Shown here: positions 1 through 64,000 of the stretch, piece after piece
Numbering within the stretch: position 1 is the first letter of the stretch
Layout of the letters: each line of letters begins with the position of its first letter
Translations under genes and position numbers: made by a program
Notes under the pieces: generated by a model
Told to the model about the DNA's origin: nothing
The model's database searches: none
What the model saw: only the letters and a program-made list of their open reading frames with translations
Assembly: GCF_040112705.1 (NCBI RefSeq)
Contig: NZ_CP157804.1
Coordinates: 3,032,001-3,096,000 of the forward strand
Length of the DNA: 64,000 nucleotides
Direction: 5' to 3'
Source of the DNA: Flagellimonas sp. MMG031
GTDB taxonomy: Bacteria; Bacteroidota; Bacteroidia; Flavobacteriales; Flavobacteriaceae

Positions 1-855
1 CATGACCTTGGCAAAGAACTTTCCCGGTTCCTTGGCATGGGCTTTTCTACCAACATAGGATTCCACATAGTTCCTCTTGAAGCCCGTTGTCCTGTCAAAG
101 GTCTTCTCGGCTGCTTGGTAAAAACTGTCCCGATCAAATCCTCTCTTGACCGTCTTTCCGTTCAGTTCCACTTCCGAGGCCTTGTGCTTTGCCATTGGGG
201 AAAGCGTATAGGTGTTCGTCACGTCCCTTCTGCTGACAATGATATGAATGTGGGTCTGTGGCCCCTCTTTTTGCATTCCTGCGGCCACCAATTGCTCGTT
301 CTGTTTATGTGGGGCCAATCTTTCTTGCTCTTTGATCCTTTTTTCAAGCTCATTGACATTCCCGATGGATTCGCCCCGTTCCACTTTCCGTATCTCGTTC
401 CTGAGTCTAGCTATTTCACCACGGTACGGCGCATTCTCCTGAACCTGTTTGTCAAATCCCCGATAGGTGCGCTCATGCTCTATCTTGGCATAATATTTCA
501 GGTTCTCGGCCTTGACCTCTTGGTTCCTATGAAAACTCTTGGCATAGTCCTCCATGAGTTTCCTTGTGTATTCCCTTAGCATGTTCGGGTCATTTCCAAT
601 GGCCTTAAGTTCCCTTTGGTTGGGACTGACCACTATGGAATAGAATTTTGGATCCTTCTGCCTCAGTTTGGCCGTATTGGCATCTATTTCATCGATAACC
701 GTTTGAGGGCTTACGTTGTCGTTCTCTTGGTCAAAGAATTCCTCCCTGAGTTCGGGCGACCTATCCTCGTTCTCCTTTTCCAGATAGTCCACATAGTTCC
801 CCACACTGGAGTTGTAGGTACTGCCCATTTTCTGTGCTGAGATGGTAAGGTACAT
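1..855 (-). CDS. BtgB/MobB-type relaxase (DUF5712-like), C-terminus outside window
   Basis: Open frame from an ATG at 855 running off the left edge (285 codons, no stop). The N-terminus begins MYLTISAQKMGSTYNS. An HxH metal-binding motif (THIHIIVSRRD) lies near residue 215, as in HUH-type relaxases that nick oriT and lead the strand in conjugation. The central part (about residues 95-190) is charged and likely helical. It starts 5 bp after the stop of the BtgA/BfmA-like gene, the usual two-gene arrangement of Bacteroidota mobilisation modules. The family name is by recognition; the C-terminus cannot be judged. Confidence 0.85.
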   Translation of the reverse strand, partial: MYLTISAQKMGSTYNSSVGNYVDYLEKENEDRSPELREEFFDQENDNVSPQTVIDEIDANTAKLRQKDPKFYSIVVSPNQRELKAIGNDPNMLREYTRKLMEDYAKSFHRNQEVKAENLKYYAKIEHERTYRGFDKQVQENAPYRGEIARLRNEIRKVERGESIGNVNELEKRIKEQERLAPHKQNEQLVAAGMQKEGPQTHIHIIVSRRDVTNTYTLSPMAKHKASEVELNGKTVKRGFDRDSFYQAAEKTFDRTTGFKRNYVESYVGRKAHAKEPGKFFAKVM

Positions 856-860
856 GGGCG

Positions 861-1445
861 TTATCTTAATTGATGTTTCAGGCTTTCAAAATCCCCAAAG
901 CCCATATTGATCTTTAGATATGGCTTTCCCATCATTGGCTCCACCTTCTCAACATTGTGCAGAATCTCATTACAGCGTTTCTTATAGCTTTGAAATTCTT
1001 TTAGCATTCTATCGTGCTCCACTTTTGGAACGGTATTCCTAGGTTCCAAAAAATCCATTCGTTCTTCATGCATCTTGACGGGTTCACGTTTAGGTTTTCT
1101 CCCATCCTTTACATAGGCCTCGTAAAGAATGAGCATCATTTCATAAGTGGGCCTTATACTGGTCTTCTCCATGTTCTTGATAATGGCGATGAGCCTATCG
1201 AATTTTTTCATCATATTCACTTCCAGCTTTTTGATACTGTCAAGGATGACCTTTGTTCCCTCACCAAAAGGGTCAAGGTTGTTCTCCTTGAAGTAGCTTA
1301 TCATTCCATCCAACACTTCGCTATGCGATTTGTTGAACCTTTTGGAATAAGTGCGAAAGCGTGTGGCCGTTTCCTTCTTTACCGTGATATTGGAATAACC
1401 TCCTGTTCCTTTCTTTGTTCTGCCATTTGTTTTTTGCTTTTCCAT
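861..1445 (-). CDS. BtgA/BfmA-family mobilisation accessory protein
   Basis: 194 aa, no signal peptide or membrane segment. The N-terminal 50 residues are basic (KGTGGYSNITVKKETATRF, then KSHSEVLDGMISYF) and resemble a ribbon-helix-helix DNA-binding fold; the rest is charged and helical. In this family the protein binds oriT and helps the relaxase form the relaxosome, and often represses its own operon. It lies directly upstream of the relaxase on the same strand. The paired TACTGTAG sites at 1528-1557, about 85-110 bp before the start codon, are plausible targets. Start ATG at 1445. Confidence 0.8.
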   Translation of the reverse strand: MEKQKTNGRTKKGTGGYSNITVKKETATRFRTYSKRFNKSHSEVLDGMISYFKENNLDPFGEGTKVILDSIKKLEVNMMKKFDRLIAIIKNMEKTSIRPTYEMMLILYEAYVKDGRKPKREPVKMHEERMDFLEPRNTVPKVEHDRMLKEFQSYKKRCNEILHNVEKVEPMMGKPYLKINMGFGDFESLKHQLR

Positions 1446-1527
1446 AGGTATGATTTTGTTTTTTAGTGAAATTGCGTCAATTTTTTCGTCAAAAATTTCC
1501 AGTGTTTACAGGGCTTCCCAAAGGGTT

Positions 1528-1557
1528 TACTGTAGATTTCGGAAAAGTCTACTGTAG
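1528..1557. promoter_or_regulatory. Paired TACTGTAG direct repeats upstream of the mobilisation operon
   Basis: TACTGTAG occurs at 1528-1535 and again at 1550-1557, start to start 22 bp (about two helical turns). A third ACTGTAG lies at about 3004, upstream of the integrase. The position in front of the btgA-like gene fits an operator for the RHH protein or part of oriT. This is inference from spacing only. Confidence 0.4.
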
Positions 1558-1631
1558 CCCCAATTTTTGCACAGTATTTCAAATGCTGTTCAATTGACTG
1601 GTTTTCAACTTGTTGAAGACCCGAAAACAAC

Positions 1632-1689
1632 GGTGATGGCGCAATTTGCGCATCACCCTCTTGCTATTCCTACGTCCCGCAAGCGGGAC
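1632..1689. other. Two adjacent hairpins: candidate oriT or integrase terminator
   Basis: The first inverted repeat is GGTGAT-G-GCGCAA against TTGCGCATCACC at 1632-1657 (12 bp stem, one bulged G, almost no loop). The second is GTCCCGC-AA-GCGGGAC at 1674-1689 (7 bp, perfect). They lie between the integrase stop (1708) and the mobilisation genes. Neither is followed by a T-run on the minus strand, so oriT stem-loops fit as well as a terminator. Confidence 0.45.
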
Positions 1690-1707
1690 CGAAGAAATAC
1701 AGCCTTC

Positions 1708-2943
1708 TCATCCTTCGGCTGCTTTTTTGGTCTGCATATGTTCTATAAGGTTTTGCATGTCCTCCCCTATCTTATGCTCCAGTACCCTTGCATAGATCTG
1801 GGTAGTGGAAAGTTTGGTATGGCCGAGCATTTTTGAAACGGTTTCTATCGGCACTCCATTGGAAAGGGTTACCGTTGTTGCAAAAGTGTGCCTGGCCGAA
1901 TGAAAGGATATGGTCTTGTAAATACCACAAGCCTTGGTAATCTCTTTTAGATATTTGTTTGTCTTTTGATTAGAGAGTACAGGTAGTATTTTAGTATTGG
2001 TCTCTGGACTGTCCCAATACTTTTCAATGATTTCTTTTGCTTTGGGTAATAAAGGCAGTTTCACACTTTGCGATGTTTTTTCCCTTTTGGTATAGATCCA
2101 TTGGTTTCCATCAATACCCAAAACCAGTTGATTCTTTTCAAGTTCCCGGACATCGATATAGGATAGGCCAGTATAACAGGCGAAAAGGAATGCATCTTTG
2201 ACTTTTTCATAGCCTGCTCCAGTGAAGTTCGTTTCCTCAATTCGCTTAAGTTCTCTTTCCGTTAGGTAACTTCGTTCAGTTTTATGAAACCTGAGCCTAT
2301 AGTTAATGAAAGGGTCTTTGTCCAACCATTCCAACTTAACGCCCAGCTTGACCATTTTCATCAAACGTTCTAAATGTTTCATGGCCCCATTATTGGTACA
2401 TTTCTTTCCCTTTTGGAGTTGTGGGCCGTTCAACAGATAGTGTTCAAAATCGGTAATGAACTTATAGTTCAATTGTTTCAATCGGATGTCGGGGAGTTTG
2501 TATTTGGATTCCAAAAAGCGAAAAAGATACTTTTTGGTCCCATAATAGTTCTTCATAGTTCCGGGGCGGAGCACACTCTTTTGTGTTTTATTATGATACT
2601 CGATAAGTTCATGAAGGGTACTATGTTGCTCGTCCTGCCCTAGATAACGGGCTTTGATTGCCTGTGCCGTGATGACCTTTTCTTCCCGCAACAATACCTT
2701 ATGGGTGTCCATGATTGCAGCATAGACCTCATCAAGGTAGCTGTTCAATAAACGGGCCTTGTGGGTAAGTCCATGGAGCCTTCCCTTGTTTTCGTCCCAA
2801 TCATTCACCGAAACATAGCGTTTCAGACTGATTTCTGCCCTCTTCCCATTAACGGTGATACGGGCATAAATGGTCAACTTTTGGGGATTATTTGAAATGT
2901 CCCGTGTGAAGAGAAGTACTTTTAAAGTGTTGGAATTGCGCAT
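1708..2943 (-). CDS. Tyrosine site-specific recombinase (integrase)
   Basis: 411 aa, the usual length for Bacteroidota conjugative-element integrases. Residues 1-100 form an Arm-type DNA-binding domain (start MRNSNTLKVLLFTRD), about 105-210 the SAM-like core-binding domain, and 220-400 the catalytic domain. Visible catalytic residues are the first Arg in CYTGLSYIDVREL (about 256), the H-x-x-R box SARHTFATT (about 349) and the nucleophile Tyr in TQIYARV (about 383), preceded by MLGHTKLS. It should catalyse integration and excision of the element carrying the mobilisation genes. The ATG at 2943 is followed upstream by AT-rich sequence with two ACCGAAC repeats near 3031-3050 that could be arm-type sites. 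Confidence 0.93.
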   Translation of the reverse strand: MRNSNTLKVLLFTRDISNNPQKLTIYARITVNGKRAEISLKRYVSVNDWDENKGRLHGLTHKARLLNSYLDEVYAAIMDTHKVLLREEKVITAQAIKARYLGQDEQHSTLHELIEYHNKTQKSVLRPGTMKNYYGTKKYLFRFLESKYKLPDIRLKQLNYKFITDFEHYLLNGPQLQKGKKCTNNGAMKHLERLMKMVKLGVKLEWLDKDPFINYRLRFHKTERSYLTERELKRIEETNFTGAGYEKVKDAFLFACYTGLSYIDVRELEKNQLVLGIDGNQWIYTKREKTSQSVKLPLLPKAKEIIEKYWDSPETNTKILPVLSNQKTNKYLKEITKACGIYKTISFHSARHTFATTVTLSNGVPIETVSKMLGHTKLSTTQIYARVLEHKIGEDMQNLIEHMQTKKAAEG

Positions 2944-3103
2944 AATACATAACTTTTAGGGTTGACAAAACAGGTTTGCAAAACACCCATAAACAGCGTC
3001 AAACTGTAGCTAAATTATGCACAAGGAACGTACCGAACCATTCACCGAACTCTACACCTTTTATATGTATTTAAATGATATCAAATGAATGCATAAAAAA
3101 CAA

Positions 3104-3137
3104 AAAGCACTGTCAATCAGTCAGTTGACAGTGCTTT
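3104..3137. terminator. Perfect 13-bp stem hairpin upstream of the integrase
   Basis: AAAGCACTGTCAA (3104-3116) pairs perfectly with TTGACAGTGCTTT (3125-3137) around an 8-nt loop. It is flanked by A-rich sequence on the left, which would give a U-tract for transcripts on the minus strand. It has the form of an intrinsic terminator. No gene ends beside it, so it may mark an element boundary or end a lost gene. Confidence 0.5.
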
Positions 3138-3649
3138 GATACCACCTATTTAGTGGTTCGTCGGGATGACTGACCTCTTGACGAGGTGCTAACCCATTAA
3201 TATCCAGAATATTATGTCGATTTTCCCAAAATAGGACATCCCATAGGACATCTTCGTGTGAAATAATGATTTTCACAACGTAAATATCGATATTTAAAAT
3301 CAAACCACACCATCTTGTTTTATTTAATTTTAAATCAAAATAGACAAAGGAATTTTTGTGAGTTCAAAAGCTCATCACAAACAAGTTAAGCATCTATTCG
3401 GCCTATCGACAAGCAGATATAATAAGAACTTTGATTGTCAATTTTAACCTAGCCGTATAAATTACAAGATTTAGATTTTTGCCACCGGTGTTCCAGCCAA
3501 GCCATTACTGGTCCACCTTACATGATGGACACGATCGAGTTTAGAGATTTTGATTGCAGTGATACCTGAATCTTGTGATGTTTTCAATACTACCAATGAC
3601 CATGCCTATACCGAAGTTGTGTAGAAAAATCCAATAAACTTATACAACC
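3138..3649. other. Gene-poor stretch with possible gene debris
   Basis: About 510 bp with no convincing intact gene. A 60-codon minus-strand frame (3121-3303) is AT-biased and not credible. Between 3471 and 3605 the minus strand holds a 45-codon protein-like frame ending in TAA at 3471-3473 (it ends NGLAGTPVAKI) and blocked upstream by TAG at 3606-3608. It may be the tail of a decayed gene. Small inverted repeats around 3142-3190 (CCAC/GTGG, ACCTC/GAGGT) follow the 3104-3137 hairpin. Confidence 0.35.
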
Positions 3650-3683
3650 CGAATAGGATTAAGGTAACCCCCAATCCTATTCG
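3650..3683 (-). terminator. Terminator after the copper chaperone gene
   Basis: CGAATAGGATT (3650-3660) and AATCCTATTCG (3673-3683) form a perfect 11-bp stem with a 12-nt loop. It lies 32 bp beyond the stop of the HMA chaperone gene (3716), at the end of the long minus-strand copper block. The following U-tract is weak (GTTGTATAAGTTTATT). Confidence 0.6.
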
Positions 3684-3715
3684 AACCTTTTAATATATTC
3701 TTCTGGACGTTCCTT

Positions 3716-3931
3716 TTATTTCTTGGTCAAATGATATCCAGCCGATTCAACGGCAGAAGTGATTTCCTCTTCCGTGGCACTTGTGGTCTGTACGATCAAC
3801 AATTTGTCTTGGGAGGCAAAGTCTACAGACCAATCGGTCACGCCATCCACCTTATCCAAAAATGGTTTTACGGTATTGGCACACCCACTGCACTTAATAT
3901 TTGATTTGAATTGTAATGTACTCATGTTCAT
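3716..3931 (-). CDS. HMA-domain copper chaperone (CopZ-like)
   Basis: 71 aa, one complete heavy-metal-associated domain. The metal-binding motif is IKCSGCANTV (Cys at about residues 14 and 17, the C-x-x-C signature), in a beta-alpha-beta ferredoxin-like pattern. It should carry Cu(I) in the cytosol and hand it to the HMA domain of CopA, which starts its own transcript only 22 bp upstream on the same strand. It is the last gene of the block and is followed by a stem-loop at 3650-3683. CSGC is less common than the canonical MTCxxC; metal preference is not provable from sequence. Confidence 0.9.
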   Translation of the reverse strand: MNMSTLQFKSNIKCSGCANTVKPFLDKVDGVTDWSVDFASQDKLLIVQTTSATEEEITSAVESAGYHLTKK

Positions 3932-3952
3932 CGATTTTAAATTAGAAAATTA

Positions 3953-6211
3953 CTATAGTTTAATCGTTTTAAGCCTCAAACTGTTCAATACGACCGATAC
4001 ACTGCTAAAGGCCATAGCGGCACCAGCTATCATCGGGTCCAACAAAAATCCATTGATTGGATATAGAAGCCCTGCAGCTATAGGAATTCCAATGATATTG
4101 TATATAAAGGCCCAAAAAAGATTTTGTCTTATACCTATAACGGTCTTATGGGAGAGCTTCAGCGCTTTGGGAATCGCATTTAAATCAGAGGTGATCAGGG
4201 TCATTTTCGCGACATCCATGGCTATGTCGGACCCTTTGCCCATGGCGATGCTGACATCTGCTTGGGCAAGTGCCTGCGAATCATTGATACCATCGCCCAC
4301 CATGGCGACCACCTTTCCACTTTCTTGAAGCCTTTTTACAAAATCAGCTTTCTCTGATGGGAGCACTTCGGCTTCATAGCTTTTGATACCCACCTGTTGT
4401 GATACGGCTTCGGCTGTCATCTTGTTATCACCGGTCATCATGTAAACTTCCATACCATTCCCCTGCATTTCCCGTATGGCTTCCTTTGAGGACTTTTTTA
4501 TGCTATCCATAATGGCCAAAATCGCCTTTACCTTGCCTCCACCGCCAAAGTATATGACCGTTTTGGCCTCCTGCTCTAACCCTTCGACCATGTGCCCCAG
4601 GTTGTCATCCATGGCGATTCCTTTTTCGACCATCAACTTATGATTGCCCACAAGGTATTGGGTTCCATCCAATGCCTCAGCTCGAACACCTTTTCCTGTA
4701 ATACTATTGAAGTTCAAAATTTCGATCGGATTTACCTTTCTATTTTTTAAAAAGGAGACCACGGCTTCAGCCAAGGGATGTTCGGACTGTCCTTCCATGG
4801 CATATAAAATTTGCTCCAGGCCCCTGTGATCGGTCACATGGTCCGCAAAGACCATATCGGTCACCACTGGCTTTCCTTCTGTTATGGTTCCCGTTTTATC
4901 CAGGACAATGGCATTTACTTTGTAACCCAACTCCAAACTTTCCGCATCTTTGATGAGGATATTGTGTTCGGCCCCCTTGCCGATTCCCACCATGATGGCT
5001 GTGGGGGTTGCCAAACCCAGCGCACAAGGACAAGCTATTACCAATACGGCAACTGCGGTCAACAGTGCATGGGTAAAAGCGTCCTCACCTCCCAGGAACA
5101 TCCAGGTGATAAATGTCACCACTGAAATCGTCATTACCACGGGAACAAAAATACCGGCAATCCTGTCCACCAATTTTTGTACGGGCGCCTTGCTCCCCTG
5201 TGCTTCCTGCACCATCTTGATGATCTGGGACAAAAGGGTCTCCCCTCCCACCCGGTCAGCTACAAACTGAAAGCTTCCTTTTTGGTTTACGGTACCGGCA
5301 AAAACTTTTTCACCCTTTGTCTTTTCTACAGGGACGGGTTCGCCCGTGATCATACTTTCATCAACATAGGAACTTCCTTTGGACACTGTTCCATCCACAG
5401 GGATTTTCTCTCCCGGTCTGACCAATATCGTTTGACCTACCTTGACCGAAGAAATAGAGATTTCCCTTTCCTCCCCATCTTCTATCACCTTTAAGGTCTT
5501 GGGCTGCAACCCCATCAATTTCTTTATGGCGGAGGATGTATTTGATTTCGCCTTTTCTTCCAATAATTTCCCCAATGAAATAAAGGTGATGATCACTGTG
5601 GCCGCCTCATAATATACATGGGGTTCCATGCCTTTACTGAGCCAAAATTCAGGAAAAAAGGTATTGAATGCACTGAACAAAAAGGCAATGCCCGTACTGA
5701 GTGCGACCAAGGTATCCATATTGGCCTTACCGAATCTGGCCTGTTTGAAGGCATTTATGAAAAAACTTCGGCCAAACCAGAACAGGATAGGAACGGCAAG
5801 TACCAACGAAATCCACCTACCCAGGACCCAATCCATAAAAAACATCCCCAGAAGGAAAATGGGAAGTGTCAAAATAGCGGACCAAAGGGTTCGCTTTTTT
5901 ATGGATACATAATGCTTTTTCGAAAGCTCTTCCTGTACTTCGGTAGGATCCTCGGCATCCACAATTATATCATAACCGATTTGACGTACCGCATTTTGAA
6001 GATCGCTTAGGTCCATAGCACTGTCATACTCCACAAGGACCGTACTATTGGCAAAGTTGACACTGGCATTGTAGACCCCTTCCGTATGGCCTAGCATGGA
6101 TTCCACGCTGGATGCACAGGCAGCACAGGTCATTCCAGTGACCGGGAAAGATTTTTTTGACACCGTCTTCGGTTTCCTTTCGGTGTCCTCAATAATATCG
6201 ATTGCATCCAT
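3953..6211 (-). CDS. copA: Copper-exporting P1B-1 ATPase CopA
   Basis: 752 aa. One N-terminal HMA domain with GMTCAAC (about residues 26-32), then eight predicted membrane helices. The actuator TGEP lies near residue 290, the transmembrane CPC metal site ([11 protein letters not shown]) near 394, the phosphorylation motif DKTGT near 437, SEHPLAEA in the nucleotide domain and GDGINDSQA towards the end. CPC with a single N-terminal HMA is the signature of Cu(I)/Ag(I) export from cytosol to periplasm. It is co-oriented with a CopZ-like chaperone downstream. The second ATPase of this locus (36195-38279) is of the CPH class, so the two are not duplicates. Confidence 0.95.
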
Positions 6212-6357
6212 TTTCTACTCCGATTTGTATGGTACAAATTTCAGAATAGACCTAAAATGCACTGTTACGTTATTTACTGAAAGAGTTGTAGAATTTTCCG
6301 AAAAATCAACCTTTACCTTTCTTCGTCAAGTACTTAACCTTAATTGGTGAGTGGTTT

Positions 6358-6505
6358 TTAGAATTCGGCAACATCTATGAGATCAGGTTCGCCCACGTCA
6401 ATCTTTTTTGGAGAATTTGCCCCGATCAGTTTAGAATATATTCGATAGGACAAACCATTGTAGTGAACTTGGGGCAAAACGAAAGCATTGGTAGTAAGTA
6501 ATCGC
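6358..6505 (-). pseudogene. Possible 3' remnant of an unidentified gene
   Basis: A protein-like minus-strand frame of about 48 codons ends in TAA at 6358-6360 (it ends IDVGEPDLIDVAEF) and has no start of its own. Upstream it runs out of frame into the 3' end of the DUF305 gene. Residue composition looks coding, but I could not name a family. It fills most of the 297-bp gap between the DUF305 gene and copA; the rest should hold the copA promoter. Confidence 0.3.
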
Positions 6506-6508
6506 CTC

Positions 6509-7072
6509 TCATTCGGCCAGATTCTTTGTTTCTTCGCTAAGCGATCCCTCGAATTTAGGAATAGGCCGCTTTTCTTTCCCAGCTTCGGTTTCCACTATTC
6601 CATTTTCCTTGATGTCGTTTATCAACCATTGCATTTCCATTATCTCCCTGCGTTGCGCCTTGATAATTTCATTGGCAAGCTCACGTACCCTGACATCTTT
6701 TATTTGAGAACGTTTACTGGTCAAAATAGCAATGGAATGATGGGGTATCATTCCTTCCATGTAGTCGACTCCTGAAACGGTAACCTGACTCCTGACCAGC
6801 CATATCCCACCTGCAATCAACAAAACACCCAAGGCTAAAATTGACATGTTCTTGCGTCGGTCTTTATACATCTGTAGCATATATAGCAGCATAATAATGA
6901 TCATCGATCCCCCCATTATCAAAGTCATGAAAAATCTAGTCTCACTATACCAAAAATGATCAATGATTTGATATGAGTGGGTGTACATTAAAAAAAACAT
7001 GGCGACCATTGAGGTGCCAATCATCGCAAAAAACTTTAAATAATTATTGGATTTCCTTTGACTATCTTCCAT
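6509..7072 (-). CDS. DUF305 membrane protein
   Basis: 187 aa. Three predicted membrane helices lie in residues 10-95 (for example FAMIGTSMVAMFFLMYTHS), followed by a C-terminal DUF305 domain. Its hallmark MEGMIPHHSIAIL sits near residue 110, with MEMQWLI further on. DUF305 proteins are found repeatedly beside copper and silver resistance genes, and the Met/His-rich motif suggests metal binding on the periplasmic face; the biochemical role is not established. Start ATG at 7072; the HMA gene lies 112 bp upstream on the same strand. Confidence 0.85.
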   Translation of the reverse strand: MEDSQRKSNNYLKFFAMIGTSMVAMFFLMYTHSYQIIDHFWYSETRFFMTLIMGGSMIIIMLLYMLQMYKDRRKNMSILALGVLLIAGGIWLVRSQVTVSGVDYMEGMIPHHSIAILTSKRSQIKDVRVRELANEIIKAQRREIMEMQWLINDIKENGIVETEAGKEKRPIPKFEGSLSEETKNLAE

Positions 7073-7183
7073 TGTGCAAATTTTATCTGGTTATTGTGAT
7101 TATTCCTTGACTTTCGATTATTGTATTGTTCCATTCCAATTGTAGGCCTGACAATTTACCTGTCCCAGTTATCATATATTGGT

Positions 7184-7408
7184 TCAATTGGCTTTGCTCA
7201 TCGCTTGTATTTTATATTGACCTCCGTTATTTTCCAATGCCTTTTGTAGATTTTCAAGGGGGACCTCAAATTGCGACTCCACTGTAGCTTCTGCGTTTTT
7301 TAGATTGACCGCTACATCGGCTACACCGGCCACATTGAAAAGAGCTTCTTCAACGTGCCCCCTACAGCCATCACAAGTCATTCCTTCTATTTGGTATCTT
7401 CTTTTCAT
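7184..7408 (-). CDS. HMA-domain heavy-metal carrier protein
   Basis: 74 aa, a single HMA domain with the canonical GMTCDGC motif (residues 9-15), then helix GHVEEALFNVAGV. It is closer to the consensus than the CSGC chaperone at 3716-3931. Predicted cytosolic Cu(I)-binding chaperone. It has about 200 bp of upstream non-coding sequence containing a TGTTGG-TT-CCAACA inverted repeat (7456-7469), so it probably starts a transcript of its own with the DUF305 gene behind it. Confidence 0.9.
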   Translation of the reverse strand: MKRRYQIEGMTCDGCRGHVEEALFNVAGVADVAVNLKNAEATVESQFEVPLENLQKALENNGGQYKIQAMSKAN

Positions 7409-7455
7409 GTTGTGATGATTTTATATTTTAACAATTTTACACATAGAATCAACAA

Positions 7456-7469
7456 TGTTGGTTCCAACA
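7456..7469. promoter_or_regulatory. Inverted repeat upstream of the HMA gene (candidate operator)
   Basis: TGTTGG and CCAACA separated by TT, 48 bp before the HMA start codon, in the intergenic space between the HMA-AraC regulator gene and the gene it may control. Assignment to that regulator is inference. Confidence 0.35.
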
Positions 7470-7612
7470 CGTATGGGAAAAGTAACACTTTCTGTATAAG
7501 GGCATTGTTTGAAAAAAAACAAACCTTGACCCATTTGCGAAGAAAGATGTTTTTTAAATAGCGTTTAGGAAGCTGGTTCCTTGGAAAGGTATTGCGCCCT
7601 TAATGGTAGAGG

Positions 7613-8200
7613 TTAAATATCATCAAGCGATATTCTATTTTGAATGGCACTTTTCTTAAATTGTGTAGGTGTCATTCCAGTTACTTTTTTAAATTGGTTG
7701 CTTAAATAGGCAACGCTGCTATAGTCCAATTGAAACGCTATTTCTTTTAAGCCCAATTCGTCATAAACAAGAAACTCTTTGATCTTTTCAATCTTTTGGT
7801 TGATGATATATTGCTCCAAGGTAATGCTTTCCACCGCGGAAAACAGCGAACTAAGATACTTATAGTCAAGATGCAATCCATCGGAAAGGTATTCGGGCCA
7901 TTTGACCTTTTCCATGGGTCCGGTGTAGTGTATCGCCTCAATCACTAGGTTTTTGATCTGTTCTATCAACTGACCTTTACGATCGTTGATGATCGTAAAT
8001 CCAATTTTCTCAAGTCGTTCGTTGAGACCTTCCCGTTTTTCAGGCGTGATTTTCCCATTGAGGGTTATTTCACCCAACGACACATTCATATAGGGAATGC
8101 CCTCATCGTCCAAAATACCTTTGACGGCCATGATGCATCTCGGACAGACCATGTTTTTGATGTACAACACATCTTTCGATTTACTGGACCCAACTTCCAT
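7613..8200 (-). CDS. HMA-like/AraC fusion transcriptional regulator
   Basis: 195 aa. Residues 10-80 resemble a degenerate HMA domain with the metal site MVCPRC (C-x-x-C, about residues 18-21). Residues 85-190 are an AraC-type double helix-turn-helix, with KEIAFQLDYSSVAYLSNQFKKVTGMTP split around DYSSVAYLS. No membrane segment. The arrangement suggests a cytosolic one-component sensor in which Cu(I) bound to the N-terminal domain controls DNA binding by the C-terminal domain. A paralogue with the same layout is at 23600-24181. It sits inside the minus-strand copper block, 2 bp after a small basic membrane protein gene. The function is inferred from domain fusion and context. Confidence 0.85.
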   Translation of the reverse strand: MEVGSSKSKDVLYIKNMVCPRCIMAVKGILDDEGIPYMNVSLGEITLNGKITPEKREGLNERLEKIGFTIINDRKGQLIEQIKNLVIEAIHYTGPMEKVKWPEYLSDGLHLDYKYLSSLFSAVESITLEQYIINQKIEKIKEFLVYDELGLKEIAFQLDYSSVAYLSNQFKKVTGMTPTQFKKSAIQNRISLDDI

Positions 8201-8201
8201 A

Positions 8202-8384
8202 TTATGTAGTGAATTTCCACAGGGCCTTCAAAAAAATGACGACCACTGCCAATATTACAATCAGCACTAATGCCAATATGCCAAGGATTTTCATTCTTCT
8301 TTCCTTTTTTTTCTTGGCCCGACTCTGTTTCCTTTTTACCAGCTCCCTTTTTTTCTTTCGCCTTTGTCTCCTAAATTCGCTCAT
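8202..8384 (-). CDS. Small basic single-pass membrane protein
   Basis: 60 aa. The first 33 residues are extremely basic (RRQRRKKKRELVKRKQSR is typical), followed by one hydrophobic helix (ILGILALVLIVILAVVVIF) and a short tail. The stop is 2 bp before the start of the HMA-AraC regulator, and it is on the same strand as its neighbours. The positive N-terminus predicts that this end stays in the cytosol. No family recognised; low-complexity lysine/arginine content means it could be a chance frame, but tight spacing favours a gene. Confidence 0.5.
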   Translation of the reverse strand: MSEFRRQRRKKKRELVKRKQSRAKKKKERRMKILGILALVLIVILAVVVIFLKALWKFTT

Positions 8385-8472
8385 TTTTCCAACAATGATT
8401 CAACTGGTTCAATGGTCAACTATTTGCTCCTAACAGGAGTCCTTTGCCAAATAATATGTCAATGTGTTTGAA

Positions 8473-9174
8473 CTATCGCCTTTTCCATAGTTTTCTGATC
8501 GTTGGGGAGCTGACATACCACAACAAGAATCCGCTCAAAACGGTAATCAATCCCATCAGGGAAAAAATCCGTAAAACCATGGTGTTAAAATCGTCCCGTC
8601 CCTCATAGTCCATGGTATGGGTCATCCATAAAAAATCGAACCATCTCCAGGCCCGATGCCTCACACGTTGGAACGACCCATCGGCCTCTGAGACATACGC
8701 TTTCAGGTTTTCATCCGTTTCATAGGTTATCACATAGGCCGCTAATGGACGTCCCCGATACTCGTGCTGCCCACCTGTTTGGGTGAGTCTTTCGACATCT
8801 TTGACCTTAAGTTCTGGCAACATATACTGTGAGGCAACGGCCAAGGCCTGTTGTTCATCGATACCCTTTTTGATCTCCCCCGTTTGTGCATCCATCAAAA
8901 CCCCACCATTGATCCAATAATAGGGACTTCCCCCTATATTTCTCAATTCCAAAGATGTGACCTTAACGTTCCCGTGTCCATTGGGAGCAATCAAATTGCC
9001 AAACTCGGGCTGGCTCACATGCTCCTTGATGAATTGATCCCCATGGATCTCATCAATGTCCGTCCAACTAAAATATAGTCCGCTGATAGTCCACATAAGG
9101 AACTGGATACCAATAAATAGGCCAAGATACCTATGTATCTTTCTGACTTTCATCGATGTTTTTCTTCCGACCAT
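8473..9174 (-). CDS. PepSY-domain membrane protein
   Basis: 233 aa. N-terminal membrane helix after KIHRYLGLFIGIQFLMWTIS (residues 10-32), a periplasmic region with PepSY-like segments (about 105-190: DAQTGEIKKGIDEQQALAVA and the AYVSEADGSF repeat), and a C-terminal helix (LRIFSLMGLITVLSGFLLWY). PepSY-TM proteins are found with siderophore and copper systems and with thiol or ferric reductases; the substrate is unknown. The start overlaps the stop of the NTF2-like gene by 1 bp (9174), so the two are translationally linked. Confidence 0.8.
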   Translation of the reverse strand: MVGRKTSMKVRKIHRYLGLFIGIQFLMWTISGLYFSWTDIDEIHGDQFIKEHVSQPEFGNLIAPNGHGNVKVTSLELRNIGGSPYYWINGGVLMDAQTGEIKKGIDEQQALAVASQYMLPELKVKDVERLTQTGGQHEYRGRPLAAYVITYETDENLKAYVSEADGSFQRVRHRAWRWFDFLWMTHTMDYEGRDDFNTMVLRIFSLMGLITVLSGFLLWYVSSPTIRKLWKRR

Positions 9175-9671
9175 TAGTTCTTCCAGTTGTTCCGTGAGGA
9201 ATTATGCATCTTCACAATTTTCCATTCCCCATCCATTTTTTTAAGGATTGAGGTGGCAACCCCTTTTCTGCTGATCATTTTGCCCTCACCTCCATTTTCC
9301 GATTTTAGGCCAATGGTATAGACATAGCTTTCCGTGGTAAAGGCAAAGGGTAGCTCCACCTTCACCTCGATGGTATAATCCGAAAACTTAAAACTGTTGA
9401 AATGTCCGAGTTCTGGACCTATATGATGGTCGAGATAATGTTGATAGGTGCCTTCCACGCCCCCGGATTCAAAAACTTCGGAATCTTCCGCAAAAAGCTC
9501 CAAGGTACCTTCCGTGGTCAAGTTTTGCAGTGCTTCTTTATAGCTTTCCAATATCCTCAGCACAGCGGCCCTGTCCTGGTCTAGGTTTTCCTTGTTAGGG
9601 TTTGTTTGGCCAAAGCTTGTCCCTGTGAGAAATACGGCCATTAGAAAAATCTGTAAAGTAATACGTTTCAT
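9174..9671 (-). CDS. Secreted NTF2/SnoaL-like (DUF4440-type) protein
   Basis: 165 aa. Signal peptide at residues 1-22 (LMAVFLTGTSFGQ cleavage region), then one cone-shaped NTF2-like domain: helix DRAAVLRILESYKEAL, FAEDSEVFESGG, and the C-terminal strands MDGEWKIVKMHNSSR. Such domains bind small ligands or act as light-weight enzymes; no catalytic assignment is possible. It is secreted to the periplasm or beyond, and translationally coupled to the PepSY gene downstream. Confidence 0.75.
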   Translation of the reverse strand: MKRITLQIFLMAVFLTGTSFGQTNPNKENLDQDRAAVLRILESYKEALQNLTTEGTLELFAEDSEVFESGGVEGTYQHYLDHHIGPELGHFNSFKFSDYTIEVKVELPFAFTTESYVYTIGLKSENGGEGKMISRKGVATSILKKMDGEWKIVKMHNSSRNNWKN

Positions 9672-9690
9672 TGGTTTGTTTTAACATTGT

Positions 9691-9828
9691 TTAGGTTAGT
9701 ATATATTGTATGATAAAGGCTCCCAGGACAATCGAAATGACGATCCCATACAGGATATGGGCCAACCATTTTTTTAAAATGGCCTTTTTCGGCTGCACAG
9801 GTCCATTGTCACGACAACAATCTTTCAT
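9691..9828 (-). CDS. 45-aa Cys-containing single-pass membrane protein
   Basis: ATG at 9828, TAA at 9691-9693, 45 residues. It begins MKDCCRDNGPVQPKKAIL and then has one hydrophobic helix (residues about 22-43, HILYGIVISIVLGAFII) and ends YILT. A Cys-Cys pair at residues 4-5 precedes the helix. It lies 19 bp upstream of the NTF2-like gene start in the same orientation, with codon use like its neighbours. A vicinal Cys pair on the cytosolic side could bind Cu(I). A long stem-loop lies 19 bp before the start codon. Real but unnamed small gene, in my judgement. Confidence 0.65.
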   Translation of the reverse strand: MKDCCRDNGPVQPKKAILKKWLAHILYGIVISIVLGAFIIQYILT

Positions 9829-9846
9829 CCTTTTTTTCCATTAGTG

Positions 9847-9921
9847 CCTGACAAGGGAAGGGAACGATTAACTAACTAACTCACCAACCAATCAACTTTG
9901 GGTGTTCCCCTCCCTTTCAGG
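9847..9921 (-). promoter_or_regulatory. Long leader stem-loop upstream of the 45-aa membrane protein gene
   Basis: CCTGACAAGGGAAGGGAAC (9847-9865) pairs with GTTCCCCTCCCTTTCAGG (9904-9921) over 17 bp with one bulge and one mismatch, around a 38-nt loop that contains the short repeat TTAGTTAGTTAG (minus sense). It ends 19 bp before the start codon at 9828, so it is either a 5' leader structure or an attenuator after the haem-binding gene. There is no U-tract, which argues against a simple terminator. Confidence 0.4.
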
Positions 9922-10011
9922 ACTTTATTTCCTCATTCATAGTAACCGGACATGACCAACAACAATAGCAATATCGTTTGTCCCGGTTTTAGGGTAATTT
10001 CCATGTCATTT

Positions 10012-10470
10012 TCAATTATCCAATTCTTCCATTAGATCATTTACCAAGGTCAATATCCGTTCTTTCTCTTCCACCGATAATTTTGCATCCTTATGGATCA
10101 GGGTATAGGAAGATAGGGGCATCTTATCGTCTTCGATCTGACTTGCGATGGACTTTAGTTTGCTCCTTTTTCTTCGATCCGAATAGTCGCCCCATTCATT
10201 GAAATTGAGTTCTTCCTTTCCCTCTTTGATGTGTTCTTCCAAAAACCAGGCGATGGGTTGGACCTTATTGTACCACGGGTATTGGGTGTTGTTACTGTGG
10301 CAATCATAGCAAGATACCCGCAAATCGTGTTCGATATCCTTGGCAACCTGGTTCACCGACATGAAGTCCGTATCGGGAACCACATCGCTCAAGTTGGGAT
10401 CTGTGGGCACAAACTGGATGCCCACAAATCCCAACAGCACTACCAATACTATGATTTTCAGTACTTTCAT
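10012..10470 (-). CDS. Haem-binding-domain protein (mono-haem CxxCH)
   Basis: 152 aa. N-terminal signal anchor (IIVLVVLLGFVGIQFVP, residues 5-21), then a Haem_bd domain with CYDCHSNNTQYPWYNKVQP (the C-x-x-C-H haem site near residue 55) followed by PIAWFLEEHIKEGKEELNF. Predicted periplasmic c-type haem protein, possibly membrane-tethered. The domain is frequent in Bacteroidota beside copper and DUF3347 genes. The start codon follows the stop of the DUF3347 gene immediately (10471/10470), so the two are co-translated. Confidence 0.85.
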   Translation of the reverse strand: MKVLKIIVLVVLLGFVGIQFVPTDPNLSDVVPDTDFMSVNQVAKDIEHDLRVSCYDCHSNNTQYPWYNKVQPIAWFLEEHIKEGKEELNFNEWGDYSDRRKRSKLKSIASQIEDDKMPLSSYTLIHKDAKLSVEEKERILTLVNDLMEELDN

Positions 10471-11100
10471 TTAATTGATTTCCTTTTGCACCTTACCACA
10501 GGTCAACATCTTACTTCCAAAAAATGGATTCTGGATTTCGCTGCTTGCGCTGAGCCACGTTCCTCCTTGGTTGTTGTTGTACATGGGGCAGAATTGTTGG
10601 TACAAGGTTTTGGAAGTCCCGGTTATGGCAATAAAATCGACCATATCCTTGCCCAGTCCCTCAAAGTGTTCCCGTTGGTGACCGATATCACTTTTGGCGA
10701 TATGCTCCCCATGTTCCTTGGCCACTTCAATGATATCGGACAGCTCCTTCTGTTGCTGTTCATCGTATCCGCTGATATCAAAGCTGCCCAAGGCACTGGC
10801 CAAGGCTTGGCCCGATTTGGCCGCTTCATCCTTATTGTCCGCCACCAGGGCATCCTTCAGTTGGAGGTAGCTATCGATCACGGATGTGCCCTGTGCATCG
10901 GACGAACCCATATCATGGTCCATGGTCCCGTGGTCCATTTCCCCCGCAGAGCTCTCATGGTGATGGCCCTCTTCCGTTCCCATCTCCATATGGGCTCCTT
11001 CCTTGTCATTTGTTTCCTTCTTACCGTCCTTACAGGAAATCACGGTAATGGTCAAAAGCGCAATGGCAATTGTACTTAATGTAACTGTTGTTCTTTTCAT
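10471..11100 (-). CDS. DUF3347 copper-binding lipoprotein with His/Met-rich segment
   Basis: 209 aa using the ATG at 11100. A longer frame to 11169 exists, but the lipoprotein signal starts at MKRTTVTLST, with VISCKDGKK as lipobox. Residues about 35-75 are rich in His and Met (EGHHHESS, MDHGTMDHDM), a likely Cu/Ag-binding segment. The rest is a DUF3347 domain with its hallmark FCPMYNNNQGG, NPFFGSKMLTCG. The same domain forms the C-terminus of the CusB protein at 15022-16863. Predicted periplasmic copper-binding partner of the efflux system. Confidence 0.88.
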   Translation of the reverse strand: MKRTTVTLSTIAIALLTITVISCKDGKKETNDKEGAHMEMGTEEGHHHESSAGEMDHGTMDHDMGSSDAQGTSVIDSYLQLKDALVADNKDEAAKSGQALASALGSFDISGYDEQQQKELSDIIEVAKEHGEHIAKSDIGHQREHFEGLGKDMVDFIAITGTSKTLYQQFCPMYNNNQGGTWLSASSEIQNPFFGSKMLTCGKVQKEIN

Positions 11101-11231
11101 TGTAATTGATTTTAAGATTAATTCCTCATTTTGATTGCCCAGGGTCGGCATATTTGTATTATCCCCCATTATTGTTGCTATTTTAATTTTTTCATCTAAT
11201 TTTCCATTTCTCCCACGCAGGCACTCTACCC

Positions 11232-12539
11232 TTATTCTTCCTCGACCGTACGCTTTTTCCCCAAAAACAATCGTTCCCCGAAAAAAATAAGCACCATCAA
11301 TACCAGGGCAACAATGACCACCAAAAGATCACTACCGGCCTTTGACCAAATAAAGGCGCCCAACACCAGTACATCCAGCACAAGGGCCGTAATGAGGATA
11401 ATGGGATTTGCACCGATTTCCTTTCGTAGATTGTTTAGGACCCCCCAATGGATCCCGATATCCATGATCAAATAAAAGATGGCCCCCAATGCAGCGATCC
11501 GGCTCAGATCGAACAACATGGTGAGCCCTATGGCAATCACCACGGTATACACCAACATATGTTTCTGTATGTCCCCGGGAATCCCAAAATGTCGATGTGG
11601 TATCAATTCCTTTTCAGTGAGCATGGTGGTCATCCGGGAAACGGCAAAAATGCTGGCAACGACCCCGGAAACGGTGGATATGATCGCCAGACCAACGGTG
11701 AACCAGACCCCATATTTTCCAAAAGCGGGTCTGGATGCCTCGGCCAGCGAATAGTCCTTGGCCGCAATGATTTCCTGGATGGAAAGATTGGAAGAGACCG
11801 CAAATGCCACCATGAGATAGACCAGGGTACATATCACCAAAGAAATGACAATGGCCCGTCCCACGTTACGTTTGGGATCGACGATCTCATCCCCACTATT
11901 GGTAATGGTGGTAAAACCCTTATAGGCCAATATCGACAGTGCCAATGCCCCCAAATAATCCACCAGGGAATGCTCGGTCAAGGACTGGGAAGGAACGACC
12001 TGATCAAAGGTAAATCCAGCTGCCCAAAGGCCACCAATGGCAAAAACCGCTATCCCGCCGATTTTTAGTATGGCCATGACCAAGGACGATCCCCCGATAG
12101 CTTTGTTTCCCATCACATTGACAATAAAGGCTGTGATCAACAACAATACCCCAAGGATCGGGGGCCAGAATCCTTTCGACTCCACATCAAAAAGCTCCAA
12201 TACGTAGGTCCCGAACGTCCGGGCCACCAAACTCTCATTGATGACCATGGAAAGGGCCATCAGCAGTGCACCGGTGGCGGTCCAGGCCGTTTTACCGTAA
12301 ACCTTTTTGAGGTACATGCCAATGCCCCCGGCAGAGGGGTAGGTATTGGACATTTTGACATAGGTGTAGGAACTGAAACCTGAGATGACTGCCCCGATTA
12401 AAAAAGCAAAGGGAAACCATTGGCCGGAGAGTTCGGCAACCTGACCCAAGAGCGCAAAAATTCCCGCACCGATCATCACACCGGTTCCCAAAGCAATGGT
12501 ATTGGTCAGACTCAGGCTATTTTTTTTGTATTCTGCCAT
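11232..12539 (-). CDS. APC-superfamily amino-acid/cation permease
   Basis: 435 aa, about 12 predicted membrane helices. The N-terminus has the APC signature GTGVMIGAGIFALLGQ (about residues 18-33), where backbone glycines of helix 1 bind substrate, and the SAGGIGMYLKKVYG loop after helix 2. It lies directly behind the multicopper oxidase (stop 12540, start 12539). The substrate is unknown; amino-acid permeases of this shape are recurrent passengers in flavobacterial copper loci, where they may supply a metal ligand or thiol precursor, which is speculation. Confidence 0.85.
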   Translation of the reverse strand: MAEYKKNSLSLTNTIALGTGVMIGAGIFALLGQVAELSGQWFPFAFLIGAVISGFSSYTYVKMSNTYPSAGGIGMYLKKVYGKTAWTATGALLMALSMVINESLVARTFGTYVLELFDVESKGFWPPILGVLLLITAFIVNVMGNKAIGGSSLVMAILKIGGIAVFAIGGLWAAGFTFDQVVPSQSLTEHSLVDYLGALALSILAYKGFTTITNSGDEIVDPKRNVGRAIVISLVICTLVYLMVAFAVSSNLSIQEIIAAKDYSLAEASRPAFGKYGVWFTVGLAIISTVSGVVASIFAVSRMTTMLTEKELIPHRHFGIPGDIQKHMLVYTVVIAIGLTMLFDLSRIAALGAIFYLIMDIGIHWGVLNNLRKEIGANPIILITALVLDVLVLGAFIWSKAGSDLLVVIVALVLMVLIFFGERLFLGKKRTVEEE

Positions 12540-14999
12540 TTAAAAACGGGCTAGCAGGCCTCCGCCCCAACCATATCGGTTGTTGTAATTGGCCTGGATT
12601 GAAAAATTACGTGAAAGGATATAGGAGGCCCCTACCAGCCATTGGGTCTCACTTTCATAGGATGAATTCCCCAAATCGTTGACCCATCCAAAATCGGCCC
12701 GAAATTCATATTCCCCCTCGAGGAAAATCCTGGGAAAAAGCAATAGTTCCCTATCCAACCTTATTCTTGGACGCAGCTGGTGGTCCATACTCACATCCAT
12801 ATTAAAGCGGTATGGGGTAAAATACTTGACCCCTATCAGTCCCACTGTATTGAAACGGTCATAGGAATCAGGGATGGAGGTTTCCGTGTTTACCCCTGCA
12901 TAGACCCGTACCCAGTCATTGAGATACCTGTTATAATTGACTTCCACCTCGGCATTTTGGTCGTAGTCAAATTCTGCCCGTACCCCAAATTCATTCCTGA
13001 TATTACTTGAAACAAGGAAGAGTTCATTAAAATTGGAACCCAATCTGGCAGCACCCCAAGCATAATAATGGTCAGTTTCATCTACCAACTTTTGAACAGG
13101 AAAATCCTTCATCCTCAGATCCCTTGGGGTATCATAACTGAAAACCCTGGCCATGCCCCCCATCATGTGGTAGAGGATATGACAGTGGAAAAACCAATCC
13201 CCGTACTCTTCATTATAAAATTCGATGACCACTTTCTGCATGGGCGGCACATTGACCGTATGTTTCAAGGGTGACTTTTCACCATTCTCATTGATGACCC
13301 TGAAATAATGCCCATGGAGGTGCATCGGATGGTGCATCATGGTCAGGTTGTTGAGGGTGATCCGGGTTACTTCCCCACCTTTGATCTTGATCTTATCGGT
13401 TTCTGAAAGTGGCACACCGTTCATACTCCAGATATACCGTTGCATATTTCCCGTCAGGTTCAACAGAATGTCATTGACGGGCAGATCGGCATTATAGGTA
13501 GTACTTTCCTTTGCTTTTAAGAAGTCATAGTTGAAATACGTTTTACGGGTATCGTAATCAAAAGCTGAAGTGTCTTTCTGCATCATTGGCATAGTCTGAA
13601 CCATAGGGTTTTCCATCTTGTCCTTATGTCCGGTGGATTTCATTGACGTTGAATCCTTTTCCATTCCTGCCATATCCCCCATCTTTTTATCCATCTCCAT
13701 GTGCCTATGATCTTCATTCGCATTCATAGGCCTTTTATCATCCATCTTCGCAATGGGTTTATCCTTTTGACCGCTCATTTTGGTCTTATCCATAGACATC
13801 CCATTGTGCATACCCATATCCATGCTGCCATCCTTCATGTCCATCTGCATTCCGTACTTGTGCATGAGATATTCGGGTGTGTTCTTTTTTTTGTTGCCGG
13901 CCATTGCCGGAGCCCCCATTTTCATGTCCATTCGGGCCATTTGTTTCATCATCGCCACTTTGTCGGGCCTATCGATGGTCGTTGCGGGAAAAAGCGTTCC
14001 CTGACCTAAGTGCAACGAGGTATGCCCGGAGCCGTCCTGTGCCGTGGCGGTTACCTCCAAAGTGCCTTCAGGAACGGTCACGATGACATCATAGGTCTCG
14101 GCAATGCCAAAAAGAAAACGACTTTTGGAAACAGGCTCCACATCGACACCATCCCCGGAAACCACCATGGGGTTACCGCCACCGAAATCCATCCAATAAT
14201 AGGTGGAGGCAGAGGCATTGACGAACCTGAGCCGCACTTTTTCCCCTGGTTTGAAATCAGGGTATTCGGCCAATGTTTTCCCATTGGTCAAAAATGCGGG
14301 GTAGTAGATATCCGCAATATCCGCTCCCTCCATACGATCTCGCCAAAATTTGAGCTGTGCACCTAGTGCACCTTCCTTGATGACCCTGCTCAAGGGCACC
14401 GCGGTCCCTTTTTTGACCTGGTACCACTCGTTTCCCCGTTTAAGGTTTCGGAGCACGTTCATGGCCTTTTCGTTCGTCCAATCGGAAAGCACCACGACCA
14501 AATCCTTATCGTAGTCCAACGTCTTTTCCTTGGGATGGATCAGTATCGAGCCATACACCCCCTTTTGCTCTTGCAGCATGGTGTGGGAATGGTACCAATA
14601 GGTACCTGATTGGTTGATCGGAATCCGATATTGGAAAGTTGTGCCAGGTTCTATGGGCGGTGTGGTCAAATAGGGAACCCCGTCATAAAAATTGGGCAAG
14701 ATCAATCCATGCCAGTGTACGGAGGTTTCCACATCCATCTTATTGGTCACGTTGATCAGGGCGAGGTCACCCTCGTTGAATTCCAAGACCGGTCCCGGAA
14801 TACTCCCATTGATGGTCATTGCATCGGCAGTGACCCCACCGAGGGTCAATTTGTTCTGTTCCAGTACAAGATTGTATTCCCGAACGGGTCTACCTTCCTC
14901 TTTTCTGTCCTCACCATTTGTCCCCACTTGCCCAAAAACATGGGTCGTCAAGGCAGTTAGGACAAAAAACAAGATTTTAGATTTCAATATTTTCATCAT
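12540..14999 (-). CDS. Multicopper oxidase (CopA/PcoA-type) fused to a CopB-like outer-membrane barrel
   Basis: 819 aa. Signal peptide at 1-23. Cupredoxin domains carry the four copper motifs: HWHG near residue 95, HSHTM near 137, HPMHLHGHYF near 556 and HCHILYH near 606. A Met/His-rich linker spans about residues 350-475 (for example MDMKDGSMDMGMHNGMSMD), as in Cu(I)-oxidising PcoA/CueO. After residue 637 about 180 residues of alternating strands with aromatic girdles (ELFLVSSNIRNEFGVRAEFD, ending WGGGLLARF) look like the CopB/PcoB copper-resistance barrel. PcoA and PcoB are normally separate proteins, so this is a fusion. Expected role: oxidise periplasmic Cu(I) near the outer membrane. It is followed immediately by the permease gene. 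Confidence 0.9.
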   Translation of the reverse strand: MMKILKSKILFFVLTALTTHVFGQVGTNGEDRKEEGRPVREYNLVLEQNKLTLGGVTADAMTINGSIPGPVLEFNEGDLALINVTNKMDVETSVHWHGLILPNFYDGVPYLTTPPIEPGTTFQYRIPINQSGTYWYHSHTMLQEQKGVYGSILIHPKEKTLDYDKDLVVVLSDWTNEKAMNVLRNLKRGNEWYQVKKGTAVPLSRVIKEGALGAQLKFWRDRMEGADIADIYYPAFLTNGKTLAEYPDFKPGEKVRLRFVNASASTYYWMDFGGGNPMVVSGDGVDVEPVSKSRFLFGIAETYDVIVTVPEGTLEVTATAQDGSGHTSLHLGQGTLFPATTIDRPDKVAMMKQMARMDMKMGAPAMAGNKKKNTPEYLMHKYGMQMDMKDGSMDMGMHNGMSMDKTKMSGQKDKPIAKMDDKRPMNANEDHRHMEMDKKMGDMAGMEKDSTSMKSTGHKDKMENPMVQTMPMMQKDTSAFDYDTRKTYFNYDFLKAKESTTYNADLPVNDILLNLTGNMQRYIWSMNGVPLSETDKIKIKGGEVTRITLNNLTMMHHPMHLHGHYFRVINENGEKSPLKHTVNVPPMQKVVIEFYNEEYGDWFFHCHILYHMMGGMARVFSYDTPRDLRMKDFPVQKLVDETDHYYAWGAARLGSNFNELFLVSSNIRNEFGVRAEFDYDQNAEVEVNYNRYLNDWVRVYAGVNTETSIPDSYDRFNTVGLIGVKYFTPYRFNMDVSMDHQLRPRIRLDRELLLFPRIFLEGEYEFRADFGWVNDLGNSSYESETQWLVGASYILSRNFSIQANYNNRYGWGGGLLARF

Positions 15000-15021
15000 T
15001 CATTCATTTACATTTGTTCAA

Positions 15022-16863
15022 TTACATTTCATCGGTGATTTCACCGCAGGTCAACATAGCCTCTCCGAAATAGGGATTTTTGATCTCTTTGGTCGTACTC
15101 AACCAATAGGCACCTTTGTTGTTATCGGCCATCGGGCAAAACTGTTCGTATATCTTTTGATCGACCCCAAAAAGCTTGACACCTTTGGATAGATGGGCGG
15201 ACAGATGTTTAAAATGATCGCGTTGCGCTTTGATATCCGATATCTTTGAAATGGAATTCGCCGAATTGGAGATTTCCTTCGATATCGTCATCCAATGGCC
15301 GTGCGCCTTTTTGTCCGTCAATTGTTTCATATCCACATGTTCCAAGGCCGACAACACTTTTTTTGCAGCGGCATTGGACTTGGCGGCATTATCATTGACA
15401 AGCGCATCCTTTAACTCCAAGTAGGCGCTCAACACCTGTTTCAATTGGTTCTGAAATATCCCTGTCGCCGCTATTCGCTGGTCCATGTCGAAATGGTCCG
15501 TTTTACTTTCCTGTTTGACATCCCCCATATCCATTTCCGAATGATCGCTACCGCCTGTACCCTTGTCATCCCCCATCTTCATGCCTCCGTGGTTATGTCC
15601 CGTCATGGCGGGCCCACCTTCAGGATTCATCATGCTCGGTTTCCCGGCCAATTGGGCCGCCGCGTCGATACTAAAGGTCCCGTTTACCGCGATCTCATCC
15701 CCTTCTTGCAGCCCCTCCTTGACAATGAAACCATTTCCCAACGATGGTCCCAAGGTGACATCGCGCAACACAAAATTCACCCCATTGGATGTGGTATTCT
15801 TGATGTATACCACAGAACGTTCCCCGGTCCACATCACTGCCGACTTAGGAATGGTTATCGCTTCTGATGCAATGGGCTGTTTTGCTTTTACGGTTCCGGA
15901 AGCGAACATTTCCGGCTTTAACCTTAAACCGGTGTTCCCGATCTCGATTCTGGCCTTGGCAACCCTTGTCATGGGATTGATCACCGGGTCGATATAGGAA
16001 ATCCTGCCTTTGAAGTTTTCGCCCGGGAGCGAGGGTATGGTAAAGACCACTTCATCGCCTTTTCTTACCCAGGGCATGTCGGACTCATAAATATCGAACA
16101 GTACCCAAACGCTGTTCAGGTTGGCAATTTGATATAATGCCTTGCCCTTGTTGACATAGTCGCCAAGGTTTACCATTTTTTCGGTAACGTAGCCTGAAAC
16201 ATCGGCATGTATCGGCAATTCCTCCTTAACGGTCCCGGATTGAAGTATCTGTGCGATTTGGTTGTCGGAAAGCTTCCAGTTTTTTAATTTTTCCTTGGCG
16301 GCATTAAAAAACTGCGGTTGGGTGTCCGCCACCTTTCTTGCTTCAAAAAGTTCCTCTTGTGCAGTGACCAGGTCAGGGGAATAAATATAGGCGATGATCT
16401 GCCCCTGCTTGATATACTCCCCTGTAAAATTCACCATTAGCCTTTCCACCCTGCCGGGAATATGGGAAGATTGGGAATAGATCGATCGTTCATCCGCTTC
16501 CACCTTGCCATTAAGATCGATCAATTTGACCGGGGCGGTCTTGCCCACGATTTCCGTAGTGACATTGGCAAGCTGCATGGCGGTTTTCGACATGCTAACG
16601 GCCATGGGGTCAAGTTCCGAACCGTTGTCATTTTCCAAAGGGATCAAGTCCATCCCACAAATGGGACAATCTCCCGGTTCCGTCTGTCTGATCTGGGGAT
16701 GCATGGAGCAGGTCCAAATGGTTTCTCCCGATACTTCCGAAGTATGTTGGTGTTCCTCTGTGGCATTGCCCTTGGAGCCCCCGAACAATAGCCATCCCAG
16801 CAAAAGTCCAAGAACCAAGGTGGACAAGGCTATTTTTACTATTTTTTGTGTTTCTGATTTCAT
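15022..16863 (-). CDS. cusB: CusB-type RND periplasmic adaptor with YHS-like and DUF3347 domains
   Basis: 613 aa. N-terminal membrane anchor (residues 9-27), then a heavy-metal-binding zinc-ribbon-like motif (CSMHPQIRQTEPGDCPICGM, about residues 50-69). The adaptor body has barrel-sandwich and beta-barrel segments (RVERLMVNFTGEYIKQGQI, DLNGKVEADERS). A His/Met stretch near 425-455 (HNHGGMKMGDDKG) follows, then a C-terminal DUF3347 domain from about 464 to the end (FCPMADNNKGAYW, FGEAMLTCG). It links the inner-membrane pump to the outer-membrane channel and probably loads Cu(I)/Ag(I). The appended DUF3347 is typical of Bacteroidota CusB and is also found alone at 10471-11100. Confidence 0.93.
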   Translation of the reverse strand: MKSETQKIVKIALSTLVLGLLLGWLLFGGSKGNATEEHQHTSEVSGETIWTCSMHPQIRQTEPGDCPICGMDLIPLENDNGSELDPMAVSMSKTAMQLANVTTEIVGKTAPVKLIDLNGKVEADERSIYSQSSHIPGRVERLMVNFTGEYIKQGQIIAYIYSPDLVTAQEELFEARKVADTQPQFFNAAKEKLKNWKLSDNQIAQILQSGTVKEELPIHADVSGYVTEKMVNLGDYVNKGKALYQIANLNSVWVLFDIYESDMPWVRKGDEVVFTIPSLPGENFKGRISYIDPVINPMTRVAKARIEIGNTGLRLKPEMFASGTVKAKQPIASEAITIPKSAVMWTGERSVVYIKNTTSNGVNFVLRDVTLGPSLGNGFIVKEGLQEGDEIAVNGTFSIDAAAQLAGKPSMMNPEGGPAMTGHNHGGMKMGDDKGTGGSDHSEMDMGDVKQESKTDHFDMDQRIAATGIFQNQLKQVLSAYLELKDALVNDNAAKSNAAAKKVLSALEHVDMKQLTDKKAHGHWMTISKEISNSANSISKISDIKAQRDHFKHLSAHLSKGVKLFGVDQKIYEQFCPMADNNKGAYWLSTTKEIKNPYFGEAMLTCGEITDEM

Positions 16864-16867
16864 CTGA

Positions 16868-18091
16868 TTATTTTTTTGCCGTGATATAGTTAAACTTGGC
16901 CAACGCTATTTCATATTGCGTCAATGCGCTTATTTTCAATTTAGTATACTTCAACAATTGTTGCTGCATTCGCAACACCTCCTCGAAGTCCTTCCCGGAA
17001 TTCCCATAGGCTGTGAACAACAGATTGAGTGCTTGTTCCGATTCCATGATCTGTTCATCAAAGAGGGAAATCAAATCCGTCTGCTGCCTTATGTCAAAAA
17101 CGGCCATTTCATAATTGGTCTTCAATGTATTGGTGACTTCCTTTTTTTGCAGTGCATAACTTTCCTGCATCAATTGGGCCTCCTTTTCGGCTGCCCTGTA
17201 CTTACCCCTGAATAGGGGCAGGCTCAAGGTAACCATGGGCATCAATACATCCTTGCCATTATCGGGAACCACCATGTCGGTACGCTTATCAACCATTACA
17301 TAGTCCAGTCCGACCCCCACTTTTGGCAGGCCTTGTTTAAGGGCTGCCCTTTCGGATGCCGCTGCAGCCTTGACCTTTAATTCCAGGGAATTCAAGAGCG
17401 GATGGTCCACTACCAAGGAATCTTTGACATAATCAATGGGCAGTACATTGACCCCAAAGGTCTCAGGGATGTTTATTTGTTCATCTTCCTTACGGTCCAA
17501 TAGTTTATTGAAGGACGCCAAAAGGGGGATTTCCTTGTTTTTCAGGACGCCCAAATTCGTCCGGGCTTCCTTTAAAAGCACGTCCACCCTTAAGACATCG
17601 ACCAATGATCCCAGGCCATTTTTGAATTTCGTATTGGAAACCGTCCTGTAGGATTCCAAAATGGCGATGTTGTCCTCTTCGATCCGTACCCACTCCTTAA
17701 GTTCGTACAATGGGAAATAAGCTGCCGAAACCTCGTAATAAAGTTTGTTCCTGGCGTCCAAAAAGGACTGGTACTTGGCCTCTGCCATAAGTGCAGCGGC
17801 ATCACCTTGGGCCTTTAGCGTTCCAAACCAAGGAAACATCTGGGTCAGTGAAAACCTTGCTTTTTGGGGCCCTACCCTGGTTTCGACCGGGGAGATGAAG
17901 TACCCAAAGGACAAGTTTGGATCTGGTAAAGCCTTCACCTGCGGTACTTTTTGTAACGCCGCCTCAAAATCTTTGTACTGTGAAAGCAACCCTGGGTTGT
18001 TCTCAGCCGCTACCTTAAAGTAATCCTCCAAGGTCTGGCCGTTGGAAAGGATACTTGTCAAGACAAATAGGATGGTCAATACATTTTTCAT
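16868..18091 (-). CDS. CusC/TolC-type outer-membrane efflux protein
   Basis: 407 aa. Signal peptide (residues 1-18, ILFVLTSILSNGQ), then two TolC repeats of long coiled-coil helices (for example EARTNLGVLKNKEIPLLASF and LMQESYALQKKEVTNTLKTN). It supplies the exit duct of the tripartite pump. Spaced 4 bp from cusB and 1 bp from the RND pump gene, all on the minus strand. The length is slightly short for the family but complete. Confidence 0.9.
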   Translation of the reverse strand: MKNVLTILFVLTSILSNGQTLEDYFKVAAENNPGLLSQYKDFEAALQKVPQVKALPDPNLSFGYFISPVETRVGPQKARFSLTQMFPWFGTLKAQGDAAALMAEAKYQSFLDARNKLYYEVSAAYFPLYELKEWVRIEEDNIAILESYRTVSNTKFKNGLGSLVDVLRVDVLLKEARTNLGVLKNKEIPLLASFNKLLDRKEDEQINIPETFGVNVLPIDYVKDSLVVDHPLLNSLELKVKAAAASERAALKQGLPKVGVGLDYVMVDKRTDMVVPDNGKDVLMPMVTLSLPLFRGKYRAAEKEAQLMQESYALQKKEVTNTLKTNYEMAVFDIRQQTDLISLFDEQIMESEQALNLLFTAYGNSGKDFEEVLRMQQQLLKYTKLKISALTQYEIALAKFNYITAKK

Positions 18092-18092
18092 T

Positions 18093-21000
18093 TTACTGTA
18101 TTTTTTTCAATGCTTTGTTGCGATTTTTAATGACTGTTTCCCTCCAATATGCTTGGAGTACCGGGACCACGAACATGGTCATGATCTGTATGGCCATTCC
18201 CCCAAAAGTCGGGATTGCCATGGGAATCATGATATCGGCCCCTTTTCCGGTCGAGGTCAGTACCGGCAAAAGGGCGATGATGGCCACGGCGGCCGTCATC
18301 ATGGCGGGACGGACCCTTTTTTTCCCTGCCTCCAAAACCGCCGCTCTTACATCCGGTACGGTTTGAGGGTTCTTTTCCTCAAAAACCTGGTGGATGTACG
18401 TACCCATGATGACACCATCATCGGTGGCAATACCGAAAAGTGCGATAAAACCAACCCAAACCGCAACGCTTAAATTGATCGTGTGCATTTGGAACAGATC
18501 CCGCATGTTGACCCCTGAAATGGCAAAATTCATGAACCAATCCTGACCATAGAGCCAGAGCATTATGAAACCTCCCGCAAAAGCAACAAAAACCCCGGAA
18601 AAATGGATGGAGGATGCGATGACCGTCTTGAACTGAAAAAACAGGAGCAAGAAAATCACAATCAAACTGATCGGTATGACAATGGACAGTCTTTTCACTG
18701 CCCTGATTTGGTTCTCATAACTCCCTGAAAACTTATAGCTTATTCCGGCGGGAACCGTTAATTCCCCTGCATCGATTTTTTTCTGGATGGCTTCCTGGGC
18801 ATCGTTCACCACATCGACTTCCGCAAAACCGTCCCGTTTATCAAAAAGCACATAGCCTACCAAAAAGGTGTTTTCGCTCTTGATGGCCTGAGGCCCGCGG
18901 ACATATTCAAAATCCACCACTTGGGATAAGGGAATTTGCGCCCCTACCGGTGTGGGAATCAAAATTTTCTTCAACGATTCCGGGTCGTCCCTCAATTCCC
19001 TCGGGTAGCGCACCCGCACGGGAAAACGTTCCCTACCTTCAACGGTGGAGGTGATTTTCATCCCACCGATCGCTGTTTCGATGCTTTGCTGCACATCTTC
19101 AATGTTCAAACCATATCGGGATATCCCGTCCCTGTTGATATTGAGGTGCAAATAAGGTTTGCCCACTATTCTATCGGCGAATACGGCTTCTGCCTTGACC
19201 GAGGGCACTTCCTTCAAGATACCTTCCAATTGCATCCCAAAATCCTCGATGGTCTTCAGATCGGGACCAAAAACCTTGATCCCCATGGGAGCGCGCATTC
19301 CGGTCTGCAACATCACCAACCGGGTTTCTATGGGCTGTAATTTGGGAGCAGAGGTTATGCCCGGGATCTTGGTGACCTTTACGATCTCATCCCAGATATC
19401 GTTGGGGGATTTGATATGAGGCCTCCAGTTTCGGAAAAACTCACCGTCCTCATCCACGATCAGGTCCTTCTCGGCAATCCCTAACTGCAAGGCCTCCTCA
19501 TTGGTCAAAGTGTCTTTATGCTGGGTAATGAACCTGTCCTTTCGATCTACTTTATAACGGACCCTATGTCCGTCTTCATTCACAATGAATTCAGGTTTAT
19601 AGTTGATGATGTTCTCATACATGGAAATGGGTGCAGGGTCCAGTGCGGATTCAACGCGACCGAGTTTACCGACAACCAAGTCCACTTCGGGTATGCTTCC
19701 CAAGAGCATATCCAACTGTCCAACCACCCTTTTGTTGTATTCCACCCCTGAATGCGGCATGGATGTCGGCATCAACAGGAACGAACCTTCATTGAGCGAT
19801 GGCATGAACTCGGATCCTATTCCCGGGAATCTCTTGGAAGCTGCCTGCCATCCCGAGGTCTGTCTGACACTTTTCCAACCTACCGATTCAAAGCCTTTGG
19901 CCACGATTCCAAAGGTGCTATCGAACCCCAGCCAAACCAATACCCCAAAAAACAGGGTCACGAATGGGATGAGCATGAACTTTCCTTTGTTTTCCAGACA
20001 CCACTTTAGGACCGGGGTATAGAAATGTACGATTCCCATCAAAGCGGCCAGGATAATGCCCACTAGGAACAACACAAAAAAGTAGTTGACCACAATACCG
20101 TTTTGGGGTCCCAAGGGCATCCATTCCTCGGTCAGGAAGAAGGAAGCGATAAAAACGGTCAGTCCCAAATTGATATAGTTGGGAAACGATTTATAGTGCT
20201 CCGGCCATTTGGGTTCCATCAAATTGTTCAACCCAATGAGTGAAATGACCAATGGCAACCACATCTGGGCATAAAATGCAAAAATAAGCCCGGTGGATAT
20301 CAATAGAATGGACCAAAACCGTCGCACCCGTTTCTTGTCATAATCCACCCCCATTACAAAATGGGCCAATGCCGGAAGCACAACGATTCCCAGCACAAAG
20401 GCGCTCAACAGGGCAAAGGTCTTGGTAAAGGCCAAGGGCCTAAATAGCTTCCCTTCTGCCGATTGCATGGCAAAGACAGGCACAAAGCTCACGACGGTGG
20501 TCGCCAATGCGGTCGTAATTGCCGAGGCCACTTCCACGGTGGCCTTATATATTACCTGAATGAGTTCCTTGCCCTTGGCACCATGGTTCTCGGGCATTTC
20601 CAAATGACGGATAATGTTCTCGACGAACACGATCCCCACGTCCACCATCACCCCTATGGCAATGGCTATCCCGGAAAGGGCCACCACATTGGCATCTACC
20701 CCGGCATATTGCATGACAATAAAGGTCATTAGGACCCCGACAGGCAATAGACTGGATATGATCACAGAGGCCCTCAGGTTGAGGACAAGTACCAGTACAA
20801 CGATGATGCTGATCAGTATTTCGTGGGACAGGGCATTTTCCAAAGTACCTATGGTCTCGTGGATGAGCTGTGTCCGGTCATAAAACGGGACCACGGTCAA
20901 TTGGCTTTCCACACCATTGGCCAATGTCTTTTTGGGCAAACCGGGTGCGATTTCCTTGATCTTGTCCTTCACATTATTGATGACCGCCAAAGGATTGGAA

Positions 21001-21929
21001 CCATAACGGGCGACCACGACGCCACCTACCACTTCGGCGCCCCCTTTATCGAGCACGCCCCTTCGTGTGGCCGGTCCCAAGCTGACCACCCCAATATCCT
21101 TGACCCGAACCGGGACATTGTCAAAGACGGCAACCACGGCCTTTTCTATGTCTTCCGTATTTTTGACATATCCCAAGCCCCTGACCAAATATTCTGCTTG
21201 ATTGACTTCAATGGTCTTGGCGCCCACATCCCTGTTCGACTTCCGTACGGCCTCCATGACCTTGTATAAAGGAATATTATAGGCTTTCAGGGCATCTGGA
21301 TTTACATCCACTTGATATTCTTGGACGAAACCACCGATCGAAGCCACTTCGGACACCCCGTCCACGGCATTCAACCCGTATTTCACATAAAAATCCTGGG
21401 CAGTCCGTATTTCGTGCAGATCCCATCCTCCTGTAGGGTTCCCATCCTTGTCCCTTCCTTCCAGGGTATACCAATATACCTGTCCCAATGCCGTGGCGTC
21501 AGGACCCAAAGTCGGGGTTACCCCATCGGGCAACAGCCCTGCGGGAAGTGAATTCAATTTTTCAAGGATCCGGGAGCGCGACCAATAAAATTCCACATCA
21601 TCATTAAAAATGATATAGATACTGGAAAATCCAAAGATGGATGAACTACGGATCGTTTTCACCCCTGGAATTCCAAGTAAATAGGTCGTCATTGGATAAG
21701 AAATCTGATCCTCGATATCTTGTGGCGATCGCCCGGGCCATTGCGTGAAAACAATTTGCTGGTTTTCCCCAATATCGGGAATGGCATCCACGGGCACCGG
21801 GTCTTTTGGGAGAAAGCCCGTATTCCAATTGAAGGGGGAAGTGACAATCCCCCAGGTAACCAACGTTATTAAAACGAGAACGGTCACCAGTTTGTTCTCT
21901 AAAAAGTATTTTATGATTTTATTAAGCAT
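18093..21929 (-). CDS. cusA: CusA/CzcA heavy-metal RND efflux pump
   Basis: 1278 aa, longer than E. coli CusA (1047 aa), mostly through a membrane-rich insertion between about residues 540 and 720. N-terminal helix followed by the first porter domain; the helix-4 proton relay is in GIAIAIGVMVDVGIVFVENI (about residue 425) and the second half repeats IPISLIVIFLLLFFQFKTV. Met-rich metal-relay positions such as MPSLNEGSFLLMPTSMPHSG are visible. The heavy-metal (HME) RND family expels Cu(I)/Ag(I), or Zn/Co/Cd in CzcA; the Cus neighbours favour copper/silver. The insertion with extra helices is known in Bacteroidota homologues. Confidence 0.93.
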   Translation of the reverse strand: MLNKIIKYFLENKLVTVLVLITLVTWGIVTSPFNWNTGFLPKDPVPVDAIPDIGENQQIVFTQWPGRSPQDIEDQISYPMTTYLLGIPGVKTIRSSSIFGFSSIYIIFNDDVEFYWSRSRILEKLNSLPAGLLPDGVTPTLGPDATALGQVYWYTLEGRDKDGNPTGGWDLHEIRTAQDFYVKYGLNAVDGVSEVASIGGFVQEYQVDVNPDALKAYNIPLYKVMEAVRKSNRDVGAKTIEVNQAEYLVRGLGYVKNTEDIEKAVVAVFDNVPVRVKDIGVVSLGPATRRGVLDKGGAEVVGGVVVARYGSNPLAVINNVKDKIKEIAPGLPKKTLANGVESQLTVVPFYDRTQLIHETIGTLENALSHEILISIIVVLVLVLNLRASVIISSLLPVGVLMTFIVMQYAGVDANVVALSGIAIAIGVMVDVGIVFVENIIRHLEMPENHGAKGKELIQVIYKATVEVASAITTALATTVVSFVPVFAMQSAEGKLFRPLAFTKTFALLSAFVLGIVVLPALAHFVMGVDYDKKRVRRFWSILLISTGLIFAFYAQMWLPLVISLIGLNNLMEPKWPEHYKSFPNYINLGLTVFIASFFLTEEWMPLGPQNGIVVNYFFVLFLVGIILAALMGIVHFYTPVLKWCLENKGKFMLIPFVTLFFGVLVWLGFDSTFGIVAKGFESVGWKSVRQTSGWQAASKRFPGIGSEFMPSLNEGSFLLMPTSMPHSGVEYNKRVVGQLDMLLGSIPEVDLVVGKLGRVESALDPAPISMYENIINYKPEFIVNEDGHRVRYKVDRKDRFITQHKDTLTNEEALQLGIAEKDLIVDEDGEFFRNWRPHIKSPNDIWDEIVKVTKIPGITSAPKLQPIETRLVMLQTGMRAPMGIKVFGPDLKTIEDFGMQLEGILKEVPSVKAEAVFADRIVGKPYLHLNINRDGISRYGLNIEDVQQSIETAIGGMKITSTVEGRERFPVRVRYPRELRDDPESLKKILIPTPVGAQIPLSQVVDFEYVRGPQAIKSENTFLVGYVLFDKRDGFAEVDVVNDAQEAIQKKIDAGELTVPAGISYKFSGSYENQIRAVKRLSIVIPISLIVIFLLLFFQFKTVIASSIHFSGVFVAFAGGFIMLWLYGQDWFMNFAISGVNMRDLFQMHTINLSVAVWVGFIALFGIATDDGVIMGTYIHQVFEEKNPQTVPDVRAAVLEAGKKRVRPAMMTAAVAIIALLPVLTSTGKGADIMIPMAIPTFGGMAIQIMTMFVVPVLQAYWRETVIKNRNKALKKIQ

Positions 21930-22033
21930 ATCATGAGTTTATTGTGTTGGAAATAGTGAAAATGTTCCAAAGGCAATAAATACCTAGGGCCATGCCAAAA
22001 ACCATAGCACGGCCAAACGTCATCGATATGCTC

Positions 22034-22450
22034 TTAAATAAGGAAAGTTTGATCAAGAATCTGAATATCCTTGACCAAAAGGGGCGGAGGGTAATGTACG
22101 ACAGAAACTATATTTTCCTGTAATCCCTCAAAAAGATTGATGTAACTGTACGTGAAGGCAACCAGGAACTGATGCTCCCCAACACTTAAATTTTCAACGG
22201 AAAGCAATAGATCCCCATTTCCTTGTACGGAAAGCGTTTCGTCATCGCAACACTGTTTTTTCTGCAGCTTGTGCTGGTGTGAATCCGATGGCTGCTGCAT
22301 ATCCATTCCACAGGATTCCGCTTTACCGAAGAAGGAAAAATCAACAAGATCTTCCCCACAATAGTGTTGTGCCACCGCAAAGGAAAAGGTGGATGCCAGC
22401 ACGTTGAGTGCCATAAAACAAGATAATATTTTGAACCAAAATACTCTCAT
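22034..22450 (-). CDS. HYC_CC_PP family secreted protein
   Basis: 138 aa. Signal peptide (residues 1-27), then the family hallmarks in order: QHYCGEDL (HYC), KQCCDDE (CC) and VHYPPPLL (PP). The C-terminus is LDQTFLI. Cysteine-rich, predicted periplasmic. These proteins recur at the promoter-proximal end of flavobacterial cus loci, which fits a metal-binding or sensing part; the function is unproven. It precedes cusA by 104 bp on the same strand. A divergent paralogue lies at 23014-23433 and shares FEGLQENI and the TFLI ending. Confidence 0.82.
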   Translation of the reverse strand: MRVFWFKILSCFMALNVLASTFSFAVAQHYCGEDLVDFSFFGKAESCGMDMQQPSDSHQHKLQKKQCCDDETLSVQGNGDLLLSVENLSVGEHQFLVAFTYSYINLFEGLQENIVSVVHYPPPLLVKDIQILDQTFLI

Positions 22451-22456
22451 AAGCGG

Positions 22457-22916
22457 TTACAAAACTACAAAAATTTTAACAACCTCATTAAATTTAACAC
22501 AATTTATACAAGGATTCCGCATAAAGCCCCTGCTTTTCAAAGTACCGACCATGGCACCCCATACTTTTGACCATCAATCATTTATACGACCATCGTATCT
22601 GGTCCGGGACGGTATAAAGCACATCGTGGTTCGAAGGCCCTCCTTACTGGCAACGGATGGAACCCTGACCAATAGCATTGTATTTTCAACCCGATTAAAG
22701 GTGGAACCCTTGTCTTCAATCGAACCATAACAGACCTTAAAGTTCCTCGATACCGAATCCGATCGTTGGACAGCTGACGGTCATTCCTTTCCCCACATAT
22801 TGTATACCAGTATAGTATTGTGATCCTTGTGGTGGCCCAATGCCAGTACTTTTGGTAAACCTGATATTTGTCATGTTTTTTCCGAATCCCATACCTTACA
22901 TTTGGAACCAAATCCT
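22457..22916 (-). pseudogene. Possible decayed gene: frame interrupted only by TGA codons
   Basis: The gap between the two divergent HYC_CC_PP genes is 563 bp. On the minus strand one frame is protein-like from about 22916 to TAA at 22457-22459. Its only interruptions are TGA at 22871-22873, 22781-22783 and 22574-22576, leaving open runs of 29, 68 and 38 codons (for example PKVLALGHHKDHNTILVYN). No family recognised. It may be a gene relic; the same gap must also hold both divergent promoters, and the left end covers one of them. Confidence 0.3.
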
Positions 22917-23013
22917 GCTGAAATCACACACAAACAGTAATCATATGGATAACTGCATAATTGATTACAGTTTGATTTTTAGCGAGTTAAACAAAATTTA
23001 GTAACTTTAGGAA

Positions 23014-23433
23014 GTGAAGCAAACCACATCGAAAATATTGTCCCTGTTTCTGGCCTGTTCTGTATTGATCAGTACCACTTCCTTTGCATCGAATGCCCAT
23101 TTTTGCTGTAACAAGTTGGTCAGTTTTTCTGTGACCGGCAAAGCAAAACCCTGCGACCAAAAGCTTCAAAATCCCAAAAACACCTCAAGGAAGTGCTCTT
23201 TGGAACAAAAGGATTGCTGCAGCACCGATACCTATGCCAATATTGGCAAGGATGACCTGATGCTGGATTCCTTTGACCTTGATTTCGGCACACTTGTATT
23301 TCTAAATGCCTTTATTTTTTACCATATCGATTGTTTCGAAGGGCTACAGGAAAACATAATCCCTTTTAAAGACTACGATCCCCCGTGGATCGAACAGGAT
23401 CTCCTTGTCCTTCATGAAACTTTCCTAATTTGA
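23014..23433 (+). CDS. HYC_CC_PP family secreted protein, second copy
   Basis: 139 aa, GTG start at 23014. Signal peptide (LSLFLACSVLISTTSFASNA), then variant hallmarks: AHFCCNKL in place of HYC, KDCCSTD and YDPPWIE, with the conserved end FEGLQENI...TFLI. It stands divergently to the first copy and leads the plus-strand half of the locus, followed by a terminator at 23550-23569 and then the second HMA-AraC regulator. Two copies on opposite strands suggest each half of the copper locus has its own secreted component. The start codon is the least certain part. Confidence 0.78.
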   Translation: MKQTTSKILSLFLACSVLISTTSFASNAHFCCNKLVSFSVTGKAKPCDQKLQNPKNTSRKCSLEQKDCCSTDTYANIGKDDLMLDSFDLDFGTLVFLNAFIFYHIDCFEGLQENIIPFKDYDPPWIEQDLLVLHETFLI

Positions 23434-23452
23434 TTTTTACACTGGCGGAACG

Positions 23453-23547
23453 TCAATGCAATCGTTCGCTCTTCACATTGGTCATGGCCACTAAATGACC
23501 TTTTTTGTCGTGTGCTATCTCCACGACGGCATATCCTGATCGATTCT
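23453..23547 (-). pseudogene. Short 3' remnant on the minus strand
   Basis: A 30-codon protein-like frame ends in TGA at 23453-23455 (DKKGHLVAMTNVKSERLH) and is closed upstream by TAG. It lies between two plus-strand genes and has no start. A gene fragment or chance; listed because the codon pattern is unlike the surrounding non-coding sequence. Confidence 0.2.
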
Positions 23548-23549
23548 CC

Positions 23550-23569
23550 TATCGGGTTTTGACCCGATA
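23550..23569 (+). terminator. Terminator after the second HYC_CC_PP gene
   Basis: TATCGGGT-TTTG-ACCCGATA, an 8-bp perfect stem with a 4-nt loop, followed by TTATTTA. It is 117 bp beyond the HYC_CC_PP stop and 31 bp before the regulator start, so it separates the two transcripts. Confidence 0.65.
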
Positions 23570-23599
23570 TTATTTACGCTTAACAATAACTCAGACACC

Positions 23600-24181
23600 A
23601 TGGATTCCAAAAAGGAATACTGGATAAAGCATATGGTCTGTAGGCGATGCCTCAAGGTCATAAGACAAGAATTGCATGACCTGGGCATTGAGGTTCTATC
23701 CCTTGAACTGGGGAAACTTACGGTAAATGCCCCGGAAATAGGGATTGCCGAAGTTGACCAAAAAGTCGTGGACGTCCTACATTCCAATGGCTTTGAAATA
23801 GCCAAAAGCGAAGAGGAAATGATCGTTGAGAAAATCAAGATAGGCTTGATTTCCTTAGTGACCAACGTCCCGATTAACCACAAAGGGAACACCTCGGACT
23901 ACCTTGTCGATTTATTGCATCGCGATTACAAAGTACTGAGCAAGGTTTTTTCCAGAAATGAAAACATCACGATCGAAAAGTACTTTATCAAGCTCAAGAT
24001 CGAAAAGGTAAAGGAGCTTATCCAACTGGGACAATATTCATTTTCCGATATCGCCTATATGCTCGATTACAGCAGCGTCAACCATTTGTCCGCACAGTTC
24101 AAGGAAATTATGGGGATGAGCATGACGGATTACAAAAACGGACAAATGTGGCAAAGGGATTTTCTTGACGAAATAATATAA
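23600..24181 (+). CDS. HMA-like/AraC fusion transcriptional regulator, second copy
   Basis: 193 aa. Same plan as 7613-8200: N-terminal HMA-like domain with MVCRRC (C-x-x-C, about residues 12-16), linker with SEEEMIVEKIK, C-terminal AraC HTH pair (FSDIAYMLDYSSVNHLSAQFKEIMGM). No membrane segment. It precedes the cytochrome/porin/nuclease operon, which it may control. The two paralogues share DYSSV..LS..FK and the domain order but diverge elsewhere, consistent with different operators or metals. Confidence 0.85.
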   Translation: MDSKKEYWIKHMVCRRCLKVIRQELHDLGIEVLSLELGKLTVNAPEIGIAEVDQKVVDVLHSNGFEIAKSEEEMIVEKIKIGLISLVTNVPINHKGNTSDYLVDLLHRDYKVLSKVFSRNENITIEKYFIKLKIEKVKELIQLGQYSFSDIAYMLDYSSVNHLSAQFKEIMGMSMTDYKNGQMWQRDFLDEII

Positions 24182-24256
24182 AAATCCAGGAATATTATGA
24201 AGATGGCCTGTCAGGTCAAACAGTAGTTTTAACGCAACAACCTAACAAATAATAAA

Positions 24257-24664
24257 ATGAAACTTACACAAAAAAAATCAATACCCATAATGCTAACGTT
24301 CCTAATGACCCTTTTGGCCCTACAGGCGACCAGAGCACAGACCCAATGGGAAGCCCCGGCCAGTGCGGACAATTTGAACAATCCCTTAAAAAATGATGCC
24401 ACGGCGACAGAAAGCGGCAAACGGACCTTCAGAATGCTCTGTGTGATCTGCCACGGGGCCAAGGGTAAGGGAGACGGCATGGGCGGAGCCGGATTGACCC
24501 CAAAACCCACCGACTTGACCAGTGCCAAGGTACAGTCCCAATCGGACGGTGCCCTATTCTGGAAATTGACCAACGGTAAGCCCCCTATGGCTTCCTATGA
24601 AACCGCACTTCCCGAAAACAAGAGATGGGAATTGATCAACTATATCAGAACCTTGAAAAAATGA
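24257..24664 (+). CDS. Periplasmic c-type cytochrome
   Basis: 135 aa. Signal peptide (residues 1-24), then one class I cytochrome c domain with CVICHGAKGKGDG (haem CxxCH near residue 62) and a distal Met candidate in GKPPMASYE near residue 115. It should accept or donate electrons in the periplasm. Its stop overlaps the start of the porin gene (ATGA), so the two are translationally coupled. Confidence 0.88.
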   Translation: MKLTQKKSIPIMLTFLMTLLALQATRAQTQWEAPASADNLNNPLKNDATATESGKRTFRMLCVICHGAKGKGDGMGGAGLTPKPTDLTSAKVQSQSDGALFWKLTNGKPPMASYETALPENKRWELINYIRTLKK

Positions 24665-25818
24665 AAAAACTACTAATGACCCTAATTATCTTAGGGTTGG
24701 GATCTTCGGCTTTGGCCCAGACCTACAACACCTTTGAACCCAGTAAGACGCAGTTCATGCTGCGTGGTTACGGACACACCGGATTTGAATATTTGGATAC
24801 CGGTGGTGAACAAGAATCCACCTTTCTAGGGGCCACATTCGCCCCTATATTCCTCTACAAGCATTCCGACAAGCTCATGTTCGAGGCCGAACTGGAGTTT
24901 GAGCTCGAAGGAAATGAATTGAAAACGGGACTGGAATATGCCGATGTGATGTATGTGCTCAACAAGCACATGACCGTAAGGGCCGGTAAATTCCTGCTTC
25001 CCTTTGGAACCTTTATGGAGCGTTTGCACCCTGCATGGATCAACCGACTTCCAAGCAGACCCCTTGGATTTGGTCACGACGGAATTGCACCGGCCTCCGA
25101 TATCGGTGTCGAACTCAGGGGGGCATTCGATCTGGGCGGTCCCAAAATGAACTATGCGGTTTATGTGACCAACGGTCCGCGCATCAAGGATGGAAGTGAG
25201 GAGCCTGAAGAAGCGGGTATGCTGGATTTCGGTTATTATGAAGATGTGAACCTGGCCAAGGCCTTGGGTGGCAGGATCGGCCTACTCCCGCTCTCGGATT
25301 CATCCATGGAATGGGGGATTTCCGCCTATACCACCAACAGTACCGGCGCAGAGGACTCCGATTACAAGGAAGTGGGTGCCTTTCTTTGGGCGCTGGATCT
25401 TTCCTATGTAAAATCGATCACCCCCTTACAAGGGGTTGTGGACATCAAGGCCCAGTACAACAGTTCCAATGTGGATACCGCCACCTACTATGAAATCGAA
25501 GATGGGATTTCCGAACCTTACTCCTTTGACAACCAAAGCAGCTCCTTTTATACACAATTGAGCTATCGCCCCATCATGTCGGGAAGCGACTTTATAAAGC
25601 AACTCGAATTTGTGGGTCGATATTCCGATTTTAACGCCCCTGAAGGAGCGGAGTGGGAAGAGAAGTCAACGCAGTACGCTTTTGGTTTGAACTATTGGCT
25701 GAGTTGGCGTTCCGTGGTCAAACTCAGCTATCAAACCACCAAGATGGAAGGTGGTCATGACAGTGATGGCACGACCCGAACCAATGGATTGTTTGTGCAT
25801 TGGGCCATTGGATTTTAA
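24661..25818 (+). CDS. Outer-membrane porin-like beta-barrel protein
   Basis: 385 aa using the ATG at 24661; an upstream in-frame start (24625) would lie inside the cytochrome gene and precede the signal peptide. Signal peptide MKKLLMTLIILGLGSSALAQ. The remainder is alternating amphipathic strands ending in an aromatic terminus (LFVHWAIGF), typical of an OprO/P-like barrel. GFGHDGIAPASDIGVELRG is a conserved loop of this type. The substrate is unknown; phosphate-selective porins are the nearest resemblance. Confidence 0.8.
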   Translation: MKKLLMTLIILGLGSSALAQTYNTFEPSKTQFMLRGYGHTGFEYLDTGGEQESTFLGATFAPIFLYKHSDKLMFEAELEFELEGNELKTGLEYADVMYVLNKHMTVRAGKFLLPFGTFMERLHPAWINRLPSRPLGFGHDGIAPASDIGVELRGAFDLGGPKMNYAVYVTNGPRIKDGSEEPEEAGMLDFGYYEDVNLAKALGGRIGLLPLSDSSMEWGISAYTTNSTGAEDSDYKEVGAFLWALDLSYVKSITPLQGVVDIKAQYNSSNVDTATYYEIEDGISEPYSFDNQSSSFYTQLSYRPIMSGSDFIKQLEFVGRYSDFNAPEGAEWEEKSTQYAFGLNYWLSWRSVVKLSYQTTKMEGGHDSDGTTRTNGLFVHWAIGF

Positions 25819-25838
25819 AATCAAAAAAAGAAAGTGAA

Positions 25839-26156
25839 ATGAAAACAACAACGAATTTTAAAGCAGCAATAATCCTGTCCGTCATGGCATCGATCATGGT
25901 CGCCTGCTCCTCCAATAAAAAACCCATTGCGACGGATACCGCGACCGAGGTGGCGGGGAGTGAAGTGGATTTCAAAATTGAAAAATCCGGGGCGCAGCTC
26001 TGGGGCGAGGTGTGCAACCGATGTCATATCGCCCCTTCACCCGCGGATTACAACGATACCGATTGGGAAACCATAAGCCTGCACATGCGGGTTCGGGCCA
26101 ACCTGACGGAAGAGGAGATCACCAAAATCGAAACCTTTCTGAAATCAGCCAATTGA
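25839..26156 (+). CDS. c-type cytochrome lipoprotein
   Basis: 105 aa from ATG 25839 (a longer frame from 25800 overlaps the porin end). Lipoprotein signal with MVACSS, then VCNRCHIAPSPADYND, one CxxCH haem site near residue 61. Small enough to be a single-haem periplasmic carrier anchored by lipid. It lies between the porin and the Met-rich lipoprotein in the same operon. Confidence 0.82.
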   Translation: MKTTTNFKAAIILSVMASIMVACSSNKKPIATDTATEVAGSEVDFKIEKSGAQLWGEVCNRCHIAPSPADYNDTDWETISLHMRVRANLTEEEITKIETFLKSAN

Positions 26157-26180
26157 CGTATAATCTTTAATTCATATACA

Positions 26181-26633
26181 ATGAGAACTTTAGTAATTTT
26201 TTTTTCAGTGATGGGTCTTATGTCCTTAAACGGTTGCAAACAATCAACCGATGTAGAAGCCTTGCTTCAAAACGAGGAAACAAGAAGCGAGATCCTTAAA
26301 GATCTGGTACAAAACCATGATTATATGATGGAATTCATGGAACAGATGCAAGGGAGCGACCATGCCATGCAAATGATGCAGGGAAACAAAAAAATGATGG
26401 GCACCATGATGAAGGGACAAGGCATGCAAATGATGATGGGCGACAGCACCATGATGAACCAAATGATGGGCAACAGACAAATGATGCATTCCATGATGAA
26501 CGGAATGATGAAGGATGGCGAGATGATGGGCGAAATGATGCAAATGATGCATGACAAAGGGATGATGAGCGAGGAATGCATTCAATCCGGCATGAAAATG
26601 ATGGGGGACAAAGGAATGGGGATGAACCATTAG
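26181..26633 (+). CDS. Met-rich lipoprotein, predicted Cu(I)/Ag(I) buffer
   Basis: 150 aa with about 41 methionines, mostly as MM pairs spaced 3-4 residues apart (MMEFMEQMQ, MGTMMKGQGMQMMM, MMNGMMKDGEMM). Lipobox LNGCKQS after a short signal peptide. Residues 25-50 are a normal charged helix. Tandem methionines bind Cu(I) and Ag(I) in CopA, CusF and PcoE-type proteins, so a periplasmic metal buffer is likely. No recognised fold in the Met-rich part, which would be coil or helical bundle. Confidence 0.8.
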   Translation: MRTLVIFFSVMGLMSLNGCKQSTDVEALLQNEETRSEILKDLVQNHDYMMEFMEQMQGSDHAMQMMQGNKKMMGTMMKGQGMQMMMGDSTMMNQMMGNRQMMHSMMNGMMKDGEMMGEMMQMMHDKGMMSEECIQSGMKMMGDKGMGMNH

Positions 26634-26695
26634 ACCATGGGTTCGATCGGCCATGCCGAACACTTTGAATTCTTGACAACTAAAACGGATATCTC

Positions 26696-26902
26696 ATGAA
26701 AAATCACTGGATATGGATGGTCCTGGGATGTGGACTACCACTGCTGTTCATTTTTTTGGCGCCTTCAATCGGGATGGGCGAGGGCGCTTCCCTTTTCATT
26801 TTCATCCTGGTCATGTTCGCCATCCACCTGTTCATACCGCACGGTTCGCATGGACATGGTGGAAATGGCCACACCCATGACAGGGAAAACGAACAGGGTT
26901 GA
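26696..26902 (+). CDS. DUF2933-like small membrane protein with His-rich tail
   Basis: 68 aa. Two hydrophobic helices (IWMVLGCGLPLLFIFLA; LFIFILVMFAIHLFIP) and a His-rich tail (HGSHGHGGNGHTHDREN). Size and layout match DUF2933, a family found beside copper and heavy-metal ATPases. Function unknown; the tail can bind metal. Confidence 0.7.
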   Translation: MKNHWIWMVLGCGLPLLFIFLAPSIGMGEGASLFIFILVMFAIHLFIPHGSHGHGGNGHTHDRENEQG

Positions 26903-26968
26903 TCGGAACAATAGCACCCATGGACTCCAAGGAACGAAATATTTTAATACAACCTTAAATCAAGTATC

Positions 26969-27208
26969 ATGCATTATTACGACGGACATTTTGGAGGTAT
27001 GCACCTTATATGGTGGATTATCTGGATCATCTTTTTGGCTTGGATATTCTTTATCCCATCGGACATTCCCTATAAAAGGCACCAAGAGGATAGCCCACTG
27101 GAAATTTTAAAAAAAAGATTTGCGAAAGGCGAAATTTCCAAGGAGGAATTTGAGGAATCAAAAAAGGTCCTTCAAACTGACAATGAATCTAAAACAGAAA
27201 AACCATGA
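26969..27208 (+). CDS. SHOCT-domain small membrane protein
   Basis: 79 aa. One membrane helix (LIWWIIWIIFLAWIFFI) followed by a C-terminal SHOCT motif (PLEILKKRFAKGEISKEEF). SHOCT is a short helical module at protein ends whose role is not settled. It overlaps the next gene by ATGA, so it is co-translated. Confidence 0.8.
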   Translation: MHYYDGHFGGMHLIWWIIWIIFLAWIFFIPSDIPYKRHQEDSPLEILKKRFAKGEISKEEFEESKKVLQTDNESKTEKP

Positions 27209-27483
27209 ATCGATTTAATGTAAAAAAATTAGGCTTTGCCTTTGGTCTTACTGGGGCCATAATCTATTTGGGCTGTATGATCGTAATGGCAACGGCCGGC
27301 AAAGAGGGTACGATATCCTTTTTCAACAGTCTACTGCACGGATTGGACACCACCAGCATCATACGAATGGATGTTCCCCTGTCCGAGGCTTTTTTGGGGC
27401 TTGTACAGACCTTCATCATAGGTTGGCTCATCGGGGCGTGCATAGGTGGGCTTTACAATGCCCAGATCAAACATCGAAAATAG
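27205..27483 (+). CDS. DUF5676-type membrane protein
   Basis: 92 aa. Two predicted helices (LAF-type GFAFGLTGAIIYLGCMIVMA and LVQTFIIGWLIGACIGGLY) separated by a loop with the conserved stretch KEGTISFFNSLLHGLD. It matches the small Bacteroidota family I recall as DUF5676; the function is unknown. Overlaps the SHOCT gene. Confidence 0.7.
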   Translation: MNRFNVKKLGFAFGLTGAIIYLGCMIVMATAGKEGTISFFNSLLHGLDTTSIIRMDVPLSEAFLGLVQTFIIGWLIGACIGGLYNAQIKHRK

Positions 27484-27501
27484 CCTTACGTTTCGAAGAT
27501 C

Positions 27502-28224
27502 ATGCAGTACGTTTGGTTCATATGGTCCCTTATCATCCTGGCACTCTGGGCACTCCTTTTTGTGTTGAAAAAAGGGTATAGGGAAGAAATGCTCAAGATG
27601 AGTCTTATCACCATGCCCTTTGGATTGACCGAGCCCCTGTTCGTGCCGGAATATTGGCTTCCCCCCTCTTTGTTCCAATTGGCCGAAAAAACGGGTTTTG
27701 ACCTGGAAAGCTTGCTGTTTTCCTTTGCGATAGGTGGGATAGGCACCGTGCTCTACAATTTGATATTTGGAAGGGTCCTTTCCAAAATCCCTTTGATCGA
27801 GCGCCATCATAAAAGGCATAATCTGCACCTATATCTTCTTTTTGTGCCCGCATTGGTCTTTGTCCCCATGGCGTTGTTCACCAAGCTTAATCCCATTTAT
27901 TGTGGTGTTTTGGCCCTGCTTGCGGGTGGGTTGGCCACCCTTTATTGCAGGCCCGATCTAAAGGGAAAGGTCTGGGTGGGCGGCTTCCTGTTCACCTTGT
28001 TGTATTTTTTGTATTTCGGGAGCATACTTCCCTTCTACCCCCAATACGTCGATCTGTACTGGAACCTGGACAATCTTACCGGTATCCTTGTTTTCGGCAT
28101 TCCCATGGAAGAGCTATGGTTCGCTTTCACTTTTGGAATGTACTGGTCCGGTTTGTACGAACACCTATTCTGGAGAAAAACCGTGAAATCCGAAACCCTA
28201 TCCATTGACCCAAACCCTAATTGA
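27502..28224 (+). CDS. Lycopene-cyclase-domain membrane protein
   Basis: 240 aa, about 7 membrane helices, no soluble domain. Conserved features are LTEPLF (residue about 38), a central HHKRHNLHLYLLF and the C-terminal GIPMEELWFAFTFG motif (about 206) that resembles the PLEE motif of heterodimeric lycopene beta-cyclases. No other carotenoid gene is in the window, so a cyclase reaction is not supported by context. The next gene starts 3 bp after its stop. The family assignment is by motif; the catalytic role is uncertain. Confidence 0.6.
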   Translation: MQYVWFIWSLIILALWALLFVLKKGYREEMLKMSLITMPFGLTEPLFVPEYWLPPSLFQLAEKTGFDLESLLFSFAIGGIGTVLYNLIFGRVLSKIPLIERHHKRHNLHLYLLFVPALVFVPMALFTKLNPIYCGVLALLAGGLATLYCRPDLKGKVWVGGFLFTLLYFLYFGSILPFYPQYVDLYWNLDNLTGILVFGIPMEELWFAFTFGMYWSGLYEHLFWRKTVKSETLSIDPNPN

Positions 28225-28226
28225 AC

Positions 28227-29594
28227 ATGGACACAACAAATTGCGACACATCAAAGATAATCTGTCTACCAGAGCCGGGTATGCCCCGGATAGTGGTCAT
28301 TGGCGGTGGTTTTGCCGGACTGGCCTTGGCAAAGGAATTGAAAAACAAGAAGGTTCAAGTGGTCCTATTGGACAAAAACAACTTTCATGCGTTTCAGCCT
28401 TTATTGTACCAAGTGGCAACGAGTGCCCTGGAACCGGACAGCATAGTTTTCCCATTCAGAAAGCAGTTCAATGGCTTCAAAAACCTAGTGTTCCGATTGG
28501 CGGAAGTATCAGAAATCCAACCTTTGTCCAATACGGTAGTGACCGACAAGGGGGCCGTTTCCTATGATTACCTGGTTTTGGCCACTGGGACAACGACCAA
28601 CTTTTTTGGTATGGAAAGCGTTGCTAGGAACAGTTTGGGCATGAAGGGCATACGTGATGCCCTCAACATCCGGCATTTGATGCTGCAAAATCTGGAGCAG
28701 GCCGCCATTACCTGTGATGGGGAGGAACGCGATGCCCTCACCAATTTTGTCATCGTGGGCGGCGGTCCGGCCGGGGTTGAAATGGCAGGGGCCTTGGCCG
28801 AATTTCGTAGATACATCCTGCCAAAGGACTATCCAGAGTACCCATCCTCCACCATGGAAATCTACTTGGTGGAAGCCCTTGACGAACTATTGGGCACCAT
28901 GTCGGACAAGGCCTCCACCAAGACACTGGCCTATTTAAGGGAACTTGAGGTAAACGTACTGTTCAACGAATCGGTAAGTGGGTATGACGGTAGTGTGGTC
29001 ACCACAAAAAGTGGAAAGGAGATCAAGGCAAAAAACCTCATATGGACCGCAGGGGTGCAGGGGCAGTTCCCCAAAGGCATTGCCCCTGATAAAGTGGTAA
29101 AGGGCAACCGGCTCAAGACCGATCCCCATTTACATGTTGAGGGGTATGGGAATATTTTTGCCATTGGGGACATAGCCGCCTTGATCGGGGAAACGACTCC
29201 CAAAGGGCATCCCCAAGTGGCGCAGGTAGCCATCCAACAAGGCAGGTACCTTGGGCGGTCTCTTTGGGCCACCCTTCATGGAAAACCAACAAAACCCTTT
29301 TCCTACAAAGACAAGGGATCATTGGCCACAGTGGGCAAGCGCAAGGCCGTCGCCGATTTGGGCAAATTCAGGTTTGGCGGGTATCCCGCCTGGCTATTGT
29401 GGTCCATCGTTCACCTTATGTCCATCAGTGGTTTTAGAAATAGAATCCTGGTCGGTTTGAACTGGGCCGCAAGTTATTTCACCTATGAAAAGGGCAACCG
29501 TTTGATTATAAGGAATTTTAGCCCTCCAGACCAAGGCCCACCTAAAAAATCCAGAACGGGAAACTTCGGGAACCATAAAGAAAAAGTCCAATGA
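28227..29594 (+). CDS. NAD(P)/FAD oxidoreductase, type II NADH dehydrogenase-like
   Basis: 455 aa from ATG 28227; a TTG two codons upstream is also in frame. N-terminal FAD Rossmann fold with VVIGGGFAGLALAKEL (about residues 25-40), a second dinucleotide fold with VIVGGGPAGVEMAGALAE (about 173-190), and the FAD-binding GDIAALIGE near 320. It lacks transmembrane helices, as NDH-2 does, but has a hydrophobic C-terminal region (YFTYEKGNRLIIRN) for membrane association. It should pass electrons from NADH to quinone. Its stop overlaps the 56-aa gene start (ATGA). Confidence 0.9.
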   Translation: MDTTNCDTSKIICLPEPGMPRIVVIGGGFAGLALAKELKNKKVQVVLLDKNNFHAFQPLLYQVATSALEPDSIVFPFRKQFNGFKNLVFRLAEVSEIQPLSNTVVTDKGAVSYDYLVLATGTTTNFFGMESVARNSLGMKGIRDALNIRHLMLQNLEQAAITCDGEERDALTNFVIVGGGPAGVEMAGALAEFRRYILPKDYPEYPSSTMEIYLVEALDELLGTMSDKASTKTLAYLRELEVNVLFNESVSGYDGSVVTTKSGKEIKAKNLIWTAGVQGQFPKGIAPDKVVKGNRLKTDPHLHVEGYGNIFAIGDIAALIGETTPKGHPQVAQVAIQQGRYLGRSLWATLHGKPTKPFSYKDKGSLATVGKRKAVADLGKFRFGGYPAWLLWSIVHLMSISGFRNRILVGLNWAASYFTYEKGNRLIIRNFSPPDQGPPKKSRTGNFGNHKEKVQ

Positions 29595-29761
29595 AGCGGA
29601 AACCAATATCCTATGATGTGATCAAAGGGAGGCTGATTTTTGAAAGAAAGGCCTTCCATGGACCCTTCAGGGGTAGCATCCAATTTTTGAACAACGTCCA
29701 ATGGATATATCTGGACGACACGACCACAATTGCAGAACACATAAAACCCTATGAGCCATGA
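29591..29761 (+). CDS. 56-aa conserved-position small protein in the respiratory operon
   Basis: ATG at 29591, TGA at 29759-29761, 56 residues, beginning MKRKPISYDVIKGRLIFERK and ending AEHIKPYEP. Its start overlaps the upstream stop by ATGA, and its stop overlaps the start of the universal stress gene by ATGA, which strongly argues that it is translated. Basic first half, no membrane segment, mixed strand/helix. No family recognised. Confidence 0.72.
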   Translation: MKRKPISYDVIKGRLIFERKAFHGPFRGSIQFLNNVQWIYLDDTTTIAEHIKPYEP

Positions 29762-30588
29762 ACAATATTCTAGTACCCACCGACTTTTCCAAAAACTGTG
29801 AAAAAGCAGCACAATTGGCCTTGGAAATGGCCAAGGCATACCAATCCGAGATCCATTTTTTGCACCTTATGAAAACACCCGTGGATTGGATAAAGCTGGA
29901 TAAGGAAAAGGAAAAGCGCTATCCGGAGACCCTTAAACAGATCGGCAAGGCCAAAGCCGCCTTACGGGAGTTGGAAAAAACGGCCGAACGGAAGGGACTG
30001 AAGTGCCGGACCTTTCTTCAGTTTGATGCCGGACAAGCAGATATCCTGGAGCATTCGGGACATTTTCACCATGACTTCATCATTACCGGGAGCAGCGGTA
30101 CCAAAGGAGTCGTTCGCGAATTGACGGGAAGCAATGTGGAACAAATTGTACGAATGGCCCATGTCCCCGTTATCGTTGTAAAGGATGAAAAGCTACACTT
30201 TCCCTTCAAGAACATCGTGTTCGTTTCGGACTTTGAGGAAGATTGCAGCCAAGCCTTCGAGAAGGTCATCTCCATTGCCAAAAAATGCAATGCCCGGATA
30301 CACTTCTTGCGCATCAATACCGAAACCGACCACAACAGTATCCGATTGGGCCTGTCCCCCATTGAAAATTTGCTGAAGAAATTCCCGGGATTGGAAAACT
30401 ATGCGCTGGCGGTCTATAATGAACCTTCCGTTGAAACGGGGATCAATACCTTTGTTGCACAGCATCCCATTGATCTTATCGCCATGGTCACCCACGGCAA
30501 AACAGGGTTTTTAAGCCTGTTCCGAACCAGTATTGCCGAGGGCGTCACCAACCATGCGTCCTTGCCCGTAATGACCTTACACCTCTAA
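29758..30588 (+). CDS. Tandem universal stress protein (UspA)
   Basis: 276 aa, two Usp domains (about 1-145 and 146-276). The first starts MNNILVPTDFSKNCEKAA, with GSSGTKGVVRELTGSNVEQIVR, and the second holds THGKTGFLSLFRTSIAEGVTNHA, both near the ATP-binding glycine motif of the family. Cytosolic. Translated with the 56-aa gene through ATGA and followed 3 bp later by the ATP-cone nuclease. Usp proteins often sit in dormancy, redox or metal-stress operons in Bacteroidota. Confidence 0.9.
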   Translation: MNNILVPTDFSKNCEKAAQLALEMAKAYQSEIHFLHLMKTPVDWIKLDKEKEKRYPETLKQIGKAKAALRELEKTAERKGLKCRTFLQFDAGQADILEHSGHFHHDFIITGSSGTKGVVRELTGSNVEQIVRMAHVPVIVVKDEKLHFPFKNIVFVSDFEEDCSQAFEKVISIAKKCNARIHFLRINTETDHNSIRLGLSPIENLLKKFPGLENYALAVYNEPSVETGINTFVAQHPIDLIAMVTHGKTGFLSLFRTSIAEGVTNHASLPVMTLHL

Positions 30589-30591
30589 GCC

Positions 30592-31449
30592 ATGGCCAAA
30601 TCCGTTAACCTTATCAAACATTCGGGCGATGTAGTCCCGTTCGATCGTAAAAAACTGATCCATTCCTTACAACGTGCCCGCGCAAGCGATGTACTCATAC
30701 AACAAATTGTGGAGCAAGTCGAGCACCAGATCCAGGATGGCATGACCACAAAAAAAGTATATCAGCTGGCCTTTACAATGCTTCGGAAAAAGTCCCGTGT
30801 GAGTGCCTCTAGATACAAGCTCAAAAAAGCATTGATGGAATTGGGCCCCTCCGGTTTTCCCTTCGAGAAATTGGTCGGTGAACTCATGGGGCGCGAAGGA
30901 TTCTCCACCCAGGTAGGTGTCATAGTAGCGGGCAATTGCGTACAGCACGAAGTGGATGTCATAGCCCAAAAGGAAAATGTACATTATATGATCGAATGCA
31001 AATACCACAGTGACCAAGGCCGGTTTTGCAATGTCAAGACCCCTTTGTATATCCATTCCCGCTTTCTGGATGTGGAAAAGCAATGGGTCCGCCAAAAGGG
31101 ACATGGTGCCAAACTCCATAAAGGTGGGGTGTACACCAATACCCGGTTGACCACTGACGCCATCCAATATGGGAACTGTGTTGGATTGCTCCTGTGCAGT
31201 TGGGACCATCCGAACGGAAACGGACTCAAGGATAGAATAGACAAGGCGGGTCTTCATCCCTTGACCGCCTTGACGACCCTTACCAAAGGGGAAAAAACAA
31301 AATTACTGGATAAGGGCATCGTCCTTTGCAAGGACATCCACGAAAACCCAATGTTGTTGGATGACATGGGAATCTCCAGATCCCGGCAAAAAAACATCTT
31401 GAACGATTCAAGGGAATTATGCAAAACCCATAGTCATGGACCTAGATAA
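30592..31449 (+). CDS. ATP-cone plus Mrr-type restriction endonuclease-like protein
   Basis: 285 aa. Residues 1-90 form an ATP-cone (SVNLIKHSGDVVPFDRKKLI), a nucleotide-binding regulatory module usually found in ribonucleotide reductases. Residues 95-190 hold a PD-(D/E)xK nuclease fold of the Mrr type (GREGFSTQVGVIVAG, VDVIAQKENVHYMIECKYH, where D...ExK is the catalytic set). The C-terminus is a helix-hairpin-like segment. Fusion suggests a nuclease gated by adenine nucleotides. It overlaps the next gene by 14 bp. Confidence 0.8.
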   Translation: MAKSVNLIKHSGDVVPFDRKKLIHSLQRARASDVLIQQIVEQVEHQIQDGMTTKKVYQLAFTMLRKKSRVSASRYKLKKALMELGPSGFPFEKLVGELMGREGFSTQVGVIVAGNCVQHEVDVIAQKENVHYMIECKYHSDQGRFCNVKTPLYIHSRFLDVEKQWVRQKGHGAKLHKGGVYTNTRLTTDAIQYGNCVGLLLCSWDHPNGNGLKDRIDKAGLHPLTALTTLTKGEKTKLLDKGIVLCKDIHENPMLLDDMGISRSRQKNILNDSRELCKTHSHGPR

Positions 31450-32812
31450 AACAAACATTCATTTTTTGGGGGCGTCAGGTACGGTCACCGGCTCAAAATA
31501 TCTTTTGGACACAGGAGACAGAAAAATACTGGTGGATTGTGGACTGTTCCAGGGACTGAAGGAACTGCGCCTTAAAAACTGGGAATATCCACCCGTAACG
31601 GTTTCGGAAATAGATGTGGTATTGCTCACCCATGGCCATATGGACCATACGGGATATCTTCCCCGATTGGTGAAACAGGGATTCAATGGGTCCATTTATG
31701 GAACATATCCCACCTTGGACATCACAAAGATCATTTTAAACGACACTGCCAAAATACAAGAGCAGGAAGCCGAACGTGCGAATAAGGAGGGCTATTCGAA
31801 ACACCGTCCTGCCCAACCTCTCTACGACCTAAAGGATGTGGAAAAGACCCTTCCGCATTTCAAGGGGGTTCCCCAATCCCAATGGATTACCCTATTCGAT
31901 GGCATAAGGGTACGGTTCCAATACAACGGACACATCCTGGGAGCCACACATATCGACTTGGATATACACGGAAAGCGCTTTGTTTTTTCAGGGGATATTG
32001 GAAGAACCAAGGACCTATTGCTTTACCCACCCCTAAAACCGAGAAAGGCCGATGTGCTTTTCATTGAATCGACCTATGGTGGAAGGTTCCATCCCGATGA
32101 GGCGGAAGCCCTCCCCTTGATCGAAAAATTGGTCCAGGACACCATAGCCAGGGGCGGTAGCCTTTTTATCCCCAGCTTCTCGGTAGAACGGGCCCAGCTC
32201 ATGATGCTCATTTTTTGGAGGTTGCTGAAGGAGGGCAAAATCCCCAAGGTCCAAATGATCATGGACAGTCCGATGGGTACCGATGTATTGGAGCTTTTCC
32301 ATCGTACAAGGGATTGGCACAAGTTGGAAGACCATGAATGTGATGAGATGTGTTCCCACTTCAACGTGGTAAGCAGCTATCGTGAAACCATGGAGCTGCG
32401 TATGGACCATAGCCCCAAAATCGTCATTGCGGGAAGCGGGATGCTAACCGGGGGGAGAATGCTCAACTATTTAGAGACCCAGGCCCCAAACCCGAACAAT
32501 ACCTTGCTTTTTGTAGGGTATCAGGCCGAGGGTACCCGGGGCAGAAAGCTGTTGGAAGGTGAAAAAGAACTAAAAGTATATGGAAAATGGGTGCCTTTCA
32601 ACATGCAGGTCTGCGAGGTCGAAGGCCTATCGGCACATGCGGACCATGAGGAACTCCTGGGCTGGATGGACAGGATGGCCAATGCACCGGAACGGATATT
32701 CATCGTCCATGGGGAAAAGGATGGTGCCATCGCCCTACAAAGGGGCATCAAGGAAACCTATGGTTGGGAGGCCGAGATCCCACAATTATATCAAATCGAA
32801 GAAATCGCATAG
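31436..32812 (+). CDS. Metallo-beta-lactamase-fold beta-CASP ribonuclease
   Basis: 458 aa. MBL motifs: motif 1 (DCGLFQG), motif 2 LTHGHMDHTGYLPRL (HxHxDH, about residue 67), HILGATH (about residue 167) and FSGDIGRTKD (about residue 186); beta-CASP region with GSGMLTGGRMLNYLE (about 345) and a C-terminal SAHADHEELLGW motif. Such enzymes cleave RNA (CPSF73/RNase J relatives). It starts 14 bp inside the upstream ATP-cone gene, so the two are coupled. Confidence 0.9.
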   Translation: MDLDKTNIHFLGASGTVTGSKYLLDTGDRKILVDCGLFQGLKELRLKNWEYPPVTVSEIDVVLLTHGHMDHTGYLPRLVKQGFNGSIYGTYPTLDITKIILNDTAKIQEQEAERANKEGYSKHRPAQPLYDLKDVEKTLPHFKGVPQSQWITLFDGIRVRFQYNGHILGATHIDLDIHGKRFVFSGDIGRTKDLLLYPPLKPRKADVLFIESTYGGRFHPDEAEALPLIEKLVQDTIARGGSLFIPSFSVERAQLMMLIFWRLLKEGKIPKVQMIMDSPMGTDVLELFHRTRDWHKLEDHECDEMCSHFNVVSSYRETMELRMDHSPKIVIAGSGMLTGGRMLNYLETQAPNPNNTLLFVGYQAEGTRGRKLLEGEKELKVYGKWVPFNMQVCEVEGLSAHADHEELLGWMDRMANAPERIFIVHGEKDGAIALQRGIKETYGWEAEIPQLYQIEEIA

Positions 32813-32815
32813 ACC

Positions 32816-34318
32816 ATGGAACCCAATTCAAACACCTTAACATACAAACACCTTGGCATATACACCCAAAATGAAAATGTGGTGTACATGCGGTATGATT
32901 GCCACGTCTGTAAATCGGAAGGATTCGAAGCCCTTGTCCGGATAAGGGTCTCCAAGGCACCCCGTTCCATTGTGGCAAGCCTGAACGTGGTAAGTTCGAA
33001 CATGCTCTTACCCGGTGAGATCGGTCTGTCCGATGCTGCGGCCCAGAAACTGGACGTTTCCGAAAACGACCTGTTGCACGTCTCCCATTTGGAGCCCATA
33101 GCGTCCCTTGGCCATGTCAGGGCAAAGATCTACAACAACAAACTCGACCGTGAGGCCTATGGGCATATCATTACGGATATCCTTGCGGGGGACTATTCCA
33201 ACATCCACCTGTCGGCCTTCATCACGGCCTGTGCCGGTGACCGTATGGACTTGGATGAGATCACCGACCTGACCAAGGTCATGATCACCTCGGGCAAAAC
33301 CCTGGACTGGAACCAAAGCATCATCGTCGATAAGCATTGCATCGGTGGACTTCCCGGCAACCGCACGACTCCCTTGGTGGTGGCCATGGTCACCGCATAT
33401 GGACTAACGATGCCCAAAACATCCTCAAGGGCCATCACCTCCCCGGCAGGTACTGCGGACACCATGGAGGTCATGACCAACGTTACGCTTTCATCGGATG
33501 AAATAGAGCGGGTCGTAAACCAGGAAGGAGGCTGTTTTGTGTGGGGCGGAACAGCGCAACTGAGCCCTGCGGACGATGTGCTCATCAAAATTGAAAAGGC
33601 CTTGGATATCGATAGTGAAGGGCAACTTATCGCCTCGGTCCTATCCAAAAAAGCGGCCGCAGGCTCCACCCATGTGGTCATAGACATTCCTGTGGGCGAG
33701 ACCGCCAAGGTTCGAAGCATGGAGATGGCCCAAAAACTTCAGAGGGATATGGAGGCGGTCGGCAGGGCCGTTGGCCTCACGGTAAAGATTGTGATAACGG
33801 ACGGTACCCAACCTGTGGGAAGGGGCATAGGACCATCCCTGGAGGCCATGGATGTGCTCAGTGTGTTGAAAAATGAGGCCAAGGCCCCACAGGACCTAAA
33901 GGAACGTGCTGTTTTATTGGCAGGCGAACTGTTGGAACTTTCAGGAAAGGTGGTGTCAGGGGAAGGCAACAGAAGAGCACTTCAAGTATTGGAATCGGGA
34001 AAGGCCTACGATAAATTCATTTCCATTTGTGAAGCCCAGGGACGTTTCTCCCTCCCCGTCCCGGCACCCCATACCTTGGAGGTCAAAGCTGAAAGATCAG
34101 GTGTCCTACACCACATTGACAACAGAAAAATTGCCAAGCTCGCCAAGCTTTCAGGGGCGCCCCGGGCCAAATCCGCAGGGATTTCACTGTACGTCCGTTT
34201 GGGGGACCGTATAACAAAGGGCCAAACCCTTTATACCCTGCATGCGGTAACAGAGGGTGAACTACGATATGCACTGGACTATAAAAACGATCATGAAGAC
34301 ATCATAACCATCCTATAA
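32816..34318 (+). CDS. AMP phosphorylase/thymidine phosphorylase-family enzyme
   Basis: 500 aa. N-terminal extension (1-95) that ordinary DeoA lacks, then the phosphorylase core. The phosphate-binding segment IVDKHCIGGLPGNRTT (about residues 175-190) has the DKH-x-x-GG-x-PGNR form of archaeal AMP phosphorylase rather than the DKHSTGG of thymidine phosphorylase; SSRAITSPAGTADTMEV follows. Expected reaction: AMP + Pi to adenine + ribose 1,5-bisphosphate; CMP and UMP may also serve. The next gene encodes PRPP synthetase. Substrate is inferred from the motif and length. Confidence 0.82.
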   Translation: MEPNSNTLTYKHLGIYTQNENVVYMRYDCHVCKSEGFEALVRIRVSKAPRSIVASLNVVSSNMLLPGEIGLSDAAAQKLDVSENDLLHVSHLEPIASLGHVRAKIYNNKLDREAYGHIITDILAGDYSNIHLSAFITACAGDRMDLDEITDLTKVMITSGKTLDWNQSIIVDKHCIGGLPGNRTTPLVVAMVTAYGLTMPKTSSRAITSPAGTADTMEVMTNVTLSSDEIERVVNQEGGCFVWGGTAQLSPADDVLIKIEKALDIDSEGQLIASVLSKKAAAGSTHVVIDIPVGETAKVRSMEMAQKLQRDMEAVGRAVGLTVKIVITDGTQPVGRGIGPSLEAMDVLSVLKNEAKAPQDLKERAVLLAGELLELSGKVVSGEGNRRALQVLESGKAYDKFISICEAQGRFSLPVPAPHTLEVKAERSGVLHHIDNRKIAKLAKLSGAPRAKSAGISLYVRLGDRITKGQTLYTLHAVTEGELRYALDYKNDHEDIITIL

Positions 34319-34334
34319 AACTTAAACAACACCT

Positions 34335-35228
34335 ATGGAAACCATTTTGTTCAGTCTACCCGGAAATGAAGAGCTCACTGCCCTTATGGCCAAGCAAATG
34401 AATGCCGAAGTGGGAAGGGCCATCTTGAGGAAATTCCCCGACGGGGAATCCTACACACGCATCCTTTCAAAGGTGGAAGGCAAGTGTGTTGTCCTGGTAT
34501 GTACCCTTCACGAACCGGATGAGAAACTGTTGCCCCTCTATTTTTTAAGCCACACCGCCAAGGCACTCGGGGCAAAGTGTACCTGTTTGGTGGCCCCCTA
34601 TCTCGCCTATATGCGACAGGATACGATCTTTCAGGAAGGGGAAGGTGTGAGCGCTGCATTTTTCGGAAAGTTGGTTTCGGGCTTTGCCGATAGCATGGTC
34701 ACGGTGGATCCCCATCTGCACAGGATCACCTCCTTGGGCAAGGTCTATACCATCCCCAACAAGGTCATCCCCGCGGCCGACAACATATCCAAGTGGATAA
34801 CGGAACATATCAAAGATCCGGTATTGATCGGCCCCGATTCAGAAAGTGAGCAGTGGGTCTCGGAGGTCGCCAAGAATGCCGGTGCCCCATTTACCGTATT
34901 GCAAAAGATTCGCCACGGCGATCGGGACGTGGAAGTTTCGGTCCCCGAAATAGATACCTACAGGGATGCCACCCCGATCTTGGTGGATGATATCATATCC
35001 ACGGCACGAACCATGATCGAGACTGTCGGCCATCTTAAAAATGCGGGCATGAAACCACCAGTTTGTATCGGTGTCCACGCGGTATTCTCGGGCAATGCCT
35101 ATGGTGACCTATTGGCCGCCGGGGTCGGGAATGTGGTGACCTGCAATACCATCCCCCACCCATCGAATGCCATCGATTTGAGTGGTATATTGGCAAGTGA
35201 AGTACAAAAAATGATGCATCACTTATGA
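34335..35228 (+). CDS. Ribose-phosphate pyrophosphokinase, short form
   Basis: 297 aa, a little shorter than bacterial Prs (about 310-320). Start METILFSLPGNEELTA, then YMRQDTIFQEGEGVSAAFFG near residue 93. PRPP-binding loop PILVDDIISTARTMIETVG (about residues 217-235) and the GVHAVFSG segment are intact. Makes PRPP from ribose 5-phosphate and ATP. Behind an AMP-phosphorylase gene it may help re-enter the ribose phosphate into nucleotide salvage. This short type resembles archaeal PRPP synthetases; a housekeeping copy elsewhere in the genome would be expected. Confidence 0.88.
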   Translation: METILFSLPGNEELTALMAKQMNAEVGRAILRKFPDGESYTRILSKVEGKCVVLVCTLHEPDEKLLPLYFLSHTAKALGAKCTCLVAPYLAYMRQDTIFQEGEGVSAAFFGKLVSGFADSMVTVDPHLHRITSLGKVYTIPNKVIPAADNISKWITEHIKDPVLIGPDSESEQWVSEVAKNAGAPFTVLQKIRHGDRDVEVSVPEIDTYRDATPILVDDIISTARTMIETVGHLKNAGMKPPVCIGVHAVFSGNAYGDLLAAGVGNVVTCNTIPHPSNAIDLSGILASEVQKMMHHL

Positions 35229-35875
35229 AAAAACAAGGTTTTTTGTTATTGTTCCCATTCCTGATGTTCGCTCTCACCGCGAACGGACAGACGGACATGC
35301 TTATCGGCCAAATTTCAGGCCGATCCATCGTACGGGAAAATTTTGATGGCCAAGGAGCATTGCTCAACAAACAAACGTTCAAAGTCGGCGCGATCATGGA
35401 GAAAAATGGCAATTATGCCATTAAGGTGGTCGCACAAATGTTCGATAGGGACAACGAACCGACCGACACCTACTCCACCCTCTATAGCTGCAAGCCCGAT
35501 CAGGCCAGTATGATGGTCATGGCCTTCCCGTTTTCCGACCCAGGTTCAAAGGAGACCGAGATCAACGCCACATCCACGGGATTCAAGGGGCTGTATGACT
35601 TGGACCACCTTGGGGACATTGAGATGAAGTTGACCTTTGATTCGGGCCTTTTGAACTTTTTTGGATCCAAGAGCCTGATACGGATCTACGGGCGGACTTG
35701 GGACAACGGGCAAAATGAACTTGATTCAAAAATCGAGATCAAGGCCTATGCCCTGGGCATACGGATAAAACAACTCCACTATACCGTCAAGGAGGAATTG
35801 AACGAGGACGGTTTATTGAAATTTCAGAAATTTACCGAAGAGGACCAAAGTTATTTCACGATGACCTATAATTGA
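35225..35875 (+). CDS. Secreted protein of unknown family
   Basis: 216 aa. Signal peptide MKKQGFLLLFPFLMFALTAN with cleavage near GQTDM. The mature part is strand-rich (SGRSIVRENFDGQGALL; YAIKVVAQMFDRD; EIEIKAYALGIRIKQ-like segments) and could be a small beta-barrel or jelly-roll. No family recognised. Starts 4 bp before the stop of the PRPP synthetase gene (ATGA), so it is in the same operon. Confidence 0.75.
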   Translation: MKKQGFLLLFPFLMFALTANGQTDMLIGQISGRSIVRENFDGQGALLNKQTFKVGAIMEKNGNYAIKVVAQMFDRDNEPTDTYSTLYSCKPDQASMMVMAFPFSDPGSKETEINATSTGFKGLYDLDHLGDIEMKLTFDSGLLNFFGSKSLIRIYGRTWDNGQNELDSKIEIKAYALGIRIKQLHYTVKEELNEDGLLKFQKFTEEDQSYFTMTYN

Positions 35876-35881
35876 AAGCCC

Positions 35882-36175
35882 ATGAAAAATTACGATACCC
35901 TTTCAGAAGCCATATCCGATTTACAGGCAAAGGGCTATACCTATGATTTTAACCTCAAGCCCCATTGCCTGGAATGCGCTTCCCTTAAAATCGAAATTCG
36001 ACCGGAGGACTTTAAGGTCGACCAGACCCATCGTTTTGAGGGGATGAGCAGCACCGATGACAACAGCGTGCTGTACGCCATATCCTCCAAGGATGGCATC
36101 AGGGGCATCCTGGTGGATGCCTATGGCGTCTATGCCGAAAACATTTCTGAAAAAATGAGAAAAAAATTACGATAA
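35882..36175 (+). CDS. Small protein often labelled phosphoribosylpyrophosphate synthetase
   Basis: 97 aa. MKNYDTLSEAISDLQAKGY at the start, then LKPHCLECASLKIEIRPEDF with a C-x-x-C (HCLEC) and RFEGMSSTDDNSVLYAISS, all hallmarks of a small Bacteroidota family whose PRPP-synthetase label is misleading, as it has no PRPP loop. Real role unknown. It lies 6 bp after the secreted protein and 19 bp before the P-ATPase. Confidence 0.75.
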   Translation: MKNYDTLSEAISDLQAKGYTYDFNLKPHCLECASLKIEIRPEDFKVDQTHRFEGMSSTDDNSVLYAISSKDGIRGILVDAYGVYAENISEKMRKKLR

Positions 36176-36194
36176 CCCATAAAAAGGACCGATC

Positions 36195-38279
36195 ATGGAA
36201 AAGCACCAACACCACGACCATTCACAGATGAACCACGATAAGACCGACCACTCCAAAATGGACCATGGCCCCGGGGGCCATTCGGGGCACAACCCCGCAC
36301 ATGGCCAAATGGGCCACGACCACCACAAAATGATGATCGCCGACTTTCGAAAGCGATTTTGGGCAACGCTGGTACTCACCATACCCATCTTGTTCCTATC
36401 GCCGATGATCCAGGATTTCTTTGGATATGAATTCCTGCTTCCCGGTAACCCTTACTTTCTTTTCGGGCTTTCCACCATTGTATATTTCTATGGGGGATGG
36501 CCTTTTTTGAAAGGTTTTTGGTCAGAAATAAAACAGGGTGCACCGGGAATGATGACCTTGATCTCCATGGCCATTTCCGTAGCCTATTTCTATAGCACGG
36601 CCACCGTATTCGGACTGAAGGGCCAAGACTTTTTCTGGGAACTGTCCACCCTTATAGCCATCATGCTACTCGGGCATTGGATAGAGATGAAGAGCGTCCT
36701 TGGTGCCTCAAAAGCCTTACAGTTGTTGGTCAGCATGATGCCTGCCGAAGCACACCGTGTCAAAGGGGAAACCATAGAGGACATACCGTTGGAAGCGGTA
36801 TTGAAAGATGACATCATACTGGTCAAGCCGGGGGAAAAGGTCCCAGCCGACGGTACCATCGTCGAAGGCAGCAGTTACCTGAACGAATCCATGCTCACGG
36901 GGGAATCGAAACCTGTAAAGAAAGAGGAAAAGGACAAGGTGATCGGCGGTTCGGTCAATGGCAACAGCACCTTAAAGGTCAAAGTGGAGCACACGGGCAA
37001 GGATAGTTACCTCAACAAAGTGATCACGATGGTGGAAGAGGCCCAAAAGACCAAGTCCAAAATGCAGAACCTTTCCGATAGGGCCGCCAAATGGTTAACC
37101 TATATCGCCTTGACCATTGGTTTTGGAACCCTGGCGGTATGGCTGGCCCTGGGTTTCCCCTTTGTTTATGCCCTGGAACGCATGGTGACCGTTATGGTCA
37201 TTGCCTGTCCCCATGCCCTGGGTCTTGCCATCCCTTTGGTGGTGGCCATTTCCACCGCGGTATCCGCCCAAAACGGCCTATTGATCCGCAACAGGACCGC
37301 CTTTGAGGAATCCCGGAAGATATCGGCCTTGTTATTTGATAAAACGGGGACCCTGACCAAAGGTGATTTTGGCGTTACCCGAATCCAATCGGTCGATGAC
37401 AACTATTCCCAGGATGAAGTCCTTCGCCTGGCAAGTGCCTTGGAACAAAGCTCGGAACACCCCATTGCCGTGGGTATCATCAAAAGGGCCCAAGAGAAAA
37501 AGGTCACCATTCCCAATCCCTTGAACTTTCATGCGATCACTGGAAAAGGGGTCGAGGCAACCGTGGAGGACAAACCGGTAAAAGTGGTCAGTCCCGGTTT
37601 TTTAAGGGACAACAACATTCCCATTCCCAAAGACGCCTATAGCGATGCCGCCGAAACCGTGGTATTTGTGTTGATCGAGGAAAAACTGGCCGGATACATT
37701 GCACTGGCCGATGAGATACGATCGGAATCCCAAGAGGCCATTCAGGTATTCAAGAAGAACGACATCAAGGTATTGATGGCCACTGGGGACAATGAAAAAA
37801 CGGCCAGGGCCGTTAGCGAAAAACTCGGTTTGGATGGCTATTATGCCGAAGTGTTGCCCCACCAAAAAGTGGAAATAGTGGAAGAACTCCAACGTAAGGG
37901 CGAGTTCGTGGCCATGACCGGGGACGGTGTGAACGATGCCCCGGCCCTTGCAAAGGCCAATGTGGGCATTGCCGTTGGTTCCGGTACGGACGTTGCGGCG
38001 GAAACCGCCGACATCATCTTAGTCAACAGTAACCCCAAGGATATAGCCAATCTCATCCTGTTCGGCAAGGCCACCTACAACAAAATGATCCAGAACCTGA
38101 TTTGGGCAACGGCCTATAATGTGGTCGCCATTCCGTTGGCCGCCGGTGTACTGTATTCCTCAGGGTTTGTCATGGGCCCTGCCGTCGGTGCGGTGTTCAT
38201 GAGCCTGAGCACCATCATTGTGGCCATCAATGCGCAGTTGTTAAAACGTAAGATAGGAAGTAATCAGATAAAAGGATGA
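36195..38279 (+). CDS. CopB-type P1B ATPase with CPH motif and His-rich N-terminus
   Basis: 694 aa. The N-terminal 40 residues are His/Met-rich (HQHHDHSQMNHDKTDHSKMD) in place of an HMA domain. Transmembrane metal site CPH (VIACPHALGLAIP, about residue 337), phosphorylation DKTGT near 381, TGES actuator near 237, SEHPIAVGI and GDGVNDAPAL. This P1B-3-type class exports Cu(II) and Ag(I), complementing the CPC-class CopA at 3953-6211. Last gene of the plus-strand block; no clear terminator is visible in the following 270 bp, which otherwise hold nothing recognisable. Confidence 0.93.
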   Translation: MEKHQHHDHSQMNHDKTDHSKMDHGPGGHSGHNPAHGQMGHDHHKMMIADFRKRFWATLVLTIPILFLSPMIQDFFGYEFLLPGNPYFLFGLSTIVYFYGGWPFLKGFWSEIKQGAPGMMTLISMAISVAYFYSTATVFGLKGQDFFWELSTLIAIMLLGHWIEMKSVLGASKALQLLVSMMPAEAHRVKGETIEDIPLEAVLKDDIILVKPGEKVPADGTIVEGSSYLNESMLTGESKPVKKEEKDKVIGGSVNGNSTLKVKVEHTGKDSYLNKVITMVEEAQKTKSKMQNLSDRAAKWLTYIALTIGFGTLAVWLALGFPFVYALERMVTVMVIACPHALGLAIPLVVAISTAVSAQNGLLIRNRTAFEESRKISALLFDKTGTLTKGDFGVTRIQSVDDNYSQDEVLRLASALEQSSEHPIAVGIIKRAQEKKVTIPNPLNFHAITGKGVEATVEDKPVKVVSPGFLRDNNIPIPKDAYSDAAETVVFVLIEEKLAGYIALADEIRSESQEAIQVFKKNDIKVLMATGDNEKTARAVSEKLGLDGYYAEVLPHQKVEIVEELQRKGEFVAMTGDGVNDAPALAKANVGIAVGSGTDVAAETADIILVNSNPKDIANLILFGKATYNKMIQNLIWATAYNVVAIPLAAGVLYSSGFVMGPAVGAVFMSLSTIIVAINAQLLKRKIGSNQIKG

Positions 38280-38550
38280 TAGGCAAATAGAGCAATTTAG
38301 CATATAAAAGGGTGCATTCCCAATAGCAATACGGATTTTCAGTGTTCCCGCAATCCTATTAGGCCACTACGAAGAGAATACTGGATTCTGGTATTAATAC
38401 TGCTGGAAGCCAGTTCCATTTTTCCTGAGGTGTACCATTCCTAATTTATTTCCTTTCTTGGTAACCATTATAACCTTTGTTATGGCAAAATTTTGTTTTC
38501 ATGTTAAAGTGTATACCCTATAAGGGATTCCACTTCTCTTTATCGATAGG

Positions 38551-39336
38551 TCAATAGTTGAGCTCCAACCTTCTGCCTCCACGGCTTTCCAAGAGAATCA
38601 GTCTTAGATGCTCCTTATGGAATAGGACAAATTTGGGTAGCACAAGTACAAATCGTTGGGAAGTCCCGGTTTTAATAATTTTGGGTCGTTCAAAGATAAA
38701 GTGGGGTTCCAACCTGGTTTCTTGATACGAGGATCTCCGTTTCAAGCTGCCATTTATCCTTAGGGCCTCAAGGGTGCCTACTTCAAAATCAATGCCTGAT
38801 CGGTTGCGCACCTCTACAACCATAAATACTTGAGCGTTTCGGTAGACCAACCTTTTCAACAGCAATCGGATTCCCTTTCTTCGCACCGATGCCAAGGCAC
38901 CATTCCCATCACTTGATGGCAATCCCCTTAAAAGAGGAAATCGAGCTGTGTGGGAAGCCAAGGAATCCCCTTTTTTTCCAGGTAATGGCTGTACTGGACC
39001 AATGCTATGCGCCTTGTCCACAAAAAAATGGGTTTGGGCAACGTTTTCCCTATAGGCCACCTTAAATTCATATGCTTGTCCGTCCATGGTGACCACCAAA
39101 AGGTTGGTAATGGTGTTGGCTGTGGACTGCAATAGCCCAAAATATTGAGCTTCTTCCCGGTTATAGGTAAAGATCGCTTTAGTGTTTCCCGTTATAGCCT
39201 GTTTGATGGGACTGGGAAAAAAGAGGGCCACGTTCATTTGTGAATTGGCTTGGATGGTGTCCAAAACCTTTTGGCCCGATACGGTGTGCCCATAGGCCAT
39301 TAGCATTACTGCAATGATGACGTTTAGTGTTTTCAT
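38551..39336 (-). CDS. traN: Conjugative transposon protein TraN (DUF4138-type)
   Basis: 261 aa. Signal peptide (residues 1-21, MAYGHTVSGQ), then NVALFFPSPIKQAITGN and YFGLLQSTANTITNLLVVTMD, characteristic of Bacteroidota TraN. VirB9-like role in the outer-membrane part of the conjugation channel. Its start overlaps the TraM stop (4 bp). It is the last tra gene here; TraO, TraP and TraQ are absent downstream. Confidence 0.9.
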   Translation of the reverse strand: MKTLNVIIAVMLMAYGHTVSGQKVLDTIQANSQMNVALFFPSPIKQAITGNTKAIFTYNREEAQYFGLLQSTANTITNLLVVTMDGQAYEFKVAYRENVAQTHFFVDKAHSIGPVQPLPGKKGDSLASHTARFPLLRGLPSSDGNGALASVRRKGIRLLLKRLVYRNAQVFMVVEVRNRSGIDFEVGTLEALRINGSLKRRSSYQETRLEPHFIFERPKIIKTGTSQRFVLVLPKFVLFHKEHLRLILLESRGGRRLELNY

Positions 39337-40265
39337 GATCTAGGTATTAAGAAAAATTGATAATGGTCGGAAATCTGAACTTTAACGGTACGTTGATCAC
39401 GCTGAAATATGCGTTTGATCCCATTGAACTGGGGCACACCCGGCACATTGATCTCTCCAAGGCCCTCATCCAAAGACCGATCCACCACTTCACCCAGCAG
39501 ATGGTTCTTCACATAAATCCCTTCCTGCCCATCCTGGGCATCATAGGCTTGCATATCCATAAGGGTTGTCCCCAATCGGGTAAGTTCCACCATCACCCGG
39601 TTGGGCCTTATCTTTACAAAGCCATAGAGGCGGGTACCTCCTGGCATCCTTTTCCCATCCACAACATAGTCATGGGCGAGTCGCAAGTCCAATCGTTGTC
39701 CATCCCGAAGGGTCTGGTCCCCATCCACATACACCTTGGCCACAGCAGTAGTTGGTAAATTTCCATCGGAACGGTTCCTTTTTGGATTGGAGGCAAAGAA
39801 CAGTTGATGTACCAATCCTAGCTCCGTTTCCGTCCTTGGGGAACCCATTGTCAACTTTTCATCGTCTACCTTTACCTTCTTTACAGTCCCCAACCTGGAC
39901 ATTACGCCTGCATCCGACACAGAAACTTTTTTCGCAGTAAAGGCATTGGTATCAAAGACACTGTCTATGATACGCTGCTTTTCATATTCCATATAATCGG
40001 GATTGAAATACCCTTTATCATCCACCATGTGGTCGGGATACACTTGTGGTGCCGTGGATTGTTTTTCCACCTTGATGGCTTCCACGGCTTCCAGTTTGGT
40101 TTCAAACTCCACCGAAGTGTCCTCCAGATCCGGCATGGGGATCCTCCCTACATCAAGGCTTTCCTTTTTTGGCTTACCAAAAGTGACGATGCTATATATG
40201 GTGATAAAGAGTACCATACATGCCAGTACCAGCACAAAAACTATTTTATTCTTCTGTGTTTTCAT
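39333..40265 (-). CDS. traM: Conjugative transposon protein TraM
   Basis: 310 aa. One N-terminal membrane helix (IVFVLVLACMVLFITIYSIV), a low-complexity acidic linker with many E and K residues (about 35-110), then a C-terminal domain with KVYVDGDQTLRDGQRLDLRL and GTRLYGFVKIRP, as in TraM/VirB10-type proteins that span the periplasm. Overlaps TraK (20 bp) and TraN (4 bp). Confidence 0.9.
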   Translation of the reverse strand: MKTQKNKIVFVLVLACMVLFITIYSIVTFGKPKKESLDVGRIPMPDLEDTSVEFETKLEAVEAIKVEKQSTAPQVYPDHMVDDKGYFNPDYMEYEKQRIIDSVFDTNAFTAKKVSVSDAGVMSRLGTVKKVKVDDEKLTMGSPRTETELGLVHQLFFASNPKRNRSDGNLPTTAVAKVYVDGDQTLRDGQRLDLRLAHDYVVDGKRMPGGTRLYGFVKIRPNRVMVELTRLGTTLMDMQAYDAQDGQEGIYVKNHLLGEVVDRSLDEGLGEINVPGVPQFNGIKRIFQRDQRTVKVQISDHYQFFLIPRS

Positions 40266-40872
40266 GAGTTTCTAGTTTACGAAGTGAGTTTTCAAAAAAA
40301 TCAGTGATCAACAATCCATGAGGATTATGGGGAAAATTCCGTTCCACCTGGATCAAATGTCCCGAGGTCACCAGTTCATAGGTATCGGTGACGGTTCCCC
40401 GATTGATCCGTATGTGCAATTGGGTCCTAAACGCAAAGGAAGACCCATCCCAATCCAGCTCTGTATCGATTCGGATGACCTCTTGCACAAGGGAATATTG
40501 CAACAACCGGTTATAGAAACCGTCTGCCTTTTTCTGTTGAAAGACAGCACCAACGGAGGCATTGCCCAACCAAAGGGCCTTCTCCATGTTCTTCTCATAA
40601 CTGCCGGCATCCACCCCATAAAACCACCTATGAAACTGTTCCAAATGGGCCAGGGCCTCCACTTCCAGATGATCTCGTTGTTCGGCCCAGGAAAGCGGTA
40701 TGACCTCCCCTTCCCCATTGACCACGAAGGCCCCGTTCAACGATTCACGGTATATCCTGCCCACTAGGACCATAGCAACCATACAGACCAAACCCGAGGC
40801 GATAACCACGCCAAGAACCACAAAACGGTTGAGCCGCAGCACATGAACAATACTTTTAAAAGGTGTTTTCAT
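40246..40872 (-). CDS. traK: Conjugative transposon protein TraK
   Basis: 208 aa from ATG 40872. A longer frame upstream to 41223 lies inside traJ and is rejected. One N-terminal helix (FVVLGVVIASGLVCMVAMVL), then a periplasmic domain (NMEKALWLGNASVGAVFQQK; TQLHIRINRGTVTDTYELVT). VirB8-like scaffold of the mating apparatus. Overlaps traM by 20 bp, so no TraL gene lies between them. Confidence 0.9.
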   Translation of the reverse strand: MKTPFKSIVHVLRLNRFVVLGVVIASGLVCMVAMVLVGRIYRESLNGAFVVNGEGEVIPLSWAEQRDHLEVEALAHLEQFHRWFYGVDAGSYEKNMEKALWLGNASVGAVFQQKKADGFYNRLLQYSLVQEVIRIDTELDWDGSSFAFRTQLHIRINRGTVTDTYELVTSGHLIQVERNFPHNPHGLLITDFFENSLRKLETHENTEE

Positions 40873-40882
40873 AGACTTCAAT

Positions 40883-41722
40883 TTAACCGGTGAACAATCG
40901 AAGGGTAAAACTGGTCGCCCTTCGGTACAATTTAAATTTGAGCAAGACAATAAAGCCAATGGTCCCGAGTTCAATGATGGAGGCAAAGAATTCACGCCCA
41001 AAATCAAAACCAAAGAGGTTCCCCCAGAAGTTGGTACTGATCTCCGTATAAAGGTTGTTGACGAAGACATTGACCAAAAAGAAGGCGGGAACCAGCATAT
41101 ATACTGCTGCATAGAGCTTGAAATAATTATAGGCCAATGGCCTGAACTTTTCAAAGACGGCCAAGCTGATGACCAAGGGAAAAAAGGCCTGTAGGATCCC
41201 CAATAGGAAATATCGCTCTGCAAGGAACAAAGGATAGATGAACAGGTCCATCAACCAAAGAATGACCCCGATGATAAAGGCCAAGACCTTTAATCCGTAC
41301 AAAGGAGTGACCAAGGCCTCATACAACAGTGCCATGGCTTTCTTGGCGGCTTCCAAGGCACCCACATCCCGTTCCAGGTCCACATCCTGCAACTGTAATG
41401 GGAGGAGTGCCGGAGCCGTGTCCCGGTATTGGGCCTCAATGGCCACCAGGATCCCATCGAACACTCCCAATACCTCAGTGGAGAAAATGACCAAGAGCAC
41501 CACCAAAAAATTCTTGGCCAGTTCCGTGGGGGTCAACCCCCAGGTATGGCCATCGGTGGAAGCTATTCCCTCATTGTATTTCTTCAAAATATTGATCAAA
41601 AAAAACAGTACGGCCAGGGTCTTCATCCCCACAATGGTATATTGGGAGAAATCACTGTCCTTGATGGTCTGGAAGACGGCATCCACATATTCCAATCCTA
41701 TGCCCAAAAAGATTCCCGCCAT
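40883..41722 (-). CDS. traJ: Conjugative transposon protein TraJ
   Basis: 279 aa, 6 or more predicted membrane helices (for example GMKTLAVLFFLINIL; LAFIIGVILWLMDLFIYPLF). VirB6-like inner-membrane channel subunit. Overlaps the upstream gene by 1 bp at 41722. Start ATG. Confidence 0.9.
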   Translation of the reverse strand: MAGIFLGIGLEYVDAVFQTIKDSDFSQYTIVGMKTLAVLFFLINILKKYNEGIASTDGHTWGLTPTELAKNFLVVLLVIFSTEVLGVFDGILVAIEAQYRDTAPALLPLQLQDVDLERDVGALEAAKKAMALLYEALVTPLYGLKVLAFIIGVILWLMDLFIYPLFLAERYFLLGILQAFFPLVISLAVFEKFRPLAYNYFKLYAAVYMLVPAFFLVNVFVNNLYTEISTNFWGNLFGFDFGREFFASIIELGTIGFIVLLKFKLYRRATSFTLRLFTG

Positions 41723-42327
41723 CAGTAATTGGTTTCCCGGTTATTGATGATATCCTGCATACGCCGAAAGGAGATGATTTCCCGGTACCTTCGTGTCTTG
41801 ACCTCCAACTCGGCCACCATTTCCTGCGACTGCACTTTTTTTTCCATCAAAATGGCCGTGCGCTCCGCATCGGACATCTTCAAAAAATCACTGGACAAAA
41901 TCTGGTTTACAAAATCGAGATCATCAATGGCCGTATCCATGATCTGTTCAAAGGCTCTGGATACCTGTTCCACCTCCCCGGCTTTGATATAGGGGGAATT
42001 CAAAATATCCCTCAATTCATTTTGCACGGTATTGAAAAGGATTTCATTGTTCCGTGCGAGTTCCCGCACCGCCTTCAATTGTTTAATGGTATTGTTGACT
42101 TTGACAATATTGTCCTTCTGTTCCTTTAAAAACTCCACGGTCTTTAGCAGTTCAGAGGTCTGCTTTGCAGATTCCAACAGGGATTTGGTCATGCTGATAA
42201 AGTTCGTATTGTCATACACCGGCATTCCCTGGGCCGTAGCACGGCCGGGCAAGGAAATGGCCAAGATCAGAGCGAGTATCAAAGTCTTGGGATTCTTCCA
42301 AAGGGTTTGTTTTATTGTTACTCTCAT
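41722..42327 (-). CDS. traI: Conjugative transposon protein TraI (DUF4141/VirB5-like)
   Basis: 201 aa. Signal peptide (ALILAISLPGRATAQ), then coiled-coil-rich helices (LLKTVEFLKEQKDNIVKVNN; MEKKVQSQEMVAELEVKTRR). Fits the VirB5-like TraI of CTnDOT-type elements. Its start overlaps the TraG stop (ATGA), and its stop overlaps the TraJ start. Confidence 0.85.
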   Translation of the reverse strand: MRVTIKQTLWKNPKTLILALILAISLPGRATAQGMPVYDNTNFISMTKSLLESAKQTSELLKTVEFLKEQKDNIVKVNNTIKQLKAVRELARNNEILFNTVQNELRDILNSPYIKAGEVEQVSRAFEQIMDTAIDDLDFVNQILSSDFLKMSDAERTAILMEKKVQSQEMVAELEVKTRRYREIISFRRMQDIINNRETNY

Positions 42328-44741
42328 ATCATTTTCTTTTGTTGATTTATAAATTCAGTAATGGCCCGTTCCATATTCCCAAACTGTTCAAAGAGCTCCA
42401 TAAGCTGGCCATGTTCCACCCCATCGGTGAGATAGGCGGCATAGACCTCTGGGGGCACCTCCAAGCGAAAGACATTGCTTTCCTTCCCGATTTTGATAAA
42501 GATTTCGGTGTATTTGCGCACCCCGGTAAGGTTGTTTCTAAGGGACTTCAATTGATTGAGATCATGGTTGGAGAGGTGCAACCGTCTAACCAATTCATCA
42601 TAGCCCTTCTCGTTCCGTAAACTGTACACGACCTGCGTATTCTCCAGGATACTTGCCGAAGTGGCATTTTCCGGTAATTGGTTGATGGATTGCAGGATGA
42701 TACCAATGGCCCCGTTTTGCTTTCGGATGGCCTGGTAATAGAACTCCACACTCTCCAATACATGGGGAAATTTAAGCTGCTTGGCAAACTCATCGAAAAG
42801 AATAATGCCCCGTTCCGACCTGTTCCTCCAAATGGTGCGTTGGATGGCGGACTTGATCAATTTGAGCATTACGGACAGGATTTCCTTATTGTCTCGCACT
42901 TCGTCCAGTTCAAAGACAATCAGGCGCTTGTCCTCTATTTTATAGGTCTGGTCTTCTGCCACATGGAACAGAAAACTGTACAGTCCCCCATCCACATATT
43001 CGGAAAGAATGTGCAAAAATCCATAGACATTGAAATCGGATTCATGAACTCGGGTCTCCTCGATCAAGGTATCCTTGTGCTTATCAACAAACTGATATAG
43101 GGAAGCCAAGGAATGCCCCGCCCTGACAGCATCATAATAGTGCAACAACACTTTTTTCAAGGCCACTTCCTTGGATTTGGTCACCTGGTTTTCAGCCAAG
43201 AGCTCCAAAAGAAAGAGGGCCAGATCTTCCAGTCGTTCAGGGGTCAAATCGGACGGATCGGCGATATAAAAGGGATTAATACCCAAATTCTTGCCTTGCT
43301 CATAGCGAAGGACCACGTGATCATCGGGATACAATTGGGCAAATTTGGCATAAGAACCCCCTAAATCGATAATGACCAGTCGTACATCCGCCTCAAAGTA
43401 TTGACGTAGGATATTATTGGCCAAGAAGGATTTCCCTTCTCCTGTCGGGGCAAAAATGGCAAAGTTCCGGGCCTTGATACGCCTTTTCCCCTCGTCCCAT
43501 ACATCCTTGACCACAGGAATATTGTACTGTCTATCATTAAAAACGATTCCTGTTTCATCAGAGCGATAATTGGTATTGTTGATATACAGACAAAGGGCTG
43601 CCTTCAGGTCCATCACAAAAAGATCTTCATTGGAAAAGTTGGAAGCATAACTGGGATAGGAGTTCAAAAAATAATGTTTGCGCTCCTCCCCATGGGGATG
43701 ATAGGGTCGTATATCCAGTTCCTTCAATTGCGCCTTGATGCCAGAAGCAATTCGCTTCAACACCCCAACTTCCGTATGCCAATAAACAATATTCACATGG
43801 CCACGAATTATTCGTGCGGTATCATCCCCATTGATCCTGTCCAAGATATGTTGGACCTTGTTGCGGACCACTTTGTTCTGGGAACCAAAATTGGAGCTCT
43901 TGGAGAGTTCCTCAATTTTTTTATCCAATAGTTTACGCCATTGATGGGTATCATCTAGATATAGGATTTGGTTGATGATATGGTTCTCCCCCAATTCCAG
44001 TCCCAGACCGTCCAAAAAACCTTTATGAAAACTGAATCCGTCCGAACTGAATTTCCCGTTGGGCACACTGCTTTGCACGGTTTCTCCAAAACATTCTTCA
44101 TGGTTGATGGCCATCACATCAAAATAATGGTCACCAATTTCTATGGGGCCTTTCCCAAACTGGATATCCGTATCAAAATCAAGATTGTATCCATTGAAAT
44201 AAGCATGGGTATGCTCCAATATGGCTTCAGGTTCCATGGGTACCATGGACACGCTTTTGGAGTTGTTGATATAGGATACCGCATCGTTGACGGCGGTCAC
44301 AAATTCCGCTACCTGCACATCCAGTTTCCGGTGCAACCCTTTCTCTACTTTTCGAAAGGGATTGACATATTTGGTGGCATTAAGGGCTTTATCAAGAGGA
44401 AGTACAAAGAAGAGATAACTCTGATGGTCCAAATGCTCCCTACCCACAAAATAATCATGGGTGGCCTTGGCCAGAAAGGTTTCCTTTGGAAGGTTCCTAG
44501 CATCATAACCTTTCTTTTGATACCTATCCTGCTTATGGATAATAGCACCCACGGGCAAGGATTTAAAGGCCTGGAACCACATCCCGTGCAGCTCCTCAAA
44601 ATCCGTCTCAGAAAGGGAGTATATCTCAGGTAATTCCACTTGATAACACAACACCACATCGCCATTGCTCCCAAAAACCACATGGTTCTGGATATCCAGG
44701 ATTGGGTGATATGCATTGAAATTGAGCTTAGACATAGTCAA
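42324..44741 (-). CDS. traG: Conjugative transposon ATPase TraG (VirB4-like)
   Basis: 805 aa. Walker A FAPTGEGKSFLANN near residue 432, Walker B GIILFDEFAKQLK near 640, and the VirB4 motifs in between (VVLRYEQGKNLGINPF). It powers pilus/channel assembly from the cytosolic side of the inner membrane. Not to be confused with the coupling protein of the same letter in other nomenclatures; a VirD4-type coupling protein is not in this window and probably lies left of it. Overlaps TraF by 14 bp. Confidence 0.95.
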   Translation of the reverse strand: MTMSKLNFNAYHPILDIQNHVVFGSNGDVVLCYQVELPEIYSLSETDFEELHGMWFQAFKSLPVGAIIHKQDRYQKKGYDARNLPKETFLAKATHDYFVGREHLDHQSYLFFVLPLDKALNATKYVNPFRKVEKGLHRKLDVQVAEFVTAVNDAVSYINNSKSVSMVPMEPEAILEHTHAYFNGYNLDFDTDIQFGKGPIEIGDHYFDVMAINHEECFGETVQSSVPNGKFSSDGFSFHKGFLDGLGLELGENHIINQILYLDDTHQWRKLLDKKIEELSKSSNFGSQNKVVRNKVQHILDRINGDDTARIIRGHVNIVYWHTEVGVLKRIASGIKAQLKELDIRPYHPHGEERKHYFLNSYPSYASNFSNEDLFVMDLKAALCLYINNTNYRSDETGIVFNDRQYNIPVVKDVWDEGKRRIKARNFAIFAPTGEGKSFLANNILRQYFEADVRLVIIDLGGSYAKFAQLYPDDHVVLRYEQGKNLGINPFYIADPSDLTPERLEDLALFLLELLAENQVTKSKEVALKKVLLHYYDAVRAGHSLASLYQFVDKHKDTLIEETRVHESDFNVYGFLHILSEYVDGGLYSFLFHVAEDQTYKIEDKRLIVFELDEVRDNKEILSVMLKLIKSAIQRTIWRNRSERGIILFDEFAKQLKFPHVLESVEFYYQAIRKQNGAIGIILQSINQLPENATSASILENTQVVYSLRNEKGYDELVRRLHLSNHDLNQLKSLRNNLTGVRKYTEIFIKIGKESNVFRLEVPPEVYAAYLTDGVEHGQLMELFEQFGNMERAITEFINQQKKMI

Positions 44742-45006
44742 TGGGATTCAATTGTTTGAGGCTTATAATCTTGGGAAAGGTTTGCACTACCTTGAATTGG
44801 AAGGGTTTCTTCACCCACTGCAACAATGCCCCATAGAGCAGGGCATTGAAGAGCAGTAGGCACACGATGACACCAAAATGAAAAGAAAAAATGATGATCA
44901 AAAGCGAACCGATGACAGCAACCATCATCAAGGCAAACAGGGAAATGGACAGTCCCATGATCATGGCCCGTTTTCGTATATTTCTATAGACCTCGAACTG
45001 TTTCAT
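44728..45006 (-). CDS. traF: Conjugative transposon protein TraF (DUF4133)
   Basis: 92 aa. Two helices (IMGLSISLFALMMVAVIGSL; FHFGVIVCLLLFNALLYG) and a C-terminal tail (KPFQFKVVQTFPKII). VirB3-like small inner-membrane protein. Overlaps TraE and TraG. Confidence 0.88.
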   Translation of the reverse strand: MKQFEVYRNIRKRAMIMGLSISLFALMMVAVIGSLLIIIFSFHFGVIVCLLLFNALLYGALLQWVKKPFQFKVVQTFPKIISLKQLNPIDYV

Positions 45007-45293
45007 CAGACCACAATTCCGATGAGATAGGTAAAGATGCCCACAACGGCCCCGGCAATCAACACAAAGACCAAGACCCGGGTAATGCCCCTTTTTAGGT
45101 CAGCATTCTCTCCAAAGAAATGTCCGGCATTAAAAAGGAAGCCCACTAAAAAGATGACCCCCAATATGATGGGAAATATGGCCCGAATGGTGTCTGAAAT
45201 ATCGTTGACCGAATCCTCAATACCCCCGATCTGGGCCAAAAGGGCACTGGAGGTAAAAAGCAACATTAAGGTGATGAAGAAAGATTTTCGCAT
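45006..45293 (-). CDS. traE: Conjugative transposon protein TraE (DUF4134)
   Basis: 95 aa. Cleavable signal (LLFTSSALLAQ), then two helices (IFPIILGVIFLVGFLFNAG; VLVFVLIAGAVVGIFTYLIG). VirB2-like pilin candidate, the first gene of the tra operon here. Start ATG at 45293; the promoter should lie in the AT-rich 45294-45585 gap. Confidence 0.88.
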   Translation of the reverse strand: MRKSFFITLMLLFTSSALLAQIGGIEDSVNDISDTIRAIFPIILGVIFLVGFLFNAGHFFGENADLKRGITRVLVFVLIAGAVVGIFTYLIGIVV

Positions 45294-45585
45294 ATCGTAA
45301 ACGTTTAAGGGTTAGACGATTATTGATATGTGAAAATTAATGGAATACACATCACAAATAATTGATAATCAGTTGTTTGTGAATATCATTATAGTTGCAT
45401 TGAAACAGGTTCAATTGGTCTGGAATCCATGCAGATTTAATGAAAAAGCGAACACTCCCTGTTGATAAGTGCCATCTGGTTCCAATCCCTCCAGCCCAAA
45501 AACGTCAAAAGTGGCTGATCGGCCCATCAAAAAGTGTTGCAATTCGCCCAAATTCAAGGTTACATGCTACACCAGCCACAAAACC
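45294..45585. other. AT-rich gap holding the tra promoter
   Basis: 292 bp with no gene. For the minus strand the sequence TTGTGATGTGTATTCC-type AT-rich segments lie 50-90 bp before traE, but I see no clean TAnnTTTG -7 element. Attribution of the tra promoter to this gap is by position. Confidence 0.4.
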
Positions 45586-46248
45586 TTATTTTCTTTTGTC
45601 CTTACAGTCCTTATCAAACCCTACAAGGTTGAAAAGTTCCCGCATCCTTGACCTTACCCGGTTCCCATACCTTGCTTCCAGTTCCTGTGCATTGAGATTG
45701 GTAGTGGCGTGGGTCTTGATCTTATGGTCAGTGAACAGCTCATAGCGGGACAATAAGATCTCCCCCATGACATTGCACTCCTTTCCAAAATGGACCCCAT
45801 CGGGTTCCACACCCAGATCATCAAAACAAAAGGATTGGGAATTCCCGTAGTCCCCAATGATCTTAAAGCCCAAATGGTTGAAGCCAAAGACAATGTTCCT
45901 GGAGGGAATGACCTCATAAGGCCTTTGGTGGGGCACCATGAACTTGAACAGTTTCATCAGGCTGGTCTTCCCACAGCCTACCGGACCTGAGAGGAGAAGG
46001 CCCTTATCCACATCGATGCCCAACTGTTTGCAACGTTCCCTGTCCCGGATAAAGTAGAGACTGAGCTTGTACAGCATCTCCCTGTCCTCTCGATGGATCC
46101 TGAACTTCTTGCCGAACAGGAGTTTTCCCTTGGCATCGAGATAGACCAGTATCTTCTCGAAATCGTATTTGATCTCCCTGCCCTTCAGGGAGCCCAGTTC
46201 ATAACTTATGTCACCTTCGGTGATGATATGTGGGGCCTTAAAATTCAT
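45586..46248 (-). CDS. P-loop ATPase, DnaC/IstB-like
   Basis: 220 aa. Walker A LLLSGPVGCGKTSLMKL near residue 95, Walker B SFCFDDLGVEP near 141, sensor I-like THATTNLNAQELEARYG near 183, and arginine residues after (RVRSRMREL). Cytosolic AAA+ protein, possibly for helicase loading or element replication. Start overlaps the stop of the 46245 gene. Typical of flavobacterial conjugative elements, next to the tra operon. Confidence 0.82.
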   Translation of the reverse strand: MNFKAPHIITEGDISYELGSLKGREIKYDFEKILVYLDAKGKLLFGKKFRIHREDREMLYKLSLYFIRDRERCKQLGIDVDKGLLLSGPVGCGKTSLMKLFKFMVPHQRPYEVIPSRNIVFGFNHLGFKIIGDYGNSQSFCFDDLGVEPDGVHFGKECNVMGEILLSRYELFTDHKIKTHATTNLNAQELEARYGNRVRSRMRELFNLVGFDKDCKDKRK

Positions 46249-46784
46249 AACGGCTCATTGTAGTCTTTGTCTTTGCTGGTCCGCAAGTTGTCCAGATTTG
46301 GGACAGTGGGGGGATGTTCGGCAATGTTTTCTTCGATCTCAAAAACTTTCTTTTTCATTTTCTTTTGTTTCTTCCCGTTTGTATTGTTTTTAGTTGTTTG
46401 TATAAGTTTGTTTATAGGTACCAAAGCTTGTCCATTGCTTGTCCCGATTTTGGTACGGTACTGGTCCAGTACTTGTCCAGTACTTGTCCCAAAATCGAAC
46501 ATCTTGATCCGGCTGCCCTTGTAGGGATTGTGGGACGGGGAATACAGGATATAGTTCCAATGGCTGAGCTCTCGGATACAGCGGTGATAGGTCGATTTGG
46601 ACCCAATCTTGGCATAGGCCATGGCCTCTTCCCTACTGATATAGAACTCGGCCACAAAATAGTTTTGGTTCCACAATTGGAAGAGTCCAATATACAGGCT
46701 GATATGTGTCGGATTCAAGCGGTTGTCCTTGGCAAATTGGGCAAACACCCCGTTCAGGTGTTTGATATAATTGATGTCCTCCAC
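46245..46784 (-). CDS. Winged-helix replication-initiator-like protein
   Basis: 179 aa using GTG 46784, which lies directly after the HTH gene stop; an ATG at 46835 (196 aa) would overlap that gene by 50 bp. VEDINYIKHLNGVFAQFAKD starts the likely protein. SREEAMAYAKIGSKSTYHRC is a helix-turn-helix with downstream wing (YILYSPSHNPYKGSRIKMFD). The C-terminal 60 residues are low-complexity and Lys-rich. Seen in conjugative elements beside the AAA+ protein; an initiator or DNA-binding role is inferred. Confidence 0.7.
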   Translation of the reverse strand: MEDINYIKHLNGVFAQFAKDNRLNPTHISLYIGLFQLWNQNYFVAEFYISREEAMAYAKIGSKSTYHRCIRELSHWNYILYSPSHNPYKGSRIKMFDFGTSTGQVLDQYRTKIGTSNGQALVPINKLIQTTKNNTNGKKQKKMKKKVFEIEENIAEHPPTVPNLDNLRTSKDKDYNEPL

Positions 46785-46785
46785 C

Positions 46786-47064
46786 CTAGATACGGTTATG
46801 GACCTTGTTCTTTTCCAATACCTCCATGATCTCATGGTATTCGTAGTAGAGCACCCCTCCTATCTTGGTATAGGGCAGGGTCCCATTGATCCTTAGGTTT
46901 TGAAGGGTGCCCGGGGATATGCCCAAGAGGTCCCGCACCTCATTTGATTTGAGCCATTTTTTGTTGCGTTGTCCCTTTTCGTTCTGCAAAAGGTCCTTGA
47001 TGTCCTCCAACAGTTCTATCTTGAACTCCCTTAAATCTTCGGTGGTAATGATGGTCGCTCCCAT
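46786..47064 (-). CDS. Excisionase-type helix-turn-helix protein
   Basis: 92 aa. C-terminal MerR-like/HTH_17 domain with WLKSNEVRDLLGISPGTLQN and PYTKIGGVLYYEYHEIMEVL, preceded by a helical N-terminus. In related elements such proteins direct excision or repress integrase. It lies behind the palindrome region 47065-47348, where RteC or the protein itself may bind. Confidence 0.8.
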   Translation of the reverse strand: MGATIITTEDLREFKIELLEDIKDLLQNEKGQRNKKWLKSNEVRDLLGISPGTLQNLRINGTLPYTKIGGVLYYEYHEIMEVLEKNKVHNRI

Positions 47065-47174
47065 GTGTTTTGTGATTTAATAGGAAGGGCCACTACATGA
47101 TTTTCATGTCATTTGGTGACCCATCCACTGATTTGACTTTCTGGGACAAAACTCAAAAACAAAATTGAAAAAAC

Positions 47175-47198
47175 TTCCCAAGTTGGTACCAAGGTGGG
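47175..47198. promoter_or_regulatory. Partial palindrome TTCCCAAGTTGGTACCAA (copy 1)
   Basis: An imperfect copy of the 47313-47338 palindrome: the left 18 bp are identical, and the right side reads GGTGGG instead of CTTGGG. It is 111 bp before the HTH start codon and may be a second binding site for the same factor. Confidence 0.45.
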
Positions 47199-47312
47199 TG
47201 TTTTTTTCAATGCATAGGATTTGATGGTATTTGGTTGAATTTGACCTTTGTAAACCTATTGAAAACCTCAGAAAACCCATAATCCTGGCACTATGGCCCA
47301 TCAAAATGCAAA

Positions 47313-47338
47313 TTCCCAAGTTGGTACCAACTTGGGAA
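47313..47338. promoter_or_regulatory. 26-bp perfect palindrome between rteC and the HTH gene
   Basis: Half-site TTCCCAAGTTGGT followed directly by its complement ACCAACTTGGGAA, no spacer. It is 11 bp beyond the RteC stop (47349), with a second partial copy at 47175-47198. It could be an RteC operator, an rteC terminator, or an excision-related site. The repeat of 18 bp favours a protein-binding site over a terminator. Confidence 0.6.
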
Positions 47339-47348
47339 AAACTAAAAC

Positions 47349-48188
47349 TCATTCATCCAGGGAATCCATCCGTTGGTTGAGCATCTCAATGAGCTTGTCC
47401 AAAAAGCGGGTCTTACTGGTCTTTCGGGACCGGATATCAATAAAAGTGTGGTAGTAATTACCGAGGTCCACATTGTAAAAATGTTCAAAATGCGAGGCCA
47501 ACTCCTTGATGTCCGTGGTACCGCTATTGATGCATTTGCTGGATTGGAGTGCATATAAAAGTTCGATCAAATCGGTCTTGTTTCCGGTCCAGAAGAGTTT
47601 TGAAGGTTTTTCCATGGTCATGTTCTTTTGGGGTTCTAAATTGTTTTGTAGGTCATCCACCTCCTTTCTCAGGTACACGATGAGCATGTCATAGGCCATA
47701 ATCGTGGCCACGGTACCATCCTGACAGGTGGAAAACTGGTCATCGATCAAAAAGTGGAAGGATTCAAGGGGAAGCCTTAGATCTCGGTTCCCCCTAACAA
47801 AATATTGTTCGTCCAGGGACATCGCCCCACGACGGTAATAATTATAAAACTCCAGATTATCGTTAAAAAAGGTCTGGAACTTGTCAATCTGAAGTTGTAG
47901 GTACTTGATCTGTGCCGTATCATTTCCCCTAGGCCGCTTGCTCTCGATATTGAACAATTTTACATAATAGATCAGCTTACTAAAAATTTGGGGTTTGACA
48001 TGCTTAAAGAAGTAGATTTCGTCTGCTTGGGTATCAAAGGTCTTGCCCGTAATCTGTTTTTGTAGTTTTCGGATGCTCTTCTCCACAAGTACGATTCCCT
48101 TTTCCGCTTTGAAAAGGATATCCCCGTTCCCGCTTTCCAACGAATCCAATTGGCCTTCAAATTCTGATAGCAGCTTTTGGTATTTCAT
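47349..48188 (-). CDS. RteC-family regulator of conjugative transfer
   Basis: 279 aa. All-helical, with LDSLESGNGDILFKAEKGIV at the start, RGAMSLDEQYFVRG near residue 130 and FWTGNKTDLIELLYALQSSK near 205, characteristic of RteC. In CTnDOT RteC activates excision genes by binding an inverted repeat upstream of them. The start lies 12 bp beyond the stop of the oxoamine-synthase gene (48201). Confidence 0.85.
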   Translation of the reverse strand: MKYQKLLSEFEGQLDSLESGNGDILFKAEKGIVLVEKSIRKLQKQITGKTFDTQADEIYFFKHVKPQIFSKLIYYVKLFNIESKRPRGNDTAQIKYLQLQIDKFQTFFNDNLEFYNYYRRGAMSLDEQYFVRGNRDLRLPLESFHFLIDDQFSTCQDGTVATIMAYDMLIVYLRKEVDDLQNNLEPQKNMTMEKPSKLFWTGNKTDLIELLYALQSSKCINSGTTDIKELASHFEHFYNVDLGNYYHTFIDIRSRKTSKTRFLDKLIEMLNQRMDSLDE

Positions 48189-48200
48189 GACGATTTTCCA

Positions 48201-50606
48201 TTAATGCTGGCCTTCCATGATTCCGAGCAATTCCAGGATGAAATTGTCATTGGTCTGGAGATAGGCATATTTTTTCTCTACCGTTGCACCGAGTTTCCGT
48301 TTCTCAAAGGCAGCGGTCAACCCAAAATCGATTTTGGGAATGCCCAATCCAATGGCCCGTTCAATGGTCCGGTAGAGCAACTGGCGATAAATGGCAAACT
48401 CTTCCAGACCGTCATAATCCATACCCACAAAGGCCGGCACATAGACTTGCTTCAAGTTGGTATAGCAGAACATTACACCCACTATCTTTTCAGGTTGGTA
48501 TAATGAACAAAGGACAATAAACTCCCACAAATGGTTTTCGTTCATCTTTTCAAACAGGGAGTCCGGAAAGGAAAAGGTATTGAGCCCCAAATTTCTGGAC
48601 TGTACTTCCCCGAACAAGGATTTGACCTGTTCAATTTGATTTGTTGACATGGATGGGAGAACAACTGTCTTTGCCCTATCGAGATAGGGTTGGACATCCT
48701 TTCGAAAATGTCTTCTGTTTCTGGAGGACAATCTTTGCAAATAATCTTCCATGGAATCCACCTCGTCCAGGACAACATAACAGGAGTTGGGCATTTGCAC
48801 CCTTAAAAATCCCTGCCCGTAAAGCGGTTCGTTCCATGAAGTATCTTCACCAAAGTCACGTAACACGGTCATTTTGGCTCCAAACTGCTGTTCCAGTTTT
48901 TCCATGGTTGCCAATAGCTTGTCCCTGGCCTCCTTGCCCAACCTATGTGATGCATTCCAATACAGGTGATCACCTTCAGTGAACAGACAACCGAGGGACA
49001 GGACCATGGATGACAAATGGTAGGGATTTGTTTTCCTTTCCTCCTCAATGGCAGCAGAAATTTGTGCTTGTGCCAACATATCATCCTTCCAAAGGGAAAG
49101 CGTCACAAAGGTCATCAATACTGGTACCCCATCAGCATCCTTGATGACCACATATCGAAACAACCAATTATGTTCCTTTCTTGGGTTACCCTGGAATACC
49201 TCTTCCGAAAACTTCAGCCCCTCCCAATCGTAAACCCCCTGCCCACCTAAACTTTGGTTCCATTCTTCCTTTTCAACTTGATCAATGGTATCGAATACTT
49301 CAACGGTAAGTTCAGAGGATACTTTCGGTCCACTTAGGGTCCTTGGTTCCATTTTAAAGGCGTGGAATACCCTTTGGGCATCTGTCTGGGTATCTTCCAA
49401 TGCCTTTGGAAAATGATATTCCATGGCGTCCACCAATGCTTTGATTTCCTCTTTTTGGTTATGCCTTGAAATCGTAATCCTTACACCTGTATTCTTTACA
49501 GGTACTGCTGGAAAGATACCGAGATTGACAAAGAAGCCCTCCCCCATCAAACGGTTCACAAAATTGTACCCGGTCTTGGGCATACCGGTCCCGATATAGA
49601 ACACCGGTGATTCATTTCTATCGATCAAGGGAAGTTCCGTTATCAAAAGGCAATCATTGAAATAATCGATACGTTCCCTCAATTCTTGTTGAAGCACATA
49701 AATCTCCGGGGATAGATGGATTTGTGCCGAGGCCATGGCAGCAGCTACCGAGGCTGGTTCCAATTGGGCAGAAAAGGTCAACGGTCCACCAAAGGTCTTG
49801 ATCTTATCATATAGTTGTGGGTTGGAACAGGCCAATACTGCACCACTGGCCCCAAAAGTCTTGCTCAGGGTACCGAAGAGCAATACATTTTCGGGCAATT
49901 CCCCCAATTGGTCCAACACATATCCGGTACCATTCCTTCCCACCCAACTCATGCCATGAACATCATCGAAATAAAAATGCAATTGGGAATATTTCTTTGC
50001 CAACCCCATCAGTTCCTTAACCGGGGCATAATCCCCGTACATGGAATAAATGCCATCGGCCATATACCAAATCCTGCCTTTGGAATGTTGGTACTTTTTA
50101 ATCTTGTCCTCCAACATTTCCAAATGGTTATGCCGGATCATTTCGATGGGAACACTCCGGGTTTTTAGCATTTTGGCCGCATTCTGTACACTCCAATGGA
50201 CCTGGTGGTCCAGAATGATTACGTCGTCATCATCCACGGCACTTGGAATGACACCTAAGTGCCCAAGGGTACTGTTTTTGGTAATGACAATGGGATAGCC
50301 ATACATTTCGGAAATCGAGTTTTCCAATTCCTCATATAACGGATTGGAGATATAGGATTTGGATAAGGGAAATTGCGTCCCATAGCTATCAATGGCCTCC
50401 TTGGCGGCCTTTTTCAATCTGGAATCCTGTTCCAGCCCTAAATAACCCGTGGTCCCAAAATGGTACAGTTCCCTACCCCCGACTTCTATCGTCCTTCCTG
50501 AAAAAGACTTTCCTTCGGCATAAAGGTGCAATACCCCAGCTTGTTTTGCATCGGTGAATACTTCATGTACAGTGTTCAAAAAATTGTGGTGTTTGATCTT
50601 GGCCAT
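48201..50606 (-). CDS. Alpha-oxoamine synthase fused to a C-terminal GNAT domain
   Basis: 801 aa from ATG 50606; an upstream in-frame start (50666) adds a hydrophobic 20-mer and is less likely. Residues about 1-395 are a class II PLP-dependent alpha-oxoamine synthase like 8-amino-7-oxononanoate synthase or serine palmitoyltransferase: YHFGTTGYLGLEQDSRL, YFDDVHGMSWVGRNG, and the PLP Lys in FGTLSKTFGASGAV near residue 246. After about 430 comes a GNAT/BioF2-like acetyltransferase region with YLQRLSSRNRRHFRKDVQP. A fusion of the two suggests an aminoketone or N-acylated product made from an amino acid and acyl-CoA, for example a lipid or signal. Divergent from DUF7793. Confidence 0.88.
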   Translation of the reverse strand: MAKIKHHNFLNTVHEVFTDAKQAGVLHLYAEGKSFSGRTIEVGGRELYHFGTTGYLGLEQDSRLKKAAKEAIDSYGTQFPLSKSYISNPLYEELENSISEMYGYPIVITKNSTLGHLGVIPSAVDDDDVIILDHQVHWSVQNAAKMLKTRSVPIEMIRHNHLEMLEDKIKKYQHSKGRIWYMADGIYSMYGDYAPVKELMGLAKKYSQLHFYFDDVHGMSWVGRNGTGYVLDQLGELPENVLLFGTLSKTFGASGAVLACSNPQLYDKIKTFGGPLTFSAQLEPASVAAAMASAQIHLSPEIYVLQQELRERIDYFNDCLLITELPLIDRNESPVFYIGTGMPKTGYNFVNRLMGEGFFVNLGIFPAVPVKNTGVRITISRHNQKEEIKALVDAMEYHFPKALEDTQTDAQRVFHAFKMEPRTLSGPKVSSELTVEVFDTIDQVEKEEWNQSLGGQGVYDWEGLKFSEEVFQGNPRKEHNWLFRYVVIKDADGVPVLMTFVTLSLWKDDMLAQAQISAAIEEERKTNPYHLSSMVLSLGCLFTEGDHLYWNASHRLGKEARDKLLATMEKLEQQFGAKMTVLRDFGEDTSWNEPLYGQGFLRVQMPNSCYVVLDEVDSMEDYLQRLSSRNRRHFRKDVQPYLDRAKTVVLPSMSTNQIEQVKSLFGEVQSRNLGLNTFSFPDSLFEKMNENHLWEFIVLCSLYQPEKIVGVMFCYTNLKQVYVPAFVGMDYDGLEEFAIYRQLLYRTIERAIGLGIPKIDFGLTAAFEKRKLGATVEKKYAYLQTNDNFILELLGIMEGQH

Positions 50607-50680
50607 TTTATTTGATTTTATTTGTGATAAAAAGAAACGTATTTTGTAAGTTGATAAAGCATACATATTCCAATTAATCC

Positions 50681-50713
50681 TTTTCAGATAACAAATACTC
50701 CTTTTCAGATAAC
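50681..50713. promoter_or_regulatory. Tandem TTTTCAGATAAC repeats in the oxoamine-synthase/DUF7793 divergent promoter
   Basis: TTTTCAGATAAC at 50681-50692 and again at 50702-50713, a 21-bp period, 75 bp upstream of the minus-strand start at 50606 and 92 bp upstream of the plus-strand start at 50805. Adjacent AAATACTCC also recurs at 52164-52195. Fits AraC-type direct-repeat binding, probably by the PAS-AraC regulator two genes away. Confidence 0.65.
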
Positions 50714-50804
50714 TTAAACCCTTTTATTAAGCTAAATAGCCCTCCTGTATAAAAATCAATTGCAGTAATTTTGTAAATTGATTGCGCTAACCAGTTTTCC
50801 GGAG

Positions 50805-51191
50805 ATGAAAAAAACACATGAAAACCGCTATGCCATATATCTGTTGACCGATGACCTATTACATATTATTTACAAGAAAGTGCCTTGTATCAATCGTAAG
50901 GCGGCACAACTCATAGTCAAGGATCGTATGGAATTACAAGAAGGTAAAGCGATGCCGGTGCTATGCGATATACGGGAGGTCAGGAATATCGATAAGGCCG
51001 CAAGGGACTATTTGGCTTTGGAAGGTTCCCTTTGGATCGAGAAACTGGCCTTTTTGATCGATCCGCCAGTTACGGATATGATAAGCTCCATTTATCTGGA
51101 CACCCATTCCCAGAAGGTTCCTACACAATCCTTTACCAAAAAAGCGGAGGCACTGGCCTATTTGGACATTAGGGAAACCGATGATAACTAA
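50805..51191 (+). CDS. DUF7793-type (STAS/SpoIIAA-like) protein
   Basis: 128 aa from ATG 50805 (a TTG at 50778 also lies in frame). LIVKDRMELQEGKAMPVLCD and RDYLALEGSLWIEKLAFLID are the recognisable DUF7793 signature; alternating strands and helices fit a SpoIIAA/STAS-like fold. Function unknown; placed before the PAS-AraC regulator it may be a regulatory partner. Confidence 0.78.
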   Translation: MKKTHENRYAIYLLTDDLLHIIYKKVPCINRKAAQLIVKDRMELQEGKAMPVLCDIREVRNIDKAARDYLALEGSLWIEKLAFLIDPPVTDMISSIYLDTHSQKVPTQSFTKKAEALAYLDIRETDDN

Positions 51192-51209
51192 CCAATTTAA
51201 TGAAAGCAT

Positions 51210-52136
51210 ATGCCGAACAGCGATGACTTTAGGGTAAAACGGATACAAAAGATGCTCTTGGAAATGGCCAAGGGCAATTTCTTCTATAGCATTGAACCCA
51301 TGGACAAGAATGACAATATTGCTTCTTTGGTGGTCATGCTGAACATGGTCAATGAGGAAATAGGGGCGGCCTTTATCCATCAAGGTTTTGCAAACGCTCA
51401 CAACACCCCACAATGTGTCGTCCAACTGTCCATGATCTTAGATGGGAATGGTCACATCGAATTGCTCACCAACGGCACATGCTCCCTATTGTCCAATCCT
51501 CCTAAGAATCTAATCGGAAAACATATCACTGAATTCATGACCGAAAGGTCCCGGGGAAGGTGGACCAAGAAAATGGCAAAACATTTGAAACGGGAGCGGT
51601 CTGAAACGGTATTGTTCCTAGAATTCATTACCAACGATGGTCTTTTGCTGGCCAAGGATTGTCAAATATCGGTATATCAGGCCTTGGATGGGAGCGGTCA
51701 AAAAACCCTGTTGAACTCCGTCTTCTTTTCCAAGGGGGAACCTTTTGAAACGGGGCTGCCCAAAAATAAACTCAAAGTAACCAAGGGCATCAAGGAGCAT
51801 AAGGTCACGTTGACGCCAGAGGACATCCAAATCATCAGGGACGTTCATGATATGATCATCAACAATCTGGACAAAGACCTTCCCACCTTGCAGGATCTTG
51901 CCCGTCAGAAGGGTACCAACGAGTACAAACTGAAATATGGCTTCAAACAAATCTATGGTACGACCATTTTTAGATTTCTGATCAGGGAACGTCTTCGAAT
52001 GGCAAGGACCCTGATCCAGCACAGCTCTTTAACGATAAAGCAAATCATCCAAATGACCGGCTTTAAGAGCAAGACCCATTTTTCAAGGGCATTCAAGGAC
52101 AAATATGGAATGTCCCCTACGGATTTAAGGTTGTAA
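51210..52136 (+). CDS. PAS-domain AraC-family transcriptional regulator
   Basis: 308 aa. Residues about 20-165 resemble a PAS sensor (SMILDGNGHIELLTNGTCSL, GRWTKKMAKHLKR), 205-308 an AraC DNA-binding domain with two helix-turn-helix units (DLARQKGTNEYKLKYGFKQI and IIQMTGFKSKTHFSRAFKDK). Cytosolic. 18 bp after DUF7793 in the same operon. The 21-bp tandem repeats at 50681-50713 and 52164-52195 are its probable operators. Ligand unknown. Confidence 0.88.
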   Translation: MPNSDDFRVKRIQKMLLEMAKGNFFYSIEPMDKNDNIASLVVMLNMVNEEIGAAFIHQGFANAHNTPQCVVQLSMILDGNGHIELLTNGTCSLLSNPPKNLIGKHITEFMTERSRGRWTKKMAKHLKRERSETVLFLEFITNDGLLLAKDCQISVYQALDGSGQKTLLNSVFFSKGEPFETGLPKNKLKVTKGIKEHKVTLTPEDIQIIRDVHDMIINNLDKDLPTLQDLARQKGTNEYKLKYGFKQIYGTTIFRFLIRERLRMARTLIQHSSLTIKQIIQMTGFKSKTHFSRAFKDKYGMSPTDLRL

Positions 52137-52163
52137 AATCCTTAAAATCATATATTTACTCCG

Positions 52164-52195
52164 TTTCAGATAACAAATACTCCCTTAGAGATACA
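52164..52195. promoter_or_regulatory. Tandem TTTCAGATAAC repeats upstream of the MauE-like gene
   Basis: A 20-bp segment starting TTTCAGATAAC at 52164-52183 is identical to the repeat in the 50.7-kb promoter, followed at a 21-bp period by a degenerate copy (TTAGAGATAC, 52185-52194). It lies 38-69 bp before the start at 52233. Confidence 0.65.
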
Positions 52196-52232
52196 TCAGA
52201 CTACCGAACTTTGTCATATCAAATCAAAGGAT

Positions 52233-52685
52233 ATGTCACACAAAGGAATCTACTCCAAACTTATTACCCTGTTCAGCCTTTTGCTGACCATTCTATTCAT
52301 GTATACAGCGGTAAGTAAACTGAACCATTTGGATCTCTTTCAATGGCGCCTGGAACGGATGCCTTATATTTCATCCTATGCCTCTTTGATCTCATGGGCC
52401 GTGCCCTTTTTGGAGCTGGTGATCGCAGGCCTATTGTGGTTTCCTAAATACCGAACCATGTCACTTTATGCCAGCTTAATCTTATTGGGCTCATTCACCA
52501 CCTATATCATTGTAGTGTTAAAGTACAGTGAGTCCATCCCCTGTTCCTGTGGCGGGGTCATTTCAGCCTTGAGGTGGAAGGACCATGTAATATTGAATAT
52601 CTCCTTTATGGTGCTTTCCCTATTGGGAATCCTTTGGTCAAAGAAACAAAACAACATCCAAATAAATCAAAATACTGTGCAGTAG
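52233..52685 (+). CDS. MauE/DoxX-like redox-associated membrane protein
   Basis: 150 aa, four helices (for example LITLFSLLLTILFMYTAVSK; WAVPFLELVIAGLLWF). The loop SIPCSCGG has a C-x-C-G. MauE-type proteins support disulfide formation in exported partner proteins. Here the partner could be the DUF6520 peptide encoded 52 bp downstream, which has two cysteines. Confidence 0.8.
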   Translation: MSHKGIYSKLITLFSLLLTILFMYTAVSKLNHLDLFQWRLERMPYISSYASLISWAVPFLELVIAGLLWFPKYRTMSLYASLILLGSFTTYIIVVLKYSESIPCSCGGVISALRWKDHVILNISFMVLSLLGILWSKKQNNIQINQNTVQ

Positions 52686-52737
52686 GGGAAGCCGAAAACC
52701 TAGAAAAGAGTAGGCATTAACTTTTATACTAAGTATT

Positions 52738-52974
52738 ATGAAATCTAATTTTTTAAAACTTGTTTTACCGGCCTTCGCCATTCTGTTGGCGGTTGGCCTA
52801 GCCTTTGCCACAGAGGAAAGCAATCTTCCTTATGTGGGCTATATCGCAACCCAATCCGGGTATGCTGAAATTCAAACAGATTGTCCCAATCTTAGTGGGG
52901 GGTACTGTTATGATGGACTTAATCAGGTGTTCAATGACAGTGGGTTGACAGACCCTAAGCGTACATGGGATTAA
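52738..52974 (+). CDS. DUF6520-type secreted small peptide
   Basis: 78 aa. Signal peptide (LVLPAFAILLAVGLAFA, cleavage near TEESN), leaving about 52 residues with two Cys (QTDCPNLSGGYCYDG). I recognise the family as DUF6520 of Flavobacteriia by its N-terminal signature. Predicted periplasmic or secreted, with one disulfide. Terminator directly downstream. Function unknown. Confidence 0.75.
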   Translation: MKSNFLKLVLPAFAILLAVGLAFATEESNLPYVGYIATQSGYAEIQTDCPNLSGGYCYDGLNQVFNDSGLTDPKRTWD

Positions 52975-52996
52975 ACACCATAATACGTTTGTCAAG

Positions 52997-53030
52997 ATGA
53001 GGCTGTCCTTTTGGACAGCCTCATTATTTT
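52997..53030 (+). terminator. Terminator after the DUF6520 gene
   Basis: ATGAGGCTGTCC (52997-53008), TTTT loop, GGACAGCCTCAT (53013-53024), then TATTTT. A perfect 12-bp stem, 23 bp beyond the stop. Clear intrinsic terminator for the plus-strand unit. Confidence 0.93.
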
Positions 53031-53190
53031 ATGAAAAGCCATTCCAAAATCAACTAATTGCACTGCCCGATGCAACACCACATGTCGACACAAATGATCT
53101 TCTGTACTATAGGCCTGGCCACAAATCATTATTTCAAAGTGGCGCCAAAAAGCTTGGTTGACCCGTTAAGGTTGCCATATCCTTCCTGAT

Positions 53191-53225
53191 AAAAAAAGCC
53201 GCCCAGAAATTGCTTTCCAGACGAC
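53191..53225 (-). terminator. Terminator after the metalloprotease gene
   Basis: On the minus strand GTCGTCTGGAAA-GCAA-TTTCTGGGCGGC forms a 12-bp stem with four G-U pairs and a GNRA tetraloop, followed by TTTTTTT (53197-53191). It is 47 bp beyond the stop at 53272. Together with the plus-strand terminator at 52997 it closes two converging transcripts; the stretch between them (53031-53190) shows nothing else. Confidence 0.8.
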
Positions 53226-53271
53226 TTGATCACTAATTCAAAAAAAATGATCTACTATAAAAAAAGAAAGG

Positions 53272-55578
53272 TCATTTTGGTTCCACTTGAAGTACCTTCT
53301 CCAGCTTGGCAAGGCATAGGGCCCAATGACCTTTCTGTTCCAGATGCCTTTCCTGCCGCAACTTTTCATCCATCTGTTTTTTTAATTGTATGAGTTGTCC
53401 CATCATCATGCCTTTGGCATAATCGGTTTGCGCAAATACCTCAAGATTGCGTTTCACATCTGTACTTTCTTCCAAAACAATCTTTACCAACCAATCGATA
53501 TAGGCTGCCTGCAACCCTTGTTTTCTGGGTTCCACAAACCCACCCTTCCCATTCAATTCACTAAAAAGTCCCCTTTGCAGTTGTACAAAATAGGCATTCA
53601 TAACCCCTTCGAAGCCTTGGATGGTCTCCATATATTGCAAACGTTTCATGAGTTTCGGTTTCAACATCTCCTGTACCAATAACTGTTGGTATGTAAATAA
53701 CTCGTCGGGAAAAGTCGTAAACCGTGAATAGGTACTGAACGTTGGTCGGGCCAACCACTCTGGGGGAGCAACAACCTGATCGACCAAAAAATCCATGGCC
53801 TCCCGCTGGGTTTCCAAGGGAATGGGATCATACATTTTTCCGGGTTGATCCATCGATTTATAGAATACCTCATATCCACCTACAAGTGAAAAGACATGCC
53901 TCATGGTGAAATACCAAAGTTCAATGGCCTCCCTATGGATACGTTCCATACGTGCATTGTCCTTTTGGCCCTGGTTCAGTTTAGGCAAGAGCGCCATGGC
54001 CCGCTCCAGATTTTTCATGGCCAATTTGGCTCCTTTGACAGGATCATCCGTTTCGACGACTTCATCCGTTGCGGTCGGACCGATGAATTCACCCTGATCG
54101 TTCGTATAGCGATACCAAGGAATGGTATCCTGCAATCTGATGAAGCGTTCCAGACTATCGTTCTTTTTTTCAGCCGACCAACCCTCAGGAAACTCCTGAT
54201 ACCCCCATCGGATATAGTATTTATCAGTGGGGCCCACTTTTTGCATTAAAAGGGAAGGGGGAATGCTATCTTCGGGCTGTGCCATATTGTTATGGCGCGT
54301 ATAATTCATGATACTCGGGGTATGGCCCATTGTCCGAAGCCATTGTGCATCACCCATTTTATCAACGGGGTACCGATATTCCCCATAGCTATTGTCAGTA
54401 ATCCCAAAAGCATGACCTGTTTCATGGGCCACCAAGGATTGTATCAATTCCCCCATGAGTTCATCGGGAAAGGGATAGGTTTGGGCACGCTCATCCAAGG
54501 CCGAGCATCGGATAAAGTATGCATCCATCAGATGTTCATAGGAAGAACCCAACAGAATATCGGATTTTATGATCTCTCCCGACCTTTGGTCCACCACCAA
54601 GGTCACGGTCGAACCGCTTCTTTTTTCCCCGAACTCCCTGATATTCCCATTCCTGAACCATCGAACTACTGAAGTTCCCAGACAATGGCTCGACCACTCA
54701 TCCAAGGAATCGACCTCATGCACAACGATGGCATCTTTAAAACCTGCCGACTCGAATGCGGGCAGCCATTCCAAGATACCGGCTTTGACATAAGGCCTCC
54801 ATTGCTTCGGGATGTCAGGGGACATGATAAAGGTGATGGGGCGGATGGGAACACTGGTCTGCCTATCCTTATATTTTTTTTCCAAACGCCAACGGACAAT
54901 GCTTCCCATATCATTTTTGGTACGATCGCGGTGGTTGGGCATACCCTCGATCAAAAAACTCATTCGATAATCAAACCGTCTGGGATCCATGGGACTTGAC
55001 AGCTTCATAAGGCTATAATAAACCGGCTGTATGATTTTGACGTTTTTCTTTTGTTGGCCCAGGTGTACCTTGACCACTACCTCATCCCCCATCACCTTGG
55101 TGCCGACAACTCCGGTCAATTTTGGTACATTGGGTGCATTGGATAGCGTTTCCCATCCCAGGGATCCATCAAATAGGATATCGGTGATATTGATACGGAA
55201 CCTAGCTTCGTTTTCTTCCATGATATCAAAAACACCCAATATGTTCGATTCCACATCCGGATCATTTCCCACAGGCAACCAAATACCTGTCTCGGACCAA
55301 ATCCTAGGTTCCTCCAAATAAATCTGGTTGCCATATTTCCTGAACACCACCTGTTTGGTTTCATATCTATGTAATCGACCGATCCTGGTAAGAAGCATGG
55401 GTTGCCCCATGTAGGATTTGGAGAGGTCCATAAAAAGCTGACCTTCCACTAGGGATGGGTTCAAAAAAGTCTGTGTTGTTGATGGGACTTCCCTAAACTC
55501 GGTCCCTCCAATCGGATTTTGGGCCATTCCAAAAAAGGGAACAGTCAAGAACAGCCCCATCCATAAAAAATATTTCAT
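53272..55578 (-). CDS. Secreted zinc-dependent metalloprotease (DUF5117/DUF4953-type)
   Basis: 768 aa from ATG 55578; a longer frame (55665) precedes the signal peptide. Signal peptide MKYFLWMGLFLTVPFFGMAQ. Catalytic zincin motif VAHETGHAFGI (HExxH, about residue 384), downstream SIMNYTR with the Met-turn. Domain order matches Bacteroidota DUF5117 plus DUF4953 proteases. Predicted periplasmic or outer-membrane associated peptidase that acts on peptides imported by the SusC/SusD pair encoded upstream. Substrate unknown. Confidence 0.85.
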   Translation of the reverse strand: MKYFLWMGLFLTVPFFGMAQNPIGGTEFREVPSTTQTFLNPSLVEGQLFMDLSKSYMGQPMLLTRIGRLHRYETKQVVFRKYGNQIYLEEPRIWSETGIWLPVGNDPDVESNILGVFDIMEENEARFRINITDILFDGSLGWETLSNAPNVPKLTGVVGTKVMGDEVVVKVHLGQQKKNVKIIQPVYYSLMKLSSPMDPRRFDYRMSFLIEGMPNHRDRTKNDMGSIVRWRLEKKYKDRQTSVPIRPITFIMSPDIPKQWRPYVKAGILEWLPAFESAGFKDAIVVHEVDSLDEWSSHCLGTSVVRWFRNGNIREFGEKRSGSTVTLVVDQRSGEIIKSDILLGSSYEHLMDAYFIRCSALDERAQTYPFPDELMGELIQSLVAHETGHAFGITDNSYGEYRYPVDKMGDAQWLRTMGHTPSIMNYTRHNNMAQPEDSIPPSLLMQKVGPTDKYYIRWGYQEFPEGWSAEKKNDSLERFIRLQDTIPWYRYTNDQGEFIGPTATDEVVETDDPVKGAKLAMKNLERAMALLPKLNQGQKDNARMERIHREAIELWYFTMRHVFSLVGGYEVFYKSMDQPGKMYDPIPLETQREAMDFLVDQVVAPPEWLARPTFSTYSRFTTFPDELFTYQQLLVQEMLKPKLMKRLQYMETIQGFEGVMNAYFVQLQRGLFSELNGKGGFVEPRKQGLQAAYIDWLVKIVLEESTDVKRNLEVFAQTDYAKGMMMGQLIQLKKQMDEKLRQERHLEQKGHWALCLAKLEKVLQVEPK

Positions 55579-55661
55579 TGTTTTTCGGTTTTTAAGGACA
55601 GGCACTCCCCTACCACAGTACTGAACATTTCCAGACTTGTTTCCAGAGAGTGCCCATCCGA

Positions 55662-57071
55662 TCAATATCCTTGGTTCTGTGGCAATAGATTGGGATTGGC
55701 CTCCAATTCGATCTCAGGTATCGGAAAAAGTACATCTGAATCCTCCCAATCCGGTTTGAACATTCCCAAAATCGCTGTGGCCCTACCCGTTCGCCTAAGA
55801 TCGAACCAACGATGTCCCTGTTCGGTGAACAATTCCACCCTCCGTTCGGCAAGAATAGCTTCCAAAAGTTCACTTTCCGAATTGGCCGTGGTATTGGCAA
55901 GCCCTGCCCTATTTCGAATCATATTAAGGTCTTCACGGGCACCGATCAAATTTCCTAGACGTGTCCTTGCTTCTGATCGGATCAGATATTGTTCCGCCAA
56001 TCTAAAATGGATGGAATATTCAAGGGACTCGGTAACATCAAACCGTGCCTTGTACTTGTATGGATAATACAGCGTGATGGTCTGCTCTTCATTGGAGATG
56101 CTATCGATCCATGCCGACCTTCGACCATCACCATCCTCAAAAGCGGAAAGGAGCCCATCGGTCAAGGCAAAAGACTGGCCAGGTACAAATGGGATGATCA
56201 ATTGGCTGGCCTCTTGGGTATTCCCAGGAAATTCACCATGCTGCAATTGCCAAATCGTTTCCATTGATTCCTTTAGGAACACCGTTCCCAGTTCATCCTC
56301 CAAACCAAAGTTGCCAATGACATCGGTTGCCTCGGCCTCGGCCAAGTCCCATTGGTCCGTATAGAGGTATACCCTTGCCAACAAAGCCTTGGCCACATTT
56401 CGGTCCGGAACCAACCGTTCTTCATTGTCGATGGTACTGCTTTCCATAAGTCCCACAGCCCGCACCAGATCCGAAATGATCCTTTCATAAACCAAGTCCT
56501 CGGACATCCGTGAGACTTGATTGTTAAAGGCATAGTCTGTGGTTGTGATATAGGGAACATCCCCAAAAACGGATACCAAAAGACTGTGCATGAAGGCGCG
56601 GACAAAAAGTGCCTGTCCCATAAACCTGTCTTGCTCACTCTCTTCCAAATCGGTGGCCCCTTCAATCCCTTCGACAATGGCATTGGCCCCGTAAATGACC
56701 TTATAGGCTTCACTCCACCAAGTCAAAACCTCGGTATTGGGTGGCAGCACCCGGTTCTGGTAGAATTCCAACAATTGGGGATTGAAGCCATAGTAGTCCA
56801 GTTCATCACTGTATATGGCCAATCTAGTGGTAAACCCATAGTTGCCGGAGACCATTCCAGATTCCCGCATGGTAAAATACAGGTCGGCCATGGCGGATTC
56901 CACCGTAGATGGATCATTGAACACGGTCTCGGAGACCATGATGTTCTTTGGAGGGTCGACTTCCACAAATGCCGTACAGCCCATAATTCCTATTAAGGGT
57001 ATTATCGATAGACACCTTTTCCCATACAAGGAGTTCCATTTCATTATTAAATACTTCGTTATTGTTTTCAT
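55662..57071 (-). CDS. RagB/SusD-family nutrient-binding lipoprotein
   Basis: 469 aa. Signal with LIGIMGCTAFVEVDP giving a lipidated Cys, then TPR-like helices (DPSTVESAMADLYFTMRES) and RNRAGLANTTA near the C-terminal third, as in SusD. Holds ligand at the cell surface for its TonB-dependent partner SusC, whose gene starts 19 bp upstream. Ligand unknown, but the protease neighbour hints at peptides. Confidence 0.93.
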   Translation of the reverse strand: MKTITKYLIMKWNSLYGKRCLSIIPLIGIMGCTAFVEVDPPKNIMVSETVFNDPSTVESAMADLYFTMRESGMVSGNYGFTTRLAIYSDELDYYGFNPQLLEFYQNRVLPPNTEVLTWWSEAYKVIYGANAIVEGIEGATDLEESEQDRFMGQALFVRAFMHSLLVSVFGDVPYITTTDYAFNNQVSRMSEDLVYERIISDLVRAVGLMESSTIDNEERLVPDRNVAKALLARVYLYTDQWDLAEAEATDVIGNFGLEDELGTVFLKESMETIWQLQHGEFPGNTQEASQLIIPFVPGQSFALTDGLLSAFEDGDGRRSAWIDSISNEEQTITLYYPYKYKARFDVTESLEYSIHFRLAEQYLIRSEARTRLGNLIGAREDLNMIRNRAGLANTTANSESELLEAILAERRVELFTEQGHRWFDLRRTGRATAILGMFKPDWEDSDVLFPIPEIELEANPNLLPQNQGY

Positions 57072-57089
57072 GATACTTTTTTTAAATGG

Positions 57090-60000
57090 TTAGAACCCTA
57101 CTTTAAGTCCCAAGGTCAGTTGTCTCAGTGGGGGCAATCGGTTGTTGAGTGTCTGTTCCGGATCGGGCCCCTTGTATTTGGTAAAGGTCAAGAGGTTCTG
57201 CCCTTGCAGGTATACATTGACATCCAGACCATTTTCTAGATGGGGCACTCTATAGTTCAAGGAAATATTGCGTACCCTGATAAAAGAGGCATCCGACACG
57301 GCGGAACTGCTCCTTCGCTGAAGGTCTCCATTGTTGGAGCCGGCTATCAATCCGGACGAGGCGACTTGATAGTTGTTCATGTCACCCGGTTCCCGCCATC
57401 TATCATGGTAGAGTTCGACACCGGCATTTCTCCTAAACCCGGGAACCGCGTTGTCCCGGAGGGTATTATAACCCTTTTGCTTTTTGAACTGTAGGAAAAC
57501 ATCAAAGGTCATGTTGCCCCAGTTGAGGGTATTCCCGAGACCCCCATAAAACTTGGGTGCCAGGTCCTCAATCCATTCAAGGTCCCCACTGCTACTGATG
57601 TTCCCGTCCCCGTTATAGTCCTCGATCACGTATTGTCCAGTGTCGGGATCGACCCCAAGGGATCTGTACAGCTTTACGATGGATAAAGGTTCACCTATGA
57701 CATAGCGATTGGCAAAAGTGGAAGTTTCCAGACCATCATAGCGCACAAGTTCACTCTTGGGAACCGATATATTAAAAGTCGTGGACCATTTAAAGGTTTC
57801 CGTACTTAGATTGGCGGAACGAAAATCCAACTCAATACCGGAGTTCTCCACCGTGGCATCGAAATTACCGGTAAGCTCGGAAAAGCCGGTCGTGGCCGCC
57901 AAGGGCACCCCCACCAGTTGATTGGAGGAACGGTTCCTGTACCAAGATGCATTTACAAATACACGGTCCCTAAAGAACCCAAGTTCAAGCCCTGCCTCCA
58001 GTTTTTTGTTGACCTCCCATCCGAACAAGGGATTAAAAATGCCCGAAGGACTCAGAATGGCGACCCCGTCATAATCGGAACCTGTGACAGTATAGGTATC
58101 CAAGAACTGGTAATCCCCGATATTATCGCTCCCTGTGGTACCATAACTGCCTCGGAGTTTTCCAAAACTCAGTACGGAACTATCAGAAAGGAGTGCCTCT
58201 TCGGAAAAGATCCATGCCAATCCAACAGCACCGAAATTCCCGAACTGTTTGCCCGGACCAAAGCGGGAAGACCCATCCCTCCTTCCCGTCAGGTTTAGGA
58301 TATACCTGTCCAAAAGCTTAAGGTTGACCCTCCCGAACACCGCATTATATTTATAATCGCTGTCGACACTGTTTCGGACCTCCACACGATCGGCAGCTGT
58401 CAGGTTAAAGATCAGGGAATTGTTGGGAAAGCCCGTACCCCGCATCACCAGTTGCTCGGTGGTTTCCTGTTGGAAAGTGGTCCCCAAGAGTACATCCATG
58501 GAAAGCTTTTTCCAAACCTTTTTCCATTGTAACTGGGGTTCAATGATCCAAGAATTCCGCTTGGAACTATTTGTGGTCAGGCTGGAATAACTTTGCGGGG
58601 TAAAGTTGAACCTTGGGTTTCTTGCCGAACTCGGCAGGGTCCGGTACGAATCCAAACTATAATCCGTATAGCCCATGCTCGCCCTTACTTCCAAATCCTT
58701 CACAAGCTCATACGAGATCAGGGCATTTGCCATAACAGTTCTGGTCTTGACCCCAAATTTCTCTTCAAGGGCTGCCAAGGGGTTGTCCCATGTATTGTTT
58801 TCCCAATTGAGATTACCATCCCCGTCAAATAGTGCAGGTGCATTCGGCGCCAATGTATATGCTTGAAAGCTTAGGTCCGACCGTGGCAATAGATTATCCT
58901 CCCGGCTATAGCTGGTGGACAGGTTCAACCTGAACCGGTCATTGTCCGATCGGTGGTTGATATTGCTATGCACATTGGCCCTTTTATAATTGGCATCCCC
59001 GGGAAAGACTGTCGTTTCCTTCAAAAAGGCGCCACTGACCAAAAACTGGGTACGTTCACTTCCCCCGGAAACCGAAAGTTGGGCATTGTTCCGATACACC
59101 GTTCCCCCTATAAGTTCCCTTTGCCAATCGGTATATCTATTTTGGTCCCATAGGGTAATATCGGGCCAATAAAAGTCATAGGCTGGCACGCCAAAAAAAT
59201 CATCAAGGCCATCATTGCTGACCCCTTCCCTTCTCACCTCCAGATATTGCTGGGTGTCCATCAGGTCCATAAAATGGGAAACCTGGCCAAGGGAAGTACT
59301 CAGGTGGGCATCGAACCGTGTTTTACCTGCCCTCCCCTTTTTAGTGGTGATCAGCACCACACCATTGGCCCCTCTTGAACCATATATGGCAGTGGCATCG
59401 GCATCCTTAAGTACTTCGATGCTCTCAATGTCATTGGGATTGATGGCATTCAAGGGGCTGATATCGCTGTTCACGATATCCCTGGATATATCTTCGGAAC
59501 CCAGGGATTGGGATCCGTAGGGCACCCCATCCACAATGTATAAAGGATCGGTCACCCCGTTGATAAAGTTTTGTCCGCGCACCTCGATGGAAAAACCACC
59601 TCCCGGAACCCCTGTGGACTGGACAATGTTCACTCCGGATAGATGTCCCTGCATGGCCGCCAAGGGATTAGCCACGGGTTGTTTTTCCATCACATCGGCC
59701 TTGATGGTGGCGATGTTTCCCGTACGTTCACGCTCAGACACGGAGTAATAACCCGCATTGAGCACGACTTCCCCCAATTGGGTGACATCTTCCTCCATTT
59801 GGACATTGATGGTATTTCTTCCATCGATAGGGACGTTCAAAGATTTATAGCCGACCATGGAAAAGACCAGTATGTCATTGGTTCCTGATTGAATGGTATA
59901 GGTTCCATCCATATCGGATATGGTACCGATATTCTTGGACTCCACCACAATATTCACCCCGGCAAGGGGTTCTCCCGTGCTATTGGTCACGGTGCCGGAA

Positions 60001-60125
60001 ATGATGGACTGTGGTGGCTCCAAGATTTTGCCCGCTTGTATTTGTTGGGTTAGTAGGGGGGATATTAGGATATATAAGAGCAGGAACAGGTTTTTCCAGC
60101 CTAGGCGTTTTGGTGATTTCTTCAT
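57090..60125 (-). CDS. SusC/RagA-family TonB-dependent receptor
   Basis: 1011 aa. Signal peptide (FLLLYILISPLLTQQIQA), carboxypeptidase-like domain (VTNSTGEPLAGVNIVVESKN, about 44-63), plug with the DADATAIYGSRGANGVVLIT TonB-plug motif (about residues 246-265) and a C-terminal 22-strand barrel ending QLTLGLKVGF. Imports large ligands driven by TonB. First gene of a three-gene operon with SusD and a metalloprotease. The 60126-60900 gap should hold its promoter. Confidence 0.95.
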   Translation of the reverse strand: MKKSPKRLGWKNLFLLLYILISPLLTQQIQAGKILEPPQSIISGTVTNSTGEPLAGVNIVVESKNIGTISDMDGTYTIQSGTNDILVFSMVGYKSLNVPIDGRNTINVQMEEDVTQLGEVVLNAGYYSVSERERTGNIATIKADVMEKQPVANPLAAMQGHLSGVNIVQSTGVPGGGFSIEVRGQNFINGVTDPLYIVDGVPYGSQSLGSEDISRDIVNSDISPLNAINPNDIESIEVLKDADATAIYGSRGANGVVLITTKKGRAGKTRFDAHLSTSLGQVSHFMDLMDTQQYLEVRREGVSNDGLDDFFGVPAYDFYWPDITLWDQNRYTDWQRELIGGTVYRNNAQLSVSGGSERTQFLVSGAFLKETTVFPGDANYKRANVHSNINHRSDNDRFRLNLSTSYSREDNLLPRSDLSFQAYTLAPNAPALFDGDGNLNWENNTWDNPLAALEEKFGVKTRTVMANALISYELVKDLEVRASMGYTDYSLDSYRTLPSSARNPRFNFTPQSYSSLTTNSSKRNSWIIEPQLQWKKVWKKLSMDVLLGTTFQQETTEQLVMRGTGFPNNSLIFNLTAADRVEVRNSVDSDYKYNAVFGRVNLKLLDRYILNLTGRRDGSSRFGPGKQFGNFGAVGLAWIFSEEALLSDSSVLSFGKLRGSYGTTGSDNIGDYQFLDTYTVTGSDYDGVAILSPSGIFNPLFGWEVNKKLEAGLELGFFRDRVFVNASWYRNRSSNQLVGVPLAATTGFSELTGNFDATVENSGIELDFRSANLSTETFKWSTTFNISVPKSELVRYDGLETSTFANRYVIGEPLSIVKLYRSLGVDPDTGQYVIEDYNGDGNISSSGDLEWIEDLAPKFYGGLGNTLNWGNMTFDVFLQFKKQKGYNTLRDNAVPGFRRNAGVELYHDRWREPGDMNNYQVASSGLIAGSNNGDLQRRSSSAVSDASFIRVRNISLNYRVPHLENGLDVNVYLQGQNLLTFTKYKGPDPEQTLNNRLPPLRQLTLGLKVGF

Positions 60126-60900
60126 TATGTTGAGTTCTTTTTGATTAAAGCGTTAGTTAGTATTGCATTCCCTACGGTATAATCACATGAATGCCCATAG
60201 GTTTTTAGCGACACTGCCTAAAAAGTCAGGATAAATCCGTAACTTCCTTGAGGGCATTAAGTTTCAGGCATAGGCCACCCTGTCCAAATAGCAATGGCTT
60301 TTGGAAATAGGATTCCTAGATAAAAATGACTTAGATTTCGAGTTTGGGCCGGTTGCCCTGAAAGTGTATGCGTCAGTTATGGGACGGAGGATATCGTAAA
60401 CCGGAAAAATGTTGCGCTTATCCCATAGCTATAGTCTTAGGGTTAGACAGGATTTTTGGGCTTTTTCTTAAAGAGAATATCAAATAGGGTCAGGCCCGCT
60501 CTAGAACCAGAGCCGACAGAAGATGAATTCTCTATAAAGCACACAAGCCTTTTGTTTCCCATAACCCAAATGGTCATGCGACACATCAAAATAGAAAAAG
60601 GCAATCAAGCGCTTAGAAAAAGTTGGGCGTGGAAACTCAACTTATAGTATAGGAGGTACTGGTATACCCGTACACGAATAAGTGAGCCCACGCCCGGGTC
60701 GTGAGCAAACTTACTAATCATCTTGTGTACTTAAAAATTACCAGTTTTCCTATACAAGACTCAAAGCAATTGCTTCAAATATTTCAAATTATGATTTATC
60801 GCATAAATATTTCAAAAGCTAAATATAAGGAACAGATATTAAACGACAAAATTTCATTTGAACCTATTTTATGTCGCTCATGTCATTTGTCAATTTGAAT
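60126..60900. other. Long non-coding gap with SusC promoter side
   Basis: 775 bp with no convincing gene. Base composition changes from moderate GC to AT-rich at about 60700. A weak inverted repeat GGGCGTGG / CCACGCCC lies near 60625-60695. No -7 element identified. A 63-codon frame at 60456 has no supporting features. Confidence 0.4.
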
Positions 60901-61365
60901 ATGGCAAGATATAAGAATGACAAATTATTAAAGTTAATAGGCGAGAGGATTCGGAATCAAAGGATAAGTGAAGAGCTAGAGATTGAAGATGTTGCCGAAA
61001 TGACAGGCTTTACTTATAATACAATAGTAAATATTGAAAATGGTTCTGAAACATATTTGTCCTATCTTGTTGAGGTGTGCTTGGCTATTGGTGTTCATCC
61101 TAAGGACATTTTTGATATAAAAGTCAAGATTAGATCAAGATATGAATTATCGCCTAGTCGAAAAGAGAAATCCCGATTGACTTCAAGAATTAGAGTTCTA
61201 ATCAGCGGAGGTTACTTCAAAACACCAAAAACGACTAGTGAGGTTGTAAAAAAACTGAAAGAGGAATATAACCTTGAAGCTATTTCAAAGGATGTTTCTT
61301 CAATTCTTGGTAGGCTTTTAAAATCCTCGAAAAAAGGAAGCCGCAATATATATTACAATAAATGA
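60901..61365 (+). CDS. XRE-type HTH regulator with C-terminal domain
   Basis: 154 aa from ATG 60901 (an ATG 30 bp upstream also in frame). HTH_3 domain in residues 5-70 (LEIEDVAEMTGFTYNTIVNI). C-terminal half is Arg/Lys-rich and winged-helix-like (FKTPKTTSEVVKKLKEEYN, LKSSKKGSRNIYYNK). AT-rich codon use unlike the rest of the window, suggesting recent acquisition. Confidence 0.8.
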   Translation: MARYKNDKLLKLIGERIRNQRISEELEIEDVAEMTGFTYNTIVNIENGSETYLSYLVEVCLAIGVHPKDIFDIKVKIRSRYELSPSRKEKSRLTSRIRVLISGGYFKTPKTTSEVVKKLKEEYNLEAISKDVSSILGRLLKSSKKGSRNIYYNK

Positions 61366-61463
61366 CGGTTTAATTTTCGAGCTATGTCACTCGTTTTTTA
61401 AAATTTCTTAAATTTAATTCCATTCTTTCCCCAAAATTTTAATTAGCAATAGGTATATTATGC

Positions 61464-61481
61464 TTTGCATTTAAATGCAAA
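61464..61481. promoter_or_regulatory. 18-bp palindrome upstream of the unknown AT-rich gene
   Basis: TTTGCATTT directly followed by its complement AAATGCAAA, 29 bp before the start at 61511. Candidate operator for the HTH protein encoded upstream, or a hairpin; position only. Confidence 0.35.
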
Positions 61482-61510
61482 ACTTGGGCACAGCCAACAT
61501 TTGACGAAAA

Positions 61511-62536
61511 TTGAAAACAAAACACCCGAAGATTGCTAAAATTTTTACTGATTGTGCTAATAAAGCTAAGTCAGAAACAAATATTTGCATGCATCCAAAT
61601 TGCAATGAGAAAGCTATAAATTCTCATATAATGCAAAAAAATGGAATTTTATCTTCGATAGCGGAGGATAAACACTTATGGGAATCATCAATTGACCATT
61701 TCAAGCAAGAATATACAAGGTTTCACAGAAAGGGAATTAATAAAATTTACACTTTTACTGGTTTTTGTAATAATCACGACACATCGATATTTAGCAAAAT
61801 TGAGACTGAAGGAGCAATTGATTTCCAAGATTATGAGTCTTGTTTGTTATTTGCGTTAAGAACAACTTATAATGAATTATGGCTAAAAGAAGTAGTCATA
61901 AAAATGCTAGGATGTGTTATTGATCATTCAGGTGTTGATACGGATAACGAAATGCTAAAAGAGACTATTCGTCAAAACAAACTCGGAATTAAAGATTTAG
62001 AATTTTATACAAAATCAATGTGGAGCGATTTGGAAAACAAAACAGAATCTTTTGTTTTTGAGAATAGGGAAATGGACTTTAAAGAAATTTGTCTGAATGC
62101 AATATTTACTTATGATACTTCAAGTGAGATAATGGATTATCAATACAAAAACAGAAAGGATATGGAACGAACTTCTGAAATTTTTATATCATATTTTCCA
62201 TATAAACACAAATCTATTTTACTAATGGGCTATCATAAGGATGATACAGCAAAATTAAAATCATATGTAAATCTTTTTTTCAAGGAAAATATTAAAAGAA
62301 CTCATAAAAGATTATCAAGCCTAATAATTTTCAATTGTGAAACTTGGGTTTGTTCTAACTCATTTTACAAAGAGAAATTTGAAGGACTTGATTCTGAATT
62401 TTTCAAAGCGATGAAGTTCTCTGCAAAAAATGGAAATGAAAGAAAGACATTTAACTTTGATTTATTTAAAACAGATTTTAAAATGGCCTTTAAGAATTTT
62501 ATTAATAAAAGTGTTGGCCAACAAAGAAGGCTATAA
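61511..62536 (+). CDS. Unknown protein with Cys/His N-terminal motif
   Basis: 341 aa with a TTG start at 61511; the first internal ATG would be at about residue 27. N-terminal CMHPNCNEKAINSHIMQKN (C-x4-C...H) looks like a zinc finger or HNH-like treble clef. The rest is helical and charged (GFCNNHDTSIFSKIETEGAI; CVIDHSGVDTDNEMLKETIR). Strongly AT-rich. No family recognised. Placed between an HTH regulator and a KAP NTPase, which suggests a defence or stress island; this is inference. Confidence 0.65.
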   Translation: MKTKHPKIAKIFTDCANKAKSETNICMHPNCNEKAINSHIMQKNGILSSIAEDKHLWESSIDHFKQEYTRFHRKGINKIYTFTGFCNNHDTSIFSKIETEGAIDFQDYESCLLFALRTTYNELWLKEVVIKMLGCVIDHSGVDTDNEMLKETIRQNKLGIKDLEFYTKSMWSDLENKTESFVFENREMDFKEICLNAIFTYDTSSEIMDYQYKNRKDMERTSEIFISYFPYKHKSILLMGYHKDDTAKLKSYVNLFFKENIKRTHKRLSSLIIFNCETWVCSNSFYKEKFEGLDSEFFKAMKFSAKNGNERKTFNFDLFKTDFKMAFKNFINKSVGQQRRL

Positions 62537-62629
62537 GTAATTGCTTCTTTTTAACTACTACTGAATATGTGTGAGAATTTTCAGTTTAATGATTAAACGT
62601 ACCATCCTAAATTTTGGTGTGTCTAAACT

Positions 62630-64000
62630 ATGAAAAATTGGTTTGCCAAAAATATGATAAAGAAAGAGGTCAGGTTGTTTCTATTGGCGATAGGACTGGT
62701 AATCATCTTTCAGAATCCTTTGGAAGACGTATTCAATTCATTAATAGTGAAGCCAATTCTTGGCCAAGTTCAATCCAACATTTTTATTGACCTTACAATG
62801 CTTGGTTTTTTAATCTGGATGTGGCATGATATCCGGGGAAAATTCACCAAACCTACCGATTTGGGAAGAGGATATTCAGCTGTGTTGGTCTTTGTATTGG
62901 GGATTTACATCTACTACCGATTTTTCTCGATTCGATATCAGTTTACCGGCCTTCATCTGATTTCGGAAATTGCTTATTTGGATATAGTCATGCTGTATTG
63001 CTTTTTGCTGGTGATTCTTCGGCCTATTAATCAAATGAAAGGCAAGAAGGGCCCTGAAGTCAGCCAATCTTCTGGATTGGTGGATGAACCCATAGATGAT
63101 GAAGAGGAGGATGTACTGGAACGTATGCCCAAGGTCCGATTACTTGTTGATGAAATCGTTGCAGCTACAAATAAGAATTCCATAGCATTTGGGGTGACCG
63201 GTGAATGGGGATCCGGCAAGACCTCGTTTTTGAATTTAGTTGAGCGTGAAATCAGCAACAGAGACCAAAAGGATTTATTGGTAATAAACTTCAATCCATG
63301 GTTGAATTTGGGTACAAACACAATAATCCAAGAATTTTTTGAACTTCTACGATTAAAAATTCGTCCCCACAGTTTTGACATCTATATGGATATGGGCAAG
63401 TACTCCAGAAACATTTTGAAATCAAGCCCAAGTTCCTTTTTTAAGTTTATAGGGCATCTATTGGAATTCGGCAAAGACAATAGTGTCACGGAAGATTTTA
63501 AGCGGATCAACATTTCTTTGAAAAACTTGGGAAAAAAGTTTTTGATTGTGCTGGATGATATGGATCGGTTAAAAGCGGATGAAGTATTTGAAATATTGAA
63601 GCTGATAAGGAACACGGCCAATTTTGACAACTTCATATATCTGGTTGCCTATGACAAGACCTATATTTCAGAATCCTTGAGTAAGATTGGTATACCTAAA
63701 AACGATGCCTTCGCAGAAAAAATCTTTCTCAAGGAAGAGCACCTCCTACCAATTACTGAGGCCAAGATCAAGAAGTATCTCGCCGATCGGTTAAAAGAAG
63801 AACTCCCCTCAAAAAAACAGGAAATTGACAATTACTTTGGTTATTTAGTACGTTACTTGACCAGGGACAGAGGAAACTTTTGCCTAAAACATATCCGCGA
63901 TGTAAAACGGTTTCTAAAAAATTTCCTTAGAGAGTACAAGGAAATGGAACAAGAAGTGGACTTTAAGGACTATCTCAATGTCAAACTTTTGAAATTCAAA
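62630..64000 (+). CDS. KAP-family P-loop NTPase, C-terminus outside window
   Basis: 457 codons from ATG 62630 to the window edge with no stop. Four N-terminal hydrophobic segments (VRLFLLAIGLVIIF; FIDLTMLGFLIWMW; YSAVLVFVLGIYIYY; IVMLYCFLLVILRPI), Walker A VTGEWGSGKTSFLN near residue 191, Walker B FLIVLDDMDRL near 306 and the KAP signature VINFNPWL near 220. KAP NTPases include phage-exclusion proteins such as PifA and are enriched in defence loci; which role applies here cannot be told. Confidence 0.85.
   Translation, partial: MKNWFAKNMIKKEVRLFLLAIGLVIIFQNPLEDVFNSLIVKPILGQVQSNIFIDLTMLGFLIWMWHDIRGKFTKPTDLGRGYSAVLVFVLGIYIYYRFFSIRYQFTGLHLISEIAYLDIVMLYCFLLVILRPINQMKGKKGPEVSQSSGLVDEPIDDEEEDVLERMPKVRLLVDEIVAATNKNSIAFGVTGEWGSGKTSFLNLVEREISNRDQKDLLVINFNPWLNLGTNTIIQEFFELLRLKIRPHSFDIYMDMGKYSRNILKSSPSSFFKFIGHLLEFGKDNSVTEDFKRINISLKNLGKKFLIVLDDMDRLKADEVFEILKLIRNTANFDNFIYLVAYDKTYISESLSKIGIPKNDAFAEKIFLKEEHLLPITEAKIKKYLADRLKEELPSKKQEIDNYFGYLVRYLTRDRGNFCLKHIRDVKRFLKNFLREYKEMEQEVDFKDYLNVKLLKFK

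Follow-up and report, generated by a model that had tools for sequence, protein, structure and literature searches.

A possible transfer-control and recognition module with an exchanged peptide block beside RteC in conjugative elements of Flavobacteriaceae

Introduction

To our knowledge, little has been established about when, and to whom, the conjugative elements of Bacteroidota transfer, outside tetracycline-induced CTnDOT. In other systems, peptide pheromones control conjugation, as in pCF10 and the Rap-Phr system of ICEBs1. Some lasso-peptide clusters contain a TonB receptor and an isopeptidase, and VqmA, a regulator of LuxR type, has a PAS domain. ICEEa1 of Elizabethkingia is described in excerpts of PMC5458099 as having RteC and T4SS-B.

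Here we describe a gene set adjoining RteC in Flagellimonas sp. MMG031 (Flavobacteriaceae). The window, by which we mean the whole stretch of DNA analyzed, comprises 64,000 nt (forward strand of NZ_CP157804.1, positions 3,032,001-3,096,000; assembly GCF_040112705.1). The locus resembles RteC-regulated T4SS-B elements (CTnDOT-like elements and ICEEa1) in having RteC, a tyrosine integrase, TraG, and TraM. Unlike in CTnDOT-like elements, where RteA and RteB accompany RteC, neither was recognized among the genes examined next to RteC; that place is taken by PAS-AraC with DUF7793 and by the gene of a secreted peptide. As in pCF10 and Rap-Phr, a mobile element, a small predicted secreted peptide, a peptidase plus putative uptake route, and a regulator adjoining transfer genes occur together; the proteins are unrelated, however, and here the envelope is Gram-negative, the peptide contains Cys, and the channel is of TonB type. 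Peptide, TonB-type channel, and S9 peptidase also occur together in lasso-peptide clusters, and the S9 peptidase of locus L059 matches an Atxe2-type isopeptidase model at 105 bits (cut-off 400), but no lasso maturation genes were recognized here in the families tallied, and the peptidase class varies. As with VqmA-DPO and the VqmA of phage VP882, a PAS-type regulator is carried on a mobile element, although here it is of AraC type rather than LuxR type.

Searches of CC-licensed PMC literature returned nothing on DUF6520 or NVEALA, nothing on an oxoamine synthase fused with an N-acyltransferase in Bacteroid- (word stem), and, among the matches listed, nothing on this gene set. Excerpts of PMC5458099 and PMC10434189 likewise contain nothing on it.

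Results

All five reading frames predicted in an earlier note on this DNA were found in the window: AOS-GNAT (an alpha-oxoamine synthase, AOS, with a GNAT region), DUF7793, PAS-AraC, MauE, and DUF6520 (Table 1). Judged by ORFs, Pfam matches, repeat coordinates, and folding energy, these genes, the common tandem repeats, and the terminator are all real. The note had taken the unit to be bounded by RteC and the terminator. It is larger than five genes, since RteC lies 12 nt from AOS-GNAT and the SusC-SusD-peptidase genes (53272-60125) also belong. The fuller unit is SusC-SusD-peptidase / DUF6520-MauE-PAS-AraC-DUF7793 / AOS-GNAT-RteC, and next to it lies the transfer region of a conjugative element of RteC type. 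The earlier picture of a regulon is well supported; it did not yet include the leader RNA, the setting within an ICE, the exchange block, or the genes for SusCD and the peptidase.

Table 1. Features of the locus, in window positions
Feature	Position	Strand	Evidence or remark
TraG ATPase, transfer region	42324..44741	-	PF19044 1.2e-62
HTH_17 protein after RteC	46786..47064	-	PF12728 5.7e-11
RteC, conjugative-element regulator	47349..48188	-	PF09357 6.8e-83; 12 nt behind AOS-GNAT
AOS-GNAT	48201..50606	-	alpha-oxoamine synthase domain ~1-420, FemAB/Acetyltransf_6-type GNAT region ~430-801; first gene of AOS-RteC unit
P1, two 21-bp direct repeats	50678..50719		between AOS-GNAT and DUF7793
DUF7793 protein	50805..51191	+	PF25056 9.7e-40
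PAS-AraC regulator, proposed repeat-binding protein	51210..52136	+	HTH_18 1.9e-19
P2, two 21-bp repeats	52160..52201		upstream of MauE
Inverted repeat CATATC-N9-GATATG	52215..52235	+	ends on MauE start codon
MauE-type membrane protein with CSCGG motif	52233..52685	+	PF07291 6.9e-31
Leader RNA, P0 hairpin + DUF805b pseudoknot	52666..52717	+	ahead of peptide gene; RF02914, own model R1, covariation
DUF6520 secreted Cys peptide	52738..52974	+	PF20130 8.7e-12; constant signal region, variable mature region from ~52820
Intrinsic terminator	52996..53025	+	-24.8 kcal/mol, z -8.3
Exchange block: mature peptide, peptidase, SusD, SusC	52820..60038		right border from L007 and L009 only
DUF4953 Met-zincin peptidase	53272..55581	-	PF16313 1.7e-75; S9, M16, or S8 peptidase in other loci
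SusD/RagB-type lipoprotein	55662..57071	-	profile match
SusC/RagA-type TonB-dependent channel	57090..60125	-	TIGR04056 709.5 bits, cut-off 368.25

The five-gene set recurs in several genera, which the earlier note had named as a sign in its favor: it is complete in 70 of 77 loci bearing 13 genus names, and RteC is also present in 63 of these 70. Among 24 loci anchored on DUF7793, SusC and AraC occur in all, SusD and MauE in 23 each, and AOS and RteC in 20 each; RteC is absent from four, and AOS is missing from four, one of which is a second copy in this genome. The arrangement that would speak against the grouping, a fusion that lacks both MauE and DUF6520, was seen rarely: in L045 and L068, and in L005 and L078, both of which start at a contig end. 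In L080 the sole AOS is a different AOS. No match to AOS-GNAT was found among 72,556 plasmid records at E 1e-60.

The unit belongs to an RteC-type element by the presence of RteC (PF09357), TraG (PF19044), TraM (PF12508), and a tyrosine integrase (PF00589). Among 65 loci having at least 8.5 kb beyond AOS, at least one Tra family was found in 39 and none in the fetched flank of 26, TraG and TraM being the only Tra families with Pfam confirmation. The gap between AOS and RteC is 50 nt or less in 50 of 65 loci. A search for the element ends across 118 kb turned up neither a tRNA nor a convincing direct repeat. A defense system was considered and rejected, as PADLOC on eight proteins gave a weak IetA match alone (18.8 bits; protein at 45586-46248).

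The motif TCC-N18-TCC (period 21), picked after the sequences had been inspected, is present between AOS and DUF7793 in 53 of 73 loci (1.6 expected from shuffles) and between AraC and MauE in 45 of 66 (2.6 expected), versus 0-8 occurrences for eight control periods (17-20 and 22-25). This fixed-period test is more sensitive than the general P1-to-P2 similarity score, by which just 25 of 66 loci surpassed every one of 40 shuffles; by a general tandem score, P1 did so in just 27 of 75 loci. Period-21 repeats are also present in L136 and L138, which lack AOS, and no clear tandem repeat was seen in P1 of L084 and L132, also AOS-less. With period-21 repeats in both promoters and the five genes kept together, the sequence comparison supports well the proposal, made in the earlier note, of one regulon, which would extend across the P1 and P2 units. 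At the inverted-repeat site before MauE, 61 of the 86 different sequences compared can form a stem of at least 6 bp, versus 589 of 4300 shuffles.

The main new result beyond the earlier note is the exchange block, in which the mature peptide covaries with the peptidase, SusD, and SusC, independently of AOS and RteC, a pattern well supported by comparison among loci. High identity to the related elements L006, L010, and L046 ends at 52817-52821, about the signal/mature-peptide junction. Thirty locus pairs have AOS at least 90% identical; in 23 of them, which derive from eight loci only, the peptides are below 50% and the peptidases below 60% identity, in six both are at least 80%, one is between, and none is discordant. 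In partial Mantel tests given AOS, the peptide correlated with peptidase (0.58), SusD (0.40), SusC (0.29, with some comparisons using a wrong or partial SusC, e.g., L028, 25%), and MauE (0.28; p 0.001 each). The values for AraC, DUF7793, and RteC were 0.08 (p 0.040), 0.03, and -0.01. The peptide-peptidase link persists with SusD controlled (0.45). With the peptidase controlled, the links to SusD (-0.10) and SusC (-0.07) are gone, and SusCD is not supported as the covarying partner of the peptide. Because SusD and SusC add nothing beyond the peptidase, SusCD as peptide importer lacks specific support.

The block might be nutrient cargo, a RagAB-like oligopeptide acquisition set swapped as niche genes, with the peptide hitch-hiking and the regulator sensing a nutrient. 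SusC does match RagA structures, and the peptidase class is variable (zincin in 37, S9 in 23, and M16 in 10 of 78 loci; S8 in L032). We consider this somewhat unlikely, however, as the mature peptide changes along with the peptidase while its signal region stays constant, and the placement between transfer regulator and AraC is conserved. The strongest link being that of peptide and peptidase, also with SusD controlled, and the two genes being adjoining and convergent in the window, the peptide could alternatively be a disulfide-bonded periplasmic protein that inhibits or protects its cognate secreted peptidase. Yet a single homologous peptide family would then need to suit peptidases as different as zincin, S9, M16, and S8, and the link is confounded by adjacency (it may be plain linkage because the genes adjoin), so this reading is unlikely.

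AOS-GNAT is an accessory gene, not the core. A CqsA-like synthase was rejected as core of the system because four of the 24 loci lack the enzyme and its score against the CqsA-type equivalog NF005526 is low (74 bits; cut-off 428). The AOS part matches PF00155 (4.5e-23), and K249 in the PLP-lysine region, D214/D215, H217, and H137, which we take to be the active-site residues by role, are invariant across 24 aligned homologues, in keeping with the alpha-oxoamine synthase fold. The GNAT part matches PF13480 at 22.7 bits, barely above the 22-bit cut-off, and its tandem arrangement was judged by eye from the strand order of the structure model. Structure comparison of the model gave TM (target) values of 0.82-0.88 in the best 40 rows; fold matches cover residues 5-417, with SPT structures among the nearest. 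The FemAB_like model also matches in the Caulobacter control genome, and such a match does not identify bCerS.

Two readings of the enzyme are compatible with our best explanation of the locus. In line with the core idea of the earlier note, AOS-GNAT might make a small diffusible signal, an aminoketone amide possibly cyclizing to a pyrazinone, which the AraC protein would sense through its PAS domain much as VqmA does with DPO. The invariant active-site residues speak for this, as does the fact that FemAB-type GNATs acylate amines. Abstracts further report that aminoacetone and alanine are the precursors of DPO (PMC12930378) and that a phage has its own DPO receptor (PMC12802170). The idea is nonetheless rather improbable: PAS-AraC is kept without AOS in four of 24 loci, AOS-GNAT falls below the CqsA equivalog cut-off, and the PAS match is weak (PAS_9, 15.9 bits versus a cut-off of 27). 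More doubtful still is a one-chain sphingolipid-type synthase, in which AOS would form a 3-keto base and the GNAT would N-acylate it, as Spt and bCerS do between them, so that the envelope is altered for transfer. The modeled fold lies near SPT structures, and Spt followed by cytoplasmic N-acylation is proposed for Caulobacter in excerpts of PMC11087976, but the scores against the serine palmitoyltransferase equivalogs NF047599 and NF047600 are well under cut-off (154 bits for both; 500 and 640).

The secreted peptide belongs to DUF6520 (PF20130, 45.7 bits; cut-off 25.4). The 97 peptides fall into 75 types at 70% identity, and 96 of the 97 mature peptides, delimited by a fixed signal cut of 26 residues, have two or four Cys. 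With MauE adjoining, these counts lend indirect support to the peptide maturation that the earlier note had suggested. Mature peptides of copies in the same genome are less than 50% identical in 16 of 17 pairs (73% in the remaining pair). Such very high diversity, with differing types together in one genome, could point to a bacteriocin-like antagonistic factor with type-specific uptake or immunity within the exchange block, but no toxin-like or immunity family matched among the genes scanned and no immunity-like gene was recognized in the block, which leaves this quite improbable.

The peptide gene is preceded by what its sequence alignment identifies as a covarying pseudoknot leader, DUF805b plus an extra hairpin. 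The Rfam DUF805b model (RF02914) scores 46.7 bits at 52682-52716 (gathering threshold 35.6). Compared with the Rfam family, the leader here has an extra conserved upstream hairpin and support for a pseudoknot stem absent from the Rfam consensus line, and this copy precedes a DUF6520 peptide gene. A first structure screen accepted 70 of 97 loci versus 73 of 970 shuffles, and a screen with looser anchors, the window left out, found the core in 86 of 96. The leader set comprises 78 distinct sequences, ten without the core having been left out, and 48 of the 78 were aligned. In the alignment the outermost pair of RNA stem P2 fails in 16 of 48 rows and that of RNA stem P0 in 16 of 46; for two of five covariation measures, the numbers of pairs and of types with change, 57 and 40 of 500 shuffles, respectively, did as well as the alignment.

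Discussion

That elements swap the peptide along with its neighboring protease and uptake channel suggests a recognition or signaling system governing the element's own transfer. Our best explanation, which is tentative, is that RteC-type conjugative elements in Flavobacteriaceae use this locus as a module for transfer control and recognition. From the arrangement of genes and repeats we infer how it may act. PAS-AraC with DUF7793 would bind the 21-bp direct repeats at both promoters, P1 driving (AOS-GNAT-)RteC and hence excision and transfer, and P2 driving MauE and the secreted peptide. MauE may support disulfide formation in the peptide, whose type-specific mature form would be acted on by the cognate peptidase and, perhaps, the adjoining SusC/SusD channel. 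The cell could thereby sense the presence, or the number (crowding), of neighbors with its own type of element and adjust the regulator. AOS-GNAT would contribute a putative amide or aminoketone product as an accessory.

A more specific and more speculative form of this explanation, to which we give limited credence, is self/non-self communication by peptide. The messenger would be a hypervariable, disulfide-bonded peptide whose leader is RNA-controlled. Block-swapped with peptidase and SusCD behind a constant signal peptide, it would let donors learn, before RteC opens transfer, whether an element of their own type is already present in the neighbors.

Gene context is gained for the orphan leader RNA DUF805b, for DUF6520, for DUF7793, and for MauE-propeller proteins. 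For control of element transfer, the module supplies a candidate regulator, candidate binding sites, and a candidate signal peptide. Natural pairs of elements that are near-identical outside the exchange block would make direct tests of signaling and self-recognition possible.

A five-gene module between transfer genes and a SusCD-peptidase block

The genome is a single contig of 3.76 Mb, of which the window is positions 3,032,001-3,096,000. The earlier note's account of the five genes and their domains holds, as does that of the terminator and the shared 21-bp direct repeats, except that the PAS domain of the PAS-AraC protein is weak and under the Pfam cut-off. The alpha-oxoamine synthase/GNAT fusion (AOS-GNAT) shares 99% identity with its counterparts in Allomuricauda sediminis and A. 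taeanensis. RteC (PF09357) comes 12 nt after it, succeeded by an HTH_17 gene, a pair of short conserved genes and then transfer genes, including TraG (PF19044) and TraM (PF12508). Two further products we take from gene order to be TraE-like (just a weak TrbC match, under cut-off) and TraF-like (no family match in the domain scan). Beyond the terminator, on the other side, are a DUF4953 Met-zincin, SusD and SusC. Thus, the module is part of a conjugative element, with the transfer region on one side and a SusCD-peptidase block on the other. An exact direct repeat of 20 bp is unconvincing as element ends; each copy adjoins one of two short genes, alike by eye.

Coordinates of features in the window and in homologous loci
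Feature	Sequence	Position
Tyrosine integrase	window	1708-2943
Inverted repeat holding the MauE start codon	window	52215-52235
Rfam DUF805b	window	52682-52716
20-bp exact direct repeat	window; second copy outside	~665; ~73350
Second module copy, same genome	L084 (G000:C1:3258000-3275000)	5021-15531
S9 peptidase of the block	L059	3686-6370
MauE fused to beta-propeller	L033	6756-8297

Conservation of the gene set

A scan for AOS-GNAT, with one genome per species, yielded 77 loci. The set recurs in several genera: 70 of the 77 loci are complete, under 13 genus names (several are synonyms of one group), and 63 of these 70 also have RteC. Of the seven incomplete loci, L005 and L078 begin at a contig end, the AOS of L071 is cut by one, L051 lacks MauE, and L045 and L068 (Catalimonadaceae) combine AOS with AraC and DUF7793 but are without MauE and DUF6520. 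L080 (Saprospiraceae) has nothing of the set but a different AOS; L081 was counted as AOS-bearing, yet its AOS is a remnant. Because this set was selected by AOS, a second was anchored on DUF7793. The 199 Flavobacteriaceae genomes contain 25 strong places, one the window's own; the others were read as 23 loci plus L084, and several share species with the first set. AraC and SusC occur in all 24, SusD and MauE in 23 each, and AOS and RteC in 20 each. The four AOS-less loci (L084, L132, L136 and L138) retain RteC beside DUF7793. The L084 copy encodes a different peptide (33% mature identity to the window's) and another zincin. Five weaker loci (L139-L143) lack the module; these are distant DUF7793 homologues outside any such module, some in tandem pairs. 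Phylum-wide, AOS-GNAT was detected at E 1e-80 in 9 of 395 genomes, 8 from the same family including the window's own; one matches in the AOS part alone. Searches of CC-licensed PMC papers found no description of this gene set.

Promoter repeats and RNA structures

TCC-N18-TCC occurs in 53/73 AOS-GNAT/DUF7793 intergenic regions (promoter P1) and 45/66 regions upstream of MauE (promoter P2), versus 1.6 and 2.6 in shuffles and 0-8 for eight other periods. By eye, the repeat sequence varies by clade, yet the two promoters agree within one locus; the best match averages 14.5 within a locus, 13.3 between loci and 12.6 after shuffling, and it exceeds all own shuffles in just 25/66 loci. Clear period-21 repeats are present in P1 of AOS-less L136 and L138, with similar units in their own P2; P1 tandem scores of L084 and L132 are at best 12 and 10 of 15. 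A 21-bp direct repeat is consistent with an AraC-type site, and we infer that PAS-AraC is the binder.

DUF805b has two matches in the source genome, each directly ahead of one of the two DUF6520 genes. Across 48 aligned leaders, stems P0 (absent from the Rfam model) and P1 and pseudoknot P2 are supported by paired cells (88.1% vs a shuffled mean of 76.3), cells changed on both sides (81 vs 28.0) and covariation score (0.376 vs 0.207), none reached by any of 500 shuffles. Two weaker measures, reached by 57 and 40 of 500, do not stand out. Slid versions of the structure give 21-42% pairing, and pair 38-65 is C-G in 32 sequences and U-A in 16, with no exceptions. A model built from these leaders matches once each in 68 of 78 sources, window included, although 33 of the 68 loci had gone into building it. 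DUF805b occurs in 115/199 family genomes (86 above cut-off, up to 27 copies) and DUF6520 in 28/199; DUF805b is not specific to DUF6520. Among 31 inspected matches (L156-L186), the core was located in 26, and by eye many cores precede signal-like starts or short Cys/GG-type peptide genes.

Of 86 distinct sequences upstream of MauE, many from close relatives, 61 have the start codon in an inverted repeat of 6-9 bp; frequencies are 3/69 to 25/75 at other start sites and 14% in shuffles. In some loci, L084 and L056 among them, the two arms co-vary, which suggests that the repeat acts as RNA.

Peptide diversity and exchange

The 97 DUF6520 peptides form 75 clusters at 70% identity. Their mature parts have two cysteines in 51 cases, four in 45 and five in one, and the secreted peptide is probably disulfide-bonded. 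Mature identity between same-genome copies is 5-43% in 16 of 17 pairs and 73% in the other. The peptidase slot of 78 loci holds a zincin (37), S9 (23), M16 (10) or none of these three (8); in L032 it is occupied by an S8 peptidase and in L071 by a thioredoxin-like protein. Among the 24 DUF7793-anchored loci, seven match none of the three main classes. The S9 peptidase of L059 scores 105 bits against a lasso-peptide isopeptidase model (cut-off 400). A beta-propeller often accompanies MauE, either fused to it or encoded behind it; the AlphaFold model of the propeller (mean pLDDT 80.6) has Foldseek matches at 7-12% identity, DUF4221 and NHL propellers among them. In L033, the fused propeller has about six blades by eye and no Pfam or NCBIfam match above cut-off.

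Proteins of 34 zincin-type loci were compared pairwise. AOS identity reaches 90% or more in 30 pairs. Among these, mature peptide falls below 50% and peptidase below 60% in 23, both stand at 80% or higher in 6, one pair is intermediate and none is discordant. Peptide identity correlates with that of peptidase (rho 0.58), SusD (0.41) and SusC (0.30), not with AOS (0.08), AraC (0.10) or RteC (0.06); when each peptidase cluster is represented by a single locus (25 loci), the values are 0.58, 0.40 and 0.32, and 0.02 for AOS. High identity of the window ends at 52817-52821 against L006, L010 and L046, near the signal/mature peptide junction, and at 52235, the MauE start, against L008. L007 and L009 share the window's block, with a 95.7% match as far as 60038. 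Against exchange of a whole block, the 23 swapped pairs involve 8 loci in all, and controlling for peptidase leaves no contribution of SusD (-0.10), so the peptide-peptidase link alone is specific; it may itself be plain linkage.

The enzyme and its possible products

Residues K249, D214/D215, H217 and H137 do not vary among 24 AOS-GNAT homologues, and we assign them to PLP and substrate roles. The closest solved folds are Alb29, SPT, BioF and ThaOS, with CqsA further down the list, and the protein reaches no NCBIfam cut-off. Ceramide-like, CqsA-like or pyrazinone-like routes may lead to its product; confidences in these rivals overlap with that in the best explanation and do not add up to one.

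Proposed role in element transfer

The best supported explanation is that one PAS-AraC regulon couples rteC to secreted-peptide production. In CTnDOT, rteC leads to excision; the regulon would act likewise through rteC here, and would also drive a secreted peptide under leader-RNA control. Alternatively, the SusCD-peptidase block may be nutrient cargo, or the peptide may be a peptidase inhibitor or an antagonistic factor. In the best supported explanation, peptide type is exchanged together with its own peptidase and SusCD. In transfer of the element, the peptide could signal recognition or crowding, which would explain the conserved position, variability and exchange.
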